A stretch of DNA of 64,000 nucleotides, taken from assembly GCF_022965805.1 (NCBI RefSeq), contig NC_133101.1, positions 12,991,054-13,055,053 of the forward strand, written 5' to 3'. Below the pieces are notes generated by a model, which saw only the letters and a list, made by a program, of their open reading frames with translations, was not told the DNA's origin and did no database searches. The stretch comes from Primulina eburnea. Taxonomy: Eukaryota; Streptophyta; Magnoliopsida; Lamiales; Gesneriaceae. Below, piece after piece: positions 1 to 64,000 of the stretch (the stretch's first letter is position 1; each line of letters begins with the position of its first letter). Position numbers and translations under genes: made by a program.

Positions 1-387
1 AGAACACAGGCCGAAGGGTATTGTGAAAAACTGCCTAGATCATTTCTGTGTTTGTGAAAGTGTCAATCAATGTCATGCAAGAATTACCAAGAATCAGATA
101 TCTGTCGTCTATTTGGCATCACAGACATACAACTTGTCTCTAAGAAACAATAGTATCAATAAACACGACAGTGCAAAATATTTGTGACTCCTAGGTTCTC
201 ATGAACACATATAAATCTCATGACCACAATTCAATTATCATCATCGTCCACACGTTTTACTTATCCATGACTTTTCCTATCAAATCTAGCATGCAATAAA
301 TAAAAAAATCAAACTAACTACTGATCGATAAAACAAAAAAAATTAAAAAAAATTTGCAGAAAAATTCTAACAAGCAACACAATTTTA
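1..387. other. Non-coding 3' internal region of the element
   Basis: This AT-rich stretch lies between the polypurine tract and the window edge. No credible ORF or LTR start is visible. It probably belongs to the untranslated 3' internal part of the flanking Athila-like element. Confidence 0.5.
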
Positions 388-399
388 CCCTCCCCCAAA
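388..399 (-). other. Polypurine tract
   Basis: On the minus strand this reads TTTGGGGGAGGG, preceded by the GGACAATG...TTAAG context typical of the 3' region of Athila/Tat elements. In such elements this tract can prime plus-strand DNA synthesis. Confidence 0.55.
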
Positions 400-687
400 C
401 TTAAAGTATGCATTGTCCTCGATGTATAGAAATAAAGAACATGACAACACATACCTCGCGCACGAGTGTCAAAACTCGGGCGCTCGAGTTGTTGTCCGCA
501 GCATCTGAGTCATCCATTTCCATGGGCTGCGGCGGTGATAGATCTGGTGGTAGGTAAAATTAACAACTAAGGACGTAAAATAAAATAAAATAATAAAAAC
601 AAAATGAATGCTAAAGAAAATAAATTGTGGGTTGCCTCCCACACAGCGCTTGGTTTAACGTCACCAGCCCGACTATACCAATCCTGT

Positions 688-2730
688 TCATGGTGGATCG
701 TATGATATCTTGGATGCCTTTATTTCCACCAGCCGACCTTCAACTTCCATGGTCATCTTTCCTCGTTTCACGTCAATAATAGCTCCAACGGCAGCCAATA
801 ATGGTCGTCCTAGAATGACATGAACGTTCTGACTGTTCTCAATATCAAGTACCACAAAATCTGCTAGAAGCCTTATTTTATCAATCTTAAGTTCAACATC
901 GTCCACAACACCCAGCGGTGTCCTGACCGATTTATCTGCCATTTGCAAGCTCTGTCCTGTGGGCTTTATCCTGCTCAATCCAAGTTTCTCGTAGAGAGAA
1001 CTTGGCATTATATTCACGCTCGCTCCTGAATCACAGATAGCATTTTCCACCAATTTACCCCCTATTTCACATGGTACTATAAATTCTCCGGGGTCTTGTA
1101 GCTTCTGAGGGAGATTTCCTTGCTTCTCCTTATCATCTCCTCCATTAAATGCCACCTCTTCCTGCTCTGCAAACTGAATGTTAGAGTGTAGGTTCTTGAG
1201 ATCTTCAAGACCCTTTTTCTTTTGAAAATCAGCCTTCAATTGTAAAAATCTTTGGGGGTAGGGAAGTAAAGAAATATCAACGCATTGATCAAAATCATAT
1301 CTCTTACCTTTCTTACCTCGGTTCCTTTTGCTTGGAGTTGGCTGATCAACTTTCTGTTCTTTGCTTACCACTCCAATCTCCTCATGCTGCATAAAAATAG
1401 CATTCACCTCTCTCAGATTTGGGTCTGCATTCTTTTGCACTGCACCTGATGGTTGAGATGTGAGTTGCTTCGTTATTTGCCCAACTTGGGACTCCAGGAT
1501 TTTCAAAGTAGCACCAATACTTGCCATGTGGGTTTCTAGGTTGTCAAGCCTAGACTCAGTCCTAGACATTCTCTTTCCAGATTCAGCAACAAACGTTCCG
1601 ACTAAATCCTCAAATGATGGCTTCCCTTCCCCATTTGATGTGATGAACCCCGGTGGAGGATTCAACACATTCTTATTGTTTGCATAAGAAAAATTTTCAT
1701 GGTTTCTCAAACCAGGGTGATAAGTGTTAGGGGGAGGGTTACCTCGGTATCCTCCATAGCCACGATTGTTATTGATGTACTGAGCTTCCTCCACAACTGG
1801 CTCTTCCGCAGCAGCCACCAATGCTACATCAGATGTAGATTGGCTTGGCTTGTTCATCGCTGCAATATGTGCTGTCAATGCCGAAACCTGTGCAGTCAGT
1901 GATGTGATAGGATCCACAACATAAACTCCAGCAGTCTTTTGTACTCTTGACCTCTCAGACGGCCACTGGTAGCTATTAATAGTCATCTGCTCAAGCAAAT
2001 CATAGGCTTGAGCAGGAGATTTGGCAAAGATTGTGCCACCTGCCGCTGCATCTACTGTTGTCCGAGTTTGACCATTCAACCCATTATAGAAAAGCTCAAT
2101 CTGTACCCAGTCTTCAAAGCCATGATTCGGGCACCTCCGCAACAACTCTTTATATCTTTCCCAAGCTTCATACAACTGCTCGAAGTCTGTCTGTCTAAAA
2201 GTGCTGATTTCAATCTTTAATTGTGCAGACTTCACAGGTGGAAAATATTTAGAAAGGAACTTCGTTGCCAGCTCTTGCCATGTCGTGATGCTTCCTAACG
2301 GCAGTGATTGGATCCATCCTCTTGCGTGATCCCTGAGAGAAAACGGAAACAAACGCAGTCTAATAATATCATCAGGAACATTATTAATCTTTACCGTATC
2401 TGTTATCTCCAGGAATGTCCTCAAATGAACGTGAGGATCAGAAGTGGCAGTTCCAGCGAACTGATTTTGTTGAACCATATTGATCAGGGCAGGCTTCATC
2501 TCGAAATTGTTGGCATTTATGGTCCCCCGAGCAATGCCAGAATAATGTGCATCGATCACTGGTCTGAAGTGATCTCTGATCGGTATAACCTCTGGCGGCA
2601 TATGTCTGTCATTCTCTCTGTTCTCAGCCATGTCTAGGATTTCTTCCCTTCTAGCTTTTCTTAGCCTCCGTGCAGTTCTTTCGATTTCTGGATCAAAGAT
2701 AAGTAAGTCAGGGCTTTGCGATCTTCGCAT
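688..2730 (-). CDS. Retrotransposon gag-protease polyprotein (Athila/Tat type)
   Basis: An intact 680-residue ORF. The gag capsid-type domain is at about residues 95-230 (FPFSLRDHARGWIQSLP and the LFYNGL segment). A proline- and glycine-rich stretch containing YGGYRGNPPP follows. The aspartic protease is near the C-terminus, with active-site CDSGAS at about residues 566-571 and a later ILGRPLL flap-like segment. I see no CCHC zinc knuckle. Gag would form the RNA-containing particle and the protease would mature it. The ORF stops just after the protease, whereas autonomous relatives continue into reverse transcriptase. The intact frame next to missing pol suggests use in trans by another element. 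Confidence 0.85.
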   Translation of the reverse strand: MRRSQSPDLLIFDPEIERTARRLRKARREEILDMAENRENDRHMPPEVIPIRDHFRPVIDAHYSGIARGTINANNFEMKPALINMVQQNQFAGTATSDPHVHLRTFLEITDTVKINNVPDDIIRLRLFPFSLRDHARGWIQSLPLGSITTWQELATKFLSKYFPPVKSAQLKIEISTFRQTDFEQLYEAWERYKELLRRCPNHGFEDWVQIELFYNGLNGQTRTTVDAAAGGTIFAKSPAQAYDLLEQMTINSYQWPSERSRVQKTAGVYVVDPITSLTAQVSALTAHIAAMNKPSQSTSDVALVAAAEEPVVEEAQYINNNRGYGGYRGNPPPNTYHPGLRNHENFSYANNKNVLNPPPGFITSNGEGKPSFEDLVGTFVAESGKRMSRTESRLDNLETHMASIGATLKILESQVGQITKQLTSQPSGAVQKNADPNLREVNAIFMQHEEIGVVSKEQKVDQPTPSKRNRGKKGKRYDFDQCVDISLLPYPQRFLQLKADFQKKKGLEDLKNLHSNIQFAEQEEVAFNGGDDKEKQGNLPQKLQDPGEFIVPCEIGGKLVENAICDSGASVNIMPSSLYEKLGLSRIKPTGQSLQMADKSVRTPLGVVDDVELKIDKIRLLADFVVLDIENSQNVHVILGRPLLAAVGAIIDVKRGKMTMEVEGRLVEIKASKISYDPP

Positions 2731-2853
2731 GCACTGTCACACAGAGAAAAATGAGTGAATCGCTAAATAAAATAAAATAAAATAAAAATAAAGGCTCTAA
2801 ATTAAAATCTAGACTAATTGGTAACAATACTGATATAAATTCAAATTTGACAC

Positions 2854-2871
2854 TCCCCGGCAACGGCGCCA
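2854..2871 (-). other. Primer binding site, tRNA-Asp type
   Basis: On the minus strand this reads TGGCGCCGTTGCCGGGG, complementary to a plant tRNA-Asp 3' end, seven bases inside the LTR. This primer is characteristic of Athila/Tat elements. Confidence 0.8.
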
Positions 2872-2877
2872 AAAACT

Positions 2878-4311
2878 TGTTGCGCGTTTTCTTAACTGCT
2901 CGCAAGCGCACGATGTCAAGTTATAGTAAAATGTACTTTTGAGTACAAGTATCGATCCCACGAGGAGTGTGTATAAAAATGTATATCAATTCTTGTAATT
3001 AAAATAGCCTCAAATTTATTTAGAAAAGTCAATAATCAGTTTTGTTTGTTTAAACGAATTAATTGAAAGCAAAGAATAAATTAAGTCACCGGATTGAGAA
3101 ATAAAAATGAGGGAAAGTATCTAGAGACATGACTTCACAAAGTTTCCACGATAATTATTCACGGTTTAATTTATAATCCTGAATTCCAATCGAATAATGG
3201 CCAAGAACACTTAGATTGTTTTATTCCCCCTTTCCCAAGTGACGAATAAAGTGTATCTATCAACTTCGATTCAATTATTCCTAATCAGAATCTACGTTTC
3301 ATAGATAAGCGCATACAATGTTCTTACTAAGCCTCGCTAAAGTTATACGCCTTCCGAACGCTATAAACATTCAACGATATGTCTCTAATGATCTATAATC
3401 CTAGTCCCTCTCCCGAGTTATAAGATTAATCAAACAACAAACAATTTATGGCCAGTAAATTGCAGTGCAGTAAACGCAGAGAACACAATTAAACGAAAGC
3501 AGAATTCAATCAATAAATAACGGTGTCAAATCATCGTTTCAACAGAGTTACGTCATTCTCCAGAATGAGAATTTAGTTCATCACGAAATCTAAATAAACA
3601 CAATGCATGTTTGAAGATTCAGACATTGAGTTACACGAAAATATAAAAACGAAAGATAAAAGACAAATCCGAAGTGTCGTCTCTGTGTCTAGATCCGTCG
3701 TTCTTCGTATCTGCGATCGATCTTCGCGTTCCGGATCTTCGTCTCTTGATTTCTCCAGCCCTCCGAGGTGTTTTCTCTACCAAAACGGCTGCCCCCCTCT
3801 GACCTAGACGATTCGCGAATTTATACATTTTCTGGACGCGGCGTGCGCGCGGTGGCGCGACTTCGGGCGCTGCTGCGCGTGCCGTGCTGCTCATCTGCCC
3901 GTGTTTGTGCGCGTGCGGTCGCGCAAGAAGTAGTGCGAGGGCGCGTTTGTCTCGGGTGTGCGCGCGCGATAGCGCTTGTAGTGGCGCTGGCGCGCCACGC
4001 TCTCGGGTCTTCCTCTTGCTTTAATGCGCGCGCGGTAGCGCGAGAAGTCGCGCTATGGCGCGCGCACCACTGTCGATCATCCTGCACATCATTTCGCGCG
4101 GCTGCGCGTGATCTCGCGCGGGCGCGCGCGATGCTCTGTCCGAGGATTTTATGGCGCTATGTCTTCTTGTCTCTACTCGGCTTTGTGTCCGCTATTTTCT
4201 CCATTCCTGAAATGACAAGCAAAACAAACCAAAAACGCATAATTCTGTTCGAAACAAGCATAATTCAAAATGGAATTTAATCTAAAATAAGTGAAAATCT
4301 TACACTTATCA
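2878..4311 (-). repeat. 5' LTR of the Athila-like element
   Basis: About 1434 bp, reading TGATAAGTGT... to ...CGCAACA on the minus strand, directly followed by the primer binding site. Its U3/R portion has a strongly CG-rich block at 3836-4140. The partner LTR is outside the window, so its age cannot be judged. Confidence 0.7.
3836..4140. repeat. CG-dinucleotide-rich block inside LTR
   Basis: Dense runs of GCGCGCG and short GCGCGNNNGCGCG units interrupt an AT-rich LTR. ORFs across it are Arg/Ala low-complexity and not credible as genes. The block is a likely target for CG methylation. Confidence 0.6.
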
Positions 4312-4633
4312 CTAATATTGCGACTGTTTGATAAACTCGTCGTTATTTTGTGCAACGGATTTTTTACCCGTCGCATTATGCGACGGTCTTGTATTCTACC
4401 CATCATTATTTTGTAGCGACAGTTTTAGGAAACCGTCTCTTATTTTGACAAGCAACGGTTTTATTAAAAATTGTCGCTATTATAGCGACGGTTTAAGGAA
4501 AACAATCGCTATAATAGTGACGGTTTTAATAAAACAGTCGCCGATCTAGATCGGCGACGGTTTGGCATAAACCGTCGCCATAATAACGACGGTTAAGCAA
4601 CAACCGTCGTCGATCTAGATCGGCGACGGTTTT

Positions 4634-7466
4634 TGTAAAGGCCTGAAATCCTTACTTGAAAATTTGTGGAAAATTAAAATTTTCTTTTTTAATAATTAAA
4701 ATGTCTCAATCACAAGTTAAACTGATAAATAATGTTTGATATTCAAAATAGCAATGGAAGAAATCTAATGTTTGCAAAATAATGACTTAAAAATAATTCA
4801 GCAACATAAAAACTTGGTTTGAATTAAAAAAATAAATGCTAAAATGAGGTCCTCGGGTTCAACTACTGCCGACTCGAGCTGGCTCACTGGTCCCCGCCCT
4901 CGGTCCTGAGATCATCAATACCTACAACAATCAAGTCTAGTGAGTCTAAAGACTCAGCATGCATATATCGTAAATAACGAGTAAATAAATAATAAAATCG
5001 CATGCAAGTGAAAATATCATGTCGTGAGGCAAAACGTAAAATATCGTTTCATGATTAATTATAATACGTGCATAACTGAGCTGAAAATCATAGTGAAAAT
5101 GTTTGCTCCTTAAGGCCCTGTAATGAAATAAATTGTAATAATTTTTTTGGTGAGATTATGGTCTACGCAAGTGGTCCCTGAACTGAACAGACCGGTAACT
5201 GACGACCGGGCCGGTAACTGACGACCCGGGGAAACTGACCGGTAACTGGCGACCGGGTGAAACTAATCGGTAACTGAACTGACCGGGAACTGAACTGACC
5301 GGTAACTGGCGACCGGATGAAATAATAATCCCAAGATAGTAAAGTGACCCCAAGCAATATCGCATAAATCTCAAAATGAATATTTTGCACGGGATATAAT
5401 TAAATAACATCATTAAATATGAAAAATTTCGATCTTCTTGCATTAAAATCATGTACTTGCGATATTTAAAAATACCTATATGGCTTGATTGAAGAGTGAA
5501 AGAAGATATAAACATGCCTTGGTTTGTTTTGACAGAAAACAAACGAAATAACGACGCGGCGCGGCGGAGACGGAGTGCTCTTCACTTTCTTACTTTTTCT
5601 CTCTTAATTCCTTTAAACCAAGCATGCACCATAATTATTATAATAGCGTAAAAATTGTAAACGTGATGCATGAACATTTAAAAATATCATGATTTGTGCT
5701 CAGGGCGCTGCCAGGACCAAAATCTCTCCCCGGGTGCAAAATGACCATTTTGCCCCTGGAAACCAAAAAATTATCGTTTTAACCCTGGTCCTCTAAAATT
5801 GACCCGAAGCTTACCAAACTCCTTAAAATGTCCCAAAACATTAATAAAATATTCTTAGAAGTAAATTCGAGCCCATATCATAACTTATCTAATTCGTTTT
5901 TAAAACTTGGACCGGGGTCCCGATTTTAACCCGAATCGAATCGAAACTTAACCGAATTTTTCCCAACTTTTTATCATATTTTAAAAACACTATAGTGATT
6001 CTAAAATCTTATCTTCATGCCATTAAACCTACGGCTGATGGTCCAACAAGTGAAATAAAATCTCGGCCACTCCCACTTGCACTATCATTCATCCTATACA
6101 TGGCTCCACCCCCTTCAATCCCTCGGTCCACTTCTTATCACCCATTTCCAGCCTTTAAAATCTCACCCTTAAGACCATAAGAGACCTGCTAAACTAAGCT
6201 AAACCAAAGCGAGAGGCAGCTGTACAAATCCTGTGTAGAACCGCAACACAACCAAAAGATCACACCCGAGACTCCCCTTAGCGCTTGACCTTGATCGAAC
6301 CACTATGAGAACAGATCAAGCAGCTGTCAAGCCTCTCCCAGCCGTGTCTTCAGCCCACCAGGGCCTAGTACGTGGCTCGGTTCAGCCCTCGTGCCGCTGG
6401 TTCGACCTCTCCCTCGCTCACCACCCAAAAGCGAGAAAACCCTTCCATCCTACACCTCTCGGCCTAAGCACGCTCCCACCCCCAACGTGATTCCACCTTA
6501 CTGACCTTGAAACCCCGACCTTTATACTGTCCCTAACCACTGCAGCCGACAGCCCTTGCAAGCCACAACAACAAAACCGTGAGTTGCACAAATGAAACGC
6601 ATGCATGAAAGAAAACGAAGCTACCGATGAAAACATGAAGGAACGCAAGTACGACACGCATAAAAGCAATTAATTAGCGTAGATGATGCAGCAATGAAGG
6701 TACACAACGTGCCTGAAGATTCTTGGTACAAAATTTCTCGAAGGAATGAGCTTGAGTTTGAAGAACAAAGAAGAACCGAATTCCCTTGCTGTAGCACTCA
6801 CGAGGAGGCTGATGAGTGGAAGGGGTGGGAGGCTGAGTGGAGAGAATTTAGTTTAGGTTAAACGAGTTTTAGGGTTAATTAGTGCTTAGGAGCTTTAATA
6901 AATAATAAACAAATGGTTAATGGGCCCTCAATTATTTAATTAAAAGTTTAAAAGAGTATTAAGCTCAATAAGCTTAAAAGTGGGCCCATTAAATCCAAAC
7001 ACGCTATCGAAAAATATTTCGTGTTGGAAAGATTTTGAAAATATTAGCCGAACCCTTAAAAAGTCCCCCGATTCGATAAAATTTACGTACCGATAAAAAT
7101 AAAAATCCTGCGGGTAAAAATACCCAAAAATTCCCATTTTTGAAAAATACACTAACAAACGCTTTAAATTAATTTATAAATATAAATCGTGTAATAAAAT
7201 AATTTTCCTGAAAATTCTCCGGTCTCCGTTCCTCGTTCGAGCGTGAAATGCAACTTAAAAAATCTTAATGCATGAAATTTTAAAATTTCATGAATTAAAT
7301 TCTACTATGCATGAATTATGCATGAAATGCATAAAAATAATTAAACATAAATTGATGAAATAGACATGCATTTAATTCTTTAAAATAATTTAATCAAATA
7401 CCAAAGAAATTTAATAATTTGCTTGCACGTGGTTCACGTGGACCTTCAGATTTTTGGGATGTTACA
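4634..7466 (-). mobile_element. Solo LTR of a Ty3 chromovirus-like element
   Basis: A 2833-bp unit bounded by TGTAAAGGCC and GGGATGTTACA, with a 5-bp target duplication GTTTT on each side (4629-4633 and 7467-7471). It has no primer binding site, polypurine tract or pol segment. The minus-strand reading TGTAACATCC...GGCCTTTACA resembles LTRs of Tekay/Del-type chromoviruses. A solo LTR arises by recombination between the two LTRs of a full element. It interrupts the GCGACGG repeat tract, so it is younger than that tract. Confidence 0.75.
5186..5318. repeat. Degenerate tandem repeat in solo LTR
   Basis: Repeated units built from ACCGGTAACTG and GCGACCGGG, with variable spacing, about six copies. 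It lies inside the solo LTR and has no coding meaning. Confidence 0.7.
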
Positions 7467-7960
7467 GTTTTTACCAAAACTGTCGCTATTATCGTGACGG
7501 TTTTGGTTGAACCGTTGCTATATAGCGACGGTTTTATTAAAAACCGTCGCTATAATTCTATATATACCGAGGTTCGAAGACATTTTCTTAAACGATTTTT
7601 CGTCTATCTCTAGTAGTAGTTAAACTCTATCAATTTTTCGAAGTTTCGTTTTTTTAATTTTGTACTAACATTTTTTCGTATTTATTTCGAAGATTTGCTC
7701 GTCGGTACGATCTTCCAGCGTTACGTGGAGCTGCATATCTTCGCGCAAATCAGGTTTTATTTTTTTTCCCCCGAAAATTTACTACATAATTTTAATTTTT
7801 GAGTAGTAGTTTTTTTTATGCATTTTGTGGTTACAAACCGTCGCTTCTTAAACGGCGGTTTTTTTTAAAAAAATCGCCGTTTAATATAGCGACGGCTTTT
7901 TCAATTCCGTCGCTTAATATAGCGACGACTTTTTCAATACCGTCGCTAACCTTTGGATGT

Positions 7961-8486
7961 TCAATTTTAAATTTTAATTTTGTTCAAATAAAATATTTTG
8001 ACTTTTTATAATCAAAACTAGCTATTATAAATAGATAAATATAAGTTTTCAATAGTCCAACTTTTAGAAATAGCTTCAATATCATCCATTATCACATTTT
8101 AAAGAAATAAAGACATTTATCTTTTATGTTTATCCAACTTGGGTATTTGGTAAGCGTAAATTCACTCGCATCCAAGATTGACTAATGTTTCAACTTTATT
8201 TCTTCAATGCTTGTTGCTTCCTCAATATCCATTGTTTTTGCCATCAAAGCGAGAAATCCCTAAATCCACATAAAAATAAATATTTTTATTTTTTCTAATA
8301 ATATAAAATAGAAGATTTTTTTTAGTCTTCTAGTCTAGTCTAGGAAATACAAATATATGTAGGTTATATGGTGTAATTCGATTTGGACTATTCAAGCTGT
8401 TTCACAAATTAGGTCGAAGCATCTAATCCGCTTCACTCCAAAATAATAAAACGCCGCTCTGCTTTCTATTTCAATTCTCTTCAACA
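7961..8486. other. Upstream region of the TFIIIC90-like gene
   Basis: AT-rich sequence between the transposon remnant and the start codon at 8487. It must hold the gene's promoter and 5' leader, but I cannot point to a convincing TATA box or other element. Confidence 0.35.
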
Positions 8487-10113
8487 ATGTCTTCCCGCTT
8501 CCAAGAAGCGGTGCTCGTATCAGCGCCTTGTTATCCGAACGCTGTTGCTTGGTCCGAAGAGAATCTGGTGGCGGTCGCTCCTAGTAGCCTCGTTACGATC
8601 CTGGTAATTGTTAACTTTTCAAAGTTTGCTGATTTTAGATTGAATTGCTTTGATGCAATTTTACTGATACGATGTATAGCATTTGAGTCTCCACATTGAA
8701 ATTGCTCAAGTTCAGAAGTATCCTGACATTCAATCTGTTCTAGCTGAGTTTTTAGTTGATCAAGAATTTTGGGCTGTCAAGTGATTCTGTTAGTGTGAGG
8801 ATTATGCAGATGACATTATTGACCATGCACTGACATGAACAAGAATCAATGACCACTGATTCTGAGTCCAGTATTCTGTGATCCACCTGATGGGATCTGA
8901 TCCCATGACTTAGGAAAGACAACTACTAAATCAATTGATTGCATATAATGTAATAATATTTCTGAATAGCATGCTTATTTTTTAGCCAAAGATTTTTGCA
9001 TTGTTATTGAATTTTAAACGCCAAATTTATGCTTACATTTTAATCTACCTGATCTTCATAACTGGTCTGGAAGCTGTTTTATGTTGGAGTTCAATACAGG
9101 GTCTGATTTGAATTTGATAGAGAATCTTATAGTAGTTGGTCTATATAATTCATATTACCTTACTTTTTATTTGTTTTTTCAAATTAGGATTTAATTTTAT
9201 ACTGTTTGATGTAGCCTTCGAATCACTGGTATATGCTTGTTGTTCACTTGGTTAGAATCCTGCTAAACCTTCTGGAGCTGGATGTCGAGGTGTAATTTCT
9301 GTTCTCCCAAGCAAGCCTTTTTCCATTGGTGTCATAAATGTTGGAGGTACGTAGAATCATATTAAAAAATGAATTTCATAGTTTTGAATGAGCTCATTGT
9401 ATGTATGTATGTATGTACACAATTTGGATGCCATTTGGATTTCTGGGTTTGTGGTTTTACAGTGCAAATGAAAATTAATTTTGAGTTGAGGTTTCAAGTA
9501 CTTTTTATTTTCTCAGGTCACTGCATTTGATTTTGTTTTCATTTTGTCACAGGGATAGAGTTTCTCTCTGGGTGCTTGTTGCCAATGCATGTGTCGAGGG
9601 ATACACGGCCATGTGTTAGGTCAATTTCCTGGTCTCCTGCAGGTCTTGCTAGCAATGTTGGGTACTGATACCATTACCCCTAATCGAAGTTTTTGTTTGA
9701 GTATGCAACGCAAGTTGCCTCCCTGAATTAATTCTACATTTTGCTATGAATCGTGCAGTTGTTTGCTTGCTGTTTGCACCAATAGGGGACGCGTCAAACT
9801 TGACCGCTTTCCCTTCTGTGATTTTTCGGCTGAATGGATTGAGGTATTAAGTATTTTATAAATGAAGCTTTCAAGACGTAGTGGTGGCAGTACCAGAATT
9901 ATGGTTCGAGCTTCTTGTCTCTTCACTTTAATAATCTTCCTGAACCAAAAAAAAATATGGTGAAAATTTTAGCAATGGAATTGTTTCAATTCTTGTGTCT
10001 ATAGATGCTCTTAATTATGTTCTTACTGTTGGTTCTGTGTTGGTTATGAGGCCACGAGTAGATTCATATTTGTGCTAATGTGTAAATTTGTTGTGTTAGG
10101 ACTGGAGGCTTTG

Positions 10114-11923
10114 TGTCACGCCCCGAGTCCGAAGCGTCGGTGACATCCGGCATTGTTCACAATTAAATTGAAAACAATAAAGCCTCGTATCAATCAAACC
10201 AGTCTTTTTCATAAATGGAATATTGTCTTACAATGACAAAGGAATAAAATACATCAGAATTTTCGAAATGAAACAAAAGGAAAGATAGACGTTCTTTGAA
10301 TTGTTGATTTCAGCAGTCGATCACCATCCCCAGAATGTCTCTTGCTCCTCCTCATTAACTCGTTCCTCAGTTTTATCTGAAATTTGTAAGGGGTGAGTGT
10401 TTTGGGAAAACACTCAGCAAGTGGGGGTCGATCGATTCCAAAGATACATATCGAACTTAATTATTTAAAACATTTCTTTAACATACTTTTAAAACTAATG
10501 TCCTTAACTTGGCAAAACGGAAACGAATCGAATAAGAGACAGAACTTATCAAATGATTAAGAGCAAAACAGAAGCAATACATATCCTTTCAATTCGGAAC
10601 AGAACATATCAGAACAAACAAAACACTGTTACTCATCTCATTTCCATGGTCAAATTGTCCCCAATATGTTAGTCCTCTAAGGGGTGAGGCCAGAACATGG
10701 TTTTATACCCACCAATGGGGGCCGAACAGAACATGGTTTTATACCCACCAATGGGGGCCGAACAGAACTACAATTCTCGTTCCATTTCAAATTGACTCGT
10801 AACAGTGCAAACAGAATTCAGACTTTTCCAGACGGAATTTATCGGGGTTTCAGATTTTCAAAGTTGAACAGAACTTAACAGAATTGCAGATAGACACAGC
10901 GGAATCAAAGAATTCGAATAATAAAAGGAAACACATAATCGATCGAATATTCAAAAATAACACATAAGGTTTTTCGAAAAGTTGGACACACATAATAATA
11001 AGTCGTGTCATTCATATGCGAGATTTAAAAATACAACAAAATACTTAGTCAAAAGCCCACTTACAGTAGTTGAAGGTTGATTCGAAATCACCAACTTTGG
11101 CGCGAACTTGCTTCTCGGACTTTTGGCAGCACTTCGGCGTAACTCCTACAATTACTGTCTTCGCTTTGGCAGAACTTCGACGTGATTCTTTTTAATAACT
11201 GCACTGCACGAAATCCCTTCCTTTTCTCCTTGCTTGCTTGACCGAAATTTGAGAGAGTAAGGGGGAAGGGGAAAGCCGAAACCTTGCTTGGTTTTTGAAG
11301 CACCTTTCCATCAATTTTGGGGTAGTATTTATAGGCCACACTTTGCCCCTTGGCATACCATTTGGTCGACCACTTGGTCTCCAAGAAATGGATTAATTGT
11401 GATCATTAAGGTGGTCAAAGACTAGTAAATTCTCAAGCTCCATATCAAGCACCAAAAGCCATCTCTTGCATCATTATTGTGTCTTGATCTCTTAGCTCAT
11501 CCCTTAGCTTTTCCATGGATTTCTTCAAAGGTTATTTCTTGCACCATTATCTTGTCCAAAACTTTAGCTTATCTTTTAGCTCCATTTGTGGTCTTGTTAG
11601 GACAAGCTTGGTTGAGCTTCTTCGAGCTGGAAGATTGCATCCTCGAGCTGAGGTTTTACTCTTCCCGTGAAAACTCTTCGATGATTGCCATTACTTGTAG
11701 CTTGGACTCCGGTTGAGCTAATCCTCGAGCTTTGAAGTTGCTTCCTCGAGTTAAATTAATCCTCGAGCTTTGAAGTTGCTTCCTCGAGTTAAATTTAATG
11801 AAAATCCTAGTTAACATTCAAGTTATCTATTTGGAATGAAAATTTCCGAGCTTAGTTTGAGTTAAACTTCAAGTTCGTATTACTTACTTGATTTGCTTTG
11901 GTCGAAATTTCCGGGTTCTCACA
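10114..11923 (-). repeat. 3' LTR of young chromovirus
   Basis: Begins TGTCACGCCCCGAG and ends GGGTTCTCACA in plus orientation. It contains two internal tandem duplications: a 37-bp unit around 10693-10766 (ATACCCACCAATGGGGG) and a 37-bp unit around 11722-11798 (CCTCGAGCTTTGAAG). Both are also present in the partner LTR. Confidence 0.93.
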
Positions 11924-11935
11924 TCCCTCCCTCCT
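11924..11935 (-). other. Polypurine tract of young chromovirus
   Basis: The minus strand reads AAGGAGGGAGGGA directly beside the 3' LTR, preceded by the GAGGACGAAACTTT context common in chromoviruses. Confidence 0.8.
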
Positions 11936-11976
11936 TATTGAAAGTTTCGTCCTCGAAACTTGCATTAGCTTGATCA

Positions 11977-14900
11977 TTAAAATAGATGAGGGTATTGCGA
12001 CCGCATCTTCTCTTCAAGTTCCCACGTTGCCTCTCTTTCGGTATGATTTGACCATTGTACCTTGACATAGGGAATGGTCCGGTGTCGCAATACTTGGTCT
12101 CTAGTGTCCACTATTCGGATAGGGACTTCTTCATATTTGAGTTCCTCATTCAGATTACCTTCAATCATCAGTGGCGCAACTTTAAGTACGTGGTTCGGGT
12201 CTGGGACATATTTTCGTAGTTGTGAGATGTGGAAAACATTATGTATTCTGGACATCTCAGGTGGTAAAGCCAGTCGATAAGCTAAAGTTCCCACCTTCTC
12301 CAGTATTTCAAACGGTCCCACATATCTTGGGTTCAACTTACCGGATTTGCTGAACCGAACTACTCCTTTCATAGGAGAGACTTTGACGTAAGCTTTTTCA
12401 CCAATCTCTAATTCGAATGGTCTTCTTTTCAAATCTGCCCAGCTTTTCTGTCTATCCTGGGCTGCCTTGAGTCTCTCCTTGATTATGGCTACTTTATCAA
12501 TAGTTATTTGAATGAGCTCTGGCCCAGTGATAGCTTTTTCTCCGACTTCATCCCAGTATAAGGGCGATCTACATTTTCGACCATACAGTGCCTCGTACGG
12601 AGCCATTTCGATGCTACTGTGGTAGCTATTGTTGTAGGCAAATTCTATTAACGGTAACTGCTCACTCCAATTTCCTTGAAAATCCAATGCACATGCTCTC
12701 AACATGTCTTCAAGGGTCTGGATTGTCCTCTCAGTTTGGCCATCAGTCTGAGGATGATAGGCTGTGCTGAGTGTAACTTTGGTTCCCATGGCCTTTTGAA
12801 AACTTTTCCAAAATCTTGACACGAATCTTGGATCTCTATCGGACAATATACTTGCCGGTACCCCATGCAGTCTTACTATATTATCCATATACAGAGTAGC
12901 TAACTTATCCAAGTTATAATTCATCCGTACTGGCAAGAAATGGGCAGACTTGGTTAATCTGTCAATGATTACCCAGATTCCGTCATGACCCTGCCTTGAT
13001 TTTGGTAACCCGACTACAAAGTCCATGGAGATATTATCCCACTTCCACTCGGGTATTTCTAATGGCTGCAGAAGCCCTCCAGGTCGCTGATGTTCCGCCT
13101 TGACTTGTTGACAGACTAAACACTTTGCAACAAAAACCGCTACGTCTTTCTTCATCCCGTTCCACCAGTAGTTGTTTTTCAAATCCCTGTACATTTTGGT
13201 GCTTCCCGGGTGCACTGAAAATCTTGATTTATGTGCTTCGGCCATCACCTCTTCTCGAATTCCATCGATGTTTGGCACATATAATCGCCCTTTCATCCAA
13301 AGGATACCATCTTTATCAATTTGAAATTCTGGAATCTTTCCTTCCTGAATTTGTTCCTTTATTTTGAAGATGTTGGTATCTTGACTTTGTTTTAGTTTGA
13401 CAGTCTCTTGGAGACTTGGTTGCACTGATAATGACGATAAGCACACTTTTCCAGGGTTCCTCCGACTCAATGCATCTGCCACTTTATTTGCTTTTCCCGG
13501 ATGATAGCTGATTACCAATTCGTAATCTTTGAGAAGCTCCATCCACCTTCTTTGCCTCATGTTTAGTTCCTTCTGAGTGAAAATGTACTTAAGGCTCTGG
13601 TGATCAGTAAAAACTTCGCATTTTACTCCATAGAGATAGTGCCTCCAGATTTTAAGCGCGAATACGACTGCGGCTAGTTCCAAATCATGAGTGGGGTAAT
13701 TCTGTTCGTAGGGTTTCAATTGTCGTGAGGCATACGCAATTACCTGACCCTCTTGCATAAGCACACACCCTAACCCTCCCTTTGAAGCATCACTGTATAT
13801 GGTAAAATTCTTACCATCCTCGGGAAGAATTAGTACTGGTGTGGATGAGAGTTTTGTCTTCAGGGTTTCAAAACTCTTTTCACAAGCTTCATTCCAATTG
13901 AATTTCGAATTTTTCTGAGTAAGTTTAGTGAGTGGGATGGCTATTGACGAAAATCCTTCTACAAATTTTCTATAATAGCCTGCTAATCCCAGAAAACTCC
14001 TTATCTCTGTCACTGTTTTAGGTTGAGGCCAATCTTTAATTGCCTCTACTTTCTTAGGGTCTACTGACACCCCTTGTTCTGAGATTATATGACCTAGGAA
14101 CGCCACACTTTTCAGCCAGAATTCACACTTCTTGAATTTGGCATAGAGTTCTTTCTCTCGTAATGTTTGCAAAGTAAGACGCAGATGCTCACTATGTTCC
14201 TCCTCACTTGGTGAGTACACCAAGATGTCATCTATGAACACTACCACGAACTTATCGAGATACGGTTTGAATACTCGGTTCATAAGATCCATGAATGCTG
14301 CAGGAGCATTGGTTAGACCAAACGGCATTACCGTGAATTCGTAGTGCCCATACCTTGTCCTAAAAGCAGTCTTAGGGATATCTTCTGCTTTGACTTTTAA
14401 CTGATGGTAACCTGATCTGAGATCAAGTTTTGAGAAAACTTTAGCTCCTTTTAGCTGATCGAAAAGATCATCTATTCTCGGGAGTGGGTACTTATTCTTT
14501 ACGGTGATCTTGTTTAGCTCCCGGTAGTCGATACATAGTCTCATGCTTCCGTCCTTTTTCTTTACAAAAAGCACTGGGGCTCCCCAAGGAGATGCACTAG
14601 GACGAATCTGCTTCTTGTCCAGCAATTCTTGGAGTTGCTCCTTTAATTCCTTCAATTCAGCTGGAGCCATGCGGTATGGTGCCTTAGAGATTGGTGCAGC
14701 ACCAGGGACCAAGTTGATTTCAAATTCTACTTCTCTATCGGGTATCTCTCCTGGTAAGTCTTCGGGAAAAACGTCTGGAAATTCTTGAACAATTGGAATA
14801 TCTTCCAACTTTGGAACTTCTTCCTCTTTGGCTTCAGTAATTACTGCCAGATAAATTTCTTCTCCTCCCTTCATGGCCTTCCAGGCTTGCGAGGCAGATA

Positions 14901-16362
14901 GCAGAGATTTTCTTTCTTTGGATTTCCCTTGATATACGACCTCCCTCTTTGCTGGAGTTTGAAGTCTAATTTCTTTCTTCTGACAGTCTACTATGGCATG
15001 GTTTTTAGCTAACCAGTCCATTCCAAGAATGATGTCAAACTCCACCATATTGAGTTGAATCAATTCTACTTCAAAAATTTGTTTGCCGATACAAATTTTA
15101 CAGTTTCGATGTACTTTGTGAGTTTCGATTATTTTACTAGCCGGTGTTGCTACTCTTAACGGTTCACTAAGAATATCATGCTCAAGTTTAAGCTTCTTAG
15201 CATATCTTCTAGACACAAACGAATGTGTGGCACCACAATCAAACAAAGCATACGCAGGCATTTTATTGAGTAAGATGGTACCTGCCACAACTTCGTTGCT
15301 ATTATCGGCTTCCTCCTGGGTTATGGCATAAACCCGAGCATTTGTCTTGTTTTCATGTTGTTTGTTGTGCCCTGGCCCTTTGTCCTTGTTGTCTGGACAG
15401 TCTTTAATTCTATGGCCCACCTTCCCACACTTGAAACAAGCGCCTGTCTTCCGATAACATTCTCCAACATGTTTTTGTCGACATGTATCACACCATTTTC
15501 CTACGGTGTTACCAGTCCTGGCAGAATTTCCCTTGAATGATCCTTCTGAATAATTTGGTTTCTTGAACTTGAGATTATTCTGTGTGGGTTGATTGTTCAT
15601 CGGTCTCTTGTTCTTGTTCTCTTCTTCACGTCGCTTGATATCGGTTTCTGCACTCATTGCTGCGCCCATCAAGTCTGCAAAGCTGCTTGGTTTGTACACT
15701 GCCAGTGCCGACTGAATTCGACTGTTGAGCCCCTTCTTGAAGCGGTGCATTTTTAACGTCTCATCTGACATGATTGTCGGAACGTAAGTTCCCAAATCGT
15801 TGAATTTTGACGTGTACTCCATTACCGTCATATCTGGTGACTGTCTGAAATTCTCAAACTCATTCAACTTTTGTAGACGAAACTCGGCCGGATAGTATTG
15901 TTTCAGGAATTCCCTCTTGAAAATTGGCCATGTGATATCTTCTACCTCTGCTAAAGGTAGCGACACAGTTTCCCACCATTTCCTAGCTCGTTCCTCCAAA
16001 AATGGGGTTACAACTTCTACTTTTAACTCTTCCGGTATTTCTAGCAAATGTAGTTGTGTCTCCACGTTCTTGAGCCAGTTGTGACTGACTTCAGGGTCTG
16101 GGTTCCCATCAAAAGTTGGGACTCGATTCCTCCTCAAAGATTCGTAGTGATACTTGATTCCACGAGGTTGAGGTTCTTGAGGTGGTTGGATGGCATTGGC
16201 CAGTGGATTCACAAATCCTTGTAATGTTGCAGCGACGATAGTTGCTATTGCCATCATATCCTCTTGACTAAGGTTCACTCGGGGTGGTGGCGGTGGTGGT
16301 GGATTATCGTTTTGGTTGGCGTCTCGAGCGTTACGGTTGTTTCGGGGTGGTCTGCCTGCCAT
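11977..16362 (-). CDS. Gag-pol polyprotein with chromodomain, Ty3 chromovirus
   Basis: One uninterrupted 1461-codon ORF. Gag is at about residues 70-250. A CCHC zinc knuckle [14 protein letters not shown] lies at 309-322. The aspartic protease has active site FDCGATHSF near 375. Reverse transcriptase covers 560-740 with FIDD at 709-712. RNase H has YSDAS near 858. Integrase has an HHCC finger near 1044-1085 and a catalytic D1114, D1175, E1211 triad. The C-terminal chromodomain-like segment at 1420-1461 ends in [17 protein letters not shown]. All catalytic residues except the variant protease triplet look canonical. Gag packages the RNA, pol copies and integrates it, and the chromodomain may guide integration to chromatin. 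The start is the ATG four bases after an acceptor-like TTTATAG. Confidence 0.95.
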
Positions 16363-16514
16363 CTCCTATAAACACGTATTTTCTTTATTAATTTGTTTGC
16401 CACACAATTTAATCAAAGAAATAATTTCATTAATATTGAAAAGGATTTGCATACAATCAACTAAATCAAATATTCCTCGATACAATCAAAATTTATTCTA
16501 AAGTTCTTTTCTCC

Positions 16515-17075
16515 CTATTCATCTACTATTTCACCGTCTCCTACTGCCTCGTTAATTTCTTCTTCTTCCATTGGGTTTTCTTCCATTTGCTCCATAAGTT
16601 CTTCCATGTTGACCATCTCATTTTGTAGATGCTCGATGTAATTCTGCAGTTGCGTGTTGTGGTGATCAAGGTTGTTCACTTGGTCTTGCAGTTCTTGGAT
16701 TGTTGATTGGCTTACTTTCTCATCGATTTCTTGTTCTCCAATCTTTTCCTCAAGACGATGTTGAATACTGAGAAGGCCATGACTTCGGATTTGGAGCGTA
16801 AGAATCCTATCTTGCGCCTTCTTCAGTTCTTGTTTGGTGATCTCATGCTGTCGTTCCGACTCTAGATGATAAGCAGCGTATCGTCTGACATCATCGCGTA
16901 ATTTCTTTTCCTCAACTCTGGCTTCCCGAAGGTCTTCCCCTATACATATATTATTTCCATCCAATTGGTAGTTATCTTTCTCGAGCTTATCATTTTTTTC
17001 TTTTAGTGACTTAATTTCTGACTTCTTTTCTCGAAGTTGACTCTGAAGTTCATTTATAACGTTTTGGAGGTCCAT
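16515..17075 (-). CDS. Accessory coiled-coil protein 2, upstream of gag
   Basis: About 186 residues, almost wholly predicted coiled coil from heptad-like L/I spacing. It starts MDLQNVINELQSQLREKK and ends in an acidic tail rich in EEE and MEE. I chose the internal ATG at 17075, which lies eight bases after an excellent splice-acceptor-like tract (T8ATCTTTATAG on the minus strand). The frame is open for 17 further codons upstream. It lies between the other accessory ORF and gag on the same strand. I do not recognise a family. The form suggests a self-associating or scaffold protein, which is inference only. Confidence 0.7.
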   Translation of the reverse strand: MDLQNVINELQSQLREKKSEIKSLKEKNDKLEKDNYQLDGNNICIGEDLREARVEEKKLRDDVRRYAAYHLESERQHEITKQELKKAQDRILTLQIRSHGLLSIQHRLEEKIGEQEIDEKVSQSTIQELQDQVNNLDHHNTQLQNYIEHLQNEMVNMEELMEQMEENPMEEEEINEAVGDGEIVDE

Positions 17076-17237
17076 GTTGTTCCTATAAAGATAAAAAAAA
17101 CATTTTATAGATAAGATACTTATCAAATTTTCTTAATCATGCAATAATATAAGTTGATAGCAAGTTTCAAAATAAGTTGGTACACATAATATTTTTCTCG
17201 GTTACAATTTATTCAGATACTTTAATATAATGCTAAT

Positions 17238-17735
17238 CTAGTCGAATAACTCTCCGCTGTCGCTGTCGCTGTCGTCCACAATTACTTCCATAGGTGCCAC
17301 TTCCTCCTCTGCCATGTTTTCTATCACAAGATGTAAATAGTTGTTCTGATCCTGCAGTCCGTCCATAGTGGCGTGGATCCTTGAGATGTAGCGCTCTTGC
17401 TTTGCAATAAACTGGTCCTGACGCTGACGAGCCTGAGCAGCGTGATCCTTCTCTATCTCTATCCTCTCGAGTAGATCCATGTTGAGTGCCACCAAGCGCG
17501 CAAAACGAGTTGCATTAGTCGGTGTCTGCATCATTTGGCTCTCCGCCACGTCCAAGTGATGTGTGAGTCGCTGCACGTCCGACTCCAGCATAATCCTGTT
17601 CTCAGTAAGCTCTTGCTTTTCCAATTTCTCCTTGGCGAGTTGCACCTTCAACGTTGCAATTTCCCCTTTTTGATTGTCTATGGTGAGCTTACGCAAGCGT
17701 AGGGCAGCCTGGGCACGAGTACGGGGAGCATCCAT
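17238..17735 (-). CDS. Accessory coiled-coil protein 1, upstream of gag
   Basis: 165 residues, starting MDAPRTRAQAALRLRKLT. A long coiled coil covers about residues 15-145, and the tail is acidic (VDDSDSDSGELFD). It is the first ORF after the leader of the young chromovirus. Its overall plan matches the second accessory ORF (coiled coil plus acidic tail), so the two may be ancient duplicates, although sequence identity is low by eye. The ATG follows an acceptor-like TTTATTCTAG by three bases. Function unknown. Confidence 0.7.
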   Translation of the reverse strand: MDAPRTRAQAALRLRKLTIDNQKGEIATLKVQLAKEKLEKQELTENRIMLESDVQRLTHHLDVAESQMMQTPTNATRFARLVALNMDLLERIEIEKDHAAQARQRQDQFIAKQERYISRIHATMDGLQDQNNYLHLVIENMAEEEVAPMEVIVDDSDSDSGELFD

Positions 17736-17978
17736 TTCCTAGAATAAATGGAGGTAAAATATCAGATTCTCATCAAAGATAGAAAGGCACAAATACTAAA
17801 GTTTTCGTGGAAATTTGGACGCTGAATATTTTCGGAACAATTGAAGGGATAGATTTTTGGAAATTGTTCGAAAATTTTAGGGAACAGATGAAGGGATTGG
17901 GATGCACTAGGCTTTTGCCAAAATTTGACTTTGTCAAATTTTGTCTGTCAAAATCCCAGCGGGATTATGAACCTGGTA

Positions 17979-17990
17979 GCTCTGATACCA
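17979..17990 (-). other. Primer binding site, tRNA-iMet type
   Basis: The minus strand reads TGGTATCAGAGC, complementary to the initiator tRNA-Met 3' end, six bases inside the 5' LTR. Confidence 0.88.
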
Positions 17991-17996
17991 CTTAAA

Positions 17997-19806
17997 TGTC
18001 ACGCCCCGAGTCCGAAGCGTCGGTGACATCCGGCATTGTTCACAATTAAATTGAAAACAATAAAGCCTCGTATCAATCAAACCAGTCTTTTTCATAAATG
18101 GAATATTGTCTTACAATGACAAAGGAATAAAATACATCAGAATTTTCGAAATGAAACAAAAGGAAAGATAGACGTTCTTTGAATTGTTGATTTCAGCAGT
18201 CGATCACCATCCCCAGAATGTCTCTTGCTCCTCCTCATTAACTCGTTCCTCAGTTTTATCTGAAATTTGTAAGGGGTGAGTGTTTTGGGAAAACACTCAG
18301 CAAGTGGGGGTCGATCGATTCCAAAGATACATATCGAACTTAATTATTTAAAACATTTCTTTAACATACTTTTAAAACTAATGTCCTTAACTTGGCAAAA
18401 CGGAAACGAATCGAATAAGAGACAGAACTTATCAAATGATTAAGAGCAAAACAGAAGCAATACATATCCTTTCAATTCGGAACAGAACATATCAGAACAA
18501 ACAAAACACTGTTACTCATCTCATTTCCATGGTCAAATTGTCCCCAATATGTTAGTCCTCTAAGGGGTGAGGCCAGAACATGGTTTTATACCCACCAATG
18601 GGGGCCGAACAGAACATGGTTTTATACCCACCAATGGGGGCCGAACAGAACTACAATTCTCGTTCCATTTCAAATTGACTCGTAACAGTGCAAACAGAAT
18701 TCAGACTTTTCCAGACGGAATTTATCGGGGTTTCAGATTTTCAAAGTTGAACAGAACTTAACAGAATTGCAGATAGACACAGCGGAATCAAAGAATTCGA
18801 ATAATAAAAGGAAACACATAATCGATCGAATATTCAAAAATAACACATAAGGTTTTTCGAAAATTTGGACACACATAATAATAAGTCGTGTCATTCATAT
18901 GCGAGATTTAAAAATACAACAAAATACTTAGTCAAAAGCCCACTTACAGTAGTTGAAGGTTGATTCGAAATCACCAACTTTGGCGCGAACTTGCTTCTCG
19001 GACTTTTGGCAGCACTTCGGCGTAACTCCTACAATTACTGTCTTCGCTTTGGCAGAACTTCGACGTGATTCTTTTTAATAACTGCACTGCACGAAATCCC
19101 TTCCTTTTCTCCTTGCTTGCTTGACCGAAATTTGAGAGAGTAAGGGGGAAGGGGAAAGCCGAAACCTTGCTTGGTTTTTGAAGCACCTTTCCATCAATTT
19201 TGGGGTAGTATTTATAGGCCACACTTTGCCCCTTGGCATACCATTTGGTCGACCACTTGGTCTCCAAGAAATGGATTAATTGTGATCATTAAGGTGGTCA
19301 AAGACTAGTAAATTCTCAAGCTCCATATCAAGCACCAAAAGCCATCTCTTGCATCATTATTGTGTCTTGATCTCTTAGCTCATCCCTTAGCTTTTCCATG
19401 GATTTCTTCAAAGGTTATTTCTTGCACCATTATCTTGTCCAAAACTTTAGCTTATCTTTTAGCTCCATTTGTGGTCTTGTTAGGACAAGCTTGGTTGAGC
19501 TTCTTCGAGCTGGAAGATTGCATCCTCGAGCTGAGGTTTTACTCTTCCCGTGAAAACTCTTCGATGATTGCCATTACTTGTAGCTTGGACTCCGGTTGAG
19601 CTAATCCTCGAGCTTTGAAGTTGCTTCCTCGAGTTAAATTAATCCTCGAGCTTTGAAGTTGCTTCCTCGAGTTAAATTTAATGAAAATCCTAGTTAACAT
19701 TCAAGTTATCTATTTGGAATGAAAATTTCCGAGCTTAGTTTGAGTTAAACTTCAAGTTCGTATTACTTACTTGATTTGCTTTGGTCGAAATTTCCGGGTT
19801 CTCACA
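17997..19806 (-). repeat. 5' LTR of young chromovirus
   Basis: 1810 bp, the same length as its partner at 10114-11923. By eye I noticed one substitution (GAAAAGTTGG against GAAAATTTGG). It carries the promoter for the element on the minus strand. Confidence 0.93.
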
Positions 19807-20681
19807 CTTTGTTTATGTTTGGAGAGGCAATACCTAATCAACATTTCTTTCAAAAAGAATTTCATAGCCCTTCAAGTTTGTTGTATTTACGGTTTTGTTG
19901 CTTATGCATAATAAATGTCATGAATTTGGAATCTAGTATGTTATCTGTGATTCCTAAATTTAATGTTTGTTTTTCATACATTTGCTAAAGTTATAATCTG
20001 AAATTTCATAGGTTATGGACATATCAGAGATGATGTATAATTATCTTTCCAAGATCAATTTCGGAGAGTCTCAAATTACATCTTCAGAAAGTTTAGATGT
20101 GAGTTGGTTCTATCTTTCAACTTTTTGCTGATTAGCGTTTCTTGCATATCCCCATATACTTTTCTAGATGAAATATTCTTGATGACATAACAATTAATGA
20201 TATGAATTCCAACTATTCTTGGGGTTTTTTTCTTATACAGGTGATAGGGAGTCGAGATAATGCAGAATCTGAATGCCCTAATGAGCCATCTGTATCTAGT
20301 TTAAGAAAGGAAAGAAAACGAAGGAGACAGAATGAAACTAATGTACTGCACACTGCATTCACTATCTGATTTAGTTATATCATTTTATTCCATGAAATGA
20401 ACCTCCGTACTTACTAAATCAGCTTCAATGCAGCTACATGATCTGCTTTCAATTCGAAAAGTTGTAATGACCCGATTTAAATATATTATTTGGCGATAAT
20501 TAAGATTAATTTAAAATAATTAAGCCAAATAATTAAATTGTGTGTTTAAAATATGTATTAGAAAATATCGGTTTATAGACGATATTAATATGCATATCTA
20601 AATTTTATAGCACACAAGAGTTGAAATAAAATAGACTGAGTCAAATTTCGAACCTTGAAAAGATAAAAGATAAACATGCAC

Positions 20682-20686
20682 ATATA

Positions 20687-20720
<34 letters not shown>

Positions 20721-20728
20721 ATATATTA
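20682..20728. repeat. (TA)n microsatellite in LTR
   Basis: About 47 bases of alternating A and T with a few interruptions, within the left LTR segment. Confidence 0.85.
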
Positions 20729-21819
20729 TATAAAATACACATCACCATCCGAAATGTTCCATCTCTCTCCAGAAACCCGTAAACCCCATTGTGAAAGCTT
20801 CAAACCATCATTTTCGCCTCTTTGACCGCCGATTGTAGCCGCCCCGGTGACCGAAAAATTCAAGTAAATATATGGTTGGAAAGCCCTTGATGAAAGCTAT
20901 CCATTGATACCAATCTTGCTAGATAAAATCGCGATTTCTGAAAACCTGTCGAGAAACACCGCCGATTTCACCGTTGAAATCGCCGTTTTCCGCCGCTCAA
21001 AACTGAAAATTGATTGAGGGGTTTTGTTCTTTATGTCATAAGCTTTCTTTTGGTACCAATTTTGTAAATTTTCGAGAACCCCTGTTTTTCTGTGTGATTC
21101 CGGTTACCTACTCCGGCGAGTTTGCCGCATGTTGCCGGTTAGCTTCGATTTAGGATCGATTTTAGCCTCTGTTATTAGAAGTATAAGCTACATCGGTGAG
21201 GATTATTGTCTATGTGAATTTAATTCAATTTCGAATCAAATATTGTATCATTATTGATTAATTATTGGGTTATTGTTGTAGGTTCCGGAATTGTGCGAGT
21301 TGGAGGTATTACCTGGCGAACCTAGAATTTATCACAGTCGCTTAAATATTAGTTTAGCGTCATTTAAAGCTGAAAAGAATATTTTGCGACGATAGAATAG
21401 AAAGGATTGATTTTAGGCATTTTAGTCGAATATTGGAATTTTATGAATTTATAATGCCTAAATTGTTGAAATTGGATTTTTAGTGAATTTAAATGGTTCT
21501 GGAATTTTTATTTGATAATAAGACCATTTAAATTAATATTCAGGTGATTTGTCTGAGTTGGCATTTTCAGGACTTTCTTGAGGATTTAAGTTACTGGTAA
21601 ATTAGTTGAGGTACGTAGAGATCAGTTATTTTCACGATGTCTGACAGAGGCATCTGATGATCCTGTGTATGATTTATTTGCTATTTGTTGATTTATGTGA
21701 TATTATATGCTGACTCGCATATTATCAGTTGGTAATTGATGTGCAAAATAAAATAAAATATTTCTTTTGTTTACACACATTTTATTTTAGTTAGACACAT
21801 CAATACCACTGAACATATC

Positions 21820-22780
21820 TGATAGGATCGGTTATCACACTAAGAGTGTTTAGAGGGGGGGGGGTGTTGAATAAACACTTACACTTAAAATGTTCTTTAA
21901 GAGTATTTGAGTTCAGTTTAGTTACAAACTGAAACTCGAAATCTTGTTGGTCAATAACAATCAGTTAAACTGGAGTAGTTGCGGAAAGTAACTGATTGAA
22001 AGATAAAATACAAAACTGAAAAAAATATGCAGGAGTTGTTTCTGGATGTTCGGAGAATTTAATTACTCCTACGTCACCCCTTCTATCACAAGGATAGGAT
22101 ATTCACTAAAAGAATTTGATCAAGTACAACACTTGTACAGACCCACTTCAGTTTGGACTTACAACTGCCAAAACTGAAACTCTTAGATTTACACAATGTT
22201 TTCAGTACGTAACTGATATTAGCACAATTAAGTCTAACAACTTTTAGAGAGTGCTAATAAGCTCAGATTGTAGCCTTGATTGCTACGAGTAATTCAAATG
22301 AGATTGAGCTGAGATTTTGACAGAGTAACAATAAGCTTAAGATTGAGTGATCGTTTCAATACTTCATCTTCTGTACTTCAGTTATATTTATACTTCTTTT
22401 TCAACGGTAACTTTGATATGCATTTGAATTCTAGTATCCGTTGATTGCCACTTCATCATTCCTTGGGCAATGTTCTCTTCATTGATTGTGATACGGCGTC
22501 TTAATTGCTATAGCCGAAACACATTGTTCTATGCTGTAGTGATCGAGGTGCGACACCCTTGTAATTTGTTTGTCTCATTTGGTCTTTCCCGAGATGTCTT
22601 CAGTTGAGAAGCTTTTTAGACATTCTGTTTTTAACTGATCAGTTTCAACTGATCATTTTACTTTGTATCATTGTATCAACTGTCTTCAGTTGTAAAATAT
22701 GCTTGTGCGCATCAGTTGATTTTTATTTTGTTAATCGATTGATTTATGTTTTGTCAAACTCCAGAATATAGTTTTCAACA
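21820..22780 (-). repeat. 3' LTR of SIRE-type element
   Basis: Plus-strand reading TGATAGGATCGG to TTTTCAACA. It is a close copy of 54018-54974 with scattered substitutions and a longer G-run near 21855. Confidence 0.88.
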
Positions 22781-22795
22781 ATTTCCCCCTTTATG
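22781..22795 (-). other. Polypurine tract of SIRE-type element
   Basis: The minus strand reads ATAAAGGGGGAAAT directly beside the 3' LTR. Confidence 0.8.
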
Positions 22796-22878
22796 GTGTT
22801 TGACAGAACCAAGTGATTTAAGATCGGATAACTGAGCTCTTTGTAGATTATGCAGCTGAATCATAAAATAACTGGGTT

Positions 22879-23036
22879 CCTTGTAGATAACATAAAAACG
22901 ATAATCCTTGTAGATAACATAAAAACGATGAACCTTGTAGATAACATAAAAACTATAATTCTTGTAGATAACATAAAAACGATAATCCTTGTAGATAACA
23001 TAAAGACGATAAACCTTGTAGATAACATAAAAAACT
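22879..23036. repeat. 27-bp minisatellite, about six copies
   Basis: Tandem units of CTTGTAGATAACATAAAAAC plus seven bases, with a few substitutions, lie between the env-like ORF and the polypurine tract. Unit length stays at 27 bp, a multiple of three, so both strands stay open. The deduced peptides (VDNIKTIIL repeats, or the reverse-strand YKDYRFYVI) are best seen as by-products. Confidence 0.85.
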
Positions 23037-23058
23037 GAGGATATCATATCTGTCTTCT

Positions 23059-25681
23059 TCAGCTGCTTTGTCCTTCCCCCTTTTTGTCAAACATTTCCAT
23101 TTGGTCTGATAATTTTCGGACGTCAATGGATAATAGTTTTACATCTGCTGAGATACTCGAGCCGACAGTTGTGAAGGAGGTTTGTAGCGATGTGATTCGA
23201 TTAGAAACAGACGTTTCCAGTCGCTCAACTCTCTGACTGATTACATTCTGAGTTGTAAAAAATGATCCAACGAGCCCTTGCTTAATCTCTTGCACAGTCT
23301 TGCTAAGAGAGTCCATGTTGGCTTGAAGATTGTTTAGTTTTGCTGAGTCAAATTCAATCGAAGAATCTAATTTGACAGAATGCGACAGCTGTTCGTGTTG
23401 AATTTTCTTGATTTCTGTTATCATCTCTGCATGTTGAACTGTATGTTTTGAATTTCTTCAAGGACAGTATCCATTTCTGTAGATTGAATTGATGGTTGCT
23501 AGTTGGGTGTATTTGAATGCTTTGATGGTTGTCCAAAAAGTACTAATGCTTGATTAGTTTCCATTGTTCCAACCGTAGATTGAGTTGGAATGTTTTCTTG
23601 AATTTGAGACGAAGATGGTTGATTTTGATCAAATAATGGCCTGTTTTCCTGAATGATGGAGATAGATGATTCATGCATAGAGGCTTCCTGTGGAGGATTA
23701 ATTGGACTTTGTTCTTGCTTTTTTGATTGAGTGAGCAACTGACTTTCTTTATGTTCAGCAGTTTCTGGGCTGATGGTTTTTCTTGTTCATCAGTTTGAAC
23801 AACTTGTTCAGCAGAATTTTCTGACTGAACAGGTACATCAGTTTGAGCTTCAGTGTGAACAGTCATAACTTTTTCATCAATGAGTGACTCAGTTGGAGCT
23901 TCAGATGGTAACTGAATATCTTGCTCTGGTTGTTCAGCTGACTGAGCAATTGAGTCATTCTGAGCTTCTAATGCAACAGCTTGAATGATTTCATCGATGT
24001 TTGCCAAGGATAGTTCTTCTTCAGAGTATAACTGTTGTTCTTTCTGAGAAGATTTAGGTATTTCCTGAACTGGGTTTTCAGTTGACTGTAGTGGAGATGG
24101 TTCTTTCTGCGGAGAAAAGGATAAATCTTTTTCAGAATTTGAGTTGAAAGGTTTTTCATGAATAACCAGTTCCTGATCTTCTTCCCAAAATCTTATTTCC
24201 CTTTGCAGGCTACTAAGATCTGCGTCCAGTTGAGTGAACACAGCTCTATCATTGTACGCAGTTGGACTTGTTGGATGGTAGTTGGACTTCAGCTGTGCTA
24301 CAATTTTGGCTAACTTTTTGACGCGAATCTGATCAAAGAAGTATTTCTGCCTTTCTAATGCTTGTGAGATTGTAGCAGCTTTGACTACTTTCATCACAAT
24401 TGCTTCTAATTTGATGAACTTTTTCAGTTGAGATCTATGCTTCAGTTCTTTGGCAAAGATTTCTGTTCTGAAGCTTTTCCAACGGTCAAAATATTTTAGC
24501 TGTGATGTGGCAAATGCATTGACCTGTTCCCAAACAAGGTCAATGTGTGTTTGAATCACATTGGATGGCCGGGGTTCTTCAACTAGCTGTCTTTTTCCTT
24601 TGTCAGTTGAAAGAGTGTGAAGAAGATCCATCCCTGAGTGTGTTGATTGCACTGGTTCCCTTAATCTTATACCTTTAGATCTGGCCCTTGGCAAGATGGT
24701 AGGATGATTCACAAGAGTTAGTGGGGCTTTAACTTTATCTGTTGTCTTGGCTTTGGCAACTGGTTCATCAGGTGAGAGTATCTGCAAGGGTATGGCTTGA
24801 ATGGGTTGTTGATCAGCTGATCGAATAACTTCCATTGTTGTTGTTGTTTTGGTTCTTTTAGTCCTTGGTCTTTTGACAAGTCTAGGTGAAGGAGTTTTCT
24901 CCTCGTCTGATTCACTGAGAATCAGTTTTCTTTTTGCTGTTTTGACCTTCTTAACTGGTGATGGCTCAACTTCCAGTTTGGTCCTTGATACTAAGATGTT
25001 TTTGGAAGTGAAGATTTTGAATTTCGATGATATTTCAGCATTTTCAGCTACTAAACCATTCAGTTTAAAGAGATAACTGATTTGGATAGCAAAGCCACAT
25101 GATTGTTTTGATGACTTGAGCATATTCTTCAAAATGTTAAACAGAATATATCTCCAATTTACTTTCGTTTCACTCATGATTAAGGTTATTACCTGGAATT
25201 TTTCGAGTGTGAGAGCAGCATAAGAACCGGCTTTTTCTAATATTCCCTTTGCTACGATATCAGCTAGCAACTGAATTTCTGGTTTCAGTTCCTTCTTTGG
25301 ATCGGAAACCTTGATTCTTTGTCCATCAGCAGATAATCGGGATTGCATTTCTTCAATGTCCTGAGTTTTTACTTCAGAAAAATTCACATAACCGTCAGTT
25401 GGTAAAGAAAAGATTTCCCCGAAAGATTCCTCAGAAAGACATAGCAACTGATCGTTGATAGTCACAGATATAGTGTCATTATTGGTGATAAATCCTTTCC
25501 TATAGAATTCGTTGACCTCTTTGAGATATATTTTCTGGGAAGATTGACCTAAGAACTTCTTGAGACCTGCTGACTCAAGCTTTAGAAATACATCTTTAAT
25601 ATCTGTTTCTTGAATCGACAATACTGAATTAAAATCGATGACCATTGCATTCAGTATGTGAGCAGGAATTTGAGTTGCCAT
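23059..25681 (-). pseudogene. Env-like ORF of SIRE-type element, frameshifted
   Basis: The first open part (25681 to about 23750) begins MATQIPAHILNAMVIDFNSV. It has an N-terminal globular region to about residue 230, a basic KKVKTAKRKL stretch near 245-255, and a long Ser/Gln/Glu-rich low-complexity tail. The frame then shifts near 23750, again near 23500 and once more, ending in a coiled-coil segment (LSKTVQEIKQ...RVERLETSV). Position between pol and the 3' LTR matches the env-like ORF of Sireviruses, whose function is unknown. I see no strong signal peptide or transmembrane helix, so 'env' refers only to position. Confidence 0.6.
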
Positions 25682-26207
25682 TTAAAGCTGAAGGATCTCC
25701 TGTAGAAACAAGAATTATAGATTTGCTTTGAGAAAAAGAGATAATCGTGAATGTAAGGGAGACGAACTGAATCAAAGCAGGTAAAGTACTTTTGTGCGTG
25801 ACTGTTTGAATTATCGGACACGTGTCAGTTCAGGAAAAATTTTGAGTAAGAAAATGTGTGTACGTGTGCTGTAAACGTGTGTACAATGAACGGTTAAAAA
25901 TGTGTCCACGTTATATGCTAAAATTCATCATGATTTGGCAGACAGTCACGTCATTTGATTTGGAATATAATAGATTTAATTAATTAACTTATATGAGAAG
26001 ATTAGTGAAATTGTCAACTGATCGGTCAGTCAGTGAAGCTGAGTCCTTTCAGTTGAGAATACACTAACAGCTGTCTTCTCAGTTAACCTCTTAAACCACC
26101 ATTCCCCCTAAATAAGTGCATTAATATAAAATAATGCTGATTAATAGAATCTTTTGTAGAGTAATCGTCATTTAATGGAGTGTCTTTTCAGTTTCCTCGT
26201 CTTGGCC

Positions 26208-26215
26208 TATAAATA
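26208..26215 (+). promoter_or_regulatory. TATA box of antisense mini-gene 1
   Basis: TATAAATA, 35 bases before the ATG at 26250, in the context CCTATAAATAA shared with mini-gene 2. Confidence 0.6.
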
Positions 26216-26249
26216 AAAGTAGAGGGGTTAGTCACAAATATCAGCAAAA

Positions 26250-26648
26250 ATGGAAGGAGCAAGTAGTTCAAATGTCTCTTCACTTTCGCTTGAAGCTCAA
26301 AAGACTACTATAGAGGATGAGGTTTTTTATGCCAGTCTTCCCTATTGGGAAGAATTACAGGAACTGGAGCTCCTGTACAATTCTGGGAGGGTCACCACTT
26401 TCAAGCGGATGGCTCAGCTGAGAGAAGTGCGAAAGCACTTAAACATTTCTGTAGAGGTGGATGCTTTCAAGCAAGGCCATCTCTATGAGCTGATGCTTCG
26501 CAAGGAGCTGGAGATCCTTAACGGCATTGCTTCTTCGCACAGCTTCTCCAAGACTTCTTCCTCAGCTTTGGCTGTTTGGATGAGGATGTGGATAATGAGT
26601 GTAGAAGAAACTTATGAGCATGTTGTTCTCTACAAAATTTATGGATGA
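26250..26648 (+). CDS. Antisense mini-gene 1 in SIRE element, unknown protein
   Basis: 132 residues, starting MEGASSSNVSSLSLEAQ. A helical-looking body (LPYWEELQELELLYNSG, then LYELMLRKELEILNGIAS and a Trp-rich WMRMWIMSVEE) has no family I recognise. It runs opposite to the host retroelement, between pol and the env-like ORF. A TATA box lies 35 bases upstream and an AATAAAA signal lies just after the stop, so it looks like a self-contained transcription unit. It aligns along most of its length with mini-gene 2, including WE..EL....SG and the C-terminal W-x-R-x-W-x-x-SV pattern. It may be a captured host gene or a retroelement accessory protein. Confidence 0.6.
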   Translation: MEGASSSNVSSLSLEAQKTTIEDEVFYASLPYWEELQELELLYNSGRVTTFKRMAQLREVRKHLNISVEVDAFKQGHLYELMLRKELEILNGIASSHSFSKTSSSALAVWMRMWIMSVEETYEHVVLYKIYG

Positions 26649-26927
26649 ATAAAATTTTTATTTTGATAATGCGTCATTTTTCTTGGTTTCTTCTCATAAT
26701 GATTTGTGGGAAATGCGTCAGTTAAAAAAAATCAGTTGTAAAAATTAAACTGTTAAGAAACTAATTATTATAAATGTATTGTGAACTGATATTATTTAAA
26801 CGGCTGTTAATGAAAATCAAACTAATGTCAGTTGATAATGAACAACTGATAGCTGAAAAGTCCTCGGTATATGTGAGAGCCTCTTTAATTGACTTGAGAC
26901 TCTTCAGCTTCTCCAACGTCTTTTACC

Positions 26928-26935
26928 TATAAATA
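26928..26935 (+). promoter_or_regulatory. TATA box of antisense mini-gene 2
   Basis: TATAAATA within CCTATAAATAA, about 60-75 bases upstream of the candidate ATGs at 26986 and 27003. Confidence 0.55.
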
Positions 26936-27221
26936 AGATGATAATGATTAGAATGTGATGCAATATCAGTTTAAAATATATCTATATGTCTGATTCTGAT
27001 ACATGCAGCAGCACCCATGTCCATGTGACAAGCAATCAGCTCCTCGTTTAGCAAATATCAAAAGAAAGATGGAAAGATATGTCCTGCAAAAGGTGTTGAC
27101 AACATGGGAGAAAATTCATGAATTGAAGAGGGTTAGTGACAGTGGTGCTATTCCTTCTCGTGCTCAGGAGGCAAGAGCACTGAAGTATCTTGCACGTTTT
27201 GAAGTTAGGCATGTTAGAGAT

Positions 27222-29275
27222 TGTTAGAGTAGGTGCCCGTCGAGCCAAGTGTTGGCCGAGTGTTCACAATGAAACTCTATGTATAAACGATCTTTATTTT
27301 GATAATATTTGAAATTATTATTTTGGCACTTCTTTATCTGTATACCCATGCTAGTTGCATAGATAAAGTCCTTGAATATACAAATAGTAGAAAGAATATG
27401 AGATGCTTATATGATGAGTATCATGAAACTCATATTTGGAATACTGTATATTCTAAACAGTTCCTAGTCGATTCAGCAGCCGCTAAGAAGGATATAGGCC
27501 GCTCGAGTTAGAGACTAGTATCTGCGATGTGAGTACCATGTTTCATTGGTAGGGGACATTGTGATGTCCGATCATGCAGATAGGTGCTCCTGGTAGATTG
27601 CACTGAACAACCCTCCATAAAGGACTTTCCAAGTGGTTCTCACTTATCGAGTGGAAAAGTCCTAGTTTATGGTTGTACACCATTAGTCCTTATGACCCGG
27701 GACAACATTGAGACTCTATGTGCTAGAATTACACTTTGGTTTGTTTACCGACTCTCATGGGATCATCAGGTGGCAAGGTTGGGTGTTCTGTCGAAACATA
27801 TAGGAGTCGATGCATTGTAGTCGGGGATTCACCGCTTACCTTTGGGTATGGATATCCTATGTGTTCTCATGTGTATGTAGATTGAAATCTCTGATCAGAG
27901 TATGGTGGTAATTATGAAATGGGTTTCATAGATTACACCATCGATGCAACTACGACATGACACATAGTATCGATTCATTGACAACTCTCGATAAACCAAT
28001 GGTTGTCGAATCGATCGGGATATATGAGTTGAAGGGACCGTACTGTATGCTAACCATAATTGAATGGTTCTTGCAGGCACTATCATTTGATACCTAGGGA
28101 ATCATGTAAGCGATGTTGCTAGGCGTTTAACATGGTTGGTTGAGTACTATCAGACTTGAGCTCTGACGTTCTTGTTATCAAAGGGTTGATAAGTAATAAT
28201 GGAGCAATTGGGGTATGCTCATATAAGGACATGTTTAGTCCGAATCACATGGAGATGTGAACCCACGGCTAATTGTATCAATGAACCATTGAGGGCCACA
28301 CAAGTGCTGGCTTTCTAGATCCCGTTGAGAAGTAAAATAGTTCAATGTGTTGAACGGCTTATAAAGGAGTTTATAAGCGTAAGGAAAATAGAAGTATGAC
28401 TTCTATGAGAGAAATGTAAATTTTAATTTATGGAAGTGTTCCTAAATTAAAAGTTGGCCAAGTGAATAATGTATTTGAAAATTGTGATTTTCATAAACTA
28501 TTATTATGGACTTAATTAAATTAATTCAAATTTTGAATTAATTAAACACTAGTGGACCTAGTAGAGTCCAAATAATTAAATTAATTCAAGTGTTGAATTA
28601 ATTAAATTAAATTGAGTTTTGTAGAGCTCAATTTAAATAAATTATTTAACTAGTGAACTTGAGTAAATTCAAGTAATGTTTGATTAGTCTTAAATATGTT
28701 TGAGATAATTAAATTTAGTCCATGGTTTTTAATTTGTTAAAAAACCATATATTATTTGCATGCATGGGAGGTGAAGGGTTGGAGACAACTTTTGCAACTA
28801 TCAAGGCTTGGCATGCTACTTTTGTCTCTACTTTTTGCAAGACCAAGACAAGTCTCCCCCCTTCTCTCCTCCCTCTCCTTGGCCGAAACTCACACTCATT
28901 TTCTCTCAAGATTTTTCTTCATTTTTGATAGAGAATTTCTTACACTTCTAAAAAAAAAATGCTCTAATTTTTCTAGTGCAAAATTAGAGTGGATCTAGCT
29001 TGTTGGTGGTGGGCTTAATATTTGAGCAAGGTGGGCTCAAAGGGAAGCTTGAAGATTGTCTTGCCATTGAAGAGCTAAGGTGTTTATATATTAGTTGGAG
29101 CCATCATCAACCTCAAGAGGTTGATAGGTAAAATTCTAAACACACTATGAATGTCAATTTTGTGTTTTTGTATATGCTACACCTAGTACTAGAGGTGGCC
29201 GAAATTTTCCATGTGTTTTTCGAAAATTTTGTTGCTTCCGTTGCGTTTTCGGTCACCTAATATCGATCCCCTTCA
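27222..29275 (+). repeat. 5' LTR of nested copia element
   Basis: TGTTAGAGTAGG to CCCCTTCA. It is near-identical to 46408-48461 with scattered substitutions and small indels, and the partner's last bases are CTTTA instead of CTTCA. It has no gene: the short ORFs in it recur in both copies and have no recognisable domain. Confidence 0.9.
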
Positions 29276-31053
29276 AATGGTATCATGAGCTAAGGGTACT
29301 AGTTTTTGTATAGCATATACAAGATATTATATTGAGGGCGATTTCTAACCGATTGAGATGAAAATTTGCAACAAAAACCGAGGCTTCTTGTGGGGAATTT
29401 CAGGCAGCATGTTGCTGCCCGAGGGGCTGCCCATTTCGGGCAGCTAGGGCAGCCCGAGGGGCTGCCCGAACAGCCCCTTCAAAAATTAAAAAAAAAAATT
29501 TTGTTGCCGGAATCCGGCGACGGAGCTCCGGCGATGGCGATGACGGCTAGGGTTTCCAAAAGTGTTTTGGATTATCAAAGTGTCATGGGCCTTGAGTTGT
29601 TGGGCCATTGGATGGCTAACATATTTGTGAATTTTAAATGGGCCAAAATGTTTTTAGTGAAAAATAAGTTTTTGGGCCCTTAATTATAAAAGTACAAAAA
29701 TTGCAAATTTTTCTCATAAAATAAATAATTGAAGTTGGACTTTAATTATTTATAGTAAATTGTGATTTATAAGAAATTCGGTTATAAATAAATTAATTGG
29801 AAAGTAGACAAAGGTGTTTGTATACTTTGTTAATTTAGTTTATAATTGTGGCGATTAGTGATTGGTTCAAGATATATAATATTGGATCAATTAATTATTG
29901 TGATAATTAATTGATGGTGTAAGATATGTGATATTATGCATGAAGGATGATCAAAAGCCCAAGCCCAATTTGCTAGGTGTATGCTAGGATATTTTGTGTT
30001 GAATTATTGTAATAATTATCAAATTATAAAGTGGGCTTGGTTTATGGCCCGTTCCCACCCCATGAGATGTATCCCTATTTGCCATGGATATTTATTTGTA
30101 AATATTAGTATAGTGGATGATCAAGATTGGAAGATGTTGGCCATGATGATTATGAAGATCGAAGACATGTAAATATTGGAAGCTAATGTAATAGTTGCAT
30201 TGCATCCCGTGCATTTACCCTAGGATTGGACCTAGGCCCGTGTTTAGCTCACACGGGCCATTAGTATTGGGGCGATTGATCATCCTCGTTTGTTTACTAT
30301 TTATAATATATGCATGATATGTTATAAATAATGAGTATGTGCGTTATTATTATGATAATAACAAAGTTGCATGAATCCGGCAAACATACGATCAAACATG
30401 GCGAGTTTTTAAATAAAATTAATGATGAGACCTTTCAAAATTAAAACCCTCATTTTGAATAAGATTCAAAATTAATATCAAGCCCGAAAAGGGGAATTAT
30501 AAATTTGTTTATAATTTCTTTGTCTTCCATCGACAATGGGTGCATGATGAACGCTACCCGTACTCGGGGCTCGGCTCATATTATTGGGGGAGCTCTAGGT
30601 GCCGGAAAGCTGTGACATCCATTGACATGGTGATGTGAACTACGTGGAACTCCCATGATTTCGGCTCATATTATTGGGGGAACTCATGGCGACCGTCCAT
30701 TAAGGTTCAACATCGATGGGTAAGGCTTGAAACGTGAAGATGAACGACGTCATATTATTGGGTCCTAATCAAACGTGAGACAAAAGTTTACGTAGAGGGT
30801 TGCATTGTGATGCAATTGGAAACTACCTTGTAGGAATTGTGATTGGCTGATATTATTCGGGATCATGATTCGCTAATTGGACCTTACGTACCTACTGAGG
30901 AAAGAAGTTTCCCGTTTTAACTAGAGGGTAGTGAAAGATGTCAAAACAGTGGGAGTAAACATTTATAAAGTTAAAGTCCATACTTTATATCTTACTAAAT
31001 ATTTTAAAATAGTCATTAACATTTATCTGTTTACTTTTCAGTACTATTTGACA
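29276..31053 (+). other. Leader of copia element, with primer site and repeats
   Basis: A tRNA-Met-type primer site TGGTATCATGAGC is at 29278-29290. A GC-rich self-complementary block (GGGCAGCCC / GGGGCTGCCC) is at 29401-29480. A dispersed motif around CATATTATTGGG recurs four times between 30570 and 30860. No convincing ORF until gag. Such leaders often hold packaging and dimerisation structures. Confidence 0.6.
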
Positions 31054-32222
31054 ATGTCTTCAATTCGCAATCCGCTTTCTGCCATACTCGAAAAACATGT
31101 GTTAACCGGACCTAACTACATCACTTCGCTAAGAAATCTGAAAATCGTCTTGAACTCGGAAAAGATTGCATATACACTGACTGAGTCGTCCCCTGATAAG
31201 GCTCCGACTGACTGCACTCCTGAGGAATTGCAGACCTACAAGGATTGGTGTGACCATGACTTGAAGGCCAAGTGTTATATGCAGGCTTCTATGAATGATG
31301 AGCTGCAGAGGCGTTTTGAGGGTGCAAAGAGTGCTGCTGACATTCATTTGCACCTCAAGGAGCTCTTTGGTGAGCAGACTCGGCCTCTTAGGCATGCTAC
31401 CGTCAAGGAGCTAATCACTTTGCGCATGCGAGATGGGGCCTCGGTCCATGAGCATGGCCTAAAGTTGATTGGACTCGTGGACAAGCTTGTTGGCATGGAT
31501 ATATGTTGCCTTCGGAGTTGACCACCGACGTGTTGCTGTTATCGCTGCCTAGCTCGTTTGATCCTTTTGTGGTGAATTTCAATATGAACAAGATGGAACC
31601 GACCCTTGAGGAGTTGGTGAACATGCTTGTAACTTTTGAGTCCACCATCAAGAAAGAGAAGTCGGTTCTTTATGTGGGCTCTTCATATGGTACGAAGACC
31701 GGTCCACCTGGGAAGGGAAAGAAGCGTTCTTTCCAGCGCCCCAAGAAGAGCGTGCCCTCGAAGAGGCAGACTCCGAGTCACGTAGTGGCAGCCACACCAG
31801 TGAAGGCTGAGAAGATTGTTGACATCTGTCATCACTGCAAGAAGCCTGGACATTGGAGGCGTAACTGCAGGGAATATCTTGCCCAGAAGGGTTCTGGAAA
31901 GGGTACGTTCTATATTGAAGTAAACATTTCAATTAACTCAACTTCTTGGGTATTGGATACCGGCTGTGGCTCACATCTCTGTAATGATTTGCAGGTGATG
32001 GGAAGAAGTAGGAGGCTCCGGGAAGGTGAGACCTTCTTGAGGATGGGCAATGGAGCAAGAGTTGCTGTCAAGGCTGTAGGAGATGTTTACTTGCATTTGA
32101 ACAATGATTTTAAGTTTGTTTTAAGAGATGTTTTGTTTGCACCAGATTTGGTGAAAAACATTATTTCCATTTCTATGTTGGACAAGGATGGATTTTCTTG
32201 TTTATTTAGCAAAGGTGTTTGA
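31054..32222 (+). pseudogene. Copia gag plus start of protease, frameshifted
   Basis: Starts MSSIRNPLSAILEKHVLTGP at 31054. The frame shifts near 31500, and gag continues in the next frame with a CCHC zinc knuckle CHHCKKPGHWRRNC. Protease follows with active site LDTGCGSHLC. It stops at 32220-32222 inside the protease/pre-integrase region. The earlier ATG at 30931 in the same frame is less likely, being in the leader. Confidence 0.8.
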
Positions 32223-34149
32223 AACATTTACAAGAACGAATGTTTAATTGGTACCGGAGAACTTGAAAACGATCTCTACACCTTAAAATTGAAAGATATT
32301 CCACTAAACAATGTCCAAGTTGTAACAACAACAAACAAGCGCAAACAAGATACTCTAAATTCGGCACAATTATGGCATGCTCGATTATGACATATTTTCC
32401 TAAGAAGGATGAACAAGTTAGTGGGAGTTGGCATGTTTGATATGTCTGATATTAATGCTCTCACTACTTGTGAATCCTGTCTGAAAGGAAAGATGACCAA
32501 AATTCCCTTTAAGGGCCATGTGGAGCGTGCCAAAGGGTTATTGGATTTGATCCATACCGATGTGTGCGGTCCGCTTAGCATCACCACTAAGCATGGACAT
32601 GCCTACTTCATCACCTTTACCGATGACTTTTCGAGGTATGGGTATGTGTATTTGATGAAATACAAGTCTGAAGCCTTTGAAAGGTTCAAAGAATTCAGAA
32701 GTGAAGTAGAGAAGCAATTGGGACGAAGCATCAAGACACTTCGATCGGATCGAGGTGGTGAGTACTTGAGTGCCGAGTTCCAAGAGTATCTTAGGAAGAA
32801 TGGGATTCTCTCGCAGTGGACTACGCCCGCTACACCGCAGTTGAATGGTGTTTCGGAGCATCGTAACCGGACTTTGATGGACATGGTTCGGTCTATGATG
32901 GGGTTCACGGAGTTGCCGCCATCCTTTTGGGGATATGCGCTTGAGACAACGGCAATGTTGTTGAACAATGTCCATACAAAGGCAGTTGACAAGACCCCAT
33001 ATGAGATATGTATGGGTAAGCCACCCAAATATTCTTATCTTAGAATATGGGGGTGCCCTGCTTATGTGAAGCAGGTAGTGGGAGATAAATTGGATAGTCG
33101 ATCCATTTTATGTTACTTTGTGGGATATCCAAAGAATTCGGTTGGATACTACTTCTATCATCCCCAAGAAACAAAGGTGTTTGTTTCTAGAAATGCAACC
33201 TTTTTGGAAATGGAATTTCTATTGGATAGAAAAGGCGAGATCATAGAACTCGAAGAGGTTCGAGAGACACCCACAGTTGTAGAACCCACACCCGAAGAGC
33301 CAAGAGAGGAGATACAAGCTCCTAGAAGATCCGAGAGAGTCTCGAGACCACCTATGAGGTATGGTCTGCTTCTTGAAGAGGACCATGATGAGCCTAACCT
33401 TGGATGTGATCCAAGGACCTTCAAGGAAGCATTATCCGATGCCGATTCATCCAAGTGGCTTGAAGCAATGGAATCTGAGATGAATTCCATGCATTCGAAC
33501 CAAGTGTGGAATCTCGTTGATCCACCTGAGGGAATTGTTCCCATAGGGTGTAAATGGATTTACAAGAGGAAACTTGGGGCGGATGGGAAGGTATTGACCT
33601 TCAAGGCGCGATTGGTAGCAAAAGGATATACTCAAAGACAAGGTGTTGACTATGAGGAAACCTTTTCTCCAGTTGCAATGTTCAAGTCCATTAGGATTTT
33701 GTTAGCCATAGCTGCATGGTATTACTATGAGATATGGCAGATGGATGTCAAGACTGCCTTCCTTAATGGGGATATTAAGGAAGAGATTTACATGTCTCAA
33801 CCTGAAGTGTTTACATCTATCGGAAGTGAGCATTTGGTATGCAAACTTCAAAGATCTATTTATGGTCTTAAGCATGCATCTAGGAGTTGGAACCTCAGAT
33901 TCGATAATACAATCAAAGAGTTTGATTTTACTAAGAATCCTGAGGAACCCTGTGTGTATAAGAAGGTCAGTGGGAGTGCTGTGACATTCCTTGTTCTTTA
34001 TGTTGATGACATTCTACTCATTGGGAATGATGTAGGAATGTTGCAATCAACTAAGATATGGTTAGCAATCAAGTTCTCGATGCAAGACTTGGGTGAAGCA
34101 TCTTTTGTATTGGGAATACAGATCTATAGAGATAGATCAAAAGGATTGT

Positions 34150-35719
34150 GATAAAGATAAAATATTGTATATTAATTAAATGTTTTATAATATAAATATA
34201 TAGTTTTTGTTTTATTAAATGTTTAAATATTATATGTTTTTAATAAATTGTATAAAATATAAGTTGTTGTGTAATTATAAGTTTTTACTATTTTTACAGG
34301 TTCGATAAAACAAGAATAACCTTAGCGTTGCAAATGGGATTAAGATGATTCTTGGACCTGTAGAAAGTTGATGTTAATATCTACAATATTGGTGGCAAGC
34401 ATGAGATAAAAATCCTCTCACAATTGGGATCAAATTAAGCAACAATTAAAGTTACCGAAGGAGTGGCAGTTTTACCATGCTCTAGTATTTTGACCATATC
34501 TCTCAAACTACTTGGTCAAATATTCTGAAAAAAATACCACAACTAGACAACTCAATTATCCACATGTTTCATTTTATGTGAAGAAGAAAATTCGGAGAAG
34601 ATGCTTGTCAAAAGTGATGTGCAATATAATATTAATTTCTTGGAACACCAATGAAGACTTATGTGTAAAAAATAATATTTTATTTGTGGTTGTCTCCCCA
34701 AATTTGGCTATAAATAGGGGTGCATTGTAATGTATTGGGATATCCCTCATTCTATGAACAAACCTTTGAGTTCATAATATTTCTCTCTATATTTTTCTTT
34801 TATTTCTTCATTTAAATATAATTAGCATGTTAATTTCATATTCAAAGTTTTACACTTTGAATAATGAATAGCTAACTTCCTAAAGTTGAGATGATAAGGT
34901 GAAACTCTTGGCATGATTATAAGATTATTAAAAGGTAAGAATCTATGTTTTATATTATTTAATCATTATTTATTGTTTATGTTATATTTATTTCTTTAAG
35001 CATTTTTATACCCTACTTTTAAGTGGGAGTTTTGATTTATTGTTGCTATATGTTACACTAAATTCTTGGAACCATTTAAATGTTAGTTTGGTATTACCAA
35101 CCATTTAAAGTGGATGCCTTGATTTATTATATATAAATATATTATAATATTAAATTCTTGGAACCATTTAAATGTTAGTTTGGTTTTACCAACCATTTAA
35201 CTTGGATTCCTTGATTTATTATATATGAATATATCATAGTAATAATTTATTGGTACCATTTAAATGTTAGTTTGGTATTACCAACCATTTAAAGTGGGAA
35301 CCTTGATTTAGTGTTTACAAATATATATAGCACAATAAATACTTGACCACATTTATAAGTTTTGGTATATATTATATACTTATAAGATAATAATTTATAA
35401 CATAATATAAATATGATTATTTAATATATTGGAACCATTTTATTAAGTGGATTTCAATATTGTTCGTTAATGTTAACTTTATTAAAATACCAAGAGTGAA
35501 TCCTTTAATCTCAACTACTTAAATTAAAATTTGAACAATTAAAATTTACCCATTAAAGATTCAAACAATTAAAATTAATAAAAAAACAAAAACAAAAAGA
35601 TATTGTAGTGGACTTGTAATTACCTTAGCTTCCCTGTGGATACGATATTTGGACTCACCGAATTATACTACTTGTGTGGACAACCTGCTCTTGGGAGTGC
35701 AACAATCAAAGTCGCAACA
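34150..35719 (+). repeat. Left LTR of Athila-like element
   Basis: 1570 bp, TGATAAAGAT to GTCGCAACA. Matches 43907-45480 in reverse complement, with few differences (for example ACCTTAGCG against ACCTTGGCG). Confidence 0.9.
35061..35312. repeat. 91-92-bp tandem repeat in LTR
   Basis: About 2.8 units, each with GGAACCATTTAAATG and TACCAACCATTTAA, so every unit also has a small inverted repeat around TTAAATG/CATTTAA. The same array occurs in the inverted right LTR around 44320-44570. Confidence 0.8.
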
Positions 35720-35725
35720 AGTTTT

Positions 35726-35743
35726 TGGCGCCGTTGCCGGGGA
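35726..35743 (+). other. Primer binding site, tRNA-Asp type
   Basis: TGGCGCCGTTGCCGGGGA, six bases after the left LTR. It is the same primer class as the element at the left window edge. Confidence 0.85.
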
Positions 35744-35903
35744 AGTATAATTTAATTTCAAGTGTATTTAATTTTATTTTTCTTTCTTTGAATTTTTATT
35801 GCTTTTGTGTGTTTTTCTTCTTTTCTTTTGCATTTTCATGAGCATTTGGTCACGTACACTTAGTGGTCGACTCATTCGAAATAACCCTTTATTTTTTCAA
35901 AAC

Positions 35904-38285
35904 ATGGCGGAAGAACCCATTCAAGAAAATGAAGATGAAATTCAATCTCAACATGATCATGATAGACGAAGAACACTTAGAGATCACATGAATCCTACAC
36001 GTACTAGTGCACCTTCATGTCTAGTTTTTCCCCCTGATGCATCTCATTTCAATTTTAAGCCTGGTATTATCCAACTTTTACCCAACTTTCATGGCTTAGA
36101 TTCTGAAAATCCATACATGCATTTACGAGAATTTGAAGAAGTGTGCAACACATATAATGATCTAAATTGTAGCATGAACACCATTCGACTTAAGCTTTTT
36201 CCTTTTTCTTTAAAAGATAAAGCTAAAACTTGGCTACAAAATCTTAGATCGGGATCCATTCGAACTTGGGATGATTTGCAACAACAATTTTTGAAAAAGT
36301 TTTTTCCATCTCATAGAACAAATTCTTTCAAAAGGCAAATCATCACTTTCACTCAAAAACAAGGAGAAACTTTTTATCAGTGTTGGGATAGATACAAAGA
36401 ATTGCTTAATCTTTGTCCACATCATGGTTTTAAAATTTGGAGAGTTGTTTCTCAATTTTATGAAGGCTTAACACCTAAAGATAGGCAAATGGTTGAATTT
36501 ATGTGTAATGGAACATTTGAAGATAAAGATCCAAACGAGGCAATTGAGTATCTCGATTCATTAGCTGAAAATGCTCAAAATTGGGACACGATAGGTACAA
36601 TTGAACCATCAAACAAGATTCAATCTCCTACATCTGGTGGAGGTATGTACACTCTCAAAGATGAACATGATCTTCAAGCTAGATTTACCTCTTTGGCAAG
36701 AAAAGTTGAGGCACTTGAATTGAAAAAGAATGGTCAATTAAAATCTGTTCAAGAAATTGTGTGTCACATCTGTGATACAAGTGATCATTTTACAAAAGAT
36801 TGTCCCACTTTGCCCTCTTTTAAAGAATGTCTCCATGAACAAGCCAATGTTTTGAACAATTTCAAAAGGCCAAATTTTGAACCATTTTCTCAAAGTTACA
36901 ATCCAGGTTGGCGAAATCATCCAAATTTTAGTTGGAGGAATGATAATGCTGCACAATTTTCACAACCACATTTCCAAAATCAACAAAATTTTCAAAATTA
37001 TGCACCTTATGTTCCTCCACCTAAAAGAAATTTGGAAGATACATTGAATTCTTTCATTGCAAAGCAAGAGTCTATCAATACTCAAACTGCTCAAACAATG
37101 ACAGATTTGAAAGATACTCTTGCCAAATTTGCATCTGCACTTAATGTTCATGAAAAAGTTAAATTTCCTTCACAACCTCTGCCTAATCCCAAGGATCATC
37201 ATTCACAAACTGGAACTTCTGGAACTCAACCGATGGATCAGGTAAAATCTGTTATTACCCTTCGAAGTGGCAAGGTTGTGGAAAAATCCATTCTTGAACC
37301 TTGTGAAGATGATGATAAATCAACTCCAAAGGGTAAGGAAGTGGAACCCATAACTTGCGAAGAAGAGGTTCAACAGACAGTGTCACCACCATTCCCGCAT
37401 GCATTGAAAAATACAAAAAAATCAAATTTGAATTCTGATATATATGATATTTTTAAACAAGTAAAAGTTAATATTCCTTTATTAGATGCAATAAAACAGG
37501 TACCATCATATACCAAATTTTTGAAAGACTTGTGCACTGTGAAAAGAAAATTGAATGTGAAAAAGAAAGCATTTTTAGCCGAACAAGTAAGTGCAATCAT
37601 TCAAAATAATAATACTTTGAAATACAAAGACCCTGGTTGTCCTACTATTTCATGTATTATTGGAGAACGAAAGATTAAAAAAGCATTGCTTGATCTTGGA
37701 GCTAGTGTGAATTTACTTCCATATTCAGTTTATCAAGAACTCAATCTAGGCGAGTTTAAACCTACTTCGGTAACACTTTTACTTGCTGATAGATCTGTTA
37801 AAGTGCCAAGAGGTATGGTAGAAGACGTGTTGGTCCAAGTTGATAACTTTGTATATCCTGTCGATTTCATAGTTTTAGATACACAACCTATTGAAGCTTG
37901 TAATGCAATTCCTGTAATTCTGGGTCGTCCATTTTTAGCAACTTCTAATGCTCTTATAAATTGCAGGAATGGAATAATGAAGTTGTCATTTGGTAACATG
38001 ACCTTGGAGCTCAATGTTTTTAATCTTTGTAAGCAACCACATGACAAAGGAGATGAAAGTGAAGATGAAAATCTTATCGAAACTCTTGTGGAAGAAAACA
38101 TTCAAGAAGGGAGTACTCGTGATCAATTAGATATTTGTTCAATTGAAACTGTTAAAGAAAATATTGAAATGGATCTTGATGATTTTATCAGGTATCACTC
38201 GTTACCGGGATCAGAGAAAGAATTTGAGGCGAAATATGAGAACAAAGACGAACCACCCATATTGGAGTTAAAACCCTTGCCATAA
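35904..38285 (+). CDS. Athila-like gag-protease
   Basis: About 793 residues from the ATG at 35904 (MAEEPIQENEDEIQSQHDHD). The open frame extends back to 35799. Gag contains FPFSLKDKAKTWLQNL and ETFYQCWDRYKELLNLCPHHG. A CCHC knuckle (CHICDTSDHFTKDC) lies mid-protein. The protease has LLDLGASVNLLP and the flap-side ILGRPFL. The ORF ends at a single TAA, after which the same frame continues straight into reverse transcriptase. That stop may be a mutation or a translational control point. Confidence 0.88.
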   Translation: MAEEPIQENEDEIQSQHDHDRRRTLRDHMNPTRTSAPSCLVFPPDASHFNFKPGIIQLLPNFHGLDSENPYMHLREFEEVCNTYNDLNCSMNTIRLKLFPFSLKDKAKTWLQNLRSGSIRTWDDLQQQFLKKFFPSHRTNSFKRQIITFTQKQGETFYQCWDRYKELLNLCPHHGFKIWRVVSQFYEGLTPKDRQMVEFMCNGTFEDKDPNEAIEYLDSLAENAQNWDTIGTIEPSNKIQSPTSGGGMYTLKDEHDLQARFTSLARKVEALELKKNGQLKSVQEIVCHICDTSDHFTKDCPTLPSFKECLHEQANVLNNFKRPNFEPFSQSYNPGWRNHPNFSWRNDNAAQFSQPHFQNQQNFQNYAPYVPPPKRNLEDTLNSFIAKQESINTQTAQTMTDLKDTLAKFASALNVHEKVKFPSQPLPNPKDHHSQTGTSGTQPMDQVKSVITLRSGKVVEKSILEPCEDDDKSTPKGKEVEPITCEEEVQQTVSPPFPHALKNTKKSNLNSDIYDIFKQVKVNIPLLDAIKQVPSYTKFLKDLCTVKRKLNVKKKAFLAEQVSAIIQNNNTLKYKDPGCPTISCIIGERKIKKALLDLGASVNLLPYSVYQELNLGEFKPTSVTLLLADRSVKVPRGMVEDVLVQVDNFVYPVDFIVLDTQPIEACNAIPVILGRPFLATSNALINCRNGIMKLSFGNMTLELNVFNLCKQPHDKGDESEDENLIETLVEENIQEGSTRDQLDICSIETVKENIEMDLDDFIRYHSLPGSEKEFEAKYENKDEPPILELKPLP

Positions 38286-41101
38286 GAATTGAAGTATGCA
38301 TTTCTTGGAGAAGATGAAACATATCCGGTGGTAATTTCTTCCAAACTAGAAAGTGATCAAGAAGGTAAATTAGTTGAAATGCTTAAAAGACATAAAAATG
38401 CAATTGGTTGGACACTAAAAGATCTTAAGGGCATTAATCCACTAATTTGCACTCACAAAATTCACTTAGAAGAAAATGCAAAAACCTCTCAACAACCACA
38501 AAGGAGATTAAATCCACACATGAAAGATGTTGTGAAAACTGAAGTTCTCAAACTACTTGATGTTGGGATTATCTACCCTATTTCTGATAGTAAGTGGGTA
38601 AGCCCAACACAAGTAGTTCCAAAAAAATCTGGCATCACAGTGATAAAAAATGAAAAAGGTGAATTGTTAACAAGTCGAGTCCCATCTAGTTGGCGGATGT
38701 GTATTGATTATAGAAAATTAAATGACGCCACTAGAAAAGATCATTTTCCATTACCATTTTTGGATCAAATTTTAGAAAGAGTAGCAGGTCATCCATACTA
38801 CTGTTTTCTTGATGGATATTCAGGTTATTATCAAATTCCCATTGCACTCGAAGATCAAGAAAAAACTACATTCACATGTCCTTTTGGAACATTTGCATTT
38901 AGAAGGATGCCATTTGGATTATGCAATGCCCCTGCAACATTTCAAAGATGTATGCTAAGCATTTTTTGCGACATGGTTGAAAATTGTTTGGAAATTTTCA
39001 TGGATGATTTAACTGTCTTTGGGGATACATTTGATAATTGTCTTGAAAATTTGGAAAAAGTTTTAAAAAGATGCGAGGAAAAAGGTCTTATTTTAAATTG
39101 GGAAAAATGTCATTACATGATTACTTCTGGAATTGTTTTGGGACATGTCGTGTCATCTCATGGAATTGAAGTTGATAAAGCAAAAGTTGATGTCATTGCC
39201 AATTTATCTCCTCCAAAAACCATTAAAGAAATTCGCTCATTTTTGGGACATGCTGGATTTTATAGGAGGTTTATAAAGGACTTTAGTTTAATCTCTAAAC
39301 CTATTTGTGACCTCTTAACAAAAGACACTGCATTTGAGTGGACTCAAGAATGTCAAAATGCTTTTGATAAAATCATTCGACATTTAACATCAGCTCCTAT
39401 CATGCAACCTCCTGATTGGTCTTTACCATTTGAAATCATGTGTGACGCGAGTGATTATGCAGTCGGTGCAGTATTGGGTCAAAGAAGAAATGGTAAGCCT
39501 TATGTGATATATTATGCAAGTAGAACTTTAAACAATGCTCAAATGAATTACTCCACAACTGAAAAAGAACTACTTGCAGTAATATTTGCATTAGATAAAT
39601 TTCGTTCTTATTTGATTGGATCAAAAACTATTGTGTTTACTGATCATTCTGCTATTAGATATTTGTTGACCAAACAGGATGCAAAGCCACGACTGATACG
39701 ATGGATTTTGTTGCTCCAAGAATTTGACATTCTGATCAAAGATAAAAAAAGAACCGAGAATGTCGTAGCCGATCATTTATCGAGACTAGTAACAGGATCA
39801 TCTTGTGAAATGACACCAATTAACGATAATTTTCCTGATGAACATCTATTTTCAGTTACTACTACACCTTGCTTTGCTAACATAGTAAATTTTCTTGTGA
39901 CAGGAAAAATGCCACCGCAATGGAGTTCTCAAGATAAAAGAAAATTTTTGAATGAGGTAAAAAACTTTTATTGGGATGATCCGTATCTGTTCAAGTATTG
40001 TCCGGATCAAATTTTTCGACGTTGCATACCCGACAATGAGGTAAGTAGTGTCATTAAATTTTGTCATTCAGAAGCATGCGGAGGACATTTTTCTTCTAAG
40101 AAAACGGCTATAAAAATCTTGCAGTGTGGATTTTATTGGCCCACTTTGTTTAAAGACACCCACGAAATCTGCAAGATCTGTGAAAATTGTCAAAAATTGG
40201 GTGCGATTTCAAAAAGAAACATGATGCCTTTGAATCCTATCATTGAAATTGAAATCTTTGACTGTTGGGGAATTGATTTTATGGGACCTTTTCCACCGTC
40301 GTTTGGATACTTGTATATTTTAGTTGCAGTTGATTATGTTTCCAAATGGATAGAGGCAATTCATGTCGAACAAATGATCATAAAATCGTCATCAAATTTT
40401 TAAAAGAAAATATTTTTAGTAGATTTGGAATTCCTCGAGCCATGATAAGTGATGGGGGAACTCACTTTGTTAATAAACCATTTTCTTCATTAATGAAAAA
40501 ATATGGTATTACTCATAAAGTAACTACCCCTTATCATCCTCAAACAAATGGACAAGTTGAATTAGCTAATAGGGAGATAAAGCAAATTTTGGAAAAAACT
40601 GTTAACTCTAATAGAAAAGATTGATCTCTGCGACTTAATGATGTACTTTGGGCATATCAAACAGCTTTTAAAACATCATTGAATATGTCTCCCTATAAGT
40701 TGGTTTATGGAAAACATTGTCATTTGCCTGTGGAATTGGAACATAAAGCTTATTGGGCGATCAAAACTTTAAATTCAAGCATGGATGATGCAAACAAATT
40801 GCGTAAATTGCAACTTAATGAACTTGATGAACTCAGAAATGATGCGTATGAGAATTCAAGGATTTATAAAGCAAAAATCAAATCATTTCATGATAAAACA
40901 ATTCTTAGAAAATATTTTGAGATTGGTAAAAAAGTTTTGCTTTATAATTCTCGACTTCACATATTCCCAGGAAAATTACGATCAAGATGGACATGCCCAT
41001 ATGTTGTAAAACATGTGTATCCTTATAGAGCTGTGGATATTGAAAATCCTAAAAATGGTGATATTTTTAAAGTAAATGGACAAAGGCTTAAACCATTTTA
41101 G
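38286..41101 (+). pseudogene. Athila-like pol (RT-RNase H-integrase), broken
   Basis: In frame with gag-protease until a frameshift near 40365-40385. A TGA at 40622-40624 then replaces an expected sense codon inside integrase. Reverse transcriptase has [16 protein letters not shown]-type [12 protein letters not shown] and FMDDLTVFG. RNase H has [14 protein letters not shown] and [11 protein letters not shown]. Integrase has the zinc finger ([11 protein letters not shown]...CKICENCQK), [10 protein letters not shown] and [16 protein letters not shown]. Ends near 41101 with NGQRLKPF. The enzymes cannot be made as one protein from this copy. Confidence 0.88.
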
Positions 41102-41325
41102 AAAATGAAATCTTTCAAGAAGAGTTTATTTCCCTTTCTGATCCTTGATTTTTGTTTGTGTTGCATTTAATTTTGTTTGTTTTTATTTCAGGTTTTCTTA
41201 ATCTTTTTATTTTCCCGGTTAAATGGCGGATAACGGTACTCCGTGACTCTCATAGTCGGTTAAATCAGTTTCCCACAATTGCTGATACAAAATAAAAAAA
41301 AAAAATCATTTCTTTTCTTTTCAAA

Positions 41326-41805
41326 ATGGATGAAATTCTCTCAAAAATTTGTAAATATTTTCCCTCTGTTTCTGAAAATGTTCTAAGAAAAATTTATGCA
41401 GGAAGGTGTGAAAGATTGAGATTGCTAATGCAAAAAGGAATTCCAGAAGATATTCGTCTTGTAATTGAAGCTAAGGTCCGATTAGGAGGAGAAGTTCCAC
41501 AATCATTGCTCATTCGGTATTTGCCTGGATTAGGAAAAAGCACTTATGCGAAAAAACGAAGGGCCAAAAGTTTAGGGGTTTGTCATAAGTGTGCAAGATG
41601 GACTTGTGACAAACGATGCAGATCTTTGGGATGTGTTTCCAATAACAGAGAAGATAAAATTGATTTCATTAAGAATGAGCTGAGTAAGGAGTCTTTAGAT
41701 AACATCTTATTGACTCTTGAGACGCATTCTAGTGGACATGTGCATATTGAACTTCTCCGTTTATGGAAACAATTCCAAGATGAGCGTCATAGTCTTGGAA
41801 TCTGA
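41326..41805 (+). CDS. Cysteine-rich basic protein resembling carlavirus NABP
   Basis: An intact 159-residue ORF between integrase and the LOG ORF. Residues 71-82 form an Arg/Lys-rich patch (KSTYAKKRRAKS) that could be a nuclear or nucleolar signal. Directly after it come cysteines at 86, 89, 94, 98 and 103 (CHKCARWTCDKRC), a putative zinc finger, and then a short VSNNREDKIDFI stretch. The order of tyrosine-basic patch, CxxC finger, further cysteines and FI motif resembles the nucleic-acid-binding cysteine-rich proteins at the 3' end of carlavirus genomes. Members of that family act in silencing suppression and host gene regulation. Homology is my pattern judgement and has not been searched. 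It may instead be an unrelated zinc-finger accessory protein. An acceptor-like TTTTATTTCAG lies at 41181-41191. Confidence 0.5.
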   Translation: MDEILSKICKYFPSVSENVLRKIYAGRCERLRLLMQKGIPEDIRLVIEAKVRLGGEVPQSLLIRYLPGLGKSTYAKKRRAKSLGVCHKCARWTCDKRCRSLGCVSNNREDKIDFIKNELSKESLDNILLTLETHSSGHVHIELLRLWKQFQDERHSLGI

Positions 41806-42024
41806 CTAAAAAAGACCCTGTTTGCCAATTTATAAGAAAATTGGATGGGAAGCATATCCTCGACTCATAGAAGGCGTTGAAGCCTGTTTCTGGACGTAAA
41901 ACCAGAGGAAAATTGTGAGCCACAATCACACTACTGTTTATATGCATGTGTGTCATTATTTTTTTTACTATTTATTTTGTTTACAGCTGTGACCCATAGT
42001 TTTGTCATGATAACATATTACCCC

Positions 42025-42059
42025 TATAAAATCTCTCATCTTTCTCTCTATTTTCGCAG
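42025..42059 (+). promoter_or_regulatory. TATA-like motif and splice-acceptor-like tract before LOG ORF
   Basis: TATAAAAT at 42025-42032 is followed by a pyrimidine-rich run ending TTTTCGCAG at 42051-42059, 24 bases before the ATG. Either an internal promoter or an acceptor for a spliced sub-genomic mRNA could express the downstream ORF. Both remain inference. Confidence 0.45.
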
Positions 42060-42082
42060 ACCTAAAAAAAGAAAGTAAAAAC

Positions 42083-42721
42083 ATGGCTGGATCCTCTGCA
42101 CAAACATTGAAAAATATTTGTGTATTTTGTGGGTCGAGTTCTGGAAAAAATGAAGTATTTGTAGAAGCAGCGAATAACCTTGGAAAGATATTGGCTGAGA
42201 GAAAAATTCACTTGGTATATGGGGGAGGTAATATTGGGTTAATGGGATCTGTTTCAACATCTGCTCATCTTGGAGGTAGTCAGGTTTTGGGTATTATTCC
42301 TACAGCTTTAGCTGAAGGAAATATTACAGGTGTTACGATTGGAGAGGAATTAAAAGTTTCTTCTATGTATGAAAGAATCACTCAAATGATTGAAAATTCT
42401 GATGCTTTTATCGCACTACCAGGTGGTTTTGGTACATTAGAAGAAATTTTTCACACTGTTTCTTGGGCACAACTTAATATCCATAATAAACCTGTGGGCT
42501 TGTTGAATATCAATAATTATTATGACAGTTTGTTGACATTTCTTGATAAAGCTGTGGAACAGAATTTCATTTCAGAAAATTCACGACAGATTCTCATCTG
42601 TGTCTCGACTGCCGACCAATTAATTGATGATTTGGAATCTTTTGTTCATATTCCTGATCCGATGATAACAAAGATCAATTGGTCGCAATCAAGCAGTAAG
42701 AAAAGGAAGTTGGATCATTGA
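42083..42721 (+). CDS. LOG-type cytokinin riboside 5'-monophosphate phosphoribohydrolase in a retrotransposon
   Basis: An intact, intronless 212-residue ORF of normal LOG length. It has the nucleotide-binding-like start ICVFCGSSSGKN (residues 12-23), LVYGGGNIGLMG (44-55), Arg98 in the MYERI segment and the family signature PGGFGTLEE at 113-121 with Glu121. These correspond to the catalytic Arg and Glu of LOG enzymes, which release active cytokinin bases from their nucleotides. The usual MHxRK is changed to MYERI, so activity is not assured. The C-terminus ends SSSKKRKLDH, a possible nuclear signal absent from typical cytosolic LOGs. Host LOG genes normally have several introns, so capture through cDNA is likely. 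The frame is open although the neighbouring pol is dead. Confidence 0.85.
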   Translation: MAGSSAQTLKNICVFCGSSSGKNEVFVEAANNLGKILAERKIHLVYGGGNIGLMGSVSTSAHLGGSQVLGIIPTALAEGNITGVTIGEELKVSSMYERITQMIENSDAFIALPGGFGTLEEIFHTVSWAQLNIHNKPVGLLNINNYYDSLLTFLDKAVEQNFISENSRQILICVSTADQLIDDLESFVHIPDPMITKINWSQSSSKKRKLDH

Positions 42722-42918
42722 TTCAAAAGTCGTGGATTGGTTTGCGTTTGTTTCAGTTTGTTATCTTCAATAAAATTCCAGGTGATATCTCTTTCATTAT
42801 GTACTCTTTATTAATAGCTATTTTGACATTAGGGACAATGTCATATTCTGATTGGGGGAGAACAAATTTATATATAAAAAAAAAAATTAAAATAAAAAAA
42901 AATTAAAAAAATAAAAAT

Positions 42919-42969
<51 letters not shown>

Positions 42970-43906
42970 CTAAAATAAAATCATGTTTATTGTTTGTATC
43001 TTAGTAATTTTTGCAAAAATATCATACATTACATGTTTGAAAGATTTAAATTAGAATATGCATTAATCTATTTAAGAATGTTTAATTTTTATTTGAAAAA
43101 ATAGTCAATTTTAATATTCTGATCAATATAAAAATATGATTTATGAAATCTTTTTGAGTGATTAACCATTGTGATAAAATCAGGTATTAAAGTATATGGC
43201 CCAAGATATACCTTATAAGAGTGCCTAAAATTTTAAACTCACACATATTTTGTGAGTGAGTGGAGAGGATTGAGAAAACAGCTTTCGAGCCTTTATTGAT
43301 CATGAGAGAGACTATCTATTGTTTAGATCTTGAGTTCTTATTTTGAAAAAAAAAATTGATATTTCCTGAAAAAAAAAAAGAAAAAAAAGAAAAAATACAA
43401 AAAGAAAGATATTGAAGATCTATGTTATATGCTACGACCCATATATCTCTCATAAAAAAAAGAGAGAAATTTATTGTACAAATTAAATAAATATGTGGTC
43501 AAGAAGCATAAATTTAGTCTGATTCCGTGATGTTATGAAAAAAAAAATATCAGGAAAAAAATATATAATAAGAACAACTAGATTTTGAATCAATGGATTT
43601 TCTATCTTTTGATTAGTTTGGCTCGTTTGTCTGTCTGCATTTTGTAAACCATTTTCCTGAGCATTTATCTGTATTCCAACTCCATGAGAGAAATCGTTCC
43701 CATAAATTGAAACATTTATTAACCTGTGAGGATATGGAGTTGAGACTCTTACTAGGAATTTCTGAAGGCCATGTACATTTAACTACCTGAAAATAAGTTT
43801 TGAATTGATCATCTCAGATTATTTCATAAATTATAATTATAATGATCTTGATATAACTTTGACAGTTTTCAAATTTAATTTAAACACTTGGATAGTTCCA
43901 AAAACT
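42722..43906 (+). other. Non-coding 3' internal region of Athila-like element
   Basis: Contains AATAAAATT (42769) and the Athila-type motif GGGACAATG...GATTGGGGGAG at 42831-42861, a likely internal polypurine tract. A (TA)n run at 42922-42965 and several A/G-rich low-complexity tracts (43340-43400) follow. No credible gene. It ends in CCAAAAACT (43898-43906), the reverse complement of the nine bases after the left LTR. Confidence 0.65.
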
Positions 43907-45480
43907 TGTTGCGACTTTGATTGTTGCACTCCCAAGAGCAGGTTGTCCACACAAGTAGTATAATTCGGTGAGTCCGAATATCGTATCCACAGGGAAGCTA
44001 AGGTAATTACAAGTCCACTACAATATCTTTTTGTTTTTGTTTTTTTATTAATTTTAATTGTTTGAATCTTTAATGGGTAAATTTTAATTGTTCAAATTTT
44101 AATTTAAGTAGTTGAGATTAAAGGATTCACTCTTGGTATTTTAATAAAGTTAACATTAACGAACAATATTGAAATCCACTTAATAAAATGGTTCCAATAT
44201 ATTAAATAATCATATTTATATTATGTTATAAATTATTATCTTATAAGTATATAATATATACCAAAACTTATAAATGTGGTCAAGTATTTATTGTGCTATA
44301 TATATTTGTAAACACTAAATCAAGGTTCCCACTTTAAATGGTTGGTAATACCAAACTAACATTTAAATGGTACCAATAAATTATTACTATGATATATTCA
44401 TATATAATAAATCAAGGAATCCAAGTTAAATGGTTGGTAAAACCAAACTAACATTTAAATAGTTCCAAGAATTTAATATTATAATATATTTATATATAAT
44501 AAATCAAGGCATCCACTTTAAATGGTTGGTAATACCAAACTAACATTTAAATGGTTCCAAGAATTTAGTGTAACATATAGCAACAATAAATCAAAACTCC
44601 CACTTAAAAGTAGGGTATAAAAATGCTTAAAGAAATAAATATAACATAAACAATAAATAATGATTAAATAATATAAAACATAGATTCTTACCTTTTAATA
44701 ACCTTATTATCATGCCAAGAGTTTCACCTTATCATCTCAACTTTAGGAAGTTAGCTATTCATTATTCAAAGTGTAAAACTTTGAATATGAAATTAACATG
44801 CTAATTATATTTAAATGAAGAAATAAAAGAAAAATATAGAGAGAAATATTATGAACTCAAAGGTTTGTTCATAGAATGAGGGATATCCCAATACATTACA
44901 ATGCACCCCTATTTATAGCCAAATTTGGGGAGACAACCACAAATAAAATATTATTTTTTACACATAAGTCTTCATTGGTGTTCCAAGAAATTAATATTAT
45001 ATTGCACATCACTTTTGACAAGCATCTTCTCCGAATTTTCTTCTTCACATAAAATGAAACATGTGGATAATTGAGTTGTCTAGTTTGTGGTATTTTTTTC
45101 AGAATATTTGACCAAGTAGTTTGAGAGATATGGTCAAAATACTAGAGCATGGTAAAAACTCCCACTCCTTCGGTAACTTTAATTGTTGCTTAATTTGATC
45201 CCAATTGTGAGAGGATTTTTATCTCATGCTTGCCACCAATATTGTAGATATTAACATCAACTTTCTACAGGTCCAAGAATCATCTTAATCCCATTTGCAA
45301 CGCCAAGGTTATTCTTGTTTTATCGAACCTGTAAAAATAGTAAAAACTTATAATTACACAACAACTTATATTTTATACAATTTATTATAAAACATATAAT
45401 ATTTAAACATTTAATAAAACAAAAACTATATATTTATATTATAAAACATTTAATTAATATACAATTTTTTATCTTTATCA
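43907..45480 (-). repeat. Right LTR of Athila-like element, inverted
   Basis: 1574 bp. Read on the minus strand it runs TGATAAAG to CGCAACA like the left LTR. The arms plus the extra nine bases make an inverted repeat of about 1.58 kb around an 8.2-kb loop. Confidence 0.92.
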
Positions 45481-45551
45481 CACTCCCCAACCAGCTTATT
45501 GCTAGTCCCTAGCAATTTAAGCGTTAATAGCAACAGAAAACATATTGATTA
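45481..45551 (-). other. Flipped internal stub with polypurine tract
   Basis: The minus-strand reading ends GCTGGTTGGGGAGTG directly before the LTR start TGATAAAG. This is the polypurine tract of the 3' end, now lying outside the LTR and next to the target duplication. Confidence 0.75.
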
Positions 45552-46407
45552 GATTGCTTGGTCTCACCCAGTCTACATACATTGATACCATCCTGAAGCG
45601 GTTCTGGATGGATGAGTCCAAGAGAGGACATCTACCAATGTGTCATGGCGTGTCCCTATCCAAGTCTATGTCTCCCAAGACTAATGCAGAGATAGCGGCG
45701 ATGACAAGCATTCCTTATGCATCTGCGATTGGTAGCATCATGTATGGGATGATATCTACACGTCCTGACGTGGCTTTTGCACTAAGTGTAGTGAGTAGAT
45801 ATCAATCCAACCCTGGTCTTACACACTGGAAAGCTGTGAAAGACATCCTCAAGTATTTGAGAAGGACCAATAAATTGTTTTTGGTCTATGGGGGTGGAGA
45901 ACTGAAGTTGGAAGGCTATACCGACTCTAGCTTCCAAAGCGATATTGATGACTCAAAGTCAACCTTTGGATTCATATTCATGCTCAATGGTGCTGCTGTC
46001 TCTTGGAAGAGTTCCAAGCAAGACAGTACAACGGATTCCACCACTGAGGTAGAATACATTGCTGCATCAGCTGCAGCAAAGGAGGCTGTTTGGATAAGGA
46101 ATTTCGTCAAAGAGTTGGGCGTCATTCCTAATGGAGTTGCTCCTGTCCCGGTGTTTTGTGACAACACGGGAGCCATTGCTCAAGCAAAGGAGCCGAGGTC
46201 TCATCAGAAGTCCAAACACGTATTGAGAAAGTACCACATCCTCAGAGAGATCGTAGAAAGAAGAGATGTCATGATTGACAAAGTCGACTCCGCAGATAAT
46301 GTTGCTGATCCGCTAACTAAGCCTTTACCTAGACCATTGTTCGAGAAGCATCGCGAATCGATGGGTTTGAATCATATGGGTAGTTGGCTCTAGTGCAAGT
46401 GGGAGAT

Positions 46408-48461
46408 TGTTAGAGTAGGTGCCCGTCGAGCCAAGTGTTGGCCGAGTGTTCACAATGAAACTCTATGTATAAACGATCTTTATTTTGATAATATTTAAAA
46501 TTATTATTTTGGCACTTCTTTATCTGTATACCCATGCTAGTTGCATAGATAAAGTCCTTGAATATACAAATAGTAGAAAGAATATGAGATGCTTATATGA
46601 TGAGTATCATGAAACTCATATTTGGAATACTGTATATTCTAAACAGTTCCTAGTCGATTCAGCCGCCGCTAAGAAGGATATAGGCCGCTCGAGTTAGAGA
46701 CTAGTATCTGCGATGTGAGTACCATGTTTCATTGGTAGGGGACATTGTGATGTCCGATCATGCAGATAGGTGCTCCTGGTAGAGTGCACTGAACAACCCT
46801 CCATAAAGGACTTTCCAAGTGGTTCTCACTTATCGAGTGGAAAAGTCCTAGTTTATGGTTGTACACCATTAGTCCTTATGACCCGAGACAACATTGAGAC
46901 TCTATGTGCTAGAATTACACTTTGGCTTGTTTACCGACTCTCATGGGGTCATCAGGTGGCAAGGTTGGGTGTTCTGTCGAAACATATAGGAGTCGATGCA
47001 TTGAAGTCTGGGATTCACCGCTTACCTTTGGGTATGGATATCCTATGTGTTCTCATGTGTATGTAGATTGAAATCTCTGATCAGAGTATGGTGGTAATTA
47101 TGAAAGGGGTTTCATAGATTACACCATCGATGCAACTACGACATGGCACATAGTATCGATTCATTGACAACTCTCGATAAAACAATGGTTGTCGAATCGA
47201 TCGGGATATATGAGTTGAAGGGACCGTACTGTACGCTAACCATAATTGAATGGTTCTTGCAGGCACTATCATTTGATACCTAGGGAATCATGTAAGCGAT
47301 GTTGCTAGGCGTTTAACATGGTTGGTTGGGTACTATCAGACTTGAGCTCTGACGTTCTTGTTATCAAAGGGTTGATAAGTAAGAATGGAGCAATTGGGGT
47401 ATGCTCATATAAGGACATGTTTAGTCCGAATCACATGGAAATGTGAATCCACGGCTAGTTGTATCAATGAACCATTGAGGGCCACACAAGTGCTGGCTTT
47501 CTAGATCCCGTTAAGAAGTAAAATAGTTCAATGTGTTGAACGGCTTATAAAGGAGATTATAAGCGTAAGGAAAATAGAAATATGACTTCTATGAGAGAAA
47601 TGTAAATTTTAATTTATGGAAGTGTTCCTAAATTAAAAGTTGGCCAAGTGAATAATGTATTTGAAAATTGTGATTTTCATAAACATTATTATGGACTTAA
47701 TTAAATTAATTCAAGTGTTGAATTAATTAAACACTAGTGGACCTAGTAGAGTCCAAATAATTAAATTAATTCAAGTGTTGAATTAATTAAATTAAATTGA
47801 GTCTTGTAGAGCTCAATTTAAATAAATTATTTAACTAGTGGACTTGAGTAAATTCAAGTAATGTTTGATTAGTCTCAAATATGTTTGAGATAATTAAATT
47901 TAGTCCATGGTTTTTAATTTGTTAAAAAACCATATATTATTTGCATGCATGGGAGGTGAAGGGTTGGAGACAACTTTTGCAACTATCAAGGCTTGGCATG
48001 TTACTTTTGTCTCTACTTTTTGCAAGAGCAAGACAAGTCTCCCCCCCTTCTCTCCTCCCTCTCCTTGGCCGAAACTCACACTCATTTTCTCTCAAGATTT
48101 TTCTTTATTTTTGATAGAGAATTTCTTACACTTCTCAAAGAAAAATGCTCTAATTTTTCTAGTGCAAAATTAGAGTTGATCTAGCTTGTTGGTGGTGGGC
48201 TTAATATTTGAGCAAGGTGGGCTCAAAGGGAAGCTTGAAGATTGTCTTGCCATTGAAGAGCTAAGGTGTTTACATCTTAGTTGGAGCCATCATCAACCTC
48301 AAGAGGTTGATAGGTAAAATTCTAAACACACTATGAATGTCATTTTTGTGTTTTTGTATATGCTACACCTAGTACTAGAGGTGGCCGAAATTTTCCATGT
48401 GTTTTTCGAAAATTTTGTTGCTTCCGTTGCGTTTTCGGTCACCTAATATCGATCCCCTTTA
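46408..48461 (+). repeat. 3' LTR of nested copia element
   Basis: 2054 bp, preceded by the polypurine tract AAGTGGGAGAT. Ends CCCCTTTA with the last dinucleotide mutated from CA, followed by the GAGAT duplication. Confidence 0.9.
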
Positions 48462-48730
48462 GAGATTTGGTTGAAGAAAATTGTCTTCTGGAGGCGTTGT
48501 TGTGGAAGGAGTGGCATGTTGTTGATAAGATTTCGAAATCTAGGGCATTTGCTAGAGTTCGAATTTATGAATTAAATGATTGGATTAGAACATGGCTTGA
48601 TTCAGTTGATGCCATGATATGTTCTGTAAACTGGGAACGTTGGTATGCATAATAATAAAATGTTATTTTCGATTTGTTGTGTTCTTGTTTTGTGCATATA
48701 ATTCTGTTAATGAAGCAAAATTAATAATTT

Positions 48731-51700
48731 CTAAGACAACTCAATTAAACCAAGTATATTTCTAAAGTAAGAAAACTTAGCCTCGGGTAGTGGTTTTGTG
48801 AAGATGTCAGCTGCTTGCTGTTCAGTTGAGATATATTCTAATCGAATATCCTTCTTCAAAGCATGATCCCTGATAAAGTGATGCCTGACATCTATATGCT
48901 TGGTTCTTGAGTGAAGAACTGGATTATAAGTAATTGCAATTGTGCTTGTATTATCACAAAATATAGGCGATGCAGTTGACTTGACTCCATAATCCTTCAG
49001 TTGTTGTTGAATCCAAATCAGTTGTGCACAGCAGCTACCAGCAGCAAGATATTCTGCTTCAGTTGTTGATGTAGCTATAGATGTCTGTTTCTTGCTGAAC
49101 CAAGAGATCAGTCTATCTCCTAAGAACTGACAAGATCCACTTGTACTTTTGCGATCAAGCTTACATCCTGCATAATCTGCATCTAAGTATCCAACTAAAT
49201 TGAAGGTGGAGTCTTTGGAATACCATAATCCAACATTTTGTGTATCCTTGAGATATCTCAGAATTCTTTTGGCTGCTGAGAAATGTGATTGCTTGGGGTT
49301 TGCTTGAAATCTGGCACACATACAGACAACAAAAACAATATCAGGGCGACTGGCTGTTAGGTATAGCAATGAACCTATTAACCCTCTGTATAATGTCGCT
49401 TCTACTGATATTCCCCCTTCGTCAATGTCTAGTTTAACTGATGAGCTCATGGGAGTTGTTGCTGCTGAACATGATTCCATACCAAATTTCTTTAGCAGCT
49501 CCTTTGTATATTTTGTTTGACTAATGAATATACCAGTTTCCAATTTCTTCACTTGCAGTCCAAGAAAGAATGTCAGTTCACCTATCATACTCATTTCAAA
49601 TTTATCCTGCATTAACTTAGCAAACTTCTCACACAATTTGGAGTTAGTTGACCCAAAAATTATATCATCAACATAAATTTGAACTAATAAGATATGATTA
49701 TTTTTAGCAAATTTGAATAAGGTCTTATCAACTGATCCTACTGAAAAATCATGATCAGTTAGGAATTTTGAGAGAGTTTCATACCAAGCTCTGGGAGCTT
49801 GTTTAAGACCATATAATTCTTTGTTTAAATAATATACATGATCAGGAAATTTGTGATTAGTAAAACCTGGAGGTTGTTCGACATATACTTCTTCCTGTAA
49901 TTGACCATTTAGGAATGCACTTTTCACATCCATCTGATAAACTTTGAAGTTTTTGTGGGATGCATAAGCAAGAAATATCCTGATTGCTTCCAATCTTGCA
50001 ACTGGAGCATACGTCTCATCATAGTCAATTCCCTTCTTGCATGTATCCCTGTGCTAATAGTCTTGCTTTGTTGCGTATGACTGAGCCATCCTCGTTCAGT
50101 TTATTCCTGTAAACCCATTTCGTACCTATAATGGTTTTTAAAGTTGGTCTTGGAACTAAGTTCCAGACATTATTGTGAGTGAACTGATTCAGCTCTTCTT
50201 GCATAGCATTTACCCTGTTGGGATCAACAAGAGCTTCATCAGTTTTCTTTGGTTCTAGTTGTGAGACAAAAGCTGAGTGAATAAATAAATTTAACATTTG
50301 ATTGCGAGTTCTTACAGGATCAGATGGATTTCCTATTACCAGATGATGTGGATGTGATTTTCTCCATCTGTATTCTGTATTTGTTGGATCAGCAACTTCT
50401 TCAGTTGGCATATGAGTGCAATTTTCAGCTTTAGTTGATGTCTCAGCAGCTGATATTTGATTGTTATCAGTTTCCTTTAATAGCTGATTGTTGTCATTAA
50501 CTTCATGCTGATTGTTGTCATTGACTTCATGCTCATTTTGTTGATCCAAAATCTCTGGTTCTGGTGTTTGGAAGATGTCTTGATTGTTATGACTTTCATC
50601 TTCATCATCATCGTCCAAACTAATATCTGTCAATCGATCAGCTAGCTCAACTTGATCTGTTGGCTTATCAGTTAGTACATTTTCATCAAAATTAACATGC
50701 GCAGATTCTTCAACATTTAAAGTTTTCTTATTAAAGACTCTGTAAGCTATACTAACTAATGAATATCCAAGGAAAATTCCTTCTGCAGATTTGACATCAA
50801 ATGCCTTTAGATAATTTTTACCATTATCATGAATGAAACATCTACAACCAAATATTTTGAAATAGGTGATTATGCTTTTTCTTCCATGCCAGATCTCATA
50901 TGGTGTTTTCATATGATTTTTATTAATCATCGATCTGTTCTGAGTGTAACATGCAGTGTTTACTGCTTCTGCCCAAAATCTTTGAGAAATCCCAGAATCA
51001 GCAAGCATTGTTCTAGCAGCTTCTTTTAGGGTCCGATTTCTTCTCTCAGCTACACCGTTTTGCTGAGGAGTTCTTGCTGCTGAGAGCTCATGCTTGATTC
51101 CAGCATTTTCTAGAAATTTTGAAAGTGTTTGATTGATGAATTCAGTTCCTCGATCAGATCTGATTCGATTAATCCCAACTGATTTTTCATTTAAAAGTCT
51201 TTTGAAGAGTTTAATAAGTTGTGCAGCCGTATGGTCTTTGGATTTTAGAAATATAACTCAAGTAAATCTTGAAAAGTCATCTACGACCACCAGGGTGTAT
51301 TTCATTCCCCCTAAGCTCATGACTGGTATTGGACCGAAGAGATCCATGTGCAATAGTTCTAAGCATCGGGATGAAGATTTACAGCCCTTGTTTTTGAAAG
51401 ACGATCGTACTTGTTTACCATACTGACATGCTGAGCAAAGTTTTTCTTTTGAAAAATTTATTTTGGGCAGACCAGTTACAAGTTCATGTTTGCTCAGATA
51501 AGCAATGGATTAAAAGTTCAAGTGATTTAACCTTTTATGCCACAACCAGTTTTGAGATGAATTTGAAGCAATGAAGCAGACTGGTGCATGAGGCTGTTCA
51601 TTCCAACTGACTTTATATGTGTTTCCAAATCGTTTGTCAGTTAGTATGATTTCATCAGTTGATGTTTTAACTGAGCATGAGTTTTTGTCAAATTGTACTA

Positions 51701-52497
51701 AAAATCCATTGTCGCATAACTGACTTATACTAATCAAGTTATACTTTAGATTTTCTACCAATAAAACATCTTTAATAGTAAAGTTACCATGGATAATCTT
51801 ACCCTTTCCCACGGTTTTACCTTTGGAATTATCTCCGAAACTGATGTTTGGACCACTATATTTGGTTAGTTGGGATAGCATGCTTGCATCTCCTGTCATA
51901 TGTCTTGAGCAGCCGCTGTCTAAGTACCATATTGAATTTTTATCTGTACCTGTTACCTGCAAGCACATACATAATATGATTTGGTACCCATATCTATTTT
52001 GGTCCACGACTTATTAGTCCCTTTGGAATCCATACTTGAATTAGTCTAACTGTCTTTCCAGTAGCTGTATTCCAGATTGTTTTTCTCTGCTTCTGTGTGT
52101 TAGGTATGTGTTGTACAGATGACACAATATGCGTTTTGGCTTGGTTTGACTGATGATTTAGTCTATATCTTTTCTGGACTGGTTTGCAGTTGTAATAATT
52201 TGAATAGTTATTTGATCGATTCTTTTCAAACCTTTTTGATGACTGACTTACTGAGTCAGTAGAAATTTTTGAACTATAACCAACTCCATGTCTTCTGGCC
52301 TTATACATATTTTCAATGGGTTGTTCATTCATTTTGCTAGGCTCAAATTTTTCTTGATCTACTGTTGATCTGACAAACTGAATGTACTTTTCTTTGTTTA
52401 CTGTCAACTGTGGTTGTATATCATTTGAAGACATTTCTCCTTGATTACTGAATCCTAAACCAGTTTTGTCAGAAACTGATTTTTGTGAATTATGCAT
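48731..52497 (-). pseudogene. SIRE-type pol (protease-integrase-RT-RNase H), decayed
   Basis: Protease has WYLDSGCSRHMTGD, at about 51900. The pre-integrase and integrase region (51510-50700) has RSDRGTEF-type and PQQNGVAERRNRT-type segments with several in-frame stops. Reverse transcriptase has [18 protein letters not shown] and [12 protein letters not shown]. RNase H ends [14 protein letters not shown] one-base shift between 50025 and 49993 separates the two largest open parts. Recognisable throughout, but not translatable as a polyprotein. Confidence 0.85.
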
Positions 52498-52539
52498 CTC
52501 ATTTAATGCAGTAGACGACTTATTCCAAGATTGAATAAG

Positions 52540-53957
52540 TTAAATCTGTTTTGAATTTTCAAAAATCAATTTCTGAATCAGTGACTGATCTTTCTTTCTT
52601 TCTTCTTTTAGCTCAGCAATTTCCCTTTTTAGACTCAACTCATCAACTGATTCATCAGTTTTAGTTTTGTTGTCTATGGGATCATTTTGCTTTGAATTTA
52701 TTTTCTCAAATGATAGTGCAAGTTTCTGGTACTCATTTACCATATCATGCAATGTCAGAATGAGTTCTTCTCTTGTAAAGTCAATTGAACTAAAATCAAA
52801 TACCTGTTGACTTGTCGATTCTGCTTCAGTATGATTTGCCATTAGGCATTTGACTTCCTCTTCATCACTTGAGCTATATGAACTTTCTGGTTCTGATTCA
52901 TCACTATCAGTTTCTGCCCATTTGGATTTGCTCTCTTCAGCTAGTAGAACTTCGTGTTTCTTTCTGTAGGTTTTCTTTTCTTCTCTGGGCCTTCTTTTAT
53001 GATCATATGGTTTCTTTCTTCTGTCAGTTGATCCTTGACTGTCCTTTTTAGGTTAGAACAGTCTGCAATGTAATAACCTGTTTTGCCACAATTGTAGCAA
53101 GCATTTGTTTCTTCTTTTGAATTGTTTTTCTGATATTGCTTCTGAAAGTTTCCTTGGTTCTTTCTCATGAACCTCCCGAATTTTTTGATGAATAGTGACA
53201 TTGCATCACTGCTTAATTGATCAGCAGATTTCTCAGCTGAACTGTTTGATTCAGTTCTGACAGCTGCTAAAGCAGTTGTAGTTGTGGGAGTAGATAATTC
53301 TCCTTCTCTGTTCTGCAATTCAAATTCATAAGCTTTTAAGTCAGCAAACAGTTCATGAATTTCGATCTGGTTCAAGTCTTTTGATTCTCTCATAGCCATT
53401 GTTTTGACGTCCCATTCCTTTGGAAGACCTCTCATTACTTTCAATGCAACTTCTTTGTTAGTATGCACTTTTCCGAGTGCATTTAATTCATTTACAATAC
53501 TGCTCACTCTTTCATCATACTCATTCATTGACTCTCCAACCTTCATTTTGATATTGTCAAATTTCTGGACAGCAACGGATAGTTTATTTTCTTTTGTTTG
53601 GTCATTTCCTTCATACAACTGAATCAACTTCTCCCAAATTTCTTTTGCTGTTTTGCACATCCTTATTTTGTTGAAGGTTGCTTTATCCAATGTTTTGTAT
53701 AGAGTATCCTTGGCCACGTTGTCAAGATTGGCTTTTCTCTTGTCCTCAGTTGTCCACTCTTCTCTGGGCTTCTGAATTCTCTGTGGTGCCCCTTCAGTTA
53801 TGGCTATTGCTGTGTTTGCTTTCAGAATCTTCATGGGTCCGTCTGTTATGACAAACCACATATCATCATCTTGTGCAGCTAAGTGAGCCTGCATTCTGAT
53901 TTTCCAGTCATCAAAATCTTCTCTTGAGAACATAGGAATTTTATTGAAAGAAGTCAT
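52540..53957 (-). pseudogene. SIRE-type gag with coiled-coil tail, frameshifted
   Basis: Starts MTSFNKIPMFSREDFDDWKI. The capsid-type domain covers about residues 1-220, followed by the knuckle CYNCGKTGYYIADC, where the usual zinc-binding His is Tyr. A frameshift near 52960 moves the C-terminal part to another frame. That part has an acidic SSSDEEE-type stretch and the coiled coil REIAELKEERKKDQ. A long tail of this kind is typical of Maximus/SIRE gag. Confidence 0.82.
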
Positions 53958-54003
53958 GCTAACAGATTTATAGATCAGAAGTATTCAAAAACAAGATTCA
54001 ACT

Positions 54004-54015
54004 GCTCTGATACCA
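54004..54015 (-). other. Primer binding site of SIRE-type element, tRNA-iMet
   Basis: The minus strand reads TGGTATCAGAGC, two bases inside the 5' LTR. Confidence 0.88.
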
Positions 54016-54017
54016 CT

Positions 54018-54974
54018 TGATAGGATCGGTTATCACACTAAGAGTGTTTACAAGGGGGGGTTTAATAAACACTCACACTTAAAATGTTCTTTAAGAGTAT
54101 TTGAGTTCAGTTTAGTTACAAACTGAAACTCGAAATCTTGTTGGTCAATAACAATCAGTTAAACTGGAGTAGTTGCGGAAAGTAACTGATTGAAAGATAG
54201 AATACAAAACTGAAAGAAATATGCAAGAGTTGTTTCTGGATGTTCGGAGAATTTAATTACTCCTACGTCACCCCTTCTATCACAAGGATAGGATATTCAC
54301 TAAAATAATTTGATCAAGTACAACACTTGTACAGACCCACTTCAGTTTGGCCTTACAACTGCCAAAATTTAAACTCTTAGATTTACACAATGTTTTCAGT
54401 ACGTAACTGATATTAGCACAATTAAGTCTAAAAACTTTTAGAGAGTGCTAATAAGCTCAGATTGTAGCCTTGATTGCTACGAGTAATTCAAATGAGATTG
54501 AGCTGAGATTTTGACAGAGTAACAACAAGCTTAAGATTGAGTGATCGTTTCAATACTTCATCTTCTGTTCTTCAGTTATATTTATACTTCTTTTTCAATG
54601 GTAACTTTGATATGCATTTGAATTCTAGTATCCGTTGATTGCCACTTCATCATTCCTTGGGCAATGTTCTCTTCATTGATTGTGATACGGCGTCTTAATT
54701 GCTATAGCCGAAACACATTGTTCTATGCTGTAGTGATCGAGGTGCGACGCCCTTGTAATTTGTTTGTTTCCTTTGGTCTTTCCCGAGATGTCTTCAGTTG
54801 AGAAGCTTTTAAGACATTCTGTTTTTAACTGATCAGTTTCAACTGATCATTTTACTTTGTATCATTGTATCAACTGTCTTCAGTTGTCGAATATGCTTGT
54901 GCGCATCAGTTGATTCTTATTTTGTTAATCGATTGATTTATGTTTTGTCAAACTCCAGAATCTAGTTTTCAACA
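54018..54974 (-). repeat. 5' LTR of SIRE-type element
   Basis: 957 bp, a diverged partner of 21820-22780. The flanking duplication ATATC follows at 54975. Confidence 0.88.
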
Positions 54975-55775
54975 ATATCATATTGAGCCTATCTATTATT
55001 GAGATCCAGTTATATTTCGGTTGAGATCCGTTATATATATATGATATGATATGGTGTACTGGAGATGTTTGGCTACCTTGATTCGGTCCGTCTTAGGTAG
55101 TTGCTGGCTTCGAGGCTGGGTCATATACCAGGCACGGTCCGCTAAGTCGTGGACCAGCTCGAGCATATATGTATGATTGTTGATTTCGATCATTTGATTC
55201 CTGATATCCTGATATCTTGCACCTACACATGCATTGAATTCATGCATGGCATCATTGCATTTCTATGTCATATATCATGGTTTCTTGATGTCTCGTACTG
55301 GGGTTTCTGACCCCCGAGAGGGGGCTGTCGTGTCTTTTGTGTGTGGACATGACAGGTGGTACAGATGGTTCGACCTCAGGCGCTCGAGTGGAAGCCTCAG
55401 GAAGTAACAGAGCTCCTTGAGAGTGGGCTCAGTTGTATTTAGGTACTGCGTGGTGTTGATGTCTCCCAGATATTATATGTATATATTTGGAGGATTGTAT
55501 TATGGTATTATCGAGCCTTGTCGGCTCTATGATATTTTGGGTTTGTATATGTCATGTTTGTGTTTAGCTGGCACATGTTTATGTTGTTGTGTTTATTGAG
55601 GGCATACGTTGTGTATTTTGAGTATTTGATTCTCTGGTATGTCCTATTTATGCTAAGGTTATGCCGAAATTTTTATAGGCCCAAACGCAAATTTTTAACT
55701 CATTTTTCCGCTGTTTACTGATTAATTATGATTTCATATTAATAAATCGTTATTAGGATAACGGGCCCTCACAGT

Positions 55776-55787
55776 TGGTATCAGAGC
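55776..55787 (+). other. Primer binding site of base chromovirus, tRNA-iMet
   Basis: TGGTATCAGAGC, two bases after the LTR end at 55773. Confidence 0.88.
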
Positions 55788-56015
55788 GTAGACTGGGATA
55801 CGCTCGTATTAGAGTTAATACACTCGAGTTTAGGCACAAGAAATTTGTGCGCATGTGTTTGATTATTTGAAATTAATTGCTCTTGCCTGATGTGAATTAC
55901 ATGTTAGTATATTAGAGATATGACATGTAGACTATGCATTTGAGTTTTATTCTGGTGTTTTTGATTATATTGAGGTTATTGAATATTTTGGGAATTTAAC
56001 CTTAAATTCTGTAGA

Positions 56016-57194
56016 ATGGCAACTAGAGGGAATAAAGGGAAAGGAAAAGAAGTGGCTCTGGAGTCTGGGGCATAGAATATCGGAGGTATTGACAGAGTTC
56101 CTCGAGATAGACGCGGGCGTCCTGCTGCAGAGGTAGCCGCTAGAGCTGATGCAGAGGTAGAACAGTTGGTGAACAGGGTTGATGAAATGGAATTGGCTGT
56201 AGCTCGATTTCAAAATATGCATCCCGCGAAATTCTTTGGGAATGAAGGCAGTGATCGAGCAGAAGGATGGCTGAAACAAATGGAATTCGTGTTTAACACA
56301 GTGGATTATGATTCTGATAGAAGGTTGACCATGGCAGTTCTCCAACTACGGGATCGTGCACAGCGTTGGTGGGAGGCTAATACCAATGTATTGCAACAAA
56401 CAGGTAGTCAAATCACTTGGGAGGTGTTTCGTGCTAAATTTCTCCAAGAATATGCTCCACCATCCTACTATTCAGCCCGAGAATCAGAATTTCATCGACT
56501 AGTTCAGGGCAATATGTCCGTTGAAGAATATGCTCGACAACTTTCTGCTCTCCTCACTTATGTGCCACATGTGGCTGTGAGTGAAAAAGGTAAAATTTCA
56601 AAATTTTTGGAAGGACTGGACTTTCAAATACATGCTATGGTTATGGCTGGGTCGCCTACAACTTATGCCAAAGCTGTGGATAAGGCGATTGGAATTGAAG
56701 CTGGATTGAAAAGGGGTAAACAACCACAGGCTCCACAAATGCCTAGTGGGGGTTCATATTTTCCAGCGGGTACACCATCTTTTCCATCTCAACAGTCATG
56801 CCAACAGAAACAAAAACAATTCAGACCAAAAGGAAAACAATTTAAAAAGAAATATCAGTCCAGTTCCTCTAGTTCGAGCAGTTCACAAAGTGTGACAGGT
56901 GGACAGTACCCCGTGATTTACTTTGATCGATGTGGAGGAAGACATCCTACTGCACAGTGTAGTGGAGTACAGGGTTCATGTCATACTTGTGGTAAGTCAG
57001 GGCATTATGCCAGAGTTTTTCCGAGCCGTGCACAGGGACAGATGCAGCCACAACAGTTGCCTTATGCCAGAGGTAGTTTTCCAGGTGGCTCATCTCAGTA
57101 ACCATTTGCTTCTGCACCGTCATACCAGTAGTCTAGTTACCCACAGGTCAGGGGTAATGTTCCACAGTCTTTTCAGGGTCCCCAACAAGCCCGA
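56016..57194 (+). pseudogene. Gag of base chromovirus, with in-frame stops
   Basis: Starts MATRGNKGKGKEVALESGA at 56016. Stops in the same frame are TAG at 56073, TAA at 57099 and TAG at 57129. No frameshift separates it from pol. Gag has FFGNEGSDRAEGWLKQMEFV and DRAQRWWEAN, and the knuckle CHTCGKSGHYARVF has lost its final Cys. Each stop is one C-to-T change from a glutamine codon. Confidence 0.85.
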
Positions 57195-58939
57195 GTGTAT
57201 GCTTTGACTGAGGACCAGGCTAGAGAGGCTCCAGGAGGGGTGATCGCAGGTACTTGCCTTATTTACGATCATATTGCACGAGTTTTATTTGATACTGGAG
57301 CATCTCATTCATTCATTGCATCTGATTATGTTGATGAATATGAACTCTGGACTACACCATTTAATGAAACTTTATCTGTGTCTACGCCAGCTGGTCGATT
57401 TATTCCATCTGGGCAAATTGTGTTAGATTGTGTGTTGCATTTCGATGATAGCATTATGATCACAAACTTGATTGTATTACCGATGCATGATTTTGATTGT
57501 ATCATTGGTATGGACACACTGTCCAGTTATCGAGCCACTGTAGATTGTTTTCATGGTGTTGTACGATTTAGGCCATACTATGGTAGAAAATGGAATTTTT
57601 ATGGTCAAGGATCACAGGCTAAGATACCGTTAGTCTCAGCAATGGAAATGTTTAGATTATTATCTTTAGGAAATGAGGGATATATGGTTTATGCTGTGGA
57701 TGCTACAAAGAAAGAACCGAAATTATCTGATATCCCAGTAGCGAAAGAATTCCCCGATGTCTTTCCTGAAGAAATACCAGGCTTTCCACCACAGAGAGAA
57801 ATTGATTTTAGCATCGACTTGATGCCGGGTACTGCGCCGATTTCTAGAGCACCGTACAGAATGGCTCCTGAAGAACTGAAAGAATTGAAAGAGCAATTAC
57901 AGGACTTACTCGAAAAGGGTTATATACGCCCTAGTATGTCACCCTGGGGAGCACCTGTATTGTTCGTAAAGAAGAAAGATGGCTCTATGAGAATGTGCAT
58001 TGATTATAGGCAGCTCAATCGAGTCACTGTTAAAAATAAATACCCTATGCCTAGAATTGATGACTTGTTTGATCATCTTCAAGGAAATTCTGTTTATTCG
58101 AAGATTGATCTTCGATCAGGATACCATCAACTTCGGGTTAGAGAAGAAGATGTTCCTAAAACAGCTTTTAGAACTAGATATGGGCATTATAAATTCCTAG
58201 TAATGCCGTTTGGTTTAACAAATGTACCAGCAGTGTTTATGGATCTGATGAATAAAGTGTTCAGAAATTTTTTGGATAAATTTGTTATTGTCTTTATTGA
58301 TGATATACTGGTGTATTCGAGATCAAAACGGGAACATAAAGAGCATTTACGATTGGTTCTTCAAACAATTCGAGATTCTCAATTGTATGCTAAGTTGTCA
58401 AAGTGTGAATTTTGGATGGATAGCGTGATATTTTTGGGTCACGTGATATCAGCCCAAGGTATATCTGTAGATCCGAGTAAAGTTGAAGCAGTCCTGAATT
58501 GGGCTAGACAAACCAATATACCGGAGATTCAAAGTTTTATGGGATTGGCCGGCTATTATAGACGATTCATTGAAGGATTTTCACAGATTGCCCGACCTAT
58601 TACCCAACTGACCAAGAAAGATGCAAGATTTATTTGGTCAGATGAATGTGAAAAGAGTTTTCTTACATTGAAAGAGAAGTTGACAACCGCACCAGTGTTG
58701 GCATTGCCATCTGGATCAGGTGGATTTGTGGTTTGTACTGATGCATCATCAAGAGGTTTGGGATGTGTTTTAATGCAACATGGAAAAGTTATTGCTTATG
58801 CTTCAAGGCAATTGAAAACACATGAATCCCGATATCCAGTTCATGATCTTGAACTAGCAGCCATTGTTTTTGCTTTAAAAGTTTGGCGACATTATTTATA
58901 TAGTGAGCAGTTTATTATCTACTCAGATCATAAGAGTTT
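57195..58939 (+). pseudogene. Protease-RT-RNase H of base chromovirus, truncated by insertion
   Basis: Continues the gag frame. The protease has [12 protein letters not shown], reverse transcriptase has [28 protein letters not shown] and [12 protein letters not shown], and RNase H starts at [16 protein letters not shown]. The frame is cut at IIYSDHKS by the LTR of the next element. Integrase and any chromodomain would lie beyond the right edge of the window. Confidence 0.9.
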
Positions 58940-60506
58940 TGTGACACCCTGACCCGTAACAATAAAATACAGCGGAATTTAAAATTTTCTTTCAAATGGA
59001 AGGAGTTTCAAAATACATTTCATAAAAATGTTTACAAAATAAATACATGATCATTCCAATGACATAACAAAATACAAAATATCATTAGTGTGATCATGTT
59101 ACAAACTGATAACAAAATAATCATCCTTCCAATCCTCGTATGCATATGACCCCCATCCACAGTCAACGTCCCGGTCCGTCGCTCTTATCTGCATCACATG
59201 AAAATAACTGAAATGAGAATAAATCTCAGCAAGTGGAACTCTAACATAGCAATGGTACACAGTATACTCAGTAAAACATGACTTTGAAATCATAAATACC
59301 ATCAACTCTGAATCATAAATACTATAGCAATAACTGTAGCAATAAGATAGCAATAAGATGGTATTTCTCTTTTCTCTGATTGGATTGATATCAATAGTAT
59401 CTCTGTCTGTGGTTGCTCGTATCCCAAATCTATATAAACCGATAACTCTGAGGGATACAAGCCTATGGTCGTTGATCAACTAATTGCATGCAATGCTCTG
59501 ACTATGATTAATCAATCCAATAAAACATTTGAACTCTGAATAGCATTTAAAACCGTCGTTTCACAATCTCTTATTTTCTCTTGTATTCCCTTTTAACAAT
59601 AGTGAGACATCAATGCCTCCAATAGATAATCAATGGAATCAATACATAACAATGAATCAATTGAAGGAATATCACTTTAAAATCTTTAAAACACAATACA
59701 TATAACATCATGTGAGCAAAGGGATGAAATTCCACTTACAAACCAATAGAACACCTCCAACTATACTCTTGGTACACCACCTACAACAATAGTCCATAAA
59801 TAATACCAACATCAACTCTATAATCCAATAATCAAGTCAAAACAACACTCCCAAAACATCTTATCTCCAAAAACCTTGATAGAACTTAACCAAAAACTTA
59901 CCTAAGCTTCCTTATACCACGGAGAACGTCGATCTCAAGTCGGAAATCCAAACAACTCCAAGAATCAAAGGTAGGAAGCAAAAGAAATGGAGGAAAACCC
60001 TTGGAAATGGAGAGGAAATCTCGAAAATGGAAGATAGGATAGGATAAGGTATGGCCAACAACTCCAAAAATTAACTTAAAAACTCGCCCATACTTACACC
60101 GCGGGTGCGCTGCCACAAGCACCGTGGGTGCGCTATGCCTTCGGCCAACCAAAATAAAAACCATGCACGATGACCGCGGGTGCGGTACTGCAATCACCGC
60201 GGGTGCGGTCCTTGCACTGCCGCGGGTGCGGTGATGCCACGGCCTTCCAAAACCAAAATGATGAATAGTACACCGCGGGGGCACTCCTCTAAGAGCACGG
60301 GTGCACTCTAGCCACGGCAATGAACAACTCTCAAGCAACTAAAATCGAACCGAAACACTGAAACGAACAACCAACAACATCTAATACCTCAAGACAACAA
60401 TAACCAAAAATACTATAGCCCAAATACACAACTATAATCATCTAATCATAAAACCCAATAACAAACAAAGCTTAAACCGTACCGTACACCGGGCTCGGCT
60501 ATTACA
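58940..60506 (-). repeat. 3' LTR of right-edge chromovirus
   Basis: 1567 bp. Minus-strand reading TGTAATAGCC to GGGTGTCACA. A CCGCGGGTGCG repeat lies at 60096-60310. No gene inside. Confidence 0.82.
60096..60310. repeat. GC-rich degenerate repeat CCGCGGGTGCGGT in LTR
   Basis: Six or seven copies of a 13-15-base motif (ACCGCGGGTGCGGT and variants) at irregular spacing, including decayed forms such as GCACGGGTGCACT. The CpG-to-TpG/CpA decay fits methylation. Confidence 0.65.
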
Positions 60507-60517
60507 ATCTCCCCTCC
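60507..60517 (-). other. Polypurine tract of right-edge chromovirus
   Basis: The minus strand reads GGAGGGGAGAT directly beside the 3' LTR, after GAGGACGAAATTCC. Confidence 0.8.
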
Positions 60518-60546
60518 TTAGAGGAATTTCGTCCTCGAAATTGACG

Positions 60547-63500
60547 TCACTGCACGAACAACTCAGGGTACTTCTCTCTCATCTCAATCTCTGGTTCCCA
60601 CGTAACGTAGCCTCCTCGATCAAATGGTTCCTCCAAAGGACTTTAACGATGCCGATCTCTTTGTTCCTCAATACTCTGACTGTGCGATCCAAAATCTGGA
60701 CCGGAATCTCTTGGTAAGTCAAATTCGGCGTCAAGTCCAATGGCTCGTGGCGAAGAACATGGGAAGAATCTGCAATATACCTCCTGAGCATCGATACATG
60801 AAATACATTATGGACTCTGTCAAGATCGGGCGGTAGGGCTAATCTGTAGGCTCGGTCACCGACTCTGTCCAATATCTCGAATGGACCAATAAACCTCGGA
60901 CTCAACTTGCCCTTCTTGCCAAATCGCATCACACCCTTGAGAGGTGCTATCTTCAGAAATACATGATCGCCAACCTCGAACTGCAAAGGTCTGCGACGAA
61001 CATCTGCATAGCTCTTCTGCCTAGACTGAGCAGTCTTCATCCTCTCTCTGACAACTGCAACAACATCGGCTGTCAGTTGGACCAACTCTGGTCCCAACAT
61101 CTTCCTCTCACCAACCTCATCCCAAAACAAAGGGGATCTACACTTCCTGCCATAAAGTGCCTCATACGGTGCCATGCCAATCGTCGCCTGGTAACTGTTA
61201 TTGTACGTGAACTCCACAAGAGGCAATTTAGAATCCCAGCTACCAGAATAATCAATAGTACAAGCTCTGAGCATATCCTCAAGAATCTGAAGACTCTCTC
61301 TGACTGACCGTCGCACTGAGGGTGATAAGCTATACTAAAAGCTAACCGCGAACCCATAGCTCTATGCAAACTCTTCCAGAACTCTGAAGTAAATCTAGGG
61401 TCACGATCAGACACGATCGACACAGGAACCCCATGAAGTCTGACAATCTCTGCTATGTAGTCCTCGGCATACTGATTCATCGAGTACGTCGTCTTGACTG
61501 GGAGAAAATGCGCTGACTTGGTCAATCGATCAACAATAACCCAAATGGAATTAAAGCCCTTCTGCGTCCTAGGTAGACCAGTCATGAAATCCATAGTGAT
61601 ATGCTCCCACTTCCACTGAGGAATCGGCAAAGATAGCAATGTCCCAGCAGGTCTCTGATGCTCAATCTTCACCTGCTGACAAGTAAGGCACTGAGAAATG
61701 AACAAAGCAATATCTCTCTTCATACCTGGCCACCAGTAAAGTCGACGAAGATCCTGATACATCTTCGTGCTGCCTGGATGAATCGAATAAGGTACGGTAT
61801 GAGCCTCTGTCAAGACGTCTCTACGAATATCGTCGCCAACAGGAACACAAATACGGCCTCTGAAAGTCACCAAACCATCACCATTCAAACCAAACTCTGA
61901 GTTCCCTCTAACCTCAGCTCTAGCTCTCAACTCTGTCAACTGAACATCATCAGTCTGCTCTCTACGGATCATGTCCGTCAATGTAGATCGAATAACCAAC
62001 GCTGACAAACGAGCAATGGTACCTGGAATCACTAAATCAATCTCCTCTCGATGCAAGTCCATCAACAACGGCCTCTGAATCAAAGAACTCAAGGAAGAAC
62101 TCGACTTCCGGCTCAAAGCATCAGCCACTACATTCGCTTTCCCCGGATGGTAACTGATAGTCACATCATAATCCTTGACAAGCTCTAACCACCTCCTCTG
62201 CCGCATGTTGAGCTCTTTCTGAGAGAACAGATACTTCAAGCTCTTGTGGTCTGTGAAGATCTCACACTTTTCGCCATACAGATAATGTCTCCAAATTTTC
62301 AGGGCGAAAACCACAGCTGCCAACTCTAAATCGTGCATCGGATAATTCTTCTCATAATCCTTCAACTGGCGAGACGCATAAGCAATAACCTTACCTCGCT
62401 GCATCAGCACTGCACCAAGGCCTCTCTTCGACGCATCGGTATAGACAACAAAATCCTCAGAACCACTAGGCAAAGAAAGAACAGGAGTTGTCGTCAACCT
62501 GTCCTTCAACTCTTGGAACGCACTCTGACAATCAATAGACCACTCAAACTTCACCGTATTCCTCGTCAGATTGGACAATGGCAGGGCAATCTTGGAAAAG
62601 TCTGAAATGAAACGACGATAGTAACCCGCCAAACCAAGGAAACTGCGTACCTCAGAAACAGAAGTAGGAATAGGCCAATTCTGAATCGCCTCTATCTTCA
62701 ACGGATCAACAGCAATGCCATCTTTCGAAACCACATGGCCTAGAAAAGAAATCTGATCCAACCAAAACTCACACTTCTTCAGCTTGGCAAACAACCTCTT
62801 CTCTCGCAACAACTGAAGAACAACTCTGAGATGCTCGGCATGAAGCTCTCTAGTCTTGGAATAGATCAAGATATCATCGATGAAAACAATGACAAAGCTA
62901 TCCAGATAAGGCTTGAACACACGGTTCATCAAATCCATGAAGACTGAAGGGGCATTGGTCAGTCCAAAAGACATGACAAGAAACTCATAGTGACTGTACC
63001 TGGTCCGGAACGCTGTCTTAGGGATATCGGACTCCCTAACCTTCAACTGATAGTAGCCAGACCGAAGATCAATCTTCGAGAATACTGTAGCACCATGAAG
63101 CTGATCAAACAGATCATCTATCCGAGGCAACGGATACTTGTTCTTGACAGTCACTTTGTTGAGCTCCCTGTAGTCGATACACAGCCGCAAAGAACCATCT
63201 TTCTTCTTGACAAACAGAACAGGAGCTCCCCAAGGCGAAGAACTCGGACGAATAAAACCCTTGTCTAAAAGATCCTGTAACTGCGACTTCAACTCCTGCA
63301 TCTCGGTAGGGGCCATCCCGTACGGAGCCTTAGAAATAGGAACCGTACCTGGAGCTAAATCGATCACAAACTCAACCTCCCTATCCGGCGGCAAACCCGG
63401 AACATCATCCTCGAAAACATCAGCAAACTCCCTCACAACATCGATATCATCTATATTCAACTTAATCAGTCTATCAACATCCACAATAGAAGCCAGAAAT

Positions 63501-63892
63501 ACATCACAACCTCTACACATCAACCTCTCAGCCTCAAGACAAGAAATAAAAGGAAGGACCAGCGAAGTACTTGAGCTGGCGAGAACTCCACCATGGCCAT
63601 CATCTGCAAAAGCTACTGTCTTAGCAACACAATCGATAACTGCACGGTAAGTCGAAAGCCAATCCATGTCAAGAATAACATCAAAGGCAACCATAGGGAT
63701 AACAATCAAATCAGCGAAGACAACTCGCTCCTCAATACGAACAGGACACGCATAAACAATCGATTTCGGGCACAACACGTCCCCCGAAGGCAACATAACA
63801 CTAAGCTGAAGGGGAAGAACAGAAGGAACTATACCCAACGATCTCAAAAACAAATCAGACATAAAAGAATGAGTAGCACCAGTATCTATCAA
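60547..63892 (-). pseudogene. Protease-RT-RNase H-integrase-chromodomain, frameshifted
   Basis: The main frame (63892 to about 61310) has [52 protein letters not shown], the integrase zinc finger near [10 protein letters not shown]...CLTCQQVK, and [10 protein letters not shown] one-base shift near 61305 interrupts integrase at the catalytic-Glu region, and the C-terminal half continues in another frame. A four-base duplication-like insertion (TTAC) near 60601-60608 then breaks the chromodomain just before its last conserved Trp. The tail is open to the stop at 60547. Probably inactive. Confidence 0.88.
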
Positions 63893-64000
63893 TGTCGTAG
63901 CTACCCTGCCTGAAATTAAATAGTACTAGAGATCAATGAAGAATCGTGATTAATACCTTCCTTAGTCATCGAAAAGATCCGACCCTGCACCTTCCCTTGG
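63893..64000 (-). pseudogene. Gag/protease junction of right-edge chromovirus, one-base shift
   Basis: The gag end (QGRIFSMTKEG-type segment) is open but shifts by one base relative to protease near 63918-63922, where a T run looks one base short. The rest of gag is outside the window. Confidence 0.65.

Follow-up and report, generated by a model that had tools for sequence, protein, structure and literature searches.

Structure of the element and of its LOG-like ORF

The analyzed window comprises 64,000 nucleotides of Primulina eburnea (contig NC_133101.1, positions 12,991,054 to 13,055,053, forward strand). At 34149-45551 it contains a retrotransposon with a LOG-like ORF, which is nested in a Copia element whose coding parts lie at 30931-34151 and 45545-46393. 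The following features were determined for this insertion:

34144..34148, no strand: target duplication GATTG, left copy, 5 bp (read by eye)
34149..35719, plus: 5' LTR (TGAT...CAACA), boundaries determined from the 5-bp duplications of all 14 other copies that have both LTRs
35726..35743, plus: primer-binding-site-like sequence TGGCGCCGTTGCCGGGGA (sequence match)
35799..38285, plus: gag-protease frame, ending at the stop before RT (ORF and Pfam)
38289..40403, plus: RT, RNase H and first part of the integrase (ORF and Pfam)
40404..41150, plus: remainder of the integrase in another frame, ends approximate (frame comparison)
41171..41191, plus: splice-acceptor-like site before the partner ORF (site scan)
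41326..41805, plus: partner ORF for a carlavirus-type nucleic-acid-binding protein, with a frame-shifted C-terminus in the window copy (Pfam and homologues)
41801..41935, plus: stretch highly conserved with the contig L001 (90-93%), spanning the end of the partner ORF (pairwise comparison)
42039..42059, plus: splice-acceptor-like site 23 nt before LOG, the strongest one in the internal region (site scan)
42083..42721, plus: LOG-like ORF, 212 aa, one open frame (Pfam and structure match)
42374..42376, plus: catalytic Arg98 of the LOG ORF, followed by Ile99 where CgLOG has Lys100 (alignment to CgLOG)
42443..42445, plus: catalytic Glu121 of the LOG ORF, within PGGFGTLEE (alignment to CgLOG)
42698..42709, plus: basic C-terminal patch KKRK of the LOG ORF (sequence, C-terminus comparison)
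43907..45480, minus: inverted LTR copy (repeat comparison; direct in 20 other copies)
45481..45551, minus: inverted internal 3' end with polypurine tract, about 70 bp (sequence comparison)
45552..45556, no strand: target duplication GATTG, right copy (read by eye)

In the Pfam profile search, the LOG-like ORF matched the PF03641 domain with an E of 2.4e-38, and the nearest solved structure was Arabidopsis LOG3 (AtLOG3, 2a33) with an E of 1.6e-64. The AlphaFold model based on a 61-row alignment showed a mean pLDDT of 89.5, with low confidence in the final ten residues, and its best PDB match was likewise 2a33 with an rmsd of 0.8. The initial annotation had described an intact, intronless LOG-family ORF with the motifs PGGxGTxxE, VYGGG and GLMG and both catalytic residues. 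This was confirmed, as the 212 aa lie in one open frame and comprise PGGFGTLEE, VYGGG and GLMG as well as Arg98 and Glu121. In fold, PF03641 domain, PGGxGTxxE signature and catalytic Arg and Glu, the ORF is a type-I LOG. As the model predicts a LOG fold, the ORF does not appear to encode a retroviral-type Env (membrane glycoprotein).

The order gag-protease-RT-RNase H-integrase, the primer-binding-site-like sequence and a sense ORF after pol are those of an Athila-like Ty3/gypsy element, and we take both the primer-binding-site-like sequence and gag to be of the Athila type. The pol of the window copy is interrupted by one stop between protease and RT and by a frame change in the integrase near 40400, in agreement with the stop and frameshift noted initially. 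The location given for LOG, between the integrase and the 3' end of an Athila-like element, was right as far as its position is concerned, but another ORF (41326-41805, the partner ORF) intervenes and the 3' LTR is inverted here. Among the 21 copies compared, this inversion occurred in the window copy only, with a direct 3' LTR in all 20 others. In the region 43907-45556, about 70 bp of the internal 3' end have been inverted along with the LTR, yet the GATTG duplication flanks the whole insertion.

The two LTRs of the window element differ at 7 of 1573 sites (0.45%). Using a substitution rate of 1.3e-8 per site and year, this corresponds to an age of about 0.2 million years. Since the LTRs are only 0.45% apart, an intact LOG is expected from the youth of the window copy, which rules out the argument that an intact LOG beside a broken pol demonstrates selection in this copy alone.

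Several other ORFs are located on the minus strand of the window. At 11977-16362 (-) a Ty3/gypsy gag-pol of 1461 aa lies in one open frame, with a weak chromo-domain match below the cut-off. Upstream of it, at 16515-17735 (-), two ORFs of 203 and 165 aa appear coiled-coil-like by eye, with no Pfam match above the cut-off for either. A further gag-protease ORF was found at 688-2870 (-), with the same primer-binding-site-like sequence in reverse orientation at 2859, and an ORF of 712 aa at 23543-25681 (-) showed no Pfam match at an E of 0.01.

Copies in the genome and selection on the two ORFs

A search of the 812-Mb P. eburnea assembly with the LOG protein gave 1466 candidates, of which the best 150 were scored. 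All 150 scored copies were full length without a stop and 95-100% identical; as this set is the top-scoring tenth of the candidates, it favors intact copies and was not used as evidence of selection. From these best 150 of the 1466 candidates, 20 further copies, all on the plus strand, were fetched. A direct 3' LTR follows LOG in 20/20 of them, and the integrase and the partner ORF lie upstream of LOG in 18/20, the arrangement being partial in copy L079 and missing from L067 and L089. Fourteen of the 20 fetched pieces also included the 5' LTR. The divergence of these 14 LTR pairs ranged from 0 to 1.2%, with five pairs identical, and each of the 14 copies with both LTRs showed a matching 5-bp flanking duplication. 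The repeated order and the nearly identical LTRs indicate that LOG is a regular part of a recently moving element family.

A second family was recognized by 80 places that precede the window-type copies in the list obtained with the query P0023; by eye, 57 of the 80 were counted as free of stops, some of these being partial. The LOG of this family shares 67% identity with the window-type LOG. In both copies examined (L116, L117) the order is integrase, second ORF and LOG, and the second ORF is 62-63% identical to the partner ORF of the window. The copies between integrase and LTR for which the initial annotation had advised a search therefore exist, and the chance capture at a single locus that it had considered does not agree with 1466 candidates and a second family of the same order. 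A host retrogene merely adjoining the elements was ruled out as well, because position and flanks recur across copies. Altogether, the data support LOG as multicopy element cargo, in the same order in two families of P. eburnea.

When the host LOG1 of P. eburnea (P0315) was used as query on the genome, the 150 scored single-frame matches (of 1249 candidates) were long and uninterrupted with 51-53% identity, and many of them coincided with places found by the window LOG query. The host gene itself was not among these 150 matches. This fits an intron-split host gene and an intronless element copy.

The dN/dS of LOG was 0.30 for the window subfamily compared to the rest (60 copies, 45 of them distinct) and 0.24 across the 20 fetched copies, both values leaning low since similarity to the window protein determined the ranking of the subfamily copies. 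The comparison between the two families, which depends less on this ranking, gave 0.18-0.21 at a dS of 1.2-1.3 for six pairs (two window-type by three second-family copies). Of the 14 coding stretches fetched from the second family, three entered the between-family comparison; the 13 distinct ones served for the comparison within the family, which gave a dN/dS of 0.48. For variants present in at least three distinct copies, the pN/pS of LOG was 0.25, and for rarer variants 0.48. The higher ratio of 0.48 for rare variants and within the second family is expected if recently dead copies are included. Site variability was correlated between element-type and host LOGs (Spearman 0.43, calculated without the odd gene models P0002, P0003 and P0034). 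The values below one, anticipated initially for a functional gene, were thus found both among subfamilies and between families, and the other copies together with the second family show that LOG has evolved under purifying selection. For the partner ORF, dN/dS values of 0.20 between subfamilies, 0.24-0.26 compared to L001 and 0.22 for the in-frame part of the window copy were determined, and judged by these ratios it is also kept by selection.

The carlavirus-type partner ORF and expression signals

The partner ORF matched PF01623 with 31.4 bits at a curated cut-off of 20.9, and each of seven relatives scored above the curated cut-off of Viral_NABP, Carla_C4 or both. In the window copy the last approximately 23 residues are out of frame relative to the other copies; in 12 of the 20 fetched copies the ORF is open to 181 aa. 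The search yielded 135 homologues, with Xanthoceras, Orobanche and Rhamnella among the 120 listed, and a basic stretch and three Cys were invariant in 14 aligned sequences. The model of the partner ORF (pLDDT 70.9, pTM 0.35) was too poor for a structure search. We take the p12 protein of chrysanthemum virus B to belong to the same protein family. According to the available part of PMC7588395, p12 acts in the nucleus as a transcription activator and is a suppressor of silencing.

When a genome collection of bacteria and archaea was scanned with the partner ORF, a single locus was found, L001, on a contig of a plant element. The contig (DAIEQH010000041.1, 3330 bp) has been assigned to a MAG of Candidatus Nomurabacteria and represents contamination by a plant retrotransposon. 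It contains integrase and partner ORF, with no LOG over the next 980 bases. Accordingly, either the lineage acquired the partner gene before LOG, or L001 has lost LOG. Scanning IMG/VR with the partner ORF, the LOG ORF and the LOG alignment gave no confirmed relative.

Two stretches, 41211-41275 and 41801-41935, showed 89-93% identity between the window and L001, compared to 73% for the in-frame coding part of the partner ORF. The conserved stretch downstream of the partner ORF is also readable in the second family (L116 and L117, near 1380-1460). From their conservation, these stretches are possibly an RNA element; Rfam gave nothing at gathering scores on L001.

Regarding expression, six acceptor-like sites were found in the internal region, compared to 2.5 expected from simple base shuffles. 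The strongest of them precedes the LOG start by 23 nt, and another one precedes the partner ORF; the CGCAG leader is present in 19 of the 20 fetched copies, one being without it. The site before the partner ORF also occurs in L001 and the second family, and upstream of the second-family LOG no site reached the acceptor threshold. For Bagy2, splicing for the env-like ORF has been reported in the accessible part of PMC7264820.

Substrate pocket, C-terminal tail and possible function

The protein search with the LOG ORF gave 7974 matches, the best 120 of which were listed and are referred to as homologues. Of these, 38 carry a species name (Reevesia 20, Diplodiscus 8, Populus 6, Xanthoceras 3, Primulina 1), and the three source plants that were looked up are two rosids and a lamiid. 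In a 44-row LOG tree, the root of which serves for drawing only, the window LOG and 26 element-type LOGs form one clade (100/99), which is joined by three Xanthoceras sequences (98/84), and host LOG1/3 types and LOG8 form a separate clade (98/95). The Xanthoceras gene model P0002 fuses LOG to a gag-like stretch (50% over 50 aa, E 3e-11), and in Rhamnella P0200 an integrase is fused to the partner ORF (70% over 111 aa). For the LOG and partner-ORF cluster pairs P0006/P0145 and P0009/P0201, the longest contigs are equal in size with 8723 and 2128 bp, respectively. The element context of LOG is thus seen in two families of one genome, and the evidence for it in other plants is indirect. The sequences P0023, P0036, P0048 and P0086 are element-type LOGs under host-gene names in public records; since names such as "LOG3-like" (Primulina) and "LOGL10" (Populus) are given to element-type LOGs, LOG family sizes may be inflated.

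According to the available part of PMC4979012, Arg99 and Glu122 are the proposed catalytic residues of CgLOG, and Met96, His97, Lys100, Glu125 and Trp129 form an inferred prenyl site that is common to AtLOG3. Replacement of AMP-binding and catalytic residues of CgLOG by Ala nearly abolished activity, with Lys100 not named singly in that part (PMC4979012). The window LOG keeps two of the five prenyl-site residues, Met and Trp, while His97 is changed to Tyr, Lys100 to Ile and Glu125 to His (CgLOG numbering), so that its sequence does not appear to provide the prenyl pocket of a type-I LOG. Among the best 120 of 7974 homologues, the catalytic Arg was kept in 116/120 and the Glu in 117/120. In the same set the equivalent of Lys100 was L, M or I in 117/120, the three retaining Lys being those from Xanthoceras, and that of His97 was S in 48, H in 38 and otherwise F, Y or Q. 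The Glu125 equivalent was H or Q in 113/117, with the odd gene models P0002, P0003 and P0034 left out of the fixed-difference and entropy counts. As control, 120 listed AtLOG3 homologues were taken as host LOGs, which do not cover all LOG groups and include some odd gene models with other C-termini; both Lys and Glu were found in 120/120 of these. The host LOG1 of P. eburnea keeps MHQRK and the pocket Glu. Since three of the five pocket residues are replaced, cytokinin activation by the element LOG is unproven. Even LOGs with identical critical residues may differ in activity, as stated in the accessible text of PMC11593424.

A further difference was observed at the C-terminus. An LxLxL at the very end was present in 105 of the best 120 of 7974 homologues and in 0/120 listed host LOGs, of which six showed LxLxL away from the end. 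A basic cluster within the last 20 residues was found in 110/120 of these homologues compared to 1/120 listed host LOGs. LxLxL is the EAR repression motif. In a 109-row tree, the three tail Leu showed 1, 3 and 0 changes, compared to 17 at the variable site between the last two and a mean of 7.0 in the body. This tree was built without the tail, and the odd gene models P0002, P0003 and P0034, the shortened P0031, P0074, P0097 and P0119 and the EAR-less P0001, P0004, P0023 and P0024 were left out. The window LOG itself, which ends in KKRKLDH, does not contain LxLxL. Its subclade (window, P0001, P0004, P0023 and P0024; support 100/98) is without LxLxL but with KKRK, and LOG ends in SSKKRKLDH in 20/20 fetched copies.

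These observations can be combined into one explanation, to which, taken as a whole, we give about an even chance: a selected accessory LOG gene with a carlavirus-type partner, encoding an altered enzyme, conditions the host. The LOG ORF would be a permanent accessory gene of an Athila-like Ty3/gypsy family with recent activity and would originate from a plant LOG mRNA. Together with the carlavirus-type nucleic-acid-binding gene it would occupy the position of retroviral env, and both accessory proteins would be made from spliced subgenomic mRNAs. The LOG protein would be an active nucleotide phosphoribohydrolase with an altered purine or side-chain preference, probably working at least partly in the nucleus, and homologues with the EAR-like tail might additionally recruit TOPLESS-type co-repressors. 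LOG and partner could then prepare the host cell for the element through effects on proliferation, hormone state and silencing. Several observations count against this explanation: in the window copy LxLxL is absent, pol is broken and the partner ORF is shortened, L001 has no LOG, the dN/dS within the second family is 0.48, no qualifying acceptor precedes LOG there, and the CGCAG leader is missing from one of 20 copies.

The kept catalytic residues also count against it, as they would be equally expected of a canonical cytokinin riboside monophosphate phosphoribohydrolase, which raises free cytokinin and cell division where the element is expressed. Such an activator is possible, if on the unlikely side: LOG fold, PGGxGTxxE, Arg98 and Glu121 as well as the purifying selection agree with it, but the window LOG has Tyr, Ile and His at the equivalents of His97, Lys100 and Glu125, Lys is lost in 117/120 and Glu in at least 113/117 of the best 120 of 7974 homologues, and Ala replacements in AMP-binding and catalytic residues of CgLOG nearly abolished activity (available part of PMC4979012). 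That residues contributed across the dimer to the shared pocket are changed and that the tail Leu are strongly conserved could also be explained by a LOG fold kept for dimerization or nucleotide binding, which disturbs the host LOG or brings the EAR-like tail to co-repressors. We consider this unlikely, since the catalytic Arg (116/120) and Glu (117/120) are kept in the best 120 of 7974 homologues and since the window lineage, without an EAR-like tail, still keeps the ORF under constraint. A captured host sequence that is copied along without function would be intronless and within a repeat family, as observed, and other plant elements carry transduced host genes (PMC7264820, in its accessible part). 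The between-family dN/dS of 0.18-0.21, the motif residues invariant over the best 120 of 7974 homologues and the constraint on the tail make such a passenger highly improbable.

Extending the explanation by a selected LOG and its partner to other plants, we tentatively suggest, as a possibility still in doubt, that eudicot Athila-like elements carry a two-gene module for host manipulation in the env position. One component would be a carlavirus-type zinc-finger-like protein; the other would be an enzyme derived from LOG that is nuclear, has acquired a new preference for nucleotides and, in most lineages, bears an EAR-like repression motif. The zinc-finger-like partner type is a transcription activator and silencing suppressor in one carlavirus, according to the available part of PMC7588395. 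If true, the module would correspond in plants to the accessory or oncogene-like genes of retroviruses, and part of it would be common to a retrotransposon lineage and an RNA virus family. A plant retrotransposon is considered to need no more than gag and pol for its movement; here, two extra genes, one of the cytokinin pathway and one of RNA-virus type, lie in the env position and are maintained by selection. Should the enzyme or the tail prove active, an abundant repeat family would be able to alter hormone state or gene repression in the cells expressing it.

The initial annotation knew of no described case of a LOG in a retroelement, which is incorrect. In PMC9289625, which cites Steinbauerova 2011, a YgdH (LOG) domain is reported for consensus Gypsy elements from two species of Citrus and, when a filter was switched off, also from Populus. 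Among the papers listed in the literature searches, neither the partner ORF in retrotransposons nor an EAR-tailed LOG in elements was found. Within the literature searched, the evidence of selection, the altered pocket, the tail and the viral-type partner gene seem to be new.

Like the elements described here, those of Citrus and Populus comprise a LOG-family domain found repeatedly in plant Ty3/gypsy; the available part of PMC9289625 is a domain listing that does not describe selection, pocket change, EAR-like tail, viral-type partner or copy-by-copy structure. A host-like enzyme domain is likewise fixed in the AlkB-carrying Gypsy elements of Phalaenopsis, although AlkB is an RNA demethylase, assayed as active, and unrelated to LOG (same part of PMC9289625). 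With the env-like sense accessory ORFs of Athila and Bagy2, the ORF shares the position between pol and 3' LTR and an acceptor-like site upstream, but it encodes a LOG enzyme fold instead of an Env-like protein (PMC7264820, accessible part). The partner ORF has the Pfam profiles (PF01623, PF05515), the basic stretch and the Cys pattern in common with the carlavirus nucleic-acid-binding, cysteine-rich protein (p12; PMC7588395, available part), but, unlike the latter, sits in a retrotransposon. Compared to plant type-I LOGs (AtLOG3, 2a33; host LOG1 of P. eburnea, P0315, 51-53% identity), the element LOG shows the same fold, PGGxGTxxE and catalytic Arg and Glu. It differs from them in its single open frame, in the replaced Lys, His and Glu of the pocket in the window copy and in a basic C-terminus, with LxLxL in most homologues, in place of the host LOG tail.
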